64,000 nt of DNA, taken from positions 6,076,001 to 6,140,000 of the forward strand of contig OU612075.1 of assembly GCA_914767715.1 (NCBI GenBank). Reading direction: 5' to 3'. Made by a program: the position numbers and the translations under genes. Under the pieces are notes generated by a model. The model did not search any database. It was given only the letters and a program-made list of their open reading frames with translations, and was not told where the DNA came from. Shown one piece after another: positions 1 to 64,000 of this stretch. Position 1 is the first letter of the stretch. Every line of letters begins with the position of its first letter. The stretch is from Membranipora membranacea. Taxonomy: Eukaryota; Bryozoa; Gymnolaemata; Cheilostomatida; Membraniporidae.

Positions 1-283
1 ATTATGCCCAAACTGTGCTTCGGAGAACAACATGAGAGATTGGAAGTTTATAAAATTAATTATATAGAAGCTAATAAAATAAAAGGTATAATGTTGAAAA
101 TTGATAATAATGGACAATGTGCCAACGCATATACTATGTTAGCCTGTTGGACAAGCTTTGTTTGGGGGAGGAGGGGGGGGGGGGTACAAACCTCCCCTCA
201 AAAGCTTTTCAAAATAGGAGAATACTATTTTAGAGTATATATAGGTTTTATCCATGGCACTGATACATCTTTACGCTTCATAC
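1..283. other. MED27 intron, partial
   Basis: This stretch follows the donor of the last visible MED27 exon, so it should be intron. It carries a G run near 166-183. I see no exon, and the open frames here do not resemble MED27 or another family. Confidence 0.5.
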
Positions 284-2472
284 CTATAGTCAAGACAAGA
301 ACTGTTGAGTCACCAAGCGGACGATAGTAGTCTAGCTTAGTATCCTGATGTTTGTGTTCTAGACTAGTCTTCAGCCTACTGATGATACCATCTACGTGGG
401 TCGGGGGCAAATTGTGTACCTCACGCTTATTGCGCTTAGCCATTAAACCTGTAAAGAAGAAGAGAATTACAAGTATTTAGCTCTGATGCTAAGCTTGCAA
501 CAGGATAGGTGGCTTAGACGCTATGCAGATAATTTTAAGTTTTTCTGTTTCTCAAAGTCGGTGATTCCAGACAAATCATAAGGTTTCTCAAAACTTTTCC
601 TCAAAACTGGAATGTCAGTTAATCACAGTATCACATAAGAACTCATATGCTAACAGGTTGCAAGTTGAAGCAAAAAGTTGGTGTCGGTCTCCATTAATAT
701 AAATATTGGAGTCAAAGTCACAACAATCCCAAGTTAGCCAATGTGCCGACTCTGATATATCAGATTTCTTATAAGTTCAATTTCAGTCCTCAATTCATGT
801 CCATACATCATGACATCCTTAGGGTTTGTTGTCAGTTATGTATCTAGGTCACTTAGCGTTACCGTTTGATGGTCCAGTTCTTTTGAGTTGGTTGTCTCTG
901 AGAAGACTGCTGGCACACATAGAATACTCCTGCATCCTCTTGGTCCAAGTGTATGAATTTAGCACATTGTGAAACGACTGAAACAAAATCACAGCTTCAT
1001 TGTTAGGAGAAGAACGTATCCGAGCAGATTGAACCAGTGAAATAATCAATAGTTCTGAACAATGGCCAGAGTGATGATGTATGTCACTTGATATTAATAT
1101 TCTGGCTAGGAGGTGAAATTTCCAAGATTGAAATCTCGAAATGCTATCCTTTAGTTATAGGCCTTAATATCAATGACCACAAATCACCATTACAAAATAA
1201 AGTACAGTTGTGAAATACCCTTTACCAGTGTTTCCTACATATCGTAGCAGCGGGTGGATTATGTATACCCACAAATGAGTGTAGCAAAAGTAGAGAGCTG
1301 AGCCTAGCATACACCCGCCCCAGCATGCAATCACATGAATCCAACATGCATTCAGACAAGCACACTTTGCCTGCCATTGTACTCCTTTGTTCACAAAACA
1401 AAAGGCCTTTTGTTACACAACTCTCATAGGTGCATTGGGGCATGTCTCCCTGACATCGGCCCCAGGGCCTATCCAACATACTACAGCATAGGTGTACTTT
1501 ATTTTGTAATGACAGCATTAGTTTAAACAAACCAATAATTGCTCAGCAATGGTCAGATTTAAAATTTGACAGGATAGCTGCCGGCATCAGTAAATACTCA
1601 AAACCGTATCATTGTGCTGGCTCTAAGCCAACAAAGTAACCACTGGTAACCATGACAACAAACCTCAAATCTCTCATTTTCTGGTTCTAATGATAAGGCC
1701 ATAGTGTTGATAGACTGAGGAGGATTGTTGGAAGGAAGAGAGTTTCCGGCATTCTCGAGTTCTGTGAAAGCATTGTCCATTGTAATCAGTCGCTGTTGGA
1801 TACCGCGGAGGTAAGCCTGGTTCTCCTGACCTTCTGACGGCCCTGAAGGAAAGAATAGCGATAATCAAGCTCAATGACTCCATAACTACTAACATTGAGT
1901 ATTGAGATGCCACCTTTGGCCACATAGTAACTGGAATCAACTGACTAAACAAACGCAAATTACTGAAGGGCTTCAACTTGAATTTTTTTAACCACACGAG
2001 TTCATCTGACGCTAGTAAAGGTTTCAGGCATAGTACAAAATCGGACATACACTATGGGTCCAGCAAAAGAGAGACCAATGAGTACAATTTGTAGCAATTT
2101 TAAGCCTATATATAGCCAAAAGCTTGTGTGAGATTTGCTTCTCAAAAGTGCTCCTCTGAAAAATCAGGAAATTTACAAGCTAGGCCTACAATCAAGAGGT
2201 GATTTATATTGAACTGAAAGGAAACGCTCCACTAAAGAGAATGAACAGCATGCATGTTTTCAAATTCGTATCTTTTGGAGTGAAGAAACTAATATCCACT
2301 AATATTATGAATGGTTATTGGTTGGCCTACTAATACTATCTATCATAAAAATAAAATACTCACCATTGCCAAGACTGTCAAACAATGATTGCAAACTAAC
2401 TCTAAGCTTCTGTAGATGTTTCAGACTATTCTTTATGTTCTCAGCAGCCTCAATATCAGCAGTAACATCCAT
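284..2472 (-). CDS. MED27: MED27, Mediator subunit 27 (5' part; C-terminus outside window)
   Basis: Four exons can be joined on the minus strand: 2364-2472, 1664-1842, 863-977 and 284-448, with GT-AG sites and matching phases (1, 0, 1, then 1 at the left end). The start ATG is at 2470-2472 and opens with MDVTADIEAAENIK. MED27 is a subunit of the Mediator complex that links activators to RNA polymerase II in the nucleus. Recognition rests on the order of features shared with animal MED27: an N-terminal helix ending SLFDSLGNG, the helix around YTWTKRMQEYSMCASSLL (compare AYKWSNKLQYHAGLASGLL in vertebrates), then LPPTHVDGIISRL and VLVLTIG (compare LPPQYVDDVISRI and MLLVTLG). The donor at 283/284 cuts after LTI(G). 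The remaining C-terminal half, including the zinc-binding end, must lie left of base 1; I found no convincing exon for it in bases 1-283. It starts about 0.9 kb after the stop of the tandem-KIX gene. Confidence 0.85.
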
Positions 2473-2788
2473 TTTTTCCAATTGATAGTTTGGCAGTAAG
2501 AAAAGGTAGAAGTGAATTCTTGGAGAAGAAAAAAAGTGATTTTCACTCACTCTAAAAATAAATTAGCCTGACTGCAACACATATTGGTGACTTGGATACA
2601 CATTGTCCGCCCCATCTAAAATGGATTACGGTGGTTCGTATCTCGGTCGTTCACCTTTGTTGGACCTTGGGGAAGAACAGAGAATTATGTTTTCGGGTTG
2701 TCTCCTCTTTGAGTAAGGGAGCACGACTCCTAATAACAAATTGCACCTTTCTCACTCTACTATCGGCAGGGAAGGGGGTTATTGGCAA

Positions 2789-2850
2789 CATAGCCAAAGT
2801 GCTCAGACGGCTCAATTGCGCAATGGCACCTTCTGAGCACTTAGACTATT
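2789..2850. repeat. Small foldback element
   Basis: The ends read ATAGCCAAAGTGCTCAGA and TCTGAGCACTTAGACTAT, which are near-perfect inverted copies. The same end sequence bounds the larger foldback element at 12,072-12,334, so this looks like a deleted member of that family. Confidence 0.6.
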
Positions 2851-3199
2851 TGCAGCAGGGAGTAGGCAAGGTTTCTTTTAGCCTTCTGTTTCAATATATT
2901 GCTCAAGTATCGAAACAATACAGGAGACGGGAGAATTCATTTTTTTCTTAAAATCCATTAATAATAAGTCTGATCTAACATTGATGCTTTCTATTGAAGC
3001 AATATGTTAGCTCCTTGGGTGAAGGGATATATCGGATTGAATGCATCAGTACTCCAGCTCAGAGCTCTGCCCTTAGGTCTTTGACCTGTTAACATTTGCT
3101 CAAGTTTCTAAGAATATGATTTTAAGAGCACCAATATTAATATCAACACCATATAAATACAATTATCCTGCTATAATCAACTGATTACAGCACTAAGAC

Positions 3200-3256
3200 T
3201 AGCTTGTCTTGACAATCTTTGTCAAGCCCCACCGAACAAAGCTTGTCAAGACAGAC
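3200..3256 (-). repeat. Dispersed repeat with internal palindrome
   Basis: It contains CCACCGAACAAAGCTTGTCA, the reverse complement of a segment at about 30,343-30,370, and it is itself partly palindromic around the word TTGTCTTGACAA. A related shorter piece lies near 10,500. Confidence 0.5.
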
Positions 3257-3388
3257 ACTAAGACATACTCTTCTATATCTATCTAAATTGTATCCAAATG
3301 CATTGAGGAGTCATATCCATGCAAAAAAATCAGTAAACCTTTCAATCAAGCTAAACTTGTAATAATATCTTAGTCTATGGCACTGTGT

Positions 3389-6300
3389 CTATGGCTCTTC
3401 AGGATCTGATGCCAATTGTTCATGTATCCTGATGCTGTTGTCTATGAAACGCAGTCTATGGCACATGAAGGTGTGATGTTGATTGATTAGAGCATCGAAG
3501 TAGCAAGCATTTTTTGTTTTGCTCTCTGACGGTTTAGTTTTACAAAATCCAACCGCTGGTGGGATTCCTGCAAATATTCATCGAAAGTATCAATCAACGA
3601 TTCATAAACTAAGCTCTTTTGATATTCACAGTGGAAATTACATGAACTTATATACAATGATAATAGTCACAAACAAAGACTTGATTTAACATCTAAATAT
3701 CCACTTCCGATGTCAAATGACAAAACTGTTGCAAATGATTATCATTCATAGCTTTTGGACAGGTTTAACTTATGCAAAAAAAATCATAGGTCCTGTTGAG
3801 ACTGTGCTTTTGCCCAATAAAATCTTTAATCACATTGAAAATATGGTTTTGAGCTGCAGACTCTTGAATCTACCTCGTTTTCTGTTCTGAATCCTAATAC
3901 GAGCAAGGTTCAAGTTTTTCTGTCTCTGTTGCCAGCATTTCTCTTCAAGCGCTTGCAGAGTTGAGCTTATTTCTTTTTCAAGCAAATGATTGTACTCCTC
4001 CTGCAGGAAACATGCTAGCAAGTTATAGATTCATGATTTGATATATTCATTTATCATTATATTAGTTTGGAAATATGATTTTCGGCGAATCAACTCATCA
4101 ACTCATCAATTCATTTACAGTCTTGTTTTGTCTTATGTAGGGGGAGGGTAGTGGTATGAGACCGTATTCTCCAGAGAACAGGTGATTGACACCCATAGCG
4201 CTCAAAGACCCCGGGACAATTTTGACTATTACTGATAGAACACATCCTTGATGTTAGAAGGATGAGTAGTTCCATCGGTTGGTTTTGTGATTACATGATG
4301 TGTCTGAGTCTGAGAAGTTTGTGATTTGTGAGAGTTGTGGGTTGAAGTATGATTTGAGTTTTGTGGTTTGTGGGTAGGGAGAAGCCAGGGTAAATCCCTG
4401 GAGACGAGTGCGGGAATCGAACCCGAGACCTCTCGCTTGATAGCAAAGGATGTGATCATTTGCGCTATCAAAGCTTCTTCACAGCATAGCAGCAGTGGTG
4501 CTGCCGCTCATCAATAAAATCAACCCAAATAGTTCAAGGTTATCGGAGTGGTTTGGGGGTTTACCCAAACTTTATTTAATCTTTACCCAAACTGACGGTA
4601 CTTCCCCAAACCAAAAACTGCAAACCCAGAAAAGTGATCTGAGGCCAATAACTGTTTTTCTGCGGTGAGAACCACCATACTAACCCTGCTATCTGTCGCC
4701 CTGTATATCTCCACCTCTCTGTTCTTAATGTAGTTTACAAGATCAGACCTACGGGAGGTGCTCAGTACTTCTGTTGACTGGAAGACTGGCTGTAATCTGA
4801 ATAAAATATATAAAATAAAAAGTTTCAGCACTAAAAAGAATGACTTGTTTAATGTACTTCTCCCATCAGGTTTGATATTGGAATGAGGTCTCCTTTTTTC
4901 GAGATATATATTGAAAGAAGACTAACTGTCTGAGAAGTTATAGGCTAATATATCAAAGGATAAGATATTGTATGAGGCAACCGATCAATAAGTAGGATGT
5001 ATATTGTTATTGTAATCTGTAATTATTGGCACAAAATTAATCACCAAGAAAAATATCTCAAATCACAAGTTTCAGCACTAAAATAAATGACTCAAAACGA
5101 TTCAATTTTCTTCTCTCTTCATGTTTGATTTGGTAATCCCCGTTGGAACTGTAACCGTTGGAATGAGGTCTCCTTTCTTCGCAATATATATAGATAGATA
5201 TTTTTGTGATTTACTATGATGACGATAAACATTTTATTGCATTTTTTATGTACTGTCAGATCTAATTTATACATTTAGTCGTATATTGATTGACAAATTA
5301 AAGTATTCGCACAAAAAAAAATCTGTCTGTGAAATTAGAGGCCAATATATCATAATTATAGGATCAGATATTGTATACATCTGGTCGAAAATTGTGGTTT
5401 TCAAGTTTTTAAATTCATCTAAAATAAGAGAAGTTGTCATCTGTTTTCCCAGGAGGAGACAACTTTTTGTGTCATCATTCCATTGATGTGCATGTCTGTT
5501 CATAATGACTTAGAGTATGGATTTTCAATACTAATAACACTACCTCCAAACCAGCAGGGACAGGTTTCATGTTAAAAGAAGAAAAAAATACAGGTGAAGC
5601 AAGAATCAACTTAGAGTAATACTCTAGGAAGTCAGTTTTTCCTATACCTTCTGATGTTTGGGGGCACTTCACTTTTGTTCCTAAATTGGGTGGTATCAGA
5701 ATACTTTACCCAACTGAGCCACCTTCTAGTCCTGGGTTGTATCAGGGTACTTACCTAGCCCCTCACTCCGCTATGATTACAGGCCAGGGTCAGTAGATGA
5801 AACTCATCAGTCTTCCCTCTTTTTAATCTGATGATCGCAGTTACTTACAATTTGCAAACTTCTTGGCTCCTCATATCCAAAGTTACATATGTATGCCATT
5901 CTTTAGCTGGCACATTACCACTAATAGTAGTTGCAGTCACATCATCCAGCGTTAGGTCTGCATATACATGAATAATAGTTATAAACATGTAATAGCTTGT
6001 ATATGTATTTCTTCTGCCAAAAAAATACTACCAGTATTTTCAAAATATAGACAATATTTTTATAAGATAATAACCTGTCGGGTGTGCTCCTATTTCCCTT
6101 GAGAGAAAATTACAGCAAATACAGGCCTTACAGTCTATTTTGTATTTTTTGTTGTGATGATCTGGGATCAAACAACACTTAACACTATTACCAAGTTTTT
6201 GTTCAGACAGACTTGCTAATAGTGTCAAGTAGATGTTGTGAGTCCCTACCATCATCACCAAATATACTCACTAGCCTGTAGGTTAGCCTGTTTCTGCCTT

Positions 6301-7231
6301 TGCTCCCTTCTCTCTTTGATCTCCTGAGAGATTCTGTGAATCTTTTGTGTGATGAGCTCTTCATACTCATCCTGATACAAAAACAAACCAGGCCATCTGG
6401 GATCAGCGTAGGCAAGCAGAGGCACTACCAGATTACCCACGGCAACACACTCTCTTTCTAGGTTAGATTAATTTTCTATACTTAGGTCGGCAAATAGAAA
6501 TGACATTTGCAAAGAACAGAGCAAGGCTAGTTAGAGCCATCAAGAAACTTTATCATAATACAATGTTTAGTGATGCTGAAAGGTCTGCATGCTGATTGTG
6601 CGAGTGTTCAGTTGGCTCCTGGATATCTAAGTCTCTCGGATTCGATTTTGATGCGATCAGAAAGTATTGTCACATTTGATCCGGGTGTCAGTAAAACAAT
6701 AATGTAGCATAGATACCATGCTGTGGGCAGTCTTGTACATTTCTATCTCCACTTTGTTTGCAAAATGAGTGAGACTAGCCATACGACGGTCCCTGTGGCC
6801 CTCTGTTGATAGGAACATGGCTTGTACTCTACAACAGAAGAGGATTATTTTAAACAATAAATATTTCAAAAAGAAAATCAAGTTTGAAATGAAGTTAAAG
6901 ATATATATATATATATACACAGTCGATAAAAGTACAAGCACTTATATCAGACCGAGCAATAAAGACAGACTGACAGACAGACACACAGACACACAGACAC
7001 ACAGACAGTGTTAACCTGACTACAGCATGAGCATTTGGTGAGGTTTATTGGATTTACTCCAAGGTAGCAAGTCAACGTTAGCTCCGTGACAATGACAATA
7101 CTGAGGTTGAGAGGTACTTACAATTTGCTAACTTGCTCACGTCTCATATCTGAAGTCATATCGGCGTGCCATTCTTTCGCTGGTTGATCGACTATCTCGA
7201 TAGGTGCAGCTGTTATTGCGTTATCAGCCAT
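3389..7231 (-). CDS. Tandem KIX-domain protein, CBP-derived (two KIX domains, no HAT)
   Basis: Seven exons join in frame: 7122-7231, 6717-6828, 6272-6371, 5849-5957, 4685-4796, 3874-4000 and 3389-3567, giving 282 residues. KIX 1 spans about residues 15-100 and KIX 2 about 122-212. Each is built from three exons with the same boundaries and phases (1, 2, 0, 1) as the KIX exons of the CBP gene downstream of which it lies. Shared words include AKEWH, VQAMF / LQPVF, EMYKTAHSM / EIYRATDSR and DEYEEL / EEYNHLL. The start is fixed by an in-frame TGA immediately before the ATG at 7229-7231. KIX binds transactivation domains of factors such as CREB, Myb and MLL; here no acetyltransferase or bromodomain is attached. 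The last exon (acceptor TTTGCAG, 60 codons including stop) is less certain: the sixth exon could instead read through to a stop at 3830-3832, followed at once by ATTAAA. The role as adaptor or decoy is inference. Confidence 0.82.
4229..4480 (-). repeat. tRNA-derived SINE-like element
   Basis: On the minus strand there is a tRNA-like head with an A-box-like TAGCGCAAATGATCA and a good B-box (GGTTCGATTCC, near 4415), followed by about 150 bases of unrelated, A/C-rich body. The anticodon arm does not fold into a five-pair stem with a seven-base loop, so I do not call a functional tRNA. It lies in the intron between the fifth and sixth exons of the tandem-KIX gene. Confidence 0.5.
6898..7012. repeat. 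Microsatellites (TA)n and (ACACAG)n
   Basis: A run of TA dinucleotides near 6900-6917 is followed by CAGACACA-type repeats at about 6975-7012. They lie in the first intron of the tandem-KIX gene. Confidence 0.8.
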
Positions 7232-7734
7232 TCATATAGACTGGTGAGGAACAGTTTGACTGCTCAAATGGCTCTGAATGGCATTCAAATTTCAAAAATA
7301 TAATGGATTACTACAAAACTCCAATCAAAGCTTCTTAACTAGACTAGACTATATGTGATTTGATTGTAATAAAGTGCAGTACTCGTCTTGATGCTATGAG
7401 AAGTGTCAGTTTGCACTCTAAAACTATAGCCAAACCCTCTTGTTGTATCACTGTTTAAGTCCTTGAAACATCTAACTGACGTAAGATAACATGATATAGA
7501 TATTTGAATAGCCGATAAAAAATAAGATAAACAATCTGACTGTTAACCTAATGAGGAGGAAGCAATTTCAATTTAAAATTGGACTGCTGTTAATTCCTTA
7601 TTCAGTTGGGACTCTCATCAAATGCAAAATTACAATCATAAAATTAATATAATACGTAAATAATATATATCATATGTTTATAACTATCATTTGGCTACTT
7701 GCCATCACTGATATTTCAATGTTAGCACAACAAA

Positions 7735-7919
7735 GGGATTTCCGCCAGAACAGCTTGTATTTTATAAGGATCAACCTGCCTTGCTAGGGAATTCCATAGC
7801 GTAATGCAGATGAAGTTGCATGCTTTATGACAAACCCTGAAGCCCAAACCCCTGTTTTTATTGCAATGTTCAGAGATGTTCAACGGCAGAGCATTATGGG
7901 AAAGATCTAAGTCAAACAT
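7735..7919 (-). mobile_element. Possible LINE reverse-transcriptase C-terminal remnant
   Basis: A short minus-strand frame contains ICITLWNSLARQVD. The LWNSL word after a Phe-rich stretch is typical of the C-terminal end of LINE (CR1/Jockey-type) ORF2 proteins. Only about 60 codons remain and no RT motif is visible, so this is a weak call. Confidence 0.3.
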
Positions 7920-8332
7920 AATTGTAATGGGCTGGGAATATTACTGCTTTAGAAGGTGAGATTTTCCTGTACCGCAGCAAATAGCAGCTACACTGGAAGC
8001 TGATGAGATTCAGTCTATAGTGATGAGTATCTCTAGTACAATGAACCCAGATACAGATTCTCTGTGATTTGTACGATGGTGAATTTGTTCGAGCACGCTG
8101 CCATTGAATACTAAAATAAATCAGCTAGCTCTTAGGATTGTATACCACATCTGTGTATTCCGTCTTCTGACTGACACGTGGAAAGACATGCTGACAAGCT
8201 GGATAGACAGCTAAAAACTCACTGCAAGGGGTGCCAGCAATGGGCCATGTAAGGCCATAACCCTAACACGTACTTTGTGTAGTGAATAGCGAGTATGCTA
8301 ACTAAACCATCAACAAATTATTTTTTGGGGAT

Positions 8333-8500
8333 ATGAGATGGTGCAATCCATTAGCGCGCTTGCTATTCACTGCCAAGCAATTAGTGCTGCAGGTGTTGTG
8401 GGTTTGAATCCCTTCAGGGGAGCTTTTAAGGTTGATTGTTCCAGCCCCCAGCACCCTCGGGTGTATACCTGTTCTTAGAATTCATCTCACAATATAGACA
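8333..8500 (+). repeat. tRNA-related SINE-like element
   Basis: The plus strand reads TTAGCGCGCTTGC (A-box-like), then GGGTTTGAATCCC (B-box with paired flanks), then an unrelated body. The spacing fits a tRNA-derived SINE head. The anticodon region does not give a convincing tRNA. Confidence 0.45.
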
Positions 8501-9297
8501 ACTATGATGAAATTGCTTCTCGGACTATCGGCTAAGATCAAAGTGTCGCTGCCAATTGGCAATTAGTGCCTGTTTCAGTTTCTGGCAGCTTGCTGCACAC
8601 TCACGCTTAGTAGGTCCTCTATGGCCTCACCTCTAGGATGCATTCTAGTTTTCTAGGATGTACCACACTCTCAGTACGAGGATTTTGGGCAACTTGCGTT
8701 CTTCTTTAGGGGCAGCCTCTGTTTTGTCATAAACAGGGTCAAAGAAATCAACCGTGTGCCCATTTCTGTCCATCTTTTGATTTAGTTCGTCCAACTATGT
8801 CCAAAAAATGGGCAGACACGGGCAGGGGGACGTGAATCCCGTCCGCCGCACACCTCTCGTTGCAACTGCTTATCAAACCTCTGAGGATCAGCTGAGGATG
8901 CTGTCAGCATGTATGTTAACAATGGTGATATTGTGCAAACCTCTGATAATACGTGCCTGACTGTACTGACCACAGAAATAGAGTATCGATGTCTATGGTA
9001 CTGACTTAATATCTCAATGATTACTAAAATTACTAAATGATTACTAAAAAAGATTGTTAACACTTTGAGTATTTATTAAAAAAGGTATTTCATAGCTTTT
9101 CTGTTCTACAGGTACGATGGATGATGGTGATGATGGCATTTGGATTTCTTATGCTGAATGTGTTTGGCTACAAGTTAAAGCAGTCAAGCAATGATGATGA
9201 TGGCCAGGCCAAAACAGTGAGTGTAACAATCATATCATCATGAATATTCTACTGTCAAATCTTTTGCAAAAGACGGCATGGAAAGATATGACAGTTA

Positions 9298-9375
9298 GGG
9301 ACTGGCTATTTTTGCAAGCCCATTGTTTGGCAAAAGAAAGCTAATGATGCCATTCCATTAAGGAGTTCAATGAAC
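9298..9375 (+). repeat. Left arm of inverted repeat flanking the TAZ2-only gene
   Basis: GGGACTGGCTATTTTTGCAA and the following bases to about 9375 recur in reverse complement at 13,106-13,184 with only a handful of mismatches. The outer end is preceded by TA at 9296-9297. Confidence 0.75.
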
Positions 9376-9887
9376 ACAACAGACAAGGAAATTTACAACC
9401 GAAAAACTTTAAATTAAATAGAAAAATAAAGAAAAATAGTCTCAAAAGATTGATTGCATCAATCAAAATATACCATTGAAATAGATATAGTCGCCTGAGT
9501 TGATACCATTACCAACTCGATTTTGTTGTTTCCTCATATGCTATTCTACCGAAAGTCCACACTGATTTCGAGATTTCACTATTAACATGTGTATCTCTGA
9601 TCGATAGAGCCTCTGTCGTAAATAATTGGCACCTACATCAGGCTAAAAGAGAGGACAACTCTGATTTTATCAAACAGACATGATCAAAAAACATATACCT
9701 AGCTCTGCATTATTAGCAATTTTTTCCTTCTCTCTTCTGAGCTTAGGCTAGCAATACACAGTTTCGATGTAACTTTGTTTGTCAAAAATATGTACTTTAT
9801 TCTCTTCTAAAACTGAAAATAGTTAAGATAAGATTTTAGGAAAGCAAAAAACAACCACTGTTCGTATCGAAGTATTCCCATAGCAAC

Positions 9888-10172
9888 GTGCAAAAACTCA
9901 GGTCTAGAAGGGTCTAGACACTAGACTCTAGAGTACGTTATCTCCCCTGTTACAGATTAACTTACTATAATATCTTTGCTAGGCTACCTTTGGCCATAAC
10001 CGATTTGGCATTATTTCTGATGTATGTATAACAGCCTGGTAACTGTCCTAGGCCAACCAGGGCTAGGTTTACTGAATACTGTTAGTGGATCAATATTTTA
10101 GTGTCAATCTGTAACAAGGGAGATAATGAACTCTAGAGTCTAGACCCTTCTAGACCTTGGTTTTCGCACTTT
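9888..10172. repeat. Foldback (MITE-like) element with about 60-bp inverted ends
   Basis: The left end (GTGCAAAAACTCAGGTCTAG, then the GAAGGGTCTAGA region through CTCCCCTGTTACAG) is repeated in inverted orientation at the right end (from CTGTAACAAGGGAGATAATG to GTTTTCGCAC). The interior of about 150 bases has no coding signal. Confidence 0.75.
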
Positions 10173-10364
10173 GAATTCGGTTATATCTTTCAATAAGAAG
10201 AACCTGGCATTGGCTCTTCTTCTAATATATTGGCTAGTAATACTCCCAACTCAACACATTATAAAACCTATCGATCAATTATTGAGTTGTTCATTGCACA
10301 GTGTCATGCTCACCATTAATACTGTAGTGAGGCCATCACCCATTTCTTTTCATCTTGATGACTT

Positions 10365-10430
10365 TAGGCACACTGATCGAGTGATATACTATTGCATGTA
10401 TATCTCTGATCGATAGACAGTGAATTAATT
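10365..10430 (+). repeat. Fragment of a MITE family ending in CTGATCGATAG
   Basis: The segment around GATATACTATTGCATGTATA and CTCTGATCGATAGACAGTGA matches ends of the elements at 21,350-21,560 and 28,445-28,640. A related end occurs at about 9585-9612. Confidence 0.6.
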
Positions 10431-11003
10431 CACCTAGCCTCAGGGCAGTTGAAATGTAGTGTTAAGGAGACATATGGTTGATTACCCTAAAGTCTATAGC
10501 CTGTCTTGACAAGCTACCAAACAAACCCGATAAAATCATGACAAATAGCCTCAGTGTTCTTTCATAAATAGGGAAGTGAAAACTTGGCACATGATATTCT
10601 GTGAGTCAAGCTTATGCACATATGTCTATAAGCAAAATGCTGTATGATCTATTTGACTATTGCTTTAATTTCGACGGGACAATTTTTATCGATGTCCGTA
10701 GTGATAATATCAAACACAAGAAAACACTATAAAACATAAATGTTGTGAGTGAAAACCGAGACGAGACCGAGACGTATATCGATGCCGACAAAATTAGAAA
10801 ACTGCCAGTTTGTTGGGATCTGAAAATGATACATAATTGACAATTGATCAATGGTCACGATAATAGATCATAATACAGTATAGTTAGGTGTTGACCGTAC
10901 ATATGGCCAATTGGGTAACATGTGTCTGTGTCGGGGAGACAAGTCTCACAAGACCAAGGCATTGCCATCACTATGGGCGGCAATATCAAAAGACAAGTGA
11001 GGA

Positions 11004-12462
11004 TTAAGATTTGGGTTGTGGTTGTTTGCTGCCGCTGGTATCTCCTTCTGAAGATGGTGTTGAAGAGGTCATGGCAGCCATACGACGTCGGAGCATTGCT
11101 GCCTGTTTCTTTCGATTATTTGCCTGTTGCTGCTTTAATTTCTGTTTGATATTCAGACAGAATGGCACAGGGCACTTGCCTTCGTTACAGTTCTTAGCAT
11201 GGAAGCAACACAAAGTAACGAGATGTTTGCATATAGCACAACCTCCGAGATTTTTTTTCTACAAAACACATACAGCTTTGAATTATGAGTAAGAGCTCGA
11301 TGGCATATAAAGGCTGGTTCAAGAGCCTTCTAGCTCACCCATAAGCTAGTCTACTCAACATCGATTGGTAACTTGTTGAAGGCATGTTCTAGTTTTCACA
11401 CCGGCGTTGACAAAGACTCGATTGAGCTTACCCTGCAACTTTTGGTGTGATGAACAACCTTCTTCATCTTTTGACAGCTGGGTTGTTGACAGTTGGGATC
11501 ACTACACTGACAGGCATGTTTAAGTGACTGGATACATCTCTGTATGCTGATATGGCGTGACTCAGAAGCGGTCGTCGCTGCAGAGTCTTCATTGCGATTC
11601 TCGTCTGACGTACAAGGCATATCGCTTGATTTCTCTTCTTTTTCCTCCTAAAAAAGAAGTCAATGTAGTTAAAAAGTAGCAAAGTACACTTGGAGACGAT
11701 TAAGAAAGTCAAATTCTAATTACTTGCTCTTTTGTCACCAATAATTGTGCTAGTTATGCTGTTGTCTTTAGCAAAGATTATAAATTGAGTATAGGGCAAA
11801 TAAATACATCGTCATTCCATACCACAATGTTGTGACAGCAAGAGGCAAAAGTGTAGCCTGGGCTGTCTCGACCGGTGGGTGGCATCTTAGACAATATTTG
11901 TGTCAATCACCTGTTCCCTAGAGAGTATGGTCTCATTACCACATCCGTATCAGACAAGGATATCAATGGTCGATCCAATCAACACGTTGTGTGCCAGACG
12001 GAGCAAAGATAAGTAGAAATTTACAAGTCTCGCATATAGAGCTTATCTGAGCCAAATCCAGATAGTCACTCCCTAGTCGAAGTGCTCAGACAACAGCAAT
12101 GCAAGTAAGCTGCATTACAGTCTCAAACACTCAATTTCAGTGTTGAGTGCTTCATAAGCCACGTGATCTAGCCCAAGTTTCCGGGGGGGGGGGGGGAGGG
12201 GATGGAATGGAATTCTCTCACCCACCCACCCCCCCCCCCTGGAAACTTGGGCTAGATCACGTGGCCTTATGGAGTGTTTGGTAATGTAATGCCATTAGAC
12301 ATCTCATTGCAGCTGTCTGAGCACTTAGACTAGGTACTTCCTTGTCTCCCTTACCTTGTCAGTTTCCATATTAACATGTGTTCCTGTGTCCTTGTCTGTA
12401 GTCATATTGACATCATTTGCAGCTTTAGGATCTGCCATATCAGCTGATGAAGCCAAAGCCAT
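11004..12462 (-). CDS. TAZ2-only protein, CBP-derived (192 aa)
   Basis: Three exons, 12,355-12,462, 11,432-11,647 and 11,004-11,258, all phase 0, encode 192 residues. The ATG at 12,460-12,462 has an in-frame TAA 18 bases upstream. The first 60 or so residues are polar and acidic and unrelated to CBP (for example ETDKEEKEEKSSD). From about residue 62 the protein is a TAZ2 zinc domain: [15 protein letters not shown], then [19 protein letters not shown], then [20 protein letters not shown] and [13 protein letters not shown]. Every Cys and His of the CBP TAZ2 zinc pattern is present. The exon junctions sit exactly where they do in the CBP gene at 17,668-18,891. The frame ends at a TAA where CBP has a CAA glutamine codon, and the CBP donor that follows is missing. 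TAZ2 binds activation domains such as that of p53. Without HAT, ZZ or NCBD, a competitor or decoy role is plausible but inferred. Confidence 0.85.
11880..11950. repeat. Short dispersed repeat (CACCTGTTCYCTAGAGAG type)
   Basis: The same segment, with a nearby TCTCATNACCAC, occurs at 20,150-20,215 and inverted at 4139-4205. Three diverged copies show it is a dispersed repeat rather than a regulatory site. Confidence 0.5.
12072..12334. repeat. Foldback element with G-run and C-run at its centre
   Basis: The outer ends CTAGTCGAAGTGCTCAGACA and TGTCTGAGCACTTAGACTAG are inverted copies. Further in, CCACGTGATCTAGCCCAAGT pairs with ACTTGGGCTAGATCACGTGG. The centre has about 12 G (12,182-12,195) and about 11 C (12,228-12,239). 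Total length is about 260 bases. It lies in the first intron of the TAZ2-only gene, its right end only about 20 bases from the donor. Confidence 0.8.
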
Positions 12463-13105
12463 TATACCTTCTCCTCTTTATTTGATGAAAGCTAATGCTG
12501 ATTCATAGGCTGAAACTGCAAACTAACCCACTTACCTACTATTACATTATATCAAGGGCCAATCATATTTCTCTGACTTTGTTTCGTCATAATGAAAATG
12601 AGATCATTGGAATTCCCAGTTTCCTTTTGTGCCCTTTATACTCAAGAATTTACAATTTCAGTGTCTCTGCTATGTGATTCGATTATGGTTTATACCCATG
12701 AGAAGTAAATATATATTGGCTAATCTCCTAATCCAAACACATTTGAAATGAGAAATTTTTCCCCCTTATGCCGTACTCCGCTATGGTAATTACTATACAC
12801 ATACGAATGAGCGTCATATTGTCATAATTTATTGTTCTTGATTGAACCAAGAAGCTAGAGACAACTCCTTGATTGAACTAAATACGTTATCAGACCAGGG
12901 AGTTTGGGAACTCCCTGATCAGACCAGGGATCAGACATATTACCAGCACATCAAAGCTCATTTTGAAACAATATTAAAATTACAGAGTGAGAATTCCTTC
13001 GGTCAACTTGTTGCTCTCAAATGAGACATTATTTCCATGGCACAAATTGTAAGAAAAACATCACCCAAAATAAAGCGCATGACGTCAAAATACAGTTTAT
13101 ATACA

Positions 13106-13184
13106 GAACATTGAATTCCATATCTGGAATAGCATCATTAGCTTTCTTTTGCAAAACAAAGGGCTTGCAAAAATAGCCAGTCCC
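13106..13184 (-). repeat. Right arm of inverted repeat flanking the TAZ2-only gene
   Basis: Reverse complement of 9298-9375 with few differences; it ends GCCAGTCCC followed by TA at 13,185-13,186. The inner boundary near 13,106 is approximate. Confidence 0.75.
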
Positions 13185-13779
13185 TAGTAGCAATCTAGAA
13201 ATGCCCTAATCATCGACACTGTAGGCATACTGACTCTCGTGATCTGACTGGGCATGTAGATCACTGATAAACTAGGTTATCATTACCACAAAGCGGGTGT
13301 CGTAAGGCTAAGTATGCATCATGCGTGACTTGAAGTTGCGCATGTGCAAGAACAATGAGTTTAGTTTGGGTTCTGATTGCAACTTTGGAAAGGGGAAATG
13401 GGATGTCCCCTGCATAAACTACTAATCAAATTTAGCTAATAGTGACAGTAGAAGATAACTCTTTCTAACAATTCCGCACGCATTTGAGAGTGTGCCACCA
13501 GAGCAGGTAGCCAATCAGATGGCTTCGGAATTCCGAGGCTCAATTTTGCAGAGATCAGCTCATGCCCAGAGCTGAGCATGCGCAGAATGCACTGTAGGGG
13601 TATAATTACTGTTTGCAATTTTGTAAACAAGACAATTTCTCAGGCTAACTATTCATGCTACTAGGGACAGCCAATCAGATAACAGTCAGATGGGTCCCTG
13701 TGTTTAGTGTCCTAACCGTATAACGCTATGATACTATTTCCATTCTAAGAGAAGAATCTAATTCAGTGATACAGAATAA

Positions 13780-13910
13780 ATTTGATCCAATTTGCTTGCA
13801 TTTCAGTTGCTCCACTTCCACTGGTCACGCTGCAGCCTTATTGCCTGTGGCGTGACCAATAGAGGGGGAGCAACTCTGAATTCAGGCTAATGGACCAAAC
13901 TTGGTCTAGT
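13780..13910. repeat. Foldback element, GATCCAATTTGC family
   Basis: Starts TTTGATCCAATTTGCTTGCA and ends with the inverted TGGACCAAACTTGGTCTAG. Inside, GGTCACGC and GCGTGACC are inverted, as are TTGCTCC and GGAGCAA. Relatives lie at 38,490-38,620, 48,222-48,444, 57,447-57,860 and 61,168-61,292. Confidence 0.75.
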
Positions 13911-15341
13911 CAGGAAGTCATGGGTCTAGTTTATACATGAGGATATAACAGAGCCAGAACATTGAATACCATGCCTTCAGTACTAATTAGAAGAAGTGTT
14001 TGATAACAAAATCAGAGTAAATCATCCGATGTAAATGTCATTTTGTACACATTTTATTAACAATATTTGAGAATTACTTTTGAATGAATAATGAATATAA
14101 TTCTGTACATTTGCAGGGCTCATAAATAGAAAAAAAGTGCGCAACATCACCAGTTGTCGGTTTTAAATACATATCTCCTGTTGATAGGGAGGAGGGGGGG
14201 TAAGACTAAGCTTTCAGAAAGTTATAAAGTATATATAGTTATCAGAAAATACAATATCTGTTCAAAAACCATCTGCATTCGATTACTCAATTACAATAGA
14301 TACTATCTACAAGTATATGAATTATCAGTAGATTACATGAGGCTGGCATATATAGTTATTTAACATAATATAGAGAATGAGGGTCTAGCTACATGTAGAA
14401 TACATATTGCATTCATTGGTCACTTGATGTGAAAACCAAAATGTGAGAGCAATAAGAGAATAACCATTGGTTTGAACTTTCACCTTTGACCTGTTCCTTC
14501 TGATTATGAGCCATGGCCAATGAGAATATATGTAGTGTAGTCCCAAGTAAGGAAGCAACAAGTTAATAGGGCAAACGACTATTTTGAAATGTAGAAACTC
14601 ATTAAAACGGTATTTTATACATTACAGAGCAGTGGGCCTCAATGCAATAATGATCTTCATATCTTACATAGACCAGCTGCATGACTATAATAGTTATGTG
14701 TAAAAAACACTCAATCAGCAGCGATCCGACAGATGAAGTAAATTTAATAAATATAAATGGAATAAGACGAATTGTCGCCACAAGAAAAAATAGGGTAGTG
14801 GCAGGGGTCTTGCGTCTTTGTTGAGATGCTTATAACATGCATGAAAATAAATGTTGACTATTTTACACAATTATGGCTGGTTGCTTGAATCAGCAAGGCA
14901 TAACAAATGCATAATATTATACGGAGGATTCACATAGATTTACACTCCAGTCCCATTTTTTTTCTCGCCGCATTGTCAACAGGTGGAGGTACTATACAAG
15001 TTCTGGGCAGCCGAAGTGGATATAAAAACAACCCAAGATGTCGTCGACTCGGTGATAATTAAGACTATTTCACAATAACTAGTTTTGTCTAAATAGCAGT
15101 GAATCCTATGCCTAAGATAACGGGGAGGGGCCCTACTGTCTAGCGATGTAAAATTTAATAGTAATGTACATAATAATTGTGTTGTGACTGATATTCTGAG
15201 ACAGGGAGTACTATGATAATAATTAACACTAGTTAAATTATGTACAACATACATGTAGCAAAAAATAGAAATTGATATGACAGCAGTTAGTGCAATATTC
15301 ACAACTTCACACCAGAAGTGCGACGGCAGCGGGCCCTTTCA

Positions 15342-17390
15342 TCACAAACTATCGACAAACTTGCTCAGTTCTTCTTGAGGTGTCAAAGCGCTGCTGTCCG
15401 GCTGAGGAGGCCCCTGTGGGCCGCTGCCGACAAAGCCCTGATCGCCACCGAAATCAGGCGGGGCGTTTTGTTGTTGCGGAGGCATGTTAGTGTTCATTTG
15501 TGGGGCGTAATTTCCCTGGCCAGGCGTCCCTGGCTGCATCATCCCCACCATGTTATGGGGGTTAGGGTCCATTCCAGGTTGCATGATAGCAGGCGATGCT
15601 GTTGCATGCGGACGAGGAGACTGGCCCGGTTGCGGAGACCTGGTGTGAGACGGTAACGGGGCGGGAGATCGTACTTGCTGCAATAGCTGATGATTGTGAT
15701 GCATTTGAGCGCCGGGTGGGACTTGTCCTCTAATGCGCACCCCACCAGGCTGGTGTCCCATAGGCGGGCCTCCAGGCTGTCCGGGCATCGAACCATCAGG
15801 AGCTGGGGACCCCTGATAAGGTACCCGCGGTCCTCCGTACTGAGGAGGCATTCCGTGTTGCATCATGCTTTGCATCTGATAGCCTTGGTTCTGCGGAGGC
15901 TGCTGGGGGTACATATTAGGCTGCATTTGATTAGGACCCATAGAGTGAGGTCCCGGAGGTCTACGGCCCATAGGCCAGCTCATACCGCCGGCAGCACCGC
16001 GCTGCATATGGTTCTGATTTTTCCGCTTGATGAAAGCATCCATTAGTTGAGGGTTAGATTTCAGTAATTCCATTATCTCTTGATGTTGCTGAGCGCTATT
16101 GGGTGACTTGAGAGCTATTTCCAGCTGTCGCATGAGGTTGGCGTTAGCAGATGGTGGGCCCATGCCTGGCTGCCCAGGTCCACGTGGCATCATACCACCA
16201 GCTCCCATACCTGGATGATGACCTGAGAATAATAATAGCCCACTATTATATTTGTCCATGTTATGATACATACATATATATAGTATATATAATAATATAT
16301 ATTTTAATAAAATTAATAAATAATAATAAATATATTTGTCCACATATTATAAATGTGGAGATGGATGTGCTTGAACAGACAGACACAGCTTATTAAATTT
16401 TTTACTCTCTTGCTACCAATTGACACCTTTACACGCATATCAATACTTCATTTTCGAACTGATTGTATTTTTATTTTTAATATAATAATAAATAACCATT
16501 TTATTACTCTTACCCATAGGTCTACTTTGGTTGTACATCGGTGGGGGTGGTTGAGGGTTGACCCACTGATCCTGTTGCGGGTGTCCGCCCATACTGTTGG
16601 GCATCATCATTGGTGGCTGCTGTCCGCCGTGACCAGGAGGCATACCCTGGTCTCTCATGCCACCCATAGGCTGTTGACCATATCCACCAGGTTGTCCCAT
16701 CTAGGAAAAAAGAAATATTAAAACTTAATTTTGTTACTTTGCTGGCTGTAATTATGTAGCTTTATTCCTTTGGAATTTTATCTCCAAATAGTGGCTACCC
16801 ACTATAATTTACAACACAAGACTTACAGCGCTTCATTAACCATATCTGCGCGTTGGGCATGTTAGTTTTAAACCATTAACACACAAATACTTTTATATTC
16901 ATGGTATCGCACTAGCAGGAGTAAAAAGAAATATCACGTTGATAATTTCACCAATATTTATAGTTAGAAACTGTATCAAATTGACATTCTGTGTAGAATC
17001 TCACCTTCACATTCACACAATACTACTTCACAGCTTTACACAGATCATGGTTGTGTTGGTCCATTCTTACCTGATTAGGAGTTGACTGCATAGACATATT
17101 CTGATTAGGAGCTTGATGCATCATACCAGCCGAGACCGCCGCAGGGTTCATACCTCTCTGCTGAGCCATAGCTGCGGGCTTGCCTCCCATACCACCAGGT
17201 CCTACAGGCTGTCCGGGGTGCTGCCCGGGCATCGGCTTGCCTCCGACTGAAGGGGGTCCCTGAGTGGCTTTGAGAGCCTGGTTGAGTGCGTGGTGTGCGG
17301 CGTGGACGGCTGCTGGTGGAGCGGCTGGCTGCATGGGTTTACCTCCGCCATGATTACCGCTTGCGGGGTACGGACTAGACACTGGCTGGC
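15342..17390 (-). other. CREBBP: CBP C-terminal region with NCBD
   Basis: Exons 17071-17390, 16514-16700 and 15342-16222 encode Gly/Pro/Met/Gln-rich sequence. The nuclear coactivator binding domain is at about residues 1900-1945 ([20 protein letters not shown], then [20 protein letters not shown]), which folds with the SRC/NCOA coactivators. Confidence 0.9.
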
Positions 17391-20300
17391 CTGAAACATC
17401 CAGTACACAAAACGTTATAATCATGTGTGGAAATACCATGCACCCTTTTTTTTGCAACACCTGTCTGTGTTAGTGATAAAAATACATATATCAATCACCC
17501 AAGTTTATCTTGGCACTAGACAATTCTGGCTACCAGTTTGTCGCTTTTGTTCTGGTATTGTCTAATAACCTCAGTTGTTATTTGAAAGAACCGCTTTATT
17601 CCAAAAACAGTAGTGCAAATGTGATATGGGAAAACAAGATGAAATTTGTGAAGCATTCAACACTTACCGAGTGAGGATTGAGAGTTGGAATGTGGTAGTT
17701 TGCTGCCGCTGGTATTTCCTGAGGGTGGTGTAGAGCCCATAGCTCCCTGACCTCCGGGTCCGCCTATCATGGCGGCCATACGACGTCGGAGCATTGCTGC
17801 CTGCTTCTTTCGATTGTTTGCTTGTTGCTGTTTGAATTTCTGTTTGATATTCAGACAGAATGGCACTGGGCACTTGCCTTCGTTACAGTTCTTAGCATGG
17901 AAGCAACACAAAGTAACGAGCTGTTTGCATATAGCACAACCTCCCAGAGATTTTTTCTACAAAACAAAGACAGAGTTTAAAAGTTATTATGGGTAAAAAA
18001 TGGATGGTGAATCAAATTTAGGAAGGATAATTAGTTAATCATCACCTAAATATGAAAGAATTTGCTTTGCCGTAAAAAGACAACTTAGTGTTGTTAGTGA
18101 TAGCATATAATCATGCCTAATATTATGTGCAATGGACCTTCCATGCTGTCAATTCCGGTCAGATCTATTGCACATTACAAGGAAATGAATCACCTAAAAA
18201 TAACACACCTCCAAGACAACATCCCCATCACATATTTTCATAACAAACTGTTTACTAGAGCTGCAAAAATGTATCACTCAGTTGATGTTCTGAACAAATT
18301 TTTTTCATTGCTCTACAGTTATCTAGGGAGAGATGGAACAGGAAAACATCACTGACTGCTTATGGTGTTAGCAAGGACTAAAATATCTTTTTGACATTTG
18401 TCTGGTTGACATTCGTGGCCACAAAATTCTTGTGCCAAGGTAACATGTACAGATGAACTGCATCCTGGTTGGAAAAAATAGTCGTTCAGTAAAGCGCCAA
18501 AGAAATGATGATTTTAAATAGTCTCATAATCGCTCCCTGTCAATTATGCGCAAAAGTTATTCTTTCCATATTCAATTTCTTCCCAGTTTCATGTTGCTAG
18601 TATAGAGCTGGAGTTAGCTAGGGGAAAATCAAAACCACTCACCCTGCAACTTTTCGTGTGGTGAACAACCTTCTTCATCTTTTGACAGCTGGATTGTCGA
18701 CAGTTGGCGTCGCGACACTGACAGGCATGTACAAGTGACTGTATACATCTCTGTATGCTGATTTTGCGAGATTCGGCCGGTGAGCACATTGCCGCTGAAT
18801 CCTGATTGCCGTCCCCGTCCAACAAGCCGAGCTTCTCCATCGGATGCTGATGCTTCTCCTTTTGGTAACACTGAACACAAAGGTCAAAGTCCTGAAATAC
18901 AAGAGCAAAAGCATTGTTGAAAAATACGCAAGGAAATGGTGGATCAAGTTTGAAGGAAGTAGTGATTCAATTATTCCAACATGTTGTTCCATTGGCAAAA
19001 TTATTACCATCTAACTTTCTAAATTTAGGAATACAACTGCGTACAATGGGGCATACAGTTATGAATGAGCGTATAGTATGCTCAAAGCTAACTAGGTATA
19101 AAATCAAGACATAGATGGTCCATGCCTTTCAAATTATTCAACAATAGAAATCTGTTGTACTAGACACTGATTGCTTGATAGTATGCTAGGAAAATTAAAA
19201 AAAAGTTTCATCACCTGACAGTCACAAACACAACCCTCAAGATCAAGATACCATTCTGCCTGTACCGGCACTGGTATAGAATCAGGCAGAGTCGGAGCTG
19301 ACATCATGATCGGTGCAACGCTAGCAGTAGGTCTCGGTATAGGATACAGCACAGACCATATACCAGAATCCATGTTCCTCGTTGTTGTATAATTTAAAAT
19401 TTAATCACCAAATACCAAAGAAACACAACCTAGCAGTTCACTATCCAAATGACGAATGACATACATCACTTGTTTTTCAGGATTGGCTACAGGGAATCTG
19501 TCAACACTGTTGTCTTGTACGGGATGCATGTGTTTCCCCATAACAATTGCGAGGTAAAAACTTGTGCCACCGATATTAATACAGGCAACAGGAAGCTACC
19601 TTTCAATCATACATAGTAGCGTATGATCAAGCACGTTGCAAATCATGTCAATCAATATAGTTAAAAATAAATCACATTTTATTGGCTACCTGCATGAGGA
19701 ACAATCTGAACCAATCAAAAGTGATTTTTCATCAATGCAACCAATCAAGTGATTTTTCATCAATGCAGAGACTAGGTGGCTGCCCTAGATTATTTAGTAT
19801 GCAGAAAACCAACCAATCCCACAGTTCACTGAACCTAAATATCAATGTTTAATCCAGACCAGGTACTGAAGGGAAAGTGTCCCAGTACAATTATAACGCA
19901 GTAGTAGGCAACAAAGCAAATTAACTGTAGAACTATTGCAACAGAACCAAGACGACAACAAATCTAAATTAGCTAGTTAACGAGGCTTCTAGTAAAAAGA
20001 ATATTGTTAAAGCTTGGCTTTCCTATTCATAACTTAGTTAGAGACTTTCCTACGGTCTAGAGCTTGGAGCAAGCCATTCAATTACATTGGTAGCTTCTAG
20101 TTCTTAATTAAAGCTTGTCTGCATTTGTCGTTAGGGTTAATACCAATAGCGCCACTATGGGTGCCAATCATCTGTTCTCTGGAGAGAACAATCTCATACC
20201 ACAACCCTCCTTCCACACAGGTCAAGACCAATAGTGTTATCTCACTTTATCAATATACAGTCTGTACCCCCCCCCCTCCCCCCAAACGTAAGACAAGACA

Positions 20301-23300
20301 ATGATGTTACCTCACTATATCAATATAAAGTCCATCAACCAAGCTATCAACTCACCTCGCAAACTGTACAGTGCCACCTCGTTTCCACCTGCCCCTTGCA
20401 CATATTACATGTGTAGACGAACGCGTCCCTGCTAGAGTTGTGTATCTCGTGCAGCATGGCGATGGTACTGAACTTCGTACGGCGCAGAGTCGAGAACTCC
20501 CAGTGTTTCTCCCTGGCCATGGTGAGGAAGGCGTCGCGGCCGTCCATGAGATCGCATGATATAAGTGGGTCTGGGTCTGAGACGACGTCCTGTCTGATGA
20601 GTGCGTGAGTTTGGAGCTTTATCACAAAGAACACATCGCGATACTTCTCCATGGATGATAGAACCTAAATAAGCAAAATGATACATATGGTCAGTATCCA
20701 GAGAGCAAATTTGAAGATCTGAAAGCAGTGGATTATGATGAGATATTTAACGTATAAAATAAAAGCATCAATATGGTTATGGATGAGATTAACCCCAAAT
20801 AATTGATTGGTGACTTGGCATTTTTGACAAAGCGGGTCCTGTCACATTGAGTGCAGACAGTTAAGCACAACTCCCAGGTACACATAAAACCCTATTTATC
20901 AATATAAAACTGATCAATTCAAAATGTCACATTGCCCTTCCATTCTATTCATGGAAACAGCTGTTTTTAAGCCAAACTTCAGCTTAGCATGATTGACGCT
21001 TCTTAATCCCCTTTCACCATTGCCCTCCATTCTTATTACATGATATCCTCAAAGCCTTCCCAAAGAATGTTATAGTCAGGCGGTTACTTATGATAAAGTT
21101 GTGTCAGATTAGCATCGTAAAGAAATACAATGCACCACTTGGCATGAATTATCGATGGTGGAAAGAGCGCCGCCCATAAGGGAAGGTAACTCTCATTCTC
21201 TGCATTATGATGTCACAGTGAACAGGAAGTGTTTGTTTCTTGTATTGCATAAGTAACTGCCTGACTATAACATGCATTGGTCTTTGGGTAGTTTGCAATG
21301 TGAGAAGGGAAGACTGATTGAGCTGGGCCTCCAACGCACACTGACATCGAGATCACATTATTATCATGTGTATCTCTGATCGTTAGTGTCAATTTAGTAG
21401 CAGTACCTAACATGTACACACCCCAAATTAATAAAATTGGACAAGGGTCACCAGATTTCTTGTGATGGTACTTCTACTAAATGAATAAATTCACTCTCTA
21501 TCGATCAGGGATATTCATCCAATAGTATATCATGTGATCAGTGTGTCTCCAGCATGCACCAGCTTCCAAAGCGGGACAAAGCAGAGATAGGTGAGGATGT
21601 TTCCAGAGTGAGTCTATATCTGACAATGTGAGCCCTCTTACCTTTGTAGTGAGATCAGAACCGTTTTGCTGAGCAGGTTTCTTTGAGCTCTTTCTCGTGC
21701 TGGCCTTCTTGTTGCCTTTCTTCTTGGTGGCCTTCTTGCCTTGTTTCTTTCCGCTGGGGTCCTGAGAAGTGTTGTCCTCCGTATCGGCTCCCATCATATC
21801 AGAGTCAGCATCCTGAGAGGCCGCGGCAGCGTCCTGAGCAGCCGCTGCTTCCTCCTCTGCTCTCTTACGCTTCTCTTCTTCCTCCAATTCCTAATTAAAT
21901 TTTCAAATATACATATATAAACTTTCAAAGAATGTTGGGTCCTTTTCGCCGGCACCTTTTGTTGGAGGAAGCATAAACAGAAAAAAGCTTGGTAGAAAGA
22001 TATGTAAATGTACTCAGAAAAGTTACTTACAGACAAACCCTCCTAGTAACCTCTCTGACAGGTTGGAGTCAAAATACAAAATTTAGAGCACCAGAGTGAG
22101 AGTGATGTACAAAATTCCAGCCTCATCAACTTAATGTAGAAATGCCAGGTACCTGACCAAAAAACCAAATAATTTCATTCCTCCCTGGAATTAAATCAAT
22201 TGTCTACTTTGGTAAGAGATAGTTGATTTTGATGGCACAATGGTACACTATACACTCAATAAATTGACCCAAACTGACAGACAGTATCACCAAGGTGTAG
22301 TACCATTCAGCACAGTCGTTGCACCTTACAAACCTGGGGGTACAACTCCAAAGTAGCTACTCAAATCACCAAATATAATGAGGAATTAGTTGCTGTTATC
22401 TTATTTTTCTGGTTTTACACAAATTAATAACATAACTGCCACACATGGCTGTATAATGAGCTACCTGTCTCATAAACTTCATTTGGCTTTAGTTTTGATC
22501 ACCATTTCAGTAAGAGTTTGGGTAACTTCGTCATAACCAGATAGAGATGAATTACTTACCCGGATGCTTTCTTCCAGAACATTAGGCCAGAAGTCACCTT
22601 CAAAGTAGGGAACCTGGGTCGCGCATGATAATCCTTTCTCTACCGCATCTTTGTATATATCCTTATACTCCACGACAACCCCTTCTATTATGGCCTACAA
22701 AAAATGGGAAGTCTCAACATTAACTACCAACAGTAGCACTATATATATTATATATCCCTACACTTTTCAAATGTTGGCATGTACACAAAACTGTCACTTT
22801 TCCTTCCTAATACAATTATAAAATGGTGATAAATGAGGAAGAAGTGAACACTTTTGGGCGACAAAAATAAAATTATCACTTTGCCTTCCTAATGCAATTA
22901 TAAAGTGTCGATGAATCAGAAAAGCTGACACTTATGACCAATTCAAGTTCCCTGAGATTAGTGAGTCTGACATCGATCTTTTACACTACTCACTTTGTCT
23001 AACATCTTCTTGTACCAGTCTTGTAATCTCTTTGGTTTCGGTATCTTTTGTTCAACAGGGTGGCAGTGGAAAATATAGTCGTCGCCTTCCGAGGGAGGAC
23101 AAGCCCATATGTGCGCCCAGTTGAAGCCTAACGCTTTACAATAGTCCAAATAGCCTATCAGTATTTCGTGGTAGACGGCAGTCTTATATTCTTTGGGCTG
23201 GAAGAAATGCACAGAGTCTAGGTATGATATGTACACTCTGCCCCTGTTTGGTTGGCATACTTTATCGTCATACTCCTGAACGTGCATTCCGAAGAAGCAG

Positions 23301-26300
23301 ACTTCTTGTCCGTCTATTTCCTCAAAGGCAAACATAGCCTTAGTTCTATATGGATATGTGGCTGGCAGAGCGGGAAACCGCTCCTTCATGGCCATTTTCA
23401 TTTCAGTGTCTTTGTCACCTGAGGCTAACACCCTGATTATAACCTCTCCAGCACCAATACTCTTACGCGTCAAGAAGTTGTTCACCCTCGACTCGAGATA
23501 AGCACTGAGCTTACATGTGGGTAATCCTGAAAGGAGAAGACAATCATTAAACATCAGGGACTGGGAACATTTAGGTTTGTCTACTTTATTCAATCCCAAA
23601 CCATTAAACATATAATCCTTATCGCTAGTGACAGAGGAACGGAGACATGTCGTTTTTCCTTTGACACCAAGCTCAGCTCAGCAGTCTTCACAAGGAACTG
23701 ACTTCAGTTATAAATAGAGATGGCAAAGTTTCTGAAACTCCAAAACGAGAGCAAAGATCAAAGACGCCTAACATAGTGGTTTAAACATGGGCTCAAATAT
23801 CCTAATATCATGGAAATGTTGTAGTGCCACACGCACACTCTGTCAATGACCCAGGCCGATGACCATCTTTATTTACTGAAAGGATCTTTTACCATCAATT
23901 CATCATTACAAGTTTATCAGATTATCAGGATTGATGGCTTGACCAGGGCTGACCAGGGCTGACCAGGGCGTGACCAGGCTGGTCTCTCCCTACATAGAGC
24001 CAGCGAGCGATACATAGAACCAGCCTGTTAATGAGATCGGTGTCCTGAGAAAACCCTACGGTGTACTCGTGGACACGCAACAGATTATAGAACAACCCTA
24101 GCAAGAAGCAGTGAAGCATGGCCACTGCGCTCACCAAGCCGCTCTCTTTGTTCATGTTTTAGCCTAAGCTAGTTGTGATTTTAACTACTAACTAATCTCA
24201 TCGTGGTTATTATAAAGTGGCATTATTTATGTTAGAATCATCCGCTCATTGGCTGGAACGGTGTAATATATTAACTTATCCTGGCAAGTATCTCAATCAA
24301 GAGTTTGCGCAATGTCAAATCAGCATATTGCTGCTATGATTTCTCTATAAAAGTGTGAGTGCCACGAGTAAATCAGAAACATAGAGTTAATATACTAGGT
24401 CTATGGGACTTAATACAGTTAGTATATTATGTCTATAAGCAGAGATGACTATTTTTCATCTCTGCTTATCCAAATGATACCAGAAGGGACACATTGAAAA
24501 GCTTAGGATTGCCACAAAGTCTCATTCCTCACTAACATTGAGCCCAGATAGACGCAGTACAACTTCTTTGTCTAATTAAACCTAATTGAGAGCTAAAGCT
24601 TGTATTCTTGACTAACAGGACAATTCCAAATCATAACTTTTGATTGTGGCTGGTCAGTTCATGGCTATTATCACCAAACAAAGACACTGGTTTTGTGGCT
24701 GTCAATGTTTACTGTTTACCTATCGGACAAGCGAATTCACAGAGGCTAGAGAGCCCAGGAGATAGGTCAGCTGAGTGACCAACGGGGTGTTGTTCAAACT
24801 TGGCGCCCTTAATGTACATAAAAGTGATGAGTGGCGAGGTGATTTATTATATTTCTATACTTACGTTTAGCTGTAAATCGATTCTCCTTTCGTTTAGCAC
24901 CTTTGGTTTTGAGACACGATTCACATGTGAAGCCCTGAGGCCAGATTGCGTCCATGTGAGACACGCAGATATTATGTACTTTTCGACCGCAGTCCGTACA
25001 GATTGAGAACTTCTCCAATTCTAAGTGATCATTCTGTAACCAAAATAAGATTAGAAGATGATCAAAATGGAGGAACGGCAGTGATATGACCATTATTATC
25101 AGGTGTAAACATAGATTTAAGATACTATATATTATTTCTTGGGTGAAAATTATCCAATAAGGAACACATTATAGTTAATTGTCACACCTACCTACGATAG
25201 GGTGTGAAATAGAGGGCTGAGGCATTTACTAGATTCATTACTGTAATTTATATTAGCATAAGGTGTGTAAAATCAGTTAAGAACTGGATGCCCCCTGGAT
25301 CCTAACTCTGTGTTGGTCCATGCTGGACTGTGCTGATCGAATACCTGGTTATAATCTTCTATATATAACTAACATGGCACGTTCACACACTCCAACACAA
25401 TCCGATACAGTGATATGGTGTTTTATGTACTTTTTCTTTTCACAGAAACAGGTAACACTGATATATATATATATTCAATAATTAGGGGAAAATATCCAAC
25501 CTGACTAGGCATATGGCTATGTATGTATGGTTTCTCAAACGCATTTCTCATATTTGATAGGTACACTCATAAACACTACAGCTGACCACTCTAGTCAAGC
25601 AAAGTGCTTCCAATTACTGACGCATAACGAGCTATGTACTAATGGAATTTCTCCACAAATAGCCATACATTGAATTTTACCACCAATCCATGAATGATGA
25701 TGTTCTGCGGCAGACTAAAAGGCTTTTCCATATACAAACCTTAGTTTTGATGAACTGTGATTTTGGAAGTGTAATGGGATTTCCTGTGATTTCGTCAGCT
25801 AACTCTACTAACTCTGTCTGAATCTCTTCAAAGCATTTCTCGCAGTAGACATACCTACAATCATCATACATATTTAACATGATATTCTAGAGGAGCAAAT
25901 ATAAGCGGGAATTTAGTTCAGCTAGTATTGTGGTGACTTAATGTTAGCTAGCTCTAAGTTTGGGCTTCCTGAAATGGGATTCTGTATAAAGTAAAGATGG
26001 TGAGCAAATGTCAGCTAGCCTCAAATTAAGCTTTTTCAATCCTGTGGGAAATGACAAACATTCCCTTCTGCGTATATTTTAATTCTCTAGGGTAAGAACG
26101 GTTTTGCATCATCATATTCACGTTCACAACCATAAGACTGAGGATGTTAGCAGAGACTGAACCAAAATTCGAAATTCCAGCATTGTTGCAGAATTAATTA
26201 ACCTCTCTTTTGGCTGGGGAGCAGTAAGTGGATCTTTGGGAAATCCAACATTGTCTAACTATTGGGTTGTCCACCCTTTACCCAAACACTCTCTCTCAGT

Positions 26301-29300
26301 TGCCTACCCCTGAAGATAAGTTAAAATAGATAATCCACTGCTTACTCTGCATTTTGTGTATGAGCCATGAGTAAGGCAAACTACACTAAGAGACATACCT
26401 GTTTTCATAGCTGTAGTATACTTGATCTCTATTGATGGTACAGAGTTGTTTGCCATAACAGCAGAGACTCTGCGGGCTGAACACATACTTTCTACCGCAG
26501 CAGAAACCCAGTTTCTGCATAACAGCATCGATATCACCCTCAAATACCTCCGCCAACTATAAAATAAGAACAATACTCCATGCTGAAGTGATTGAAGCAA
26601 CTCACAAGCTCAGAGACACTTGCATTTTTGATCAACTGTTTCAGTGTCTATGTCTTGGGAATTGTAAAACGATTCAAAATCGGTGATATGTTCGTACAAG
26701 ACCAGTATGACAGGAGCAATATGGGACGCCACAAGTTGAATATCAGAAAAAACTTTTACAGAGTTAGTCGGAACATGTCTGGACTGAATAAAATGTTTGT
26801 TTCACCATTGAAGGAAACCCAGAGTTACACCATCATGTTAAAGATTGCATCTGGTAATCATAATTTGTCGAAGGGAATTCCCAGTTTTGGGTTTCCTAAT
26901 GGAATTCCCAGAGAACTACGGGTTATGGGATTTCCAGATTTGTAGGCCTGAAAACCAAACAGTATAAGTCCACATTAAATTACACATATCATCAGCAATA
27001 CTAATAGTTAAAAGGGTCATTCAAACAGAAGTTATGACAACAAGCGAACATACCCGTGAACACCACTTGTACACGCGAGATGTTTTACGATTGTACGCCC
27101 AGGCGTTCTCAAACATGAGCCAAATATCGTCACAATACTGCCACGGATCTGTGTATGAGCCATCGTCCAGCTTGTTCTTTATAGTTTGCAGATCTATTGG
27201 GTCCTTGATAATGTCATAATAATCCTGAAAATAAAAAGATCTGCCATGTTAAAGTCAGCTATCACAATAACTTTCATACTAAAATCAGCTATCACAAAAG
27301 CTGCCATATAAAGTCGGCTATCACAAAGCTGCCATTAAAAGCTAGCTATCACAAAAGCTGTTTCGTAAAAGTCAGCTATCACAAAAATATACAAATGACC
27401 TGGGAGCAAATCAGCAGCAGTAGTACACTGAACGCGAACAGGGACAAGAAGCCTTGGTATGGTGATGTTAACTGGATGAAGGTGTGATAATCTATATTTG
27501 TGGCACCCCTAGCGTCACAAAAGACCTATCAATCGTGCCTCTTCAACATCAGCAGCAATACATATAACACGAACAAGGAATTAGAATCATAAGTTTCGTG
27601 ATGTGAACTGAGTAAAGGTGTGATAATCTATATTAGTGCTAGCTTAAGGCTGTGCTTCTACTTCTTCACGTACCGGTATGCCTAGCGATATGGCATCTAC
27701 AGGTTGTCTGAAGGGGAGGGATTCTTCGAGTATAAGTAATTTCTCCAGGGTAGGTGAGAAGGCTTGCTGTAGTTCGTCAGCCTTCCATGTCTTCTTCGGG
27801 ACTTTAGGCTGATTGCTCGATGGCGTGGCCGGCTTCAGGTCTTTCACGTCCGTTTTGCTTTCTGATTTGGGAGTTTGTGGTGCTGAGTTTGGTGCTTTAG
27901 GTTCATCCTACAATTGTTCAACATAACATATTTGTAACAGGAAGTGATGCTGTGTTTACGTGCTATCATATGACCTTAAAGGGGAAGTCACAATTATTTC
28001 CTTCCCTTCCTTATGGAGAATTCTTAGGTCTACAAATATACTTTATATACATAGTTGTGATTTCCAAAATTTGTAGCCCAGACAATGACCAGTATTTATA
28101 ATGTTTGGCCAAGCTATGGTATATAGTTGACCACAAGGATTTTCAATCAAATGTTGATGGGTGTGTGTCAACAGTTGATCAGAACAGAAACACAATCAGC
28201 ATTATTTAAAATTTACTGTTGACCGCTGACCGAGGAGTCATCTGAAATACCAATGGCTTTAGAGTCATAAGCCCACTGTACCCATGGTGATATAATATTA
28301 TTTCATGGTAATATATATGATAACATGATATATAAAAATGATATATTATATGATTTTATGGTGACATATGTGAGTATTTCATGGTAATATAGATATTATC
28401 ATTTCATGGAGATATATATTATATCAATTACAATCACAAAAAAGTTTTAGCCACACTGATGACGTGATATACTATTGCATGTGTATATCTGATCGATAAA
28501 GAGTGAACTAATTCACTTGGAATGAGTACCATCACAAGAAATTTGGTGTACCATAAGGTTTTTTTTACTTATTAGGGGCGGTACATGTTAGGTACTCAAA
28601 CTAAATTGACTCTTATGAACAGAGATAAAATGATAATGTGTAGTTTCGTTGTCAGTGTGAGTTTTAGCTGAATATATACCTTGACACTGTCAGCTTTGAA
28701 GCCATCTTTCTTCATCACATCTCCATTCTCCGATATGTCCATGCTATCACGCGGTTCTGATTTAATCTCTGGTTTGATTTCCTACAACACACAAAGTTCA
28801 AAGGTATGTCACCAAACTTGTAGACTCAAGTCTGCATAGAATCTCGATCAGCCAGTCGAAATTTGGATGCAAGAAGTCTTAGTGCTGTTTTCCTCCTTTC
28901 TTAAGTATACAGCACCGTTTGAAATTGATTTTTATCAACAATCAAGACATATAGCCGGCAAAGTTCCAAAATATTGTTGAGTTGCAAGTTTCAGAGTTGA
29001 CTCCGAGTGCCTAGATGTGTTTTACATTTTGTAGCCCTCTAGTACTGCTCCAGCTTTTAGTATAAACTATAGAATTATATCAGGCATTTAAAAAAAGGAA
29101 TAGCTAAATTCTGTTCTGCATTTTGTGCGCTGGTTAATTCACTAATCTGGGGCAACTGATTACGTTCACCAAAGAATTGAAAAAACTCACAGCCAAATGT
29201 AGAAAGGTATTTCTTTTTATTAGCGAAACTGTCACTACTGTGCATAAAAACTGGTTGCACAGAGATTTATATATTGTTCTCCTGTTACAAATTCATATTG

Positions 29301-32300
29301 TCCAACAAAAACAAATTTAAATTAGGCATCAGCAATCTAATAAAGTTTTTTTTTGCATCTATGAAAATATTGCGCTGTCACTCACATGCTGCATTTGTTG
29401 TTTCCTTATGGCCTCTTGTAGTTCGTTCTTGCTCTCCATTAGCGCTGTAGACACAGGTACACCTGAGGCAGTGCCGGACATAGGGGGGCTCATCAGAGAC
29501 GCCCCTACTGAGTGAGGGCCTACTGAGGGTGGACCACCGTAGCTAGGTACAGAGCCTGGACCTCCGCTGACTGACGGCACAGAGCTGGGCGGAACGCTGC
29601 CTGGACCTGAAAACAACAAATCAAACCATTGATATGAATTCATGGATTGGTGTTAAAAATACACAGTTTGACAATGTTGAGTTAAGTTCCACCTGTATAT
29701 AACTTTGCGTCAGTAATGGATCTAGCTCAAAATCTGGCAGCTTTCATGTTGAGCATTCATTGACATCCCAGTAACAACTATCTATAACTCAAGCTGCTTT
29801 ATATGAATATAAAATATGTCAGCGAAACAAACCTCGGATTCATGCGCAAAATGTATGAACTGTGGTGAAAAAGGTAAATTTGATCGAAGACGTGGCATAA
29901 CTTATGATTCAACAAGCTTTAGTTGTTTTAACGTAGACTGAAAACTTTTACATATTAAGAACTAACAAAACCCGAATACTAGTCTATTTCTAATCTGCAG
30001 TGCTTCACTGTTTCTGATTTGTTAGAGGAGCAATGAATGTATCTCATGAAAAAAGTTTGGCTCAACAAGTGATAGTAACATACATAACCCTCACTTTTTG
30101 TACTAGTGGCTTTTAATCACTATAATTTATTCCAATTTGTGGTGATTATCATTTTTAACAAGGACAGGAAAAGCTGAAAGGCTAAAACATCTGGATCTTG
30201 GCGTGATCCAGGCATCTATTCAATCAGTTCGATAAGAAATTACAGACAGGAAATAAAACACAAAAATGACTGACTGCTTGATCAGCGAGTATGGGCAATG
30301 ACTGATATGACTTTATAAACTTTGATATGGGCTATCATAGCCTGTCTTGACAAGCTTTGTTCGGTGGTGATCTTTTCTTGAAAGTGCCATAATTCATATA
30401 AGCACAATAGTGATAACCCTAGCCTGTCTTGACTAGGGTTATCCTTACACTGTGTTTATATGAAATATGGCACTTTCAGTCAAAAGATCACCACTTCTGA
30501 AGAGATGACAAATTTTTTGCACAATAAATAATCCTGTGACATGACCATCTCTCATTGGTTGATGAAAAGACAGTGCCTAATATCATTATATCAGCTGAGA
30601 GCTATTACAGTATACTGTCATTTACCAGTAGCTTTCTCTTGGTTATTATAACAAAGCACAAGCTATGTTACAGAACTTTAGTATGATTCTTTGTCCAAGA
30701 AAGCAATTTGGAATTCTTTGATGGGGTGAGCTCTTTGTTTAGAACATAAGGATTATTTGCAGAAACTTGGCTTCAGCGCTCGTTCAAAAAGCCTTTGTTG
30801 AGAACAATTTTTTGGCTATTGCCACTCATAACCAGTAAAAGTTTGTGCACTTGAAAATTTATCCATGCTCTAAAGTACTTTCTCTCTCCTTATTGTTTTC
30901 ACTATTTGAGGACATTTGCAAATATCCACAAAGTACCAGTTATAGTTAGGCTATAGTTTGTGGTGGACTTATCACCAAATCTTACTAGCGAAGGTGGGAG
31001 CTTGTTAGGGGATGAGTTAATGTTAGCTAGTCAGAGACTTCACTCATCAAGACTGTTCGAAAAGTTTGAACTCTAACTCATGTGAATTCTTTACCCTTCT
31101 ATGGTGTATCCATAGACTTGATCATTATTATCTCGTCAACAGGGGTACATCCCCATAAACCCACAACACTGGTGTACTGCAGAGTAAGACCACTGTAGGA
31201 GAAAATTAAAACAAGTAAGCTGACCAAACTGCAACTCACCATTATAATTTGACAGGTTTGAAGCGGGTCCTAGCATATTATTTTGATTGTTTCCGGGCGT
31301 CTGGCTACCGGCAGCAGAATTAGGTCCAGACGGTACAGAATTTGGACCCGCTGACGAGTTCGGCACACCGACTCCTCCCTGTGGTGGGGGTGGCTGCTGG
31401 CCCTGATTTGCTGACTGCTGTGAGATTTGCTGCCGTCTTGTGCGCCGTTTTTCTTCTAGCTCTTTTTGGATTTTGTATATTTTTTCGGCTAGCATGTGAT
31501 AATACTCTTCCTGAAAATTGCCAAGCAGAGATAATATCAGTCACTGGTGACTACACCAAACCCAATGAATATCATAATACTGTCATTTAAAAAAAATTAA
31601 GTTTAAAAAATAGTACTTAATAATCATGCAATTAGTTGACCATGAATATGTCACAAACGTGAGTGATATATACAGTTTTATAGCATCCATCATCATCAAA
31701 AAATGTTCTCCATGATGTGCAAAAAAAAAATACAACCTAAATAAAATCACAGTTCTCATGTTGATTCCAGGAACAGAGAGCCACAATAATTGTTTGGTGG
31801 TTTGCCCAATAATTGTATCTACATGTGTTTTAGTTCTTACAGCTATGAAAGGAATTTGTATTTACCCTGCTGTTGGCTGTCTTGTACATTTCCATCTCTA
31901 CTTTTCTTGCATAATGAATGAGATTGGTCATACGAGGATCACTTAGAACCTCTGGCTGTGGTGACGGAAAGATGGCTTGTACTCTACAAACAGAACAGAT
32001 ATAATGTATAAATATACGAACAGTTTTCTCATTCCAAGCAAAAGAGCAACACCAGAAATAAAACTTGTCTGCACTCTACAACAGAACAGGATTGTTTTTA
32101 TCACTGATATATTTTCAATGGATATAATATGAAGATACAAACAGTTGTCTCATTCTAAGCAAAAGATAAACACCAGAAACAAAATGCATGCTCTGGCACA
32201 AGTACTCAAAAACATAGAAATTTGTTACATTTACTATAAGTAATAAATTGCACTCAGTTATTTTGTGACATTATGGCCCAAAATGGGTCCACCCAAAATA

Positions 32301-35300
32301 ATGACCATCAGTCCCCAACGATGCTTGTCAATTTATACTGGACAACAGTTAATGACATTGACAGTCATTATTTCTGACAGAGACAATGATGATAAATTCT
32401 GACCAAAAGTGACCACAACACTGACTTACAATTTGTGCACTAGGTGATTTCTCAAGTCCAATGCCACATTTTTGTGCCACTCTTTAGCAGGTTGATCATT
32501 GTTCATAGAAGTTATACCGCCCATTCCTGTAGGTCGTTGGCCTGAAATAAAGATGAGATCGGCTATGAGTTTCCCACATTACAAGAACTAACTGTGATAC
32601 ATCAAATTTTACAAGGTTTATTCAGAGAACCCTGTATCAACTTTTTATCGCTGAGAGAATGAGACAAATGCAACACATACATACATAGATAAAAATATCG
32701 ATGCCACAGCTACCAAGGTACAGCTATATCTGGAAACCTTGCGTTTTTCTCTAGCTTGATTGTGATTTTAAATTATTCAAAATAGTATCGTTTATATTTA
32801 TTTTATCATGAAATCAAAGTAAATTTCATAATAATTAAAGTTGGTGACCAAAGTAACAGTATTACAAGACATTATACCTTGGGGAGAAGCCAAGTGTTGA
32901 GGACCCATTCCTCCGCCGACTCCAGGATAAGTGAGACCGAGAGCGTCGTAAGCTTTCTTCATCTCCGGAGCACTGATTGGTACATTACCACCGGACGCTG
33001 AGCCTGGTCCACCAGAAGGCATACCTCCACCCATCGAGGGAAGATTGGGGGCTCCTTGATTATTAGGCTGCATCTGAGGGGGAGCATTGGGTGGCAGGGG
33101 ACCGTTTGGACCTCCGGGGCCAACTGGAGGCTTACCCTGCTGTGTCGGCATCACGCCGGCACCACCGGGTGGCTGGTTCATCGGGCCACCAGGCATACCC
33201 GGCTGATTCTGTCCTGGCCATGAGGGGGGAAGCATGTTACCCTGAGACCCGGCCCCGCCCATGTTCTGATTTGACATCTGGTTCTGAGGCTGGTTGAGAC
33301 CACCCATACCGGGGCCTCCCTGAGCACCGGGAGCTGGACCGGGGACAGGTAGATCCATACCGTTCACACCCATCGGGTTAGCACCACCAGGCTGGGAGCT
33401 GGCAACCAAATTGTTGAGCATGTTGTCTGGAAAGAAAGAAGGATAATCACATAATTTTACAGAACTACACAACAAAGGCCTATAAAACATACCAAATAGA
33501 TACAGAAGTTTATCTGATACACAATATCTTAGGCGGCTCTCACATTAAATAGATATTGTGAATGGAAAATCCCACCAGCATTAATAATTAAAAACGCCCT
33601 GCCTTGCAATAAATAGTCACTGAAAGGACTGGTACCTCCCTTGCTGAAAGACTTTCTCTGGCACAGATCCAATACACGAGTTTTATATAACATCCTTAAT
33701 CCAGACTCAAACACACTGAATGAGATTTCTTGGCACCGCTAACTATTAGGAAAGACCTCAGGCTTCAGTTTTGGGGAACGGGACAACGAGATTTGTCTTC
33801 CTTACGCTATAACTTGGGTTTTGTTGTATTATTACTTACTGCTATTTTTCCTCTCCGATGCAGTTTTGAGAGGGAGACACACAGGGCAGTCGTTTCTACT
33901 ACAGCTTCTCCAATGAGCAATAATCTGCCGTGAACTGACACAGTGTGCAACTACAAACAGACATCCATGGTATATTAACATGAGTGAACGCAGAGCTATA
34001 TAGATTTGAGAGGACAACTCTGACATTGATTTGAGAATAACTGGGCAGTTGCATTTTTTCAAACTTGCAATGATAGAAGGCTTCCAACAATATCATGCCT
34101 GCGAATATGATAACCTCTAGACCAGCAGAGAGATTACTCGGATGCTGGGATCTCATCGAATCCAAACATGAGTCAAACTTTTGTTTTGAAAATTCAACAC
34201 AACATTTGATTCAACTATTATCTTATCGTAGTAATCATACCTTGACATTGTTTTCCTTCTGTACATACAGTCATATGCTGCAGGACACCCTTCATAGTTC
34301 TGCAGTGCATCAGGTTACACGGTGCCTCGCCACCGATCTCACCATTACTACGCTCCCGTCTCTGACATTTGTGAGCATGCAACAGCAGCACTAGTTGTTG
34401 CTGCAGTTGTTTTCTTTTGGCATGTATTGCTGTCGGACCTGCCGCAGGTTGATTGATGGGACCGGGTGCTCTAGGACCACCCATCTGTGGTCCGGGAGGG
34501 GGTCCACCCTGGTTCGGATTCACCATTGAGCCGTTACCGGGATGTGACATCGGACCATTTGGCATACCCTAGCAATAAAAAATAATGTTATAAGAAAATG
34601 GTTAATGTGTACCATTATATCCCTACATTCATTCAAAACCTATGAATCAACGCTTGCATCCAAAGAAAATCAGAGACACTACACCAATCTCTCAATCAGA
34701 ACATGTGAATGACGTCTCTGAACATTGGTAAATAGAGAACTACTAACCTGCGACGGGTTCTGTAATCGTGGATGCATGGTACCGTTGTTAGCCATGGGCG
34801 GCCGACTACCCATAGGCCCACCAGGCCCGTTCATGATCGGTCCCATACCAGGCGGCTGTTGAGGCTGTTGCTGCATATGCTGACCGGAAGCCATGTTTGC
34901 GTGTGGAGGCATGTTATTCATACCCATATTATGTTGTTGTTGGCTGGACATTGACATGCCCTGTTGAGGCATGGTATTACTAACAGAGTAGCTGCCAGAC
35001 GATGGCACGGATTGGCTGTACATCATACTGTTGTTATACGACGATGTGTAGCCTGATGATTGATAGTTGGCGCTGGAAGGACCGTTAGCCATCATACCGC
35101 CCCCTCCACCGGGGCCTACATATGGATTATTGCCTGCATGGCCTGGACCAGGGCCCGAGTAATTGTTCACCATAGTGTTACCCATGGAACCAGGATGGTT
35201 TCCATCTTTGTTGTTAGTGTTTGTTGTGAGTAGAGCAGTGAGGTTCTGGTGTCTCTCATGTATTGGCATCTGTTGTTGATGAGACATCATACCATTGTTG

Positions 35301-36367
35301 GGAGGCATGTTATTTCCCAGTAAGCCATCAGGTAGATCTGATAGTGCGCTGAAGTTGTAATCTAAAACATAATCATGTAAAATTTAAGTTCAGGTTAACA
35401 GGAAATACTATGTGTAGTATTGTCTGTGTATTTAGTGTGTGTGCTAGTAGGCTACTAGGCCTACACTTGGTATGACGAAAAAAGGCGTCAGCATACTCTT
35501 TGGTTGTCATACTGATTTGGTTGTGAGTTATGAATATTGTTCGGGAAAATTATTCCATTCAAAACTAAGATGAAAGGACAAAATATGTTTTGTTGAGTTG
35601 TTTTAGGTATTTCAGACAGGATCAGTTAATCACACAAGCTCAAATACAGAAAAGATTGAATATTCAGAAGACTATGAGAGAAAGAATGAGATTGTGGCCA
35701 CAAACCATGTAGTTTTGGAACAATTTTGCTTTTTTCCCGTCTGATATCTGCCAAATTGTGTTTGATATACAAAGTAGCATCAACAAAAAACTGCTAAACG
35801 AAATCTCCTTTCTTTTCAAACTCAAAGTTGTATACAGATGTTCAAGCCCACAGCAAGTTAAGACAGCGAGTAAATACTTAGAGGACAATCTGCAGATCAC
35901 TGTGACTTCAATCTATCTTTACAATTGCCACATATTAACAATTTCGTTCTCTTGTCATCAAGTTGTACAAAAACTACTCACAGTCACTGCATTGCCTGAT
36001 GGCTAGTCACAATAATAATACAAACAAATACAAGTGAGCTAGTGAAGTGAGTTTCCAACTGAAAACATTGACAAACTGGCAATTTCCTCTACATTACCCC
36101 TAGAAATTAAACACCAAGTAAGTCTAATGGTGTTGAATTATTCAGTGTTTTGTCTTTTGTTGTGGTTTTGATTAGACTTTTTTTAACATTTTCAAATTAA
36201 TCTAACTCAACAGAACAGAACACAGATAAGATACTGGATTCAGTCCCACAAATGAAAGACTGGAACAGTTTTGTTTATTGTTGTAACTCACCTCCATCAT
36301 TTGGGCCCATTCCACCCATTTTAGGCCTTTTGTTGGATGGAGGCCCATCACTCTGATCTGCCATCAT
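15342..36367 (-). CDS. CREBBP: CBP/p300 histone acetyltransferase and coactivator, complete
   Basis: Twenty-four exons join with consistent phase to give 2,166 residues (human CBP about 2,440): 36292-36367, 34748-35361, 34241-34568, 33840-33950, 32878-33426, 32430-32541, 31866-31983, 31240-31510, 29386-29606, 28680-28781, 27674-27907, 27054-27224, 26399-26556, 25740-25854, 24865-25033, 22994-23526, 22560-22694, 21642-21890, 20356-20664, 18643-18891, 17668-17956, 17071-17390, 16514-16700 and 15342-16222. The protein opens with [19 protein letters not shown], like the vertebrate N-terminus, and ends at a TGA at 15,342-15,344. It acetylates histone H3K18/K27 and other nuclear proteins and bridges activators to the transcription machinery. 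Domain order is TAZ1, KIX, bromodomain, RING/PHD, HAT, ZZ, TAZ2, NCBD, separated by Gly/Pro/Met/Gln-rich linkers. A vertebrate-style first leucine-rich nuclear-receptor box is not obvious. One ancestral-type gene is present, so it stands for both CBP and p300. Confidence 0.96.
19216..19373 (-). CDS. Candidate alternative first exon inside the CBP gene
   Basis: In the intron that splits the ZZ finger, a 53-codon frame starts at an ATG in good context (AACATGG, 19,371-19,373) and ends TGTCAG at a possible donor GTGATG, in phase 0. The next CBP exon (18,891) also starts in phase 0, so a transcript starting here could encode this leader joined to half ZZ, TAZ2 and NCBD. The peptide begins [19 protein letters not shown] and ends [14 protein letters not shown]; its base composition is more coding-like than the flanks. 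It has no counterpart in CBP proteins that I know. A chance open frame is the alternative. Confidence 0.35.
20140..20345. repeat. Dispersed repeat copy plus short tandem duplication
   Basis: 20,150-20,215 is a copy of the repeat also seen at 4139-4205 and 11,880-11,950. It is followed by two copies of a 25-base word (CTCACTTTATCAATATA and CTCACTATATCAATATA) at about 20,240 and 20,310, separated by a poly-C tract at 20,268-20,284. Confidence 0.5.
20356..23526 (-). other. CREBBP: CBP HAT domain exons
   Basis: Exons 22994-23526, 22560-22694, 21642-21890 and 20356-20664, about residues 1117-1500. Active-site words are intact: [12 protein letters not shown] (human p300 D1399), [19 protein letters not shown] (W1436 and the catalytic Tyr Y1467). 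[19 protein letters not shown] and [18 protein letters not shown] follow. Exon 21642-21890 is a Glu/Ala then Lys-rich segment that corresponds to the autoinhibitory loop of p300. The enzyme should be active. Confidence 0.94.
21350..21560 (-). repeat. MITE-like element, CTGATCGATAG family
   Basis: Both ends carry inverted versions of a word near GTGTATCTCTGATCGNTAG. The whole segment matches 28,445-28,640 in the opposite orientation, including CCATCACAAGAAAT and ACATGTTAGGTACT. It lies in a CBP intron. Confidence 0.7.
23938..23976. repeat. Short tandem repeat (GACCAGGGCT)n
   Basis: About four copies of a ten-base unit GACCAGGGCT within a CBP intron. Confidence 0.75.
24865..27907 (-). other. 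CREBBP: CBP bromodomain, RING and PHD exons
   Basis: Exons 27674-27907, 27054-27224, 26399-26556, 25740-25854 and 24865-25033. The bromodomain (about residues 885-975) has [27 protein letters not shown] and the acetyl-lysine pocket [13 protein letters not shown] with its conserved Asn. It is followed by [19 protein letters not shown], then CEKCFEEIQ and the PHD cysteines [13 protein letters not shown] and CESCLK. Confidence 0.93.
27240..27390. repeat. Tandem repeat of about 30 bases in a CBP intron
   Basis: About five imperfect copies of a unit built on GTCAGCTATCACAAAAGCTG, just upstream (in gene direction) of the bromodomain exon that starts at 27,224. A looser duplication of about 170 bases follows at 27,410-27,640, each half ending AAGGTGTGATAATCTATATT. 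Confidence 0.75.
28300..28440. repeat. AT-rich simple repeat
   Basis: Repeated ATATATGATA-type words with ATTTCATGGTAATATA occurring three or more times; intronic. Confidence 0.6.
28445..28640 (+). repeat. MITE-like element, CTGATCGATAG family
   Basis: Contains GATATACTATTGCATGTGTA near the left end and a diverged inverted version near the right end. It matches 21,350-21,560 in reverse complement and shares its left end with 10,365-10,430. Confidence 0.7.
30343..30494. repeat. Foldback element in a CBP intron
   Basis: GGTGGTGATCTTTTCTTGAA on the left pairs with TCAAAAGATCACCAC on the right; GTGATAACCCTAG pairs with CTAGGGTTATCC. The loop is only about ten bases. The left flank shares the word CTTGACAAGCTTTGTTCGGT with the repeat at 3200-3256. 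Confidence 0.75.
31240..32541 (-). other. CREBBP: CBP KIX domain, three-exon cassette
   Basis: Exons 32430-32541, 31866-31983 and 31240-31510. The first begins after a phase-1 intron and the last ends at a phase-1 intron, so the cassette is symmetrical. The phospho-CREB groove residues are kept: the Leu in LRNHLVHKL, the second Tyr of EEYYHML and the Tyr of KIYKIQ (human L603, Y650, Y658). This is the evident source of the two KIX domains at 3,389-7,231. Confidence 0.93.
31975..32185. repeat. CREBBP: Tandem duplication beside the second KIX exon of CBP
   Basis: Two copies of about 105 bases: CAGTTTTCTCATTCCAAGCA near 32,021 and CAGTTGTCTCATTCTAAGCA near 32,142, each followed by an AACACCAGAAA-type word. 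The second copy begins with ACTCTACAACAGAACAGGAT, a decayed copy of the exon 31866-31983 acceptor region. Confidence 0.65.
33840..34568 (-). other. CREBBP: CBP TAZ1 domain exons
   Basis: Residues about 280-376, coded by exons 34241-34568 and 33840-33950. The zinc pattern includes [44 protein letters not shown] and CSRNDCPVC, close to vertebrate TAZ1. TAZ1 binds HIF-1alpha, CITED2 and STAT2 type activation domains. Confidence 0.93.
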
Positions 36368-36780
36368 CTTGAGACTTGATTGAGTGTCTGATGTGAGACC
36401 TGAGAAGTGTGTAACCAGATAATCTGGGTTGATCAAGGCATGAGAGCAGCTGATCCTAGGCAGATATGTTTATCATAGCAGTTACATGTCCTTTCCTGTG
36501 GGTAATAGCTGGTAGAAAGATGATCCAAGGACTCGAATTTAGATAGTTGTGTAGTGTCACCAAGGATGTTTTGATTATTCTTGCTTGTAAACAAGAAATA
36601 CAAAATTTTGGTTTCAGATTTTCTTCTCTCCAGAGAGGTTCTACATTCCAATGTGAACAGGTTTATCTGATATCTTCGTTCCGCTTACACTTAGCTTGTA
36701 CCAAGCCTGAACAATTGGCAGAAGAGCCAGAAATGCAAAACTCTTGATGTTGTTTTTCAGATTTCCTCTGAATCAGTCCT

Positions 36781-36936
36781 CAAAATGGCGGATGATTGCC
36801 GAGCTCAACTCCGGTGCAACAACATCGGTAATACTCGAATATTCACGAAACACTAGCCTTGTACCCACGTGACTTAAACCTACCATTCCATTGGATAGTT
36901 ACAGCAAGCGTATTTGCACGAAGTAGTCACGTGACC
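36781..36936 (-). promoter_or_regulatory. CREBBP: Candidate CBP promoter elements (YY1-like site, two E-boxes)
   Basis: Upstream of the CBP ATG (36,367) the sequence has CAAAATGGCGGAT at about 36,781-36,793, a YY1-type word common near start sites. CCACGTGAC at about 36,867 and GTCACGTGAC at about 36,926 are E-box (CACGTG) sites about 58 bases apart. No TATA box is obvious. A 5' untranslated exon here is possible. Confidence 0.4.
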
Positions 36937-38489
36937 TTGTTCTGCATAATGCCCAAATGGAAATTCCAAGATATCAAAACATTGATTAAATTTAGGGAAA
37001 CAGACACTTGTTTGCTTTTTGTTACAACAATAGAACAGCTTTATTCTCTCAAAGAACCCATAATGGTAAGCTGTAGCATAGTACGACAGGGACCTAAGTA
37101 GTATATAATACTGATTCTATGCTGCAAAACATCAGACTTAGTCGAAGAACAAAATTTAGATACAACACAAGTAGTGAAGTTAGTAAGTAACATAGAAAGC
37201 TAGATGTATAAATAAATAATATTATTATGTTAGAATCTGTTACTCCTTGCTCCTATATTCGATTAGGGGTCTACAGCCATAGGTATGTTACTCATTGAAA
37301 TGATTGGTCAAGAAACTTTGTTCTGTTAATATGTGTCAATGAGGCCTTAGCGGACTTGATGAGGGTGGGTGCGTTTACAGTCAAGATTCACAAGATGCAA
37401 TGTGAATCTGTTGAATTTGCTCACTTCAAGCTCCAGACCAGAATTGAGCAAATACTTGTACAGAAAATACTCGTTGCTGATGACAATGCGATCGTTATCC
37501 TTAATGCAGGTGAGGAAATCAGTGTGCAAGTAGAAAAGATTTCAGGCTCAATTAGAAGCTTCAGCCTTACGACAATCAAAAATAAAGCAAAGTGCTTTTT
37601 TCAACAAAGCAGTCTGGTACCCCTCCCTCGTGTCATGTTATATCAAGAAAGGCAATGTAGTGTACAAACTGTGTTTGTCTAGGAAGCACCAAACAACTCG
37701 GAGACCATCAAACTTAACAAGGAACTGATATTTAGGATTGGTAAAGACAGTGCCAGCTTTGGTAGACTACAAGTGACTAGTCAACATTTACGTTTCAATG
37801 TTTAATGTAAGGTGTTTCACAGGGCAGTTTTCAAAAAGTAAAGAAGTTGAAAAGTCTAACGACAGCCAGGCAAGACCTCATGATCGATACATATATCGGG
37901 GTAATCCTAGACCCAAAGATGACGACTTGAAAACAGTGAAATATTAAACGGAAATAAAGTATCACAGCTGCTGACAGACATTCTAACTAAAGTATTCAGT
38001 CAAGGAGGACAATCATTCAAACAAGAATATAGAACACTTATCGTTATCAATCAATGCTGATGATGAGTTAGAACCATAAAAATAGGGTTACATATATATA
38101 CCTCAGTTAATGTATCTATCAATCTGCCACTCGGTTAATATCTCTAACCAAGGATGGTGATGATACAGATTTTAACATGTCATGGACTTGACAGAATATT
38201 AAAATTTATAGCTTATCAGCGATGTATTCACATTTTTAAAATAATCCAATTATTTGAAACATTAGAGTTTTGAATCAGTTGGGAGCAAGTCCCAGTACCT
38301 TCTTTACCACCTGGATTTCATTTTATTCAAATAGACAGCTTTTTAGCTGTGCTAGGTAGTTGTGGAAGACCCTCGATGTGACAAGCCTGGTTAAATTAGA
38401 TATATTTACAACATTGAGCTAGTTCATTATTTACTGTTTGGTATGTTTAGCTTTGTATCTTTTCAAGATAGATTTGCAGCTTATCCTGT

Positions 38490-38620
38490 GATATATAGAC
38501 CAAGTTTAATCCATTTGCCTGCATTCCGAGTTGCTCCCGATCTACTGGTCACGCCGCGGCGTGACCAGAAGAGGGGGGTCACTCCAAAGCGTAGGCAAAT
38601 GGATCAAACTTGATCTATGT
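38490..38620. repeat. Foldback element, GATCCAATTTGC family
   Basis: Begins AGACCAAGTTTAATCCATTT and ends with the inverted AAATGGATCAAACTTGATCT; the centre GGTCACGCCGCGGCGTGACC is a perfect palindrome. Confidence 0.8.
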
Positions 38621-40605
38621 GATATAGGTCCTGTCGCTCCCTTGGGTAAAGTAAACACATGGGAGCCTCAACAAATGAAATGAATGTGGCAGTGCCTTTC
38701 TGCATTCAATGGATTAGAGCACTTTGAACTTCACTTATCGCTATTTTGTACTTGAGTAAGACAGGCTTTCCTGGATGTCTAGCTTTTCTTTGGTCCTTGG
38801 AAACCCAATATCTACAAACCCTGATATCATCAGGACGTATGAGTTGACTTGTCAGCAGGGAGTTAGAAAGGGATATTGACATAATTTTTTTTTTACTATA
38901 ATTGACATAAAAAATTGAGAGTTGTCTATTCAACAAGTAAGGGCTTGCAATCCGATCCGATGGGGTGGTGGCTAAATATGACCAATAAGTCTTTCTCAGC
39001 TCAATAGGTCAAGCCTGCAGGGACAGAGGAGAGCAATTATGAAATAAAGACTGTGAATCTGTGATGCTGATGATTATTATTACTAAACACCTTTTGTTTT
39101 GATAGATAGATATTTCTTTCCATAACAGATTCTGTTACTAAACTGTGTTAAGTGGTCTTTTGGGCTTCCAAATCAAAACAAACAACAGATGTGCAAACAA
39201 ATTACAAAACTGCAGGGTTCACTTGACTGCTGGTGGTGGTGGTGGCTGTTAGACCACCAGACCGATATAGATGAGTTTTCAGCTCCATTGTGTGATGGTT
39301 GCAAACTAGAACTGGAACACGGGGGTAATTGGCAGGGGGACCATGCAGGCGATCTGCCTTTGGAGTTTTCACATCTCCATGATTCCATATTTAACAGTGG
39401 TCATGAAATCTCACACTCATTTACGAAGTTTATGTCACTGAAAACTCGCATTATCCTTTTGAATTTGTAGTGCTAACCTGGTTTTAAAGAACTGCTGATA
39501 TCATTTAAAACTGGTTTGTGAGTTGGTGCAATCTGCTGGTTCAATATCTTGACCTTGCCAAAACTGGAGTTGCCTATCCCTAACTATGAGTGGGACCTGC
39601 ATCTCTGGTCAATCATCAAATTGAGATAAACCCTTATGCTATGTATCCTAGAGGAGTAAACTATTCGCAGAAGGAGAAATTTCCTATTTAGGTAGAGTTG
39701 ATATCTATGCTAGCTACTCTTTACTTTACCATGACTCCATTCTCGCGGGTGGAACAATTGATTAGTTTGCTGAAGGTTCAGTTATCGCGCCAGTCTCTCA
39801 AACCAAACAATTGTATTCTGCCTTAGTTACACCCATGGTCAAGTTGAATGTTTGCTGACATTGTAGTAGGGAAAGGCTGCATTTCTTTTGTGAATAAAAT
39901 TTTATTTCTATAATCACCAGCAAAATGGTCAGTATCATTGATGAGTGAAAATTAGACATTAAAAATCTACTGTACTAAAAATCTTGTCAACAGTAAACTG
40001 TTGTTCTCTTGAGTGGTAAGGAGAAAAAGTAAGGCTGGTTAAAAATAAAAATAAAATAGTAATAAAAACCACACACAAGTGCCAAACACACAAAACGCCA
40101 TTGAACAAATTTGAGTTTTAAGTGGGTGTGAAATATTTAGGGATTATAAGAAAAAATGCGATTTGATTTTAATAAATACATAATTTTAATTACCTGACCT
40201 TGACCATTTTGTTTTAATCTTCCCTTCATTTGTTCAAGAAACATTTTGAATGCTTGCACTCGTTATGTGAAACCTTAGACAGACATTGACTGGTTCACCA
40301 CTCTAGTTAAACTTTGGGGTAAGAAGCGGCATGAACACCTAGAATTCTAAAATGTGGCCAACAGAGACGATATCATAAAATATTATTTGAAAATAATTTA
40401 CAATAGAAAAATCATCAAAAGACGAAGCTACAACCACAACACGACAGATGACTGGTTAGAAAAAGTTTATGAAAAAACACAACAAGATTATCACCACCAA
40501 CAGCTGTGTAATTGCCACGTGTTGACAAGTGATCTAATAACCAGTAAATCACAAATTCTCTACCAAAAATTCAAAACAAGTTGAGATTAACACATGATGA
40601 GTAGT

Positions 40606-40784
40606 TTACTCTTCTTCTTCCTCCTCTTCTTCGTAATCTGAAGATTTCTTGATTATTCTCTTCTCAACTACCATCGTTTGTCCAATCGGTGAAGACTCCC
40701 TCACCAGACTGGAACCTCTTTGGTAGGAGGAGGATGATGTAGTATAGTCAAATTCAGCACCGCCGGTTGATGACAGCATAACGT
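40606..40784 (-). CDS. Prm: Paramyosin terminal exon D, acidic tail
   Basis: Phase-1 acceptor at 40,784, 59 codons to a TAA at 40,606-40,608. It encodes a Ser/Thr/Tyr-rich stretch ([20 protein letters not shown]), then VVEKRIIKK and a run of eight Glu. Of exons A, B and C only B ends at a matching phase-1 donor, so B plus D is the likely pair. Confidence 0.65.
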
Positions 40785-43700
40785 CTAAATGTACAGAAAC
40801 ATCATGGTCAATAGACCAGACAACCTCAAACATGTGATCCAAACTACAACAATCTTCCAATGGCATTGGGGAAACTTTACCAAATTATTAACAATATTCA
40901 CTTTACAACATCTATGAACATTGGAAACTGTACCATCTAAGTTTATCTTGCAAGGTTATCACTCAGTTTGTTTGTTGACAGCGGATGTTTTTTTCTCACG
41001 GAACGTGATCTTATGGGTTATTCTTTTGCTTTGCATAGATTGTCGCTCAAGCTGCTCTACTCGGGCCTCTGCCTCTTCACACGCTAATGCGTGCCTCTTG
41101 ATTTTGATCACAGCTGTTGTTACCTCATGCTCCTGGACAACAAAAACAGAAATCTCACTGCACATGCTCATGCTCACACTCACACGCTTTACTCCATAAG
41201 CTATCAACGTTTGTTAGCAAGTGGACAATTTGGCTTTTAGATGGAATGGATTGATTGACTGAAACTAAACATGTAGCCTAAGATAGAAGGGTCCGACATA
41301 ATAGAAATCTACTCTCCATGGGTATCACACACTACTCCGAAAAGCTACTTTTGAAAGTAATGCAGGAAATCACAGTTCTTAAGGTTTTTCCTTACACCAA
41401 CTGGCTGTGAGCTTTGTTATGGTGGAACAGTTAGGGATCCATATGGAGACCGGACAGGGATGCAATTCACTCTTCACTCATTTCATGCTTCACTCCAAAT
41501 CAGATCCTGAATGTCCGACTTGTAAGCAATGAATAGCCTCTGTCTCAGCCCTGCTAGGATGGAGGTGCTTGATCCTTGGTCTCTTTAGGGGTGACCACAG
41601 AGAATTGAATCCCTACCTCTGCGTGGGACTCGAATGATTTCCAGATAATCCGATGATGCCGCCTTTCTTCTCTGCTGAAATTGCCTGAGAGAGCTTTCGG
41701 CAGTGTTTGCCCTTGTCTCATGTTGCTCTACCAGCGAGGCAAGCTTACGGCAATGGTTTCTCATTTTCATTACTGCATTCTCCTAAATGAATAACGAAGC
41801 CAAACACACGGCGTGCAAGTTAAAGAGTAGTTGTGGTGTGTGCTGAGAGAACCAAGTCACTGCACACAACAAAAAATTTACCTTTTTATTCAATGTATAG
41901 ATGCGTGTAAGTGGGCGGCGTAGACGACAGGTCTATGCCTTGATTATTTTGACAACCTCTCGGTGTACGCTAGTGCTTCTTGCACGCGATCGGCTAGCAA
42001 TCGCACTGCGTTCGGCTTGGTCCGCACGAGATTCGGCTTCCTCCAGTACGGCTTGAAGTTTTCGGTATTTATTCAAAGTTATGGAGGTGACCTCTTCCTA
42101 CATCACAGAGGAAATGGGAACACTTAGAGCCCAGAACAAAAGGTACACAACAAAGAGCTTATGGTTTTATTGGTGGTAAGTGGTTACAAGTGCACCATGG
42201 GAAGTGCACGGAAAGGGAAAGGATGAAAATAATAAAGAGTGGTGGTTGGCTAGCTGAGTGCCATAGAAATAAAGTGTAGGTGGGTGAACAGGAAATGACA
42301 TACTACAAGGAGCAGCAGGGGGTAAAGAAGAGAAACAATTGAGGGACATTCAAATATGGGTGAAACATTCAGTCAAATTAAGCGAAAACTTGGGAAAATA
42401 CTATTTTCTTTGAAAGATATAACTCAGAACATGCTGTCAAATGAAGGGGTTCTAGTCTTCTAATCATTCCGTTGCAGGAAAGGGGAGCAATTTTATTACA
42501 GAAAACATGGTTGCCTTCATGCAGTTCCAGTGGTGAGCTATGGCGATTGCATTACAATGTGGTTCATATAAACAGAAGTTGGGTTTGCCTCTATTCAGAG
42601 CCAAAGGTCACTATTGGTGCGCATGGTATGGTCTTGGTCCTCAAGTCTTGCTAAACTAAATTCTAATCTCCCAAAAAGATGGGATAACAAATTTGAATCT
42701 GTTACAAGGTGTTAATTTAGCCCCAAACCAAACATGTGGTCAGCTACAAATCAAATAATACAGCATTGGTATATGGCGGTGTAATTATTGGTGATCGTGT
42801 TTAGGCGGGAAAGAACTCATGTTAGCAAGCTCAGGAACAAGAGCAACCATTGACAGTCAAATACATATTAAAATATGTGAGGCGGAAAAGGTCACCTACA
42901 TAACAGTCGAATAAATTACAGATGACCCCTATGACCTTTAGCTCTGAGGTCAAGGTTTGATCACTGCAGCCAATCAAAAGTAGCTAAACTGGAAGATTCA
43001 GATGTCTAGGAAACTATGATGTAGACTTAGTAAAGGGAATGCATTAGAACGATAATGGAAATGATTGACAAAAGTTGCATCAATTCAAATGCCATGTAGC
43101 CTGTGTCAAAAAGCATAAAATTAAGCACAACGAAATCACCATCCAGTGGAACATTTTCATCATAATCAATGGTCTGCCAGACACAGGCTAGGGTGTACAT
43201 AATTTTACTTTAACGATGGATGTCACTTTACAGTAAGAGTTTTTGTTAAATTGAGTCAATAACTCGTTCAAGTCAAAGATCGGGAAATTAAATTTTAAAG
43301 TTCAAATTTCAAAGTTAAAACACTTACGGCCTCCTCGACCTGTCGCTTGTAGACCTTGATTTTCTGTGTGAGCATGGCTACTTGCTCTGTCAGATCGGTG
43401 ATCATTCGTCTATCTTCGTCGCTCTGTACCATAATCTCCTTGAGCTGTCTCTCAAACTTCCTGGCGGCAGCAGATGCCTCACGGTGTCGGCGCTGCTCAG
43501 CCTCCAACTCAGCCTCAAGATCACGTACCTACAACCGAATTAACAAAATATGTAAATACAGTATGATCCGAGTAAGTTAACAGCTAAAGAAGGGTGATTT
43601 ACTGTGGTATTATGTATGGTCAATGCAAATAATCATGTTGCCATCAGTTGACAGAATGACAAAGAGAAAGAATCTGTTTATTCTTCATTGCAAAGATTCA

Positions 43701-46700
43701 TTTCCAGAGATATTACATAATTACATAGTATATCATTGGATTAACTAACTTGCAAGCCACTGCAGCTCAAGTCTTAGTAGCAGATATGGATACGGCTGTC
43801 AGTGGTTGAAGAGTGGCACTATTGACTTGGAAACCTAGTCGCCTAGTCTTGTCAACCCTGGTAGACAGCATTATTATATTATCATTTGATTAACTTACTC
43901 TGGACTGGAGTTTAGCGATGATTCTCTTGCCCTCGCGAGCAGCGAAAGACTCGGCCTCCTCAAGGCGTACACTGATCTCTCTGATCTCGATCTCGAGCTG
44001 TTTCCTGAGGGACTCGGCGTTGCGATAGTTGTTCTGCTCCATGGACAGCTCATCATGTAGACGCTTGTTCTCGTTGGATAGACGATCAGCACGATCATTA
44101 GCCCCAAGCTGTAAATGTGACAGCAGAGATGGTTAAAGAGATAGTCAAAGATGTGGTGGAAGAGGTGGTAAAAGACGCTGAAAAATTTACATCTTTACAA
44201 TGAGAGGGTTATCAATGCATACTTTGAGGATGAATATATTCATGCCGCATTGTGTTGGGATGAATGAGAATTTGGTGGTTATGTGGCTCCAAGCATTGGG
44301 ATGCCTACATTTTGATTCATACAATGTTTGGAGCCTAGCATTTTGGAGTCATCTGTGATATATCCATGAACGCACAATGATAGTGTCACTCAGCTGTCTG
44401 ACAGTGGTATCTCATCGTCCAATCTTGGACATGACAAAATTAACAAGCTCAAAGTGAATTAAATGAAAACATACAAGATTGGCTCTGGCCTCCTCAAGGT
44501 CAGCCAGAAGTGAGGTGTTGTCTCCCTCCAATCTTCTCTTCTCGTTAGTAAGAGCACTGATGTGTATGTTAATCTCCGAAACTCTGCTACCGGCCTCATC
44601 TCTCTCACTCTCAGCAGCCTTGCGGGCACGCTCAGCCTGTAGAACCAAGTAAAGTGTTAGACCTAGGGCTATATCTCTATATACACAAGAACCAAGTAAC
44701 ACGTTAGACTGTGGGCTCATATCAACAAGGGGACGCTCAGGCTGTAGAACCAAGCAAAATGTTAGACCTCTGGCTATATCTCTATATTCTCAAGAATCAA
44801 GTAACATTTTAGACTACTGACTAATATCAACAAGCGCACCCCTTGATTGTTACTGTGATAATCTTGGCTGGATGATATTTGGGAAAACGATAAATTTGGA
44901 GACTTCGCAAAAGCCTTGCATTAGTAAACACCAACAAAATTCATCCATGATGGTTACTGCAGGCTTTATGGCTATATGGTTATAGTTTGGACAGCATCAG
45001 CAGCATAGTCTTGATTCTCACCAGAACTAGACCTTCATCATCGGAAATCTAGCATTTTTTAGAGATATGATGAAGTTGGTATTAAACTTACAATTTCAAG
45101 AGCAGCTCTGAGATCCTCAAGTTCAGACATGAGGGCAGCTCTCCTCTTCTCAGCGTTACCCAGGGATCCTCTGGTCTCAGCCAGAACATGCTCCATATCA
45201 ACCAGTGAGGTCTCCAGCTCCTACAACCATCCAAAGATATTGTAACAAGCAGTTCATAACAAGCAGTCATATACAAGAAGTGGATAGAGACCTCAAAACA
45301 TATACAGCAAGTCAAGAGAGATATCAGAAATGGAACTTGGCAGATACAACTGTATCTTGGGTAGCTTCTCAAGTTACGAGTCACAAGTTGGTTGAACTTC
45401 TGAGGTAGTCTTAACTTTCACTTTTTGATTTGGGTTTACAAGTATATAAGCATAATGAGCCAACGATGATTCTACAGATCATCATGTCTTAGCCATCCAC
45501 AGCGACCAATGGTAGACTGTTAGTATGGCTATCTGAAACTGTGCCAAGTTTTTATATTTAATCGGCAACTATTATTAATATTCATTTTTTTCTTTTACCA
45601 ACAGCGTCGTATGTGAAGCGGTAATGACTTCTAGTTCCATGTCGGGCAGCCTCTGCTCTAGCTTGGTGCTAGCTTACTGTCCAATTGCCTTTAACATTTT
45701 CATATACTTTTAATACAGCTCTACTTATTTTAGTTTGTACAGTAGGCAATAACCACATATATAAAAAAAAATGTTCAAAAACACTGCCGTACCTTGACTC
45801 TCTGGTTGGCCCCCTTGAGGGATCTCTGCATCTCTCCGTTTACTCTGTTCAGGTTCTCGACGGTGATCTCGTACTCTCTGATCTCACCATCGTACTTCTT
45901 TTTGAGACGTCCCAGCTCAGCCTTGTATCTGGTCTCGATCTCTACGATTGTCCTCTGCAGCTCCTCAATAGTTCTCTGGTTGTTCTTCCTATCGATTGAA
46001 GAAAACGAGAATGATAAAATCTTTGCATCTGAAATGACTACATCTCTGACTAACAATACAGTCAGTTGGTGTTGAAAAAGTGTAAGATATGACAAGACAA
46101 CAGGATACATATGCATATACATATATACATATATACATATACATATACATATCTTATCATAAATATCTTGCCGCAGTTAGAGTTACCCTGCCTTTTTGAA
46201 AAGCAAGATAGTTCTGACTGACAATTACCACCTCTTTCCTTACTTGCCAAGTCCATTTTCGTTGTCCTTTGTTTACATTTGACAGCTCAACAAGGAGAAC
46301 ATCCATTTTTGTTAGCAGGCGCCTTATCATGCGGTGAATGGTAGTGAATCAAAGTAAAATTAAATTGTCTATGATACAACTCCTCAACGAAAGCATTGAA
46401 ATCATAGCCGCTGCATTATGGGAAGGGCTCCTCTCACAGATCATTACCTGAGAGCCTCGAGCTCATCCTCCTTCTCTCGGAGTCGTCTCTCCAGCTCAAC
46501 TCTGACATTGCCAAGAGCACTGTTAGCGGCGGCGAGGCGTCCCTCGAGATCTCCGTTAGCGTTCTCGGCATCGGAGAGGGCAGCGTTCAGAGAATCACGT
46601 TCTCCCTCCAGTTGGATGCGGATCTGCATCAGATCATTGGCATTTCTAAAATAAATAAATGGTAGCATGTTAGTATTGCTTTCCAGCTTCTCTTTAAGTG

Positions 46701-49700
46701 TGATGCACAAAATCTTGACGTTGAGCAATGAGGTTCTTGAAAGCAGGCAAAGCTCTGGAATATGATATTGCTGAGCAAACACAGTTATAATTTTGAAAGG
46801 GGCACAACTCTCCCAACCATTTATCAAAGAATGAAGACTAAAGGGCTTAACCCGGCACGACACGTGTAACCAGTCAGGTCTACATTGTGATACATACCTG
46901 GTGGCGTCCTTGAGGGCTCCCTCGGCCTCCCTCAGTCTCTCGCTCAAGTTCTTATTCTCACGGGCTAGACCATCATTCTTGCTGTGAAGGTCATCAAGCT
47001 GTGATCTCAGTCTTGCGCTCTAGGACAAAACATTAAAAATTTATTCGTAGCTCAAAACATTTCATTCTCTATGTTGAGTAGGTGAGCATTAGACAATAAC
47101 AACACACAGGTCTTCATCTAGAAATCATGAGTCAAGTGCTGTTTTGAGGCATTCTCTAAGTCTAGTACAACCTCATGGCCGGCCAAAGCAGCATAAAGCC
47201 ACCCCTATGTGTTGATGAGCATCTCAATCCAACTCATCAAGCCCTCAGAGCATTTTGTCAGTTGTGGTGTTTTGACATAATGGGGGTTGTGGGTTGTGTA
47301 CGTGAGAGATGTGTACATGAGATTAAATCTAGTGGAGCGTCATCTACTCACAGTCTCAGTGAGAGTTCTGATCTCAGTGACAGAGCTGTGTAGCTGTGAC
47401 TCAGCGTCTCCTAGACGAGCTCCAAGGTCAGTGTTAGCCTTCTCGTAATCTTTCATTCTACGGCTCATCTCTCCGTGGGCACCTGAAAAAAAAATATTAT
47501 GAATTAATTTATCATGCAGACATTTTGATTGGGTATAATATTTATTTCAAATTGATATGATATTCATTTAAATTTGATTTAATATTCATTTAATTGTCAT
47601 ATGATTCACACAGGCCTGATCCTAGCCTTTATTGTCAAATTTTGTTCGGTCTGATACTAACCATTTGAGGCTGCATAAAAATGTAGATAACTGAGATCTT
47701 TGCTCAGAAATATTGCTACTTTGATTACAGCATTATCTGTTTCATATGTCCAAATAAGTTCTCATTCCAGTCCCAGGGCAATAGCGTGATGTATACTCAC
47801 CGCCAATGTTGTCAATCTCGATGGTCAGTTCCTTGATCTCAGATGTGAGTTTATCCTTAGCTTTGTTGAGGCTGTTAACCTTACCAGTGGAGGCGTCCAA
47901 CATGTTGGTCAGCTCGGTGATCCTCAGCATCAGCTTCTTCCTGTAAACAAAGAAGGAAAAATATAAAAGCTTTCTGACAACAAAGGATTATCATGGGCAA
48001 ATCAGGTAATCTCAAGGACTCCTTAGGAGTAGTGGCAAGTGAAGACAGCTAGACATTGTATTCCATCAATCCTGGGTTAAGAACTCTAAATTATTTGGGT
48101 TTATACAGACATTTAGGTTTCCAGACCTGCCTATTGACAATCAGAGCACCGCTTTGTGTACGCTTTTGAGATACGTATAACAAGGGATGGTTTGAGGGGT
48201 ATATCCGAGCCTCCCTGGTATAACCCTAGCTCGAGTTGTATCCAATTTGTCTGCATTTGAAGTTGCTCACCCTTTGCGCCATCAGCAGCTTACCAGTAGA
48301 ATGAGGACAACAAAAAATTGAAATCAGATCCAACTTGATTTAGCATTACCCTAGATCAAGTGTTATCCAATTTGCCAACATTCGGAATTGCTCCCCCTTC
48401 AATAAATACAGATTTATCCGATCTAACTTGATCTATTATTACCCTTCTCTTAGCTTACCTGGTCTCCTCAACCTCATCAGCCTTGGCAGCCAGCTCACGG
48501 TCATACTTGCCCTTGAGGGCGAGGAATTCGCTCTCGAGCTTAGCGTAACGAGCCTTGGCGTTGGCAGCATCCTCGGCCTCCTCCTCGCATCGCATAGCCA
48601 GAGCATCATAGTCAGCCTGCAGGTTAGACAGAGCTCCCTGAAGGTTAGCTCTTTGCTGCAAGTAAAAAGATATAACTGAAGCCCATGAGAAGTTCTGATA
48701 AAGAGGCATTAATGCAATATGATATTGACCAAAGTTTGGGTGGAAATCGTTTATGGTGTTTCGCAAAAGTGTCAGGATTCATTGATGATATTGCCTGCCA
48801 AATAAAAATGTATAATAATAATACAATTATAATAACAGTATATTTGTTTCCCAGGTTATCACGACCATTCTATTTTCTTCTTGTTTAATTATTGATATTA
48901 TATAATCTTTAAAATTTTCAGTCACTCCACCCCAGCTATGGGAAATGCAACCAGGCTTGAGTACCTCGGCTGCATTGATGGGTGGTCCACTATAGAACCT
49001 GAGCCCTCCAAGCCAAGCAACACAGGCACTAAGGCTATGAGATATGGAAATTGCAACCAAGCTTGAGTGCCTAAGCTGTATCAATGGGTGGTCCACTACC
49101 CCGCCCCTCTAAACTAAGGTACACAGACTATCAGACATGACTTCACTTACTCTGCCCTCATCGTCAGCGATTCTTCTCATATCCTCGAGTTGAGTAGTGA
49201 GGGTGATCTTCAGTTTGGACATGTTGCTGTTTCCAGACTCCATATCCTGGAGAGACTTCTGGAGCTCAAAGTTCTCCTGAGTCAATCTAGATTTGACAGA
49301 GTTGCTATCGTTGAGCTGTCTGGTCAAGTCATCGACCTGTAATTGGAAGATTGATTAGTATGACACTTTCCATCAGGGATTGATTGGAAGATTGTTTGTA
49401 AGTATGACGCTTTTTACCCGGGATATACAACATTGAGTTTCTGGTAACTTGAGTCATCTTTTTCAACATGGAAACTGTATGACTTTTAGAATATTATTTA
49501 CACTGCGGCATTCAGGGAATAGTTTGTGACTACTGTACCAAATTTCATCCAATTTTGTGCAGCTCTATTTTACTATCCAAAACATGAAAGGTGTTTGGTG
49601 TAGAGAAGTCATTTTGCCAGATGATTATTGATTAGCACAACAAATAAAAGGTAGGTCATAGCTGTTCAGATGTAAGCGTTTCAGGTATGGTAAACTAAGG

Positions 49701-52700
49701 CTGGATAGGTACTAACAATGCCTCTTAAGATACGAATCGGGAGGTTCTAGGGAAGACCTCAAACCAAACCAAGAGAACTATCCGGTGTGTCCTTATCAAA
49801 CTGACCTGGGCTTTGAACCTGGCGAGCTGTCCTTCGTATCCCTCAGCTCTTGAAGAGAAAGCCAGAGATCCCTGTCTGGTCTGTTCTAACTCTGAGGAGA
49901 TAACATCGATCTCTACTACCAAACTCTGTCTGTCCTTCTCTGACCTGAGGTAAGACATCAAGGCATTGATATAAACTTGCGAACCAATCAAAGATGAGAA
50001 ATGCTGTCCAGCGACCATACATGAATAGCCATACACTTGGTCAGGGTCAGATCTGTACCCCTCATCCATGTAGTGCATCAAGGGTTGTGCATGGTTACTC
50101 ATTTTCCAGAAAAGTATCTTGCCTCATAAACAAGAGCTTAGGATTTGGACATTCGTACACTGTTGGTGTAAGATCTATGGAAAGCATTTCCTTTCATACT
50201 TGTCTAGTCAAGAGATAATGAGATCCAACTAAAAGCAGTGACTTTCTGTTGTCAACATAGGCTCGTGAATGAGTTTGGAGAGCCTTGGGGAAGGTCAAAT
50301 CAAATATCATAATTACAAACAGTAGCAAACAACTTGCCAATGTGTTGTAATGGCTTCGATTTGATACAGGGTTGGTCTGTCTGTTGGTCTGTCTGTTGAG
50401 CAAACTCCGACCCAACAGCCAATAGAATAGAGCCAACACATTGGCTAGGAAGCGACTAGCATAAGAACCAGATTATTATTAAATATGAGGGTCACTAACT
50501 TGTTTTTCAGTCTGGTGAGATGCTCGATTTGGTCTTGGAGTTCAGTGATTGTGGCCTGGTGTCTGCGTCTGATGGTCTCAGATTCCATCTCAAGAGCATT
50601 CTGGGATGCTTCCAAATCTTTTCTCATCTTAGTCATCTCCAGCTCTCTACGTCTGTTTATCTCCACCTGAAAAATAGCAAGAACGTCTAATTAAATCGTT
50701 TTAGACTATACCTTAGTGGAGATGTTTTCTTTTTATTTCATCATGGCAGAGACACGATTGGTGATGAATATATGGATGACTGTGGATTGAATTGTATTTG
50801 AACTTATCACTGGGCAAATATTGACACAATATTGACACAATATCATTGACTGACTTGATTTTTTATTACAATTTGAGTAAGCAACAAGAGTTATCCTTCA
50901 CTGGGAAAAGAAAGGATAACCCTGAATTAATTATACCATTTATGGTCACAAGTGAGGGCCTGTGGCCTGTAGCCACTGAATCAGTATTCAGTGCATAGTG
51001 CATTTCATAGAGCACTGAAATCACAGCCTTTGTCTTACAAATTTAATCATCTGAATCATATCAGGGGCCGTCTTTGCATACACAAAGTCATAATATTGAG
51101 AAATTCCACAGGCCAATTAGTACATTGTATGAAAGCAGGCGTATGATAGCATTCATATTTCAACATACAATGTATAATTTGAGCAGGACTCATGCAATGG
51201 ATATCTGCTATTGTCTAACTGCAGTAATAACCTTGCCATACACTATAAGCTTATTTATCTATTACAAGATATTGCCCGGCTTCATACAGCCTGTGTTCAT
51301 AATGTTGTTCAATAAACGGAAATATAATAACAATTTATAATTTTGTTAATAGTGCAAAGAGATAGGTGGATTGTTCCTAAGAATTAGCCAAATTATGCCG
51401 GTTGCTCTATCTATTGCCCCAGACAGATGCTGCAAAAACAATCAAAATGGTGAAACACCTATAATTTTACCGGAATCCCTGCAGCAAAAAATACCATGAG
51501 AGTTCAATCCCCCAACATTTACAGAATTTCTGCTGAAATGCATTAGGGATTAGGATATTCAACTCTTGCTTAGCATTTGATGGATAAAGATCAGCTTTCA
51601 ATCAAAAGCTGTTATGTTACGATGCTATAATCCTCTCAGCCCTTGACAGCGTTGGCATTGAAGAAAGCCGGAAGATAGCACAAATCAATGATTATTCTCT
51701 TCGTGGGGATGAGTTAGTGGGTTAGCACAGCTTGAGGAATATACCCTATTCATGTTTGCAGGGATATCCGCAAATCTATGAGGGAGACAAAATTCGATTT
51801 CATGCGAATCTCGAAAAGTCAATATGATTATTTTGCGTAATCACAGTCAATTTCAATTTGGAGTGTTTTGGGTAGATCAGCTCCCCTCCTATACCTCAGA
51901 ATTGAAGACTTAGGTTTTTATGTCTGCTGTATAAGGGTTATGTAGCCCTGCCCCTTATACCATCACATTATAGACTTAGAGACTTTTAGATTTAGTCTCT
52001 CTTACCTGTTGAGAGGAGAGACCTCCGGCCTCATCGAGTCTATCGTTGAGTGAGTCGACCATCAATTGTAATTCTGTTGACTGTCTCTCATACTGAAAAT
52101 AAATAAAAAAAACATTGTAACTGAATTCTATGAAAGATTAGAAGAATATTCTGGCAAGAGGGGGAAAAATGTGATAATAAAATATTAATCATTTGAACTA
52201 TTGCATCATGCTGTATGTGGAGAATGTTACCCTTCTTGAGTAGAGGTGGCCATAATGGCACTCATGCTGCGCCCTATACCCGTAAAGAACTTACAACAGA
52301 CTAGCCAGGGGTTCTCTTTGGTTTTTACAAGGGCAAGGAGACTCAAACAAGGGAAACAGCAATCATCATAATGTAACAAACCATAGGCGATATCGGGCTT
52401 TAGCATAGTAGAGGTCCAGTTTTGATTCTCTGTTGATAACAAAACAATGTAGATTTCGACTTGCGGATCCATTAGCAATGATTAGAATCCCAGCGAGACA
52501 ATTTGTAAAACTTGCAGACTTTAGTTTTTGACACAGCAATATATTGACATATAATATAAAAAATTAAATAAAACAATATTTCATATCCTTAATATTGTAT
52601 TAGACTTACTCTAAGTCTCATCTCTCGCTCAGCGTCCAGCATATCCTCCAGTTCACGAAGACGTGCCTACAACAACATAACAAGAGGTAAGAATTGTCAC

Positions 52701-55339
52701 TAGGATTGTATGCAGCCATCAAAGATTCAAAGCACAATTGAGGCGCTTTTTCTGTTGAAAGTATTTTCAAACTATTACACTGCATATTACTGCTACTGCT
52801 ACTACTGTTACTGCTACTAATTTTGGCTTGGATTCATTGGCGCAGTTTTAGTTACAAAAACAATCATGTCTATACTCTATGTGACACTGCAATGTCGTAG
52901 GTGCTGGATCTCGTGGTGTTTAGCAGGCTCATGGATTAAGAAAGATGTAGGAAGGAACTCAGAAGGTAGGATTGTAACTTGGCATAGTTAAAAATGCCTC
53001 GGGAACGATGTAGGACAGGTACCAGGAAATATGGCATGGTATTTTTTGCTGGCTTGGCGATTATCTCATCATGGAAATCCCTAGTTAGGTGATCTCATCT
53101 CATCATGAACGCCCAGCGTCAGCATCATGGATACCAAAGCGAGGATCAGGCATAAGAGGCAACGCGGAACATATGCTGAGAGAAGTTGTGTAGGTGGAAG
53201 GAATACATTCCTAACTCCTCAACATCAAGTATTACGAGTGCAAATACCTGAATTGACAGCGTGAGAGGCGGATGTAGGGATAGAAGGTCATGACAGGGTA
53301 AAGTTTTCATTCAGAAAGAAATATGTTGGGTGCAATGAAAATGCTAGACTTTGGTAAAAAAGTTTATAAATATACTTTGAGCATTATTGTAATACAATTT
53401 TCCTTCATAGTAGCTACAGTTTTTCAATACTGTGCCATCACTAATGTTCATCTTTCAAAGTCTTGATAAATTGGGGACTGTATGCCCAATAGATTAAACC
53501 TTGTGGCTGTGGGTGGGTACAAAATTAATTGGAGGGCAATAAATATCGCTTATTTTTCTTTCATTCAGGCCCGTTAATGAAGTTACGTTAAATGGTTCAT
53601 TAGTAATCATGAAATGGTAGCAGTTCGTTAATGCTCTCGCTTTGTACAATTATAAGAAATATAAAACAAGTGCTTCGCTAATTATGCCTTATAAGGCAGA
53701 CCTGATGAAACCCGATACCCCTCAAAACTGTTATCTCTCAAACAATATGGCACCTTTTTTCATTCAGGAAGTCCACAATGTAAACATAAAAAGTAAATAG
53801 GCAAACAGAATTAAGGTAATATTAAGTCACATTTTTGTATGATAAGCAGGGAGTAATTCATTTCAGCTGTTCAATACAATCAGTAGAAGTACATCGGCTT
53901 AAGGATGGGGATTAGGGTGAGAAGCTGCCGGTTTTAGATGCTGCCCATTAGTCAGCAACTCAATGTCAAAATATATTACTGACTTAGCTATGTTATAAAT
54001 CCAATTTGACATTACAAAAGTTTTCAACCCATCAAAACCATTTTGAAAAGACAATAACAATGGGAAAGCAACTCTGAAATGGAATCTTGCAATTTTTTAA
54101 ATTGATGACAAAACTGCAATAATCGTCTCAAGGGCACCACAAAATTGGTGCAATTTTGTACACAAACATTATTGTGCTAAAATCTGATGTAATTCTACTA
54201 TGAAATAAACACGATTCAGATTAGCCCTACTCTAGCACTGATGGAGTAATTTCGGCATTAATATTCTAGTATCTAAATGTCGAGTGCTGAGTATATAGTT
54301 ATACTGTATGCAGGAATCTTTTAGCAATTCACACAAGTATGCTTAGACGTGGGATACTAAGAATTAAGTCATAACTGGGTTATGATCATAGTAAATGTTA
54401 CAGCAATCTAAATAAGCCGGTATAACTAAATGTAGCGCAGGCAACAACTTATTTGTTTCTAAACCGCTTATATTGATGGAAATCAGAAACGTAACAATTT
54501 TAACCAAAGAAAAAAAGCGAATCGATTTCAGGGTCCTATATAATGAAAGCGTACAAAGATTCAAACATGATTTTGAGATAATTTATAAATGTTCCAGGTT
54601 ATGGTGGTTGTGAGATTTGTAAGCAGGTAGATAGACAATTTGACCAGACACATTGAGATTGATCAAGTACGGGAAGGTGTTTTGGCATACTCGTGTTACA
54701 ATAATCATAAGGAGTAATTTTTTCAATACAAGGATGTCAGTGTACACAGAATTTGTGCAAAACACATGGTTTAATTTGGTTGCTTGCATGACAGAATAAG
54801 ACGCGTGTCTAAGTTCGACAATGCGACAGTATTCGGCAGTAAGCGACAGGAAGTAGGTTGCAAGAATGAATGACATGGGTGACTTGACAGGGGTTTGGTT
54901 TACCATTCTGTTACCTCTATTCTATTGCTGGTAGTAGGAGACATACCACGATGTATGTGATAAGTCCCTCTGATGAGTGAAACGCGTTTCTCATCACCCC
55001 CAAAATCACTCATTGTCTACCCAACATTATCAAATACAAGTTAGCATAGGGTAGGATCAACATGGAGTTCAAATATATCTGGTTATATGTTTTGTTACAG
55101 TGAGAGTTAATCCCTTAGCTTTCTATTGTTAGGCATGAGAGCTATTGTTTTAGATCTTGGACATGTCACAATTATGAAAACAGACAATTATATAGTAACT
55201 GTGAGCTCAGCAGGTTAACTGGCTGCACATAGATAAAGTTCCTTACCTCCATACGGTTGCTTGTGGTTGGGGAGGTACCCCTGTAAACTTGGTATGTCTT
55301 ATTAACTCTGGTAATAGTCGTATTTCCATCATGTTCCAT
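40606..55339 (-). CDS. Prm: Paramyosin, muscle thick-filament coiled coil, with alternative C-terminal exons
   Basis: Sixteen constitutive exons join in frame: 55247-55339, 52610-52666, 52006-52092, 50500-50666, 49806-49944, 49151-49336, 48459-48655, 47801-47940, 47352-47482, 46898-47019, 46448-46645, 45793-45988, 45092-45220, 44475-44636, 43899-44108 and 43328-43528, for 805 residues. With terminal exon 41933-42097 the total is 859 residues, the usual paramyosin length. Paramyosin forms the core of thick filaments in invertebrate muscle. The N-terminal head [18 protein letters not shown] is the paramyosin signature; the rest is an unbroken heptad coiled coil (for example [34 protein letters not shown]). 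There is no motor domain, which excludes myosin heavy chain. I chose the ATG at 55,337-55,339 (GCACCATGG); an upstream in-frame ATG at 55,447 would add 36 residues. Four downstream exons give at least three possible tails and are listed separately. Confidence 0.93.
40959..41132 (-). CDS. Prm: Paramyosin alternative terminal exon C
   Basis: Phase-0 acceptor (GTCCAG), 57 codons and a TGA at 40,959-40,961. It starts [20 protein letters not shown] and continues [13 protein letters not shown], another diverged copy of exon A, with a basic tail ([17 protein letters not shown]). Confidence 0.7.
   Translation of the reverse strand, partial: EHEVTTAVIKIKRHALACEEAEARVEQLERQSMQSKRITHKITFREKKTSAVNKQTE
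41617..41782 (-). CDS. Prm: Paramyosin alternative exon B
   Basis: Phase-0 acceptor; starts [20 protein letters not shown] and continues [15 protein letters not shown], a diverged copy of exon A. It ends ...VPRR then a GTAGGG donor in phase 1, which fits the phase-1 acceptor of exon D (40,784). Read through instead, it would stop at 41,585-41,587. Confidence 0.7.
41933..42097 (-). CDS. Prm: Paramyosin alternative terminal exon A
   Basis: Phase-0 acceptor, 54 codons and a TAG at 41,933-41,935. It starts [20 protein letters not shown] and continues [14 protein letters not shown], matching the usual last coiled-coil segment of paramyosin and myosin rods, followed by a short Arg/Ser-rich, non-helical tail. 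This is the most canonical ending. Confidence 0.85.
   Translation of the reverse strand, partial: EEVTSITLNKYRKLQAVLEEAESRADQAERSAIASRSRARSTSVHREVVKIIKA
44629..44838. repeat. Prm: Tandem duplication copying a paramyosin splice acceptor
   Basis: Two copies of about 106 bases. Each starts ACGCTCAGSCTGTAGAACCA, the acceptor and first bases of exon 44475-44636 in the left copy, and contains GGCTATATCTCTATAT. The right copy is intronic and would present a second, decoy acceptor. Confidence 0.8.
46105..46155. repeat. Microsatellite (CATATA)n
   Basis: Repeated ATACATATATACATAT words in a paramyosin intron. Confidence 0.8.
48222..48444. repeat. Two adjacent GATCCAATTTGC-family fragments
   Basis: GTTGTATCCAATTTGTCTGC and GTGTTATCCAATTTGCCAAC start two neighbouring diverged copies, each ending in an inverted GATCYAACTTGAT word. 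They lie immediately before the donor side of exon 48459-48655. Confidence 0.65.
48941..49110. repeat. Imperfect tandem duplication in a paramyosin intron
   Basis: Two copies about 105 bases apart share GCAACCARGCTTGAGTRCCT and ATGGGTGGTCCACTA. Confidence 0.75.
50667..52005. other. Paramyosin intron 3
   Basis: About 1.3 kb of AT-rich sequence. I see no exon or clear repeat apart from a short GACACAATATTGACACAATA doublet near 50,822-50,842. Confidence 0.5.
52667..55246. other. Paramyosin intron 1, about 2.6 kb
   Basis: The longest intron in the gene. It has a small (TACTGC)n tract near 52,785-52,820. First introns of muscle genes often carry enhancers, but I see no cluster of sites I would name. 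Confidence 0.5.
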
Positions 55340-55504
55340 GGTGCGTTCTGACCTCTGCAAATCCATGATCACTGTAGTTGGTTGGTGTGTCTTAGAGTCT
55401 TCTGGAACGTGGCGACAGGAACAGAATTTGCTGCTGGACCGATGCAATATTCAATCACTACTGAGTGAGAGCAAAGTCGAAAGTGAACAGTACACCCTGC
55501 CTAT

Positions 55505-55660
55505 CTGCTGCTTTAGTTAGCCAGATAAAGCAGCAGACGCCAATAAAAGCGCTTTATGACATCATATAAGCTTCTGCGCTGTGATTGGTCAAATCATCTA
55601 CTTATCTGCACTGTGATTGGCCAATAGCTCTGCCATATATGGTTCACTATGTTATTGGAT
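55505..55660 (-). promoter_or_regulatory. Prm: Candidate paramyosin promoter with CArG and CCAAT boxes
   Basis: About 170-320 bases upstream of the ATG there is CCATATATGG (55,633-55,642), a perfect SRF CArG box. GTGATTGG occurs twice (55,581 and 55,613; the second in the palindrome ATTGGCCAAT), plus CCAAT at about 55,540 and ATTGG at about 55,653. TGACATCA (55,557-55,564) is CRE-like. The inverted repeat CTGCTGCTTTA / TAAAGCAGCAG lies at 55,506-55,537. The set fits a muscle promoter; function is inferred. Confidence 0.55.
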
Positions 55661-57446
55661 GAGTATATTGGGTACTTAGAGTGAGGTAAATGATTTGCCT
55701 GATTGGTGAAGAAATATGTTTATTTTGTAACCAGGAATTCGCTAAATATATTATAACACATAAACAAAGAAAAAACCAGCGTAACAAAAAATGATGCAAA
55801 TGTGAAAGGTTATATCATCAAATTAGCTGTAAGAGAAGCAGCAGTCTAATGCACTTAGCAATGTTCGTTGTACATATAGATTTGCCTGATAATATTCTTC
55901 AGAAACCGATATCATAGTCTGGACAGACTGTCTACTGAGTTTGGATAACAAGCCATCCAGTGCCTACCATAGCACTATAAAATGCACGTCGTTTTCAATG
56001 AAACATATCATGATACATACAAAGATATTGTCCTACTATCCATAATATATATAATGACGTCGATACTGCCCTGTGCCAACAGAATGAACACAAGTTAGAA
56101 CCCCTTTTTAAAAGTGATGAACAACAATGTGGCTACACTAGCTTAACCAATAATTGTTTTGAATTTTCATAATGATGGAGTTTGGTTTGAAAATTTCTCA
56201 CTGTCTCCGTATTATCAGTGCTACCAAATTTAAACTCACCCCTCCCAGCAGCAAAGGGCACAAAGAAGTTATATTGCTGCGAAAAGATGACGGTATTATC
56301 ACGCTAAATTATGATTTAAGAAAATGGACGAACATTTGAGATTTCCTTTGTGCTGGTCTCATCATTTTTCTTCCAAGATTAACTGATCAGCGAAAGAATG
56401 AAATCATTTCATAATTCATAGTCCAGGCCTTGAGACATGAGAGGGTATATATCATTTACATCATTACTGCTGCTTTGCTGACCCAAGCCGTACATTCCAG
56501 CGTTAAAATCCACCGGCCTATTACAACACAGCATTCCAGAGTCGCTCATTAGTTTGAGAAAGATCGTTTCCGCTTTAATTAGATATGCCGGGTACCTGGC
56601 TGGAGTTAAGAACAGTTCGGCAGGTGAAACAGCTCAGCTTCTTATTGCTCTGAGCATTCCAACATCGGCCTAGCTGTATTGCGCTGACTCCACAGGGGGC
56701 GTAGTAAAAGCCCTCAGGTAAAAAAAGTTGGGGTTACTCCCAAAGTATAAAACATGAGTTCATTGTTGCAGGTACTATACTTTTACCAAGTTCATTTCTA
56801 GCAACCAGTGAACATGGTTCAAATAATTATAAAGTCTGGTTTACCTTGGAATTGTGGGATTTAGGATAAAGATATTTATGATGGAGAATCATTTAGCTAC
56901 GCCCCTGCAATGCATGTAAATCCTGACGTTGAGTTATATATAGGCTATGATGTAAGGCGCTGTATGGCACACCAGTACACAAAAATCGGAAGAATTCCGA
57001 TTGTTAAGTTGGTAAACTTACACCACATACTAATCTGCCTTGTAATCGATTGAGAAACTGTCTTACTCAATCTTTGATGGCAAATAGTAAACAGGTATAA
57101 ATAGGAAATGTGTGAATTTCTCGAAAGGTTTTATTACATCAAAATAATCTTGTTGTGTTTAGACTCTATGAATTCATATGTACAAATAATGAGTTGGTTT
57201 CTCAAGACGAGGAGAGGAAAAAAATAAAAAGTATAGAGTGTGAGGTTCCATGCAAATCTTTGGGAATAACAGGAATAATATCTTCTTGGAAGAGAGAGGA
57301 AAGAAAAAAAGTTGAGTTCATTGTTTGATCGAAACATTGAGACAAAAGCAAAAACGGCATATTGCACTGGCCTGTGTTCTATGAGCAAATCGCTTGATAG
57401 CAGGGGATTAATTTTCATTATATATAACTTATTAGTTTGCTGTCCA

Positions 57447-57860
57447 GGTAACATTATAACATTAGAGCAGACTTGATCAAATTTGATCCAGTTTGCAAGC
57501 GTTACAGGTGCCCCCTCTACTTAACTGACACACCTTCGGCCTTGGCATGTCAGTTGATGGGGGGCACCTCCAACGCTGGAAAAATGGATCAAACTTGAGC
57601 TAGGGCAGACGTTTACTTTGACAGTAGTTTATGTGGAGTTGCATAGATAGGTAACATTATAACATTAAGGGCAGACTTGATCAAATTTGATCCAGTTTGC
57701 AAGCGTTACAGGTGCCCCCTCTACTTAACTGACACACCTTCGGCCTTAGCATGTCAGTTGATGGGGGGTACCTCCAACGCTAAAAAATGGATCAAACTTG
57801 ATTTAGGACCAACGGTTACTTCAAACAGTGATTTCTCTTGAGTTGCATAGTTATCGTTAA
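57447..57860. repeat. Tandem duplication of a foldback element
   Basis: Two nearly identical units about 203 bases long start GGTAACATTATAACATTA (57,447 and 57,650). Each contains TTGATCAAATTTGATCCAGT and an inverted ATGGATCAAACTTGA, with CAGGTGCCCCCTCTACTTAA and TGACACACCTTCGGCCTT between. Few differences separate the units, so the duplication is recent. It ends about 20 bases from the PHF21A-like stop codon. Confidence 0.85.
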
Positions 57861-57881
57861 GTAATGGAGGTATCCCTGAGC

Positions 57882-60800
57882 TTATTGCTTCTTCTTGTCG
57901 GTAGCCATTTTCTTAAATGTTCTGAGTATCCCGACAAGTGACCGGAGACATTTACGACTAGATTGGTTTGTCTCCTGTAGATCTTGGCTGGTTTGTAGCC
58001 TTTGTTGTACAGTGCGGTTCATTCCCTCCACTTTGTCCCGCAGAGCTTTTGTCACTTCAACAAGTTCAGTGTTCCTCTAAAACATGTAGACATAATATAA
58101 AGATGCACAATTTTAGAGTTTGTTACTACTCTTAGAAATTACCACACAGGGGTAGGTAATTTGTTGTTTTAAAATATGAGGAGTGGTTTTGACCTTATTT
58201 AGAGATTGCTGAATTTTGGTAATTTGATAGGGGCATTTTTAAATACGAAATATTATTGAAACCAGGGGTAACTTTTCAACAAAATCTCATCAGAGATCTG
58301 CTATGGGTTCATGAATAAAGTTTGGGCGAAATACTTTAAAGTCTTTTTTGAGGAGGGATATTTTGACCTGGCTGTTTCTTGGCAGACCCAAACTATGTTA
58401 GAATTCTGAGAATTCATGTACTATTACGCTGTTAATGTTCCATTACGCTAGCACAGCTCGAAGCAAACAAACATTATAGGGCATTATAAGCGCAGCGCAA
58501 GCATAGGCGGCGTTCTCTTTCCTTACATTAACATTTTGCTTACATTTTTCTCAAAACGCCAAAAGCAACTCCAGACAGACACGCTGTTGCTAGTTAGTCG
58601 AAACAATTTGGCGTAATTGGTTTGAATGAATACCAAACAAGGCTGGGGTAATAATATAAGCAAGCATTAAAACTTGCCTCCTCAATCTTTTGCAACCGTG
58701 CTCATGCCATTATATCTAATGTCAAGAGAGGATAAAAGCCTTCATCATCACACTCATATTTGTGCTCGTTTCAAGCCTTATTGGTTGTTTCAAAGACTTT
58801 TTATCGCCGAGCGAAGCCCGCAATGAAATGGCAAACATGCATATCAAAAAGCATAGCACCTTGCATGAACTAAAACCCCAAAGCATTTCCCTATCGGGGT
58901 GGATAGCAATGCTAGATGTGTTTTATATTCGGCGGGTCGAACTGATTTCAAGACTGCACTGGGAAGGCTACAAACAATTTTTATCTAGCTTTCTCTCAGT
59001 CACAGGCTCATTTTTCATAACACAATATCACAACAGCGTCCCCTGTGCTAATTAATCAAATGAGGAATAAAGTAAATAAAATGAACACGGGTTGTTCCGA
59101 ACTGGTGCATTGTGGGTAAGACATATAACCCACCCTGAGTAGACGAGCCTCTTCATCGTCTTTGTGTACTTTGGCCTTGACATATGTGTGGACGGCGTTA
59201 ATAGCTGATGCGCTTCTGTAAAAAATAACAAAACAAAACCTCATCTTTGATTTGCTTCTGTCAGGTCAAGTATGGTTCTACTAGCAAAAAGACTAGGAGT
59301 CAATATGGGTGGAGAAGGGAGGGGATATGTTTGAGTTATCTAGTCTCAATCTTGAAAAGGAATTCATGTTTTTCGACAAGGACCCGGAGTTCGTTGGAAT
59401 AGGCTGAAAGTTTTGAGCAAGACTGAGCTGCACTATTCATCTGGGTGGCATATTTGATTTGAAGAACTTTCTCCAAATCAGTAATATAGGAGAAAGAAAT
59501 TAGGAATATTTGTGATAAAGCATTGACATGGCTAAAACATGTAGGGGTATTGTTGCTACGTACTGAGCCCACAAGAAAGAGATGAAATGATATATCAGAG
59601 AAAGAAATTTTGTATGATGTCACGGAACTACATACACTGATGAATTGCAGCAGCTACAGCAGGCAGCATAGAGCCTAGATCATATGAGTTATGATTATTG
59701 AACCTGAGTATGAAAGGTCACTCAACCTCATACATGATGGGTATAGGATAAGGCACAAATCGTGAATTGATTTGACTCATTAGAGAACAACTGATGCATT
59801 TTGCCTCTTCAACAAAGGATCAAGACAGCCACTGCCCATACATTTAGAAGTTTGGTTAAACAAACATGCACAATGCACTAATATTCAGTGTTTACATGTG
59901 GATACATCTTTTGGGTCTAAGATAAACAGAATATTAGTAGCCATTTCTGTTAAATGGTAGCTGAGAATCCTATGAGTTTTCCCTCATTTTGTGTTAATGA
60001 AAATAATATATAAAATAGAGGAGTTGGAAGTCTATCCAACTCCTAGATCAAATACTGTTGCTGAATGATAAAGCCAAAGCTACCAACAAAGCATTACCTT
60101 TTCCGAGGGTTTCTAGAGAGCACATTAAGCACACACCATAGAATCGTAAATAGTTGCCATTTTAGTTTAGCTGGTTTATGGTGTGACCTAATATTAGCTA
60201 GCCCTAAATTTTTGCCAGCTGAGGTGAGAGCATATATAAGGTAAAGTGGGTGAGTTAATGTTAGCTAGCCATATATTTCTGCAGTTTTAAGTATGTTGGA
60301 AAAGGCAAACTTGTCCCCCCCCCCATTAATACTCAACTTCCCTAAGTAGTCAACATCATATTTATCACAAACCTTGCGGTGATCTTCACCATCTTGCTGC
60401 TTCTCAGGCACTTAGGACAGTTCCACGTGCCCGATGGTACGGTCTTCATGCCGACACATTGAAGATGATATACCAACGTGCACGAGTCACACAAAAGTAG
60501 CCTGCCACTCTTAGAACAAACTGCACAAAAGTCCTCGTGGTTGCTGTCATTGCTTGCCTCTTCCTCCGAGTTGACGACATTAATCGGTGTTGGTGTTGCA
60601 CGTGGTGGTGTTGCCCGCTGGGCTCGTCTGTAGGCAGCATTGGTCATCGTTTTGGTGCTGGTACTGGCCCGAGAGGTCGATTGCTTTGAGGTAGAGGCTA
60701 CTGTAGTTGTAGCAGTGGTGACAGCAGATGCTTTGGCAGCATTTCTCTTGGAGGGTTCTGAAAGTGAAACAGTTATGTTTAAGTTGAAAGCTGTTAAGCA

Positions 60801-63800
60801 TTGTATAAGAAAAAAAAGCGGTTGATCAGTGACAAGAAGGCTTTGGACTCACGAGCTAAGGTAAAGAATAAATAGTAACCTAGAGACTATGAATAGACTC
60901 ATTGATGCCATGACAAGGACGGTGTTGGCTAGGCTGCTGCTAAACAGTTTCTCATCCCTCAAGATACACTTTTGGGGAATAAGATGAGGCTCTCCAATGA
61001 TTCTTATATATATCTGAGAAATGCACGATTGAGATAATGAATTCTAAGCAAACACTTTAGGAACAAGCTGCCCAATCCGATAAGTGGCCAAAATAGAGTG
61101 GAGGTGTCGCTCGGGTTTGGCTACCAGTTATGAATTCCTTGCAATGCCTTGAAATGTTATTTGACAAAAATTGATCCAATTTGCCTGCAAACCAGATGCT
61201 CCCATTCTACTGGTGACCCATTCACCATTTGCCGGAGACTCGAATAGGGCAGCTCTGAATGCAGGCAAATTGGATCATCCTTGATCTAAAATGTAATTAG
61301 ATAATACTGACTAGGTGGCGGAGGAGTAGATGCTCTAGTTGATCGTCTGGGTCGGTTAACTGCCAGAGATTTACATCTCAGAGATTCTAGATACTCGTTA
61401 CCTTTCTTCATACTAGTACGCATTCTCTCCTCATACCTACAATCGTAAAATGTAATTATAATAGTTAATTTCACAGCAAAAATAATTAATCAGGTTAAAA
61501 TAGTTGGTTGGATCAGAGTAGGTAGGAATGGGTTATTGGCAGACAGAATCATGTTCGATGTACGTTATAATAAACCTCTTGACCCAATTGTCTGCAAAGA
61601 GCTGGCGGATGTAATTTCATATTTATGTCTTGTCCTTTGGTAACAAGACAGTCAATATACCTCACCGGTCAGCCCGTAAAAGTAAAGTAAAATCAGCCAT
61701 GAAAGCCATATAAAATTATGATGATAAAAACTAAAACCTAGCTATCGATAGAATATTTGATTGATCAGATTGGACGGGCTTATTGGCAGACAGAATTGTC
61801 TTCCTACCAAATTTGAACAACTTAGTTGTCTGTGAATAGCTGGCCAATTTATTTTTATAATCATTATATCCACTAATCAGATAAATATGTAAGTCAGCCA
61901 TTATACCTCACAAGGTCGGGAATAGAAGGCCATGAAAACTGGATAAAGTTTTCATAAAGAAAAAAATGACGGCACATATTGATCAAATTGACCTATTTCA
62001 TTAATCAGGGTGGCACAAGAGAGGTTCATAAAGGCTTCAATCAAGGAGTAAGTATCAGTCAGCACAAATTCCAGTGCTTGGCAAAAGGAGAAGCCTTATC
62101 TATCAATGTGAATGACCGCATATTGAGATGTTCAGGTGATATAGAAATGATTAACGAGCAATTAGTGAACCTGATCCTTCAAGTTATGTCTATATCATTT
62201 TAATAGCAGCATAGATTGATAGCGTTTCAGCAGGATTAGAAAGCCAATCTGACGAGTTTCAATAACCTTTTCATTTCTCTTAGAAATGTCAAACTGATTT
62301 TGACGATCAGTTTGGGCAAATTATTTGCTCATCAGGTGACAATGCTGAGATTGAGCCTCATAATGTTAGTTTGAGCTATACAGATTTCAATAAGCACACA
62401 TTTGGCCGTGTGGCAGCAGTGGTTTAATGCACTGTCAAACTGAAAGCCAAAGCATTGATTTAGTGTTCACACATATTTATTTATAGTTATCAGACCGGCG
62501 TTAAAGCAAGCACAACTCCCAATTACAAATATATTTACCGAGGGTATGACTTAAATTCGTTCAGTGCTTTTTGGTGCCTACCATAAAGTTATAATATATA
62601 ATGCAGTATAATTTATAATAGTGAAGTAGGTAGAGTAGAATAATGTATATCTCTATGGCGCCTACTCTCAGAGGCAATGATGGCAAGGACATTATATTTA
62701 GTGGCTGCAAAAATATACACATCCTACATCATAATTATGATGATGTCAGGAATATGAACATTGCGCTGTGGCTAGTTACTAGCTTATTAGCTTATTACCT
62801 AGCTTACAAGCATTATGGTTACAATGTTACTAGCATCTCACTACCATACAAAGTGTTCAGAGACAGACAAATTAAAATCATACCTGGTTCTAATTCTGCG
62901 TTTCCTCTCACTTTTCTGTTTTTGTAATATACTCAGAGTCTGAGGAGTGACCAAGTCTAGAGCAGCCATAAACTCTATAGATCTCAGTCTATCCGGGTTA
63001 TCATCAGGCTCAGCTGGAGTGTGTTTCTCTATAGCTCTCAAATGAGCCTGCAAATATACAAATTGGATTTGTTTGACAGTCAAGAGAAATGCAAGACTCT
63101 GAGTGAAATACTCATATTGATTCAAAGTTTTGCAATAACATGCATGGGCTTTATCACCGTGCGAGTTTAATTAACAAACAACACAAAACACCAACTTTGA
63201 GTCAGACTACTATGACCCTTATCATTGTGGTGAGACCTCATTCAAGTCAGACCAATTTTCACAAAATAGTCAAATAATGGGAATTGCCTTTCCTTGAAAA
63301 AGTTATGGAAAGGCAACTCCTATTAGATACATGCAAAATACACCGATTCAACTGCGAGATTGTATGTTTCTCAGCTACAGAGCCAAAATTCATTTCTCAA
63401 CAGTGACACTGACTCAAATCAGTATGAACACTCAAGTTGGTTAAAAGTGATAACAATTTGGGCATACTTTTCCGTTGCATAAAGGGTTTTAAAACCCAAA
63501 TCAGCATTTTAATCAGCAATATAATTTATGATGAGTTAGTTAAGGTGGCCAATTTCTGCCCTGGTTTGCTGGTAGTACCATGCCATCATCAACAACAGCG
63601 CAATCACTGGATGGGATACTGTTGATTATTGACTGCCACTTCCAGCAACCCAGCGAAGTTTGACAACTTAAACTAATGCTGTAATGACATGCTGGATTAT
63701 CATGTACTGTGGGGGGAGGGGGGTCTTTCAATCAAAATAAGCTAAAATCACTCTCTGAATGCTCACTCAGTGGGTGTCGTTCCCAACACACTCACTCATT

Positions 63801-64000
63801 GATGGAACTATATATCCATTCACAGTGAATGATTGGGACCAATTTGTCTAACTGAAAGACCAAGTGGGCGGTAATATTGAGCAAAGTGATAGTTTGCCAT
63901 CCCTCATTCTAATTGAAACACCCCCAAGATACTCTAACCTAACATCATTACTTACATCCTGCACACTGGAGTAAGTACCTTCCTCCTCTGTGGCTGAAGG
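57882..64000 (-). CDS. PHF21A: PHF21A/BHC80-like PHD-finger protein (3' part; 5' end outside window)
   Basis: Six exons join in frame: 63956-64000 (cut by the window edge), 62884-63047, 61312-61436, 60373-60757, 59134-59215 and 57882-58076, giving the last 331 residues and a TAA at 57,882-57,884. PHF21A reads unmodified H3K4 within the LSD1-CoREST corepressor. The match rests on three blocks in the right order: DRLRSIEFMAALDLVTP with QKSERKRR (compare EKLAFMVSLGLVTH and KRQERKRR in vertebrates); a PHD finger HEDFCAVCSKSGRLLLCDSC, VYHLQC, WNCPKC with a complete Cys4-His-Cys3 set; and AINAVHTYVKAKVHKDDEEA (compare LAIVHSYIAYKAAKEEEKQ) followed by a coiled coil. The linker is Pro/Arg and Ser/Thr rich (NRPRRSTR). 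The start and N-terminal coiled coil lie beyond 64,000. Confidence 0.88.
61168..61292. repeat. Foldback element, GATCCAATTTGC family
   Basis: Starts TTGATCCAATTTGCCTGCA and ends with the inverted TGCAGGCAAATTGGATCATC; it lies in a PHF21A-like intron, about 20 bases from the donor of exon 61312-61436. Confidence 0.8.

What the first reader, a model, noticed from the sequence alone, without database searches (positions are those of the whole stretch)
3389..7231. A stand-alone protein with two tandem KIX domains, copied from CBP
The sequence shows six exons that match the three KIX exons of CBP twice over, with an ATG fixed by an upstream in-frame stop. From established knowledge, animal KIX domains are found in CBP/p300 and in MED15, as single copies in large proteins. 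A small protein that is essentially KIX-KIX is not something I know. It could bind activators, or bridge two of them, without delivering acetyltransferase activity.
Basis: partly seen in the sequence, partly recalled or inferred. Interest (0 to 1): 0.88.

Follow-up and report, generated by a model that had tools for sequence, protein, structure and literature searches.

The report
Twin-KIX mini-gene copied from CBP
Next to an animal's complete-looking CBP gene lies a small separate gene that appears to encode just two copies of CBP's KIX docking domain, both altered on the face that normally grips CREB and Myb, which may let it act as an enzyme-free decoy or adaptor for other gene activators.

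Summary
Six minus-strand exons (7231-3874) repeat, with the same internal phases, the three KIX exons of the CBP gene upstream in the same window. Both predicted domains pass Pfam's KIX cut-off; the ATG directly follows an in-frame stop. The seventh exon is unsupported. DNA similarity, phases and shared rare residues say that the domains came from this animal's own CBP, probably as one KIX later doubled. Frames are intact while introns barely align; neutrality of both copies together is rejected, of KIX1 alone not. Both keep fold-defining W591, R600 and Y640 but have changed L599, L603, Y650, A654, Y658 and K662, invariant in 91 of 91 CBP/p300 KIX compared and, as far as I recall the structure, on the CREB/c-Myb face. 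Best reading: a HAT-less adaptor or competitor working through the MLL face. It is not alone: 19 of 120 short KIX proteins examined carry two or more KIX, and C. elegans cbp-2/cbp-3 are HAT-less CBP fragments near cbp-1. None of the 19 has the six face residues changed in every domain. A TAZ2 copy lies between it and CBP. Expression is untested. New variant of a known kind.

The parts
7122..7231 (-). Exon 1 of the KIX-KIX gene: start codon, N-terminal tail and first part of KIX1 (..PAKEWH..SKL)
   Evidence: In-frame TGA just before the ATG, donor GTAAGT; matches CBP exon 32541-32430, E 2e-6
6717..6828 (-). Exon 2: middle of KIX1
   Evidence: 76% DNA identity to the CBP KIX middle exon over 136 nt, E 6.4e-22; same phases
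6272..6371 (-). Exon 3: last helix of KIX1
   Evidence: Matches CBP ORF 31540-31139, E 6e-5; donor GTGAGT
5849..5957 (-). Exon 4: linker and first part of KIX2
   Evidence: Matches CBP (E 1.5e-6) and exon 1 (E 9e-7); 76% DNA identity to exon 1 region over 72 nt
4685..4796 (-). Exon 5: middle of KIX2
   Evidence: Matches CBP middle exon, E 7e-8
3874..4000 (-). Exon 6: last helix of KIX2
   Evidence: Open in frame and inside the KIX2 Pfam match of 34.1 bits; no match of its own at 1e-4; donor GTAGAT is weak
3389..3567 (-). Putative exon 7: 59-residue C-terminal tail (uncertain)
   Evidence: Frame fits but no Pfam match and no polyadenylation signal downstream to 2800
3830..3873 (-). Alternative end: read-through of exon 6 giving 14 more residues, a stop, and an ATTAAA starting at 3830
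31240..32541 (-). The source: three KIX exons of the CBP gene (32541-32430, 31983-31866, 31510 to about 31240)
15342..36364 (-). Complete-looking CBP gene (approximate ends; TAZ1, KIX, bromodomain, RING, PHD, HAT, ZZ, TAZ2, NCBD, C-terminus LSKFVDSL)
   Evidence: Pfam on pieces: HAT_KAT11 213 bits, RING 84.3, bromodomain 59.9, PHD_P300 53.8, Creb_binding 45.8; zf-TAZ 34.3 on one TAZ2 exon, ZZ 19.1 below its cut-off; TAZ1 read by eye from ORFs
11432..11647 (-). TAZ2 copy, first exon (neighbouring CBP fragment, separate ORF)
   Evidence: zf-TAZ 48.4 bits when joined with the second exon; 88% DNA identity to CBP over 137 nt
11004..11258 (-). TAZ2 copy, second exon, ending in a stop where CBP has a Gln codon; CBP's splice donor here is absent
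   Evidence: 83% DNA identity over 307 nt; whole TAZ2: 97 of 106 residues identical, 17 of 17 Cys/His kept

Best explanation
A real, lineage-specific gene made of KIX exons duplicated out of the neighbouring CBP gene. One KIX was copied, diverged, and was then doubled in tandem. The product is essentially KIX-KIX with no HAT, bromodomain or zinc fingers. Inferred mechanism: both domains still fold as three-helix KIX bundles but no longer bind CREB-KID or c-Myb type ligands at the alpha1/alpha3 groove. They keep much of the opposite, MLL-type groove. The protein would therefore dock up to two MLL-site activation domains without bringing acetyltransferase, either competing with CBP for them or tethering two of them. 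Shown: anatomy, CBP origin, change of the face residues, and joint rejection of neutrality. Inferred: expression, folding, ligand choice, competition.
For: Two Pfam-grade KIX domains in one open frame. Same exon phases as CBP KIX; DNA similarity of exon 2 to CBP's KIX exon. Rare residues shared with the window's CBP: H630 (KIX1) in 0 of 232 other KIX; S621 (KIX2) in 0 of 91 CBP/p300 and 2 of 141 short-protein domains; V619 (KIX2) in 0 of 91 and 4 of 141; E638 (both) in 0 of 91 and 10 of 141. M599, T615, Q662 and a two-residue gap are shared by the two copies and rare elsewhere, hence copy first, double later. Introns barely align while exons stay open and similar. Both copies neutral: lnL -836.96 against -828.80 free. 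KIX1-KIX2 pN 0.354 against pS 0.737. W591, R600, Y640, Y649 kept in both. L599, L603, Y650, A654, Y658, K662 are 91/91 elsewhere and changed in both. On my KID-face list 7 of 9 conserved positions changed in both copies against 7 of 33 others, Fisher one-sided 0.003; MLL list 2 of 9 against 12 of 33. Y658 and K662 hold the CREB phosphoserine and Y650 lines its groove (PMC3936767 section 5).
Against: No transcript, no orthologue: the direct homologue search returned no protein at E<=0.001 among 473 candidates. KIX1 alone is compatible with no constraint (lnL -829.25 against -828.80). KIX2 carries V635R and I660T at positions invariant in 91 of 91. Overall identity does not tie KIX1 to this CBP more than to others: it scores 39/82 with it and with three other KIX. 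E638, a rare residue shared by all three, recurs in 10 domains of other tandem-KIX proteins. Taken singly, the face asymmetry is weak (KIX1 p 0.047, KIX2 p 0.15; permutation 0.08 and 0.10); the copies share ancestry; the face lists are mostly recalled and were written after I had seen the copies' sequence. MLL-face residues are not kept significantly better than others in the Fisher test (p 0.35). Exons 4-6 score like non-coding DNA in codon usage.
Confidence: 0.5

Rival explanations
1. A decaying duplicate: the exons were copied out of CBP, have drifted, and are not (or no longer) a functional gene.
For: No expression evidence; no relative found; KIX1 omega 0.446 not distinguishable from 1, a cost of 0.45 log units; only 14 and 11 of 28 fully invariant KIX residues kept in KIX1 and KIX2; exons 4-6 score like non-coding DNA in codon usage; weak last donor and unsupported exon 7.
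Against: No stop or frameshift in either copy; neutral simulations starting from the CBP KIX stayed stop-free in 68 of 2000 and 51 of 2000 runs; splice borders of exons 1-6 intact; joint neutrality rejected; introns lost similarity while exons did not.
Confidence: 0.25
2. The same protein, but the altered alpha1/alpha3 face has gained a new polar specificity, so the gene is a neofunctionalised docking protein rather than a competitor.
For: Four of the six changed face residues become charged or polar in both copies (L603Q/E, Y650E/N, A654T/E, Y658H/S) while neutrality of the pair is rejected.
Against: Of the six, the two copies share the same new residue only at M599 and Q662, less than expected of a single new specificity.
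Confidence: 0.13
3. The KIX exons are part of a larger HAT-less CBP-like gene that also contains the TAZ2 copy at 11.65-11.0 kb.
For: Same strand, 3.8 kb apart, both similar to CBP, and both between CBP and the window edge. C. elegans cbp-2 combines a zinc finger with KIX (PMC10320766, passages).
Against: The TAZ2 copy ends in its own stop with the CBP donor absent, and KIX exon 1 has an in-frame stop right before its ATG. The TAZ2 copy looks younger (dS 0.24 against 0.91 for KIX1 and saturated for KIX2).
Confidence: 0.1

Closest known systems
C. elegans cbp-2 and cbp-3 (PMC10320766 and PMC10743222, passages read)
   Same: Partial CBP duplicates near the full-length gene, lacking HAT; previously called pseudogenes, yet knock-down changes promoter or reporter activity.
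   Different: cbp-2 is described as first zinc finger plus one KIX and cbp-3 as first zinc finger (the second paper says KIX only); in the passages seen neither is described as two KIX in tandem with a changed CREB/Myb face.
Short tandem-KIX proteins in databases: Diadema setosum P0131, Cotesia P0134/P0162, Meloidogyne incognita P0124 (KIX-KIX-TAZ), Molossus nigricans P0126 and unnamed sequences
   Same: Two or three CBP-type KIX domains in a protein of 232-452 residues.
   Different: 12 of the 19 have a domain that keeps both Y650 and Y658; none has all six listed KID-face residues changed in every domain as here. H630, shared by KIX1 and this CBP, is in none of their 40 domains, which suggests a separate origin.
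KIX domain of CBP/p300 (PF02172)
   Same: Sequence, exon phases (against this window's CBP), R600-Y640 cation-pi pair and W591.
   Different: Single copy in a large acetyltransferase: of 120 CBP hits 111 had a KIX and none had two. The six KID-face residues are intact in 91 of 91.
Plant tandem-KIX proteins (PMC5668377: up to six in Brassica oleracea; PMC3936767: rice; passages read)
   Same: KIX in tandem.
   Different: Not compared here; average metazoan-plant KIX identity is given as 28%, and the present copies match CBP of their own window.

Membership tests
KIX domain (Pfam PF02172) | Profile match above the curated cut-off | tested here: met
   56.2 and 34.1 bits against 27
KIX domain (Pfam PF02172) | Fold-stabilising R600-Y640 pair | tested here: met
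   Present in both copies; role from PMC3936767 section 5
KIX domain (Pfam PF02172) | Three-helix bundle fold | not tested
KIX domain of CBP type, CREB/c-Myb binding | Y650, Y658, K662 and L603 of the groove | tested here: not met
   E/N, H/S, Q/Q and Q/E in KIX1/KIX2
CBP/p300 (KAT3) coactivator | HAT, bromodomain, TAZ and ZZ domains in the same protein | tested here: not met
   Only KIX-type families pass their cut-offs in the 282-residue model
HAT-less local CBP paralogues (C. elegans cbp-2/cbp-3 kind) | Partial CBP duplicate near the parent gene, without HAT | tested here: met
   About 8 kb downstream of CBP's end, same strand; no HAT
HAT-less local CBP paralogues (C. elegans cbp-2/cbp-3 kind) | Expressed, with a regulatory effect | not testable with these tools
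   No RNA data available here
MED15 KIX (PF16987) | Best match to the MED15 KIX model (that PF16987 is the MED15 type is recalled) | tested here: not met
   KIX1 31.3 bits on PF16987 (above its 25.6 cut-off) but 56.2 on PF02172; KIX2 16.3, below cut-off

The most novel reading that the evidence does not exclude
CBP in this animal has shed a small set of enzyme-free docking modules at its own locus, a KIX-KIX protein stripped of the CREB/Myb face and a TAZ2-only protein. They act as built-in competitors that set how much of the acetyltransferase each class of activator can recruit, the KIX-KIX form being selective for MLL-face ligands.
Probability: 0.25. Interest if true: 0.75.

Novelty: new variant of a known kind. 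Interest (0 to 1): 0.52.

Why it matters
[quoted passage not shown] A natural protein that carries only its KIX module, twice, and with one of the two ligand faces changed, would be a ready-made separation-of-function tool: it would show what activators lose when the MLL face is occupied without acetyltransferase, and whether animals repeatedly evolve such decoys. That tandem-KIX proteins and HAT-less CBP fragments turn up in several animals makes this a testable pattern and not a curiosity of one genome.

Tried and rejected
Codon-usage scoring trained on 1812 CBP codons gave slightly positive in-frame scores for exons 1-2, -0.18 per codon for exon 3 and -0.31 to -0.34 for exons 4-6, against a non-coding median of -0.35; the well-conserved first TAZ2 exon of the copy also scored about zero, so I treat it as weak evidence against coding, not decisive. 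A tree of 49 of the 94 KIX rows placed both copies on very long branches (8.88 and 6.4) next to the window's CBP with low support (84/46); I rely on shared rare residues, phases and DNA similarity instead. Rfam found nothing in the window. Searches for reports on CBP/KIX in sponges or other early animals, on CBP microproteins and on p300-like KIX genes of Cotesia wasps showed nothing on point; of these I saw listings, and passages of PMC5560861 on premetazoan CBP. Searches for tandem or two KIX domains gave general KIX papers and plant papers only as far as the point goes, plus one unrelated use of 'KIX-only'. PMC9067669 (passages) mentioned only I660 and L664 of the residues I looked for. I could not name the animal: the listed CBP hits are 45-68% identical over the matched part. 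Separate copying of KIX1 and KIX2 from CBP was set aside: four columns favour the copies being sisters, none and one the alternatives. The other frame of exon 7 was rejected by reading the sequence: I saw no donor of the needed phase in exon 6.
Full report
What is there. On the minus strand, six exons at 7231-7122, 6828-6717, 6371-6272, 5957-5849, 4796-4685 and 4000-3874 have AG/GT borders and join into one open frame whose ATG is directly preceded by an in-frame TGA. Pfam finds two KIX domains: 56.2 bits for the first half and 34.1 for the second, cut-off 27. Against the PDB six distinct sequences match, all CBP/p300 KIX (one a ferritin fusion), best E 1.8e-16, and in each the matched stretch is KIX1. 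The seventh exon is open in the right frame but has no family match, and no AATAAA or ATTAAA lies downstream of its stop as far as 2800. Reading on through exon 6 gives 14 residues, a stop, and an ATTAAA at 3830. I treat the two KIX domains as firm and the C-terminus as open.

The source. The window holds a complete-looking CBP gene on the same strand, from about 36.36 to 15.34 kb, with HAT, bromodomain, RING, PHD and NCBD supported by Pfam pieces, TAZ2 by one exon above the cut-off and ZZ by a match below its cut-off, and TAZ1 read by eye. Its KIX lies in three exons, 32541-32430, 31983-31866 and 31510 to about 31240, cut at the same places in the same phases as both KIX copies. In a comparison of all ORFs of 22 residues or more with each other (E up to 1e-4), exons 1-5 matched CBP's KIX exons and exon 6 did not reach the threshold; besides the KIX and TAZ2 copies I saw no other domain-bearing CBP exon recur, only short repeats. 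At DNA level exon 2 is 76% identical over 136 nt.

Where the copies came from. I compared them with 90 distinct KIX domains from 111 of 120 CBP/p300 hits (9 had none) plus human, 91 in all, and later with 141 KIX domains of the 120 short KIX proteins. H630 is shared by KIX1 and the window's CBP and found in 0 of 91 and 0 of 141. S621 and V619 are shared by KIX2 and this CBP: 0 of 91 each, and 2 and 4 of 141. E638 is in this CBP and both copies: 0 of 91, but 10 of 141, all ten in other tandem-KIX proteins, so it is less telling than it first looked. S614 is in all three, 1 of 91 and 11 of 141. By overall identity KIX2 is closest to this CBP (36/82) but KIX1 is equally close to three other KIX (39/82). 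With the phases, the DNA similarity and the position beside CBP, I conclude that the copies left this lineage's own CBP. M599 (0 of 91, 3 of 141), T615 (0, 1), Q662 (0, 1) and a gap at 617-618 are shared by the two copies and not by the window's CBP, which points to one copying followed by a tandem doubling. The tree is too weak to add to this.

Is it maintained? Neither copy has a stop or frameshift after 83 and 98 nucleotide differences in 258; neutral simulations stayed stop-free in 68 and 51 of 2000 runs. Pairwise values: CBP-KIX1 dS 0.91, dN 0.33; CBP-KIX2 pS 0.769 (saturated), pN 0.275; KIX1-KIX2 pS 0.737, pN 0.354. A three-branch codon model on 86 codons gives omega 0.446 for KIX1 and 0.184 for KIX2. 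Forcing both to 1 costs 8.16 log units; KIX2 alone 4.36; KIX1 alone only 0.45. So constraint is shown for the pair and for KIX2, and not for KIX1 by itself. Introns and flanks of the copies align to CBP's or to each other's only in short stretches. Codon usage does not support exons 3-6.

What changed. The fold-defining W591, the R600-Y640 cation-pi pair and Y649 are kept in both copies. Of 28 positions identical in all 91 comparators, the window's CBP keeps 28, KIX1 14 and KIX2 11; ten are changed in both copies: L599, L603, P613, Y650, A654, E655, Y658, K659, Q661 and K662. Y658 and K662 hold the phosphoserine of CREB and Y650 lines the groove (PMC3936767, section 5 read); L603, L607, I611, L628, L653, I657 and I660 form a hydrophobic network (section 9 read). 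Using face lists written before the test, largely from memory, but after I had seen the copies' sequence, 7 of 9 conserved KID-face positions are changed in both copies against 7 of 33 others (Fisher one-sided 0.003), and 2 of 9 MLL-face positions against 12 of 33 (p 0.35 for better kept). Copy by copy the KID excess is weak, p 0.047 and 0.15. A permutation weighted by BLOSUM62, with slightly shorter lists, gave 0.08 and 0.10 for KID damage and 0.09 and 0.02 for MLL preservation. The direction is consistent and the strength moderate.

How it most likely works. From the anatomy I infer a HAT-less protein with two KIX bundles that no longer take CREB-KID or c-Myb but may still take MLL-site activation domains, competing with CBP for them or tethering two at once. 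Expression, folding, binding and competition are all inferred. The main rival is a slowly decaying duplicate.

Is it known? A direct search of 5.8 billion proteins with the predicted protein gave nothing at E<=0.001 among 473 candidates. A wider profile (my protein plus artificial doubles of CBP KIX) gave 839 proteins, of which the best 120 were listed and examined: 19 contain two or more KIX domains (in P0121, P0148 and P0227 one is truncated, in P0130 one lacks a piece), 101 contain one. Of the 40 KIX domains in those 19, 28 keep Y650 and 22 keep Y658; 12 of the 19 proteins have a domain with both; none has all six KID-face residues changed in every domain as this one has. C. elegans cbp-2 and cbp-3, HAT-less partial duplicates within 160 kb of cbp-1, affect promoter activity when knocked down (PMC10320766, passages; PMC10743222, passages). 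Literature searches for tandem or two KIX domains found plant examples and general papers only. The finding is therefore a new variant of a thinly described kind.

A companion. Between CBP and the KIX-KIX gene lies a TAZ2 copy (11647-11432 and 11258-11004): 97 of 106 residues identical to CBP's TAZ2, 17 of 17 Cys/His kept, dS 0.24, dN 0.05, pN/pS bootstrap range 0.08-0.58; stop-free neutral drift would be common at this distance (601 of 2000). It ends in a stop where CBP has Gln, without CBP's splice donor, so it looks like a separate TAZ2-only protein; I did not find its 5' end.

Limits. No RNA evidence was available and no structure prediction was run.

Noticed in passing
window 11004-11647, minus strand: A TAZ2-only copy of CBP in two exons, strongly conserved in protein (97 of 106) and with all 17 Cys/His, but with an intron and flanks that hardly align to CBP's despite dS of only 0.24; exon-restricted similarity may mean gene conversion.
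   Followed up: partly
P0140, P0141, P0144, P0158, P0170, P0207, P0214: Several birds have annotated 'p300-like' proteins of 149-153 residues with a KIX match; the four sequences I looked at (P0140, P0141, P0158, P0214) are essentially one KIX domain plus a short tail, apparently a stand-alone KIX gene.
   Followed up: no
P0124: A Meloidogyne incognita protein of 397 residues reads KIX-KIX followed by a TAZ domain, an order unlike ordinary CBP.
   Followed up: no
P0133 and P0147: Unnamed proteins of 374 and 380 residues with three diverged KIX domains each.
   Followed up: no
window 60342-60848, minus strand: A PHD finger exon (PHD-1st_NSD 35.8 bits, PHD 33.9 bits) of what is probably another gene upstream of CBP.
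   Followed up: no
window 44412-50123, minus strand: Several ORFs that read as a long coiled-coil rod (weak Myosin_tail_1, 17.4 bits, below cut-off, on peptides joined by me), possibly a paramyosin-like or intermediate-filament-like gene.
   Followed up: no
window 57452-57838: A local duplication: two ORFs 95% identical over 41 residues.
   Followed up: no
window 32070-32114 and 6823-6866: CBP's KIX intron 1 holds a second stretch resembling the acceptor and start of the middle KIX exon (82% identity to the KIX1 acceptor region over 45 nt), perhaps a remnant of a partial exon duplication.
   Followed up: no
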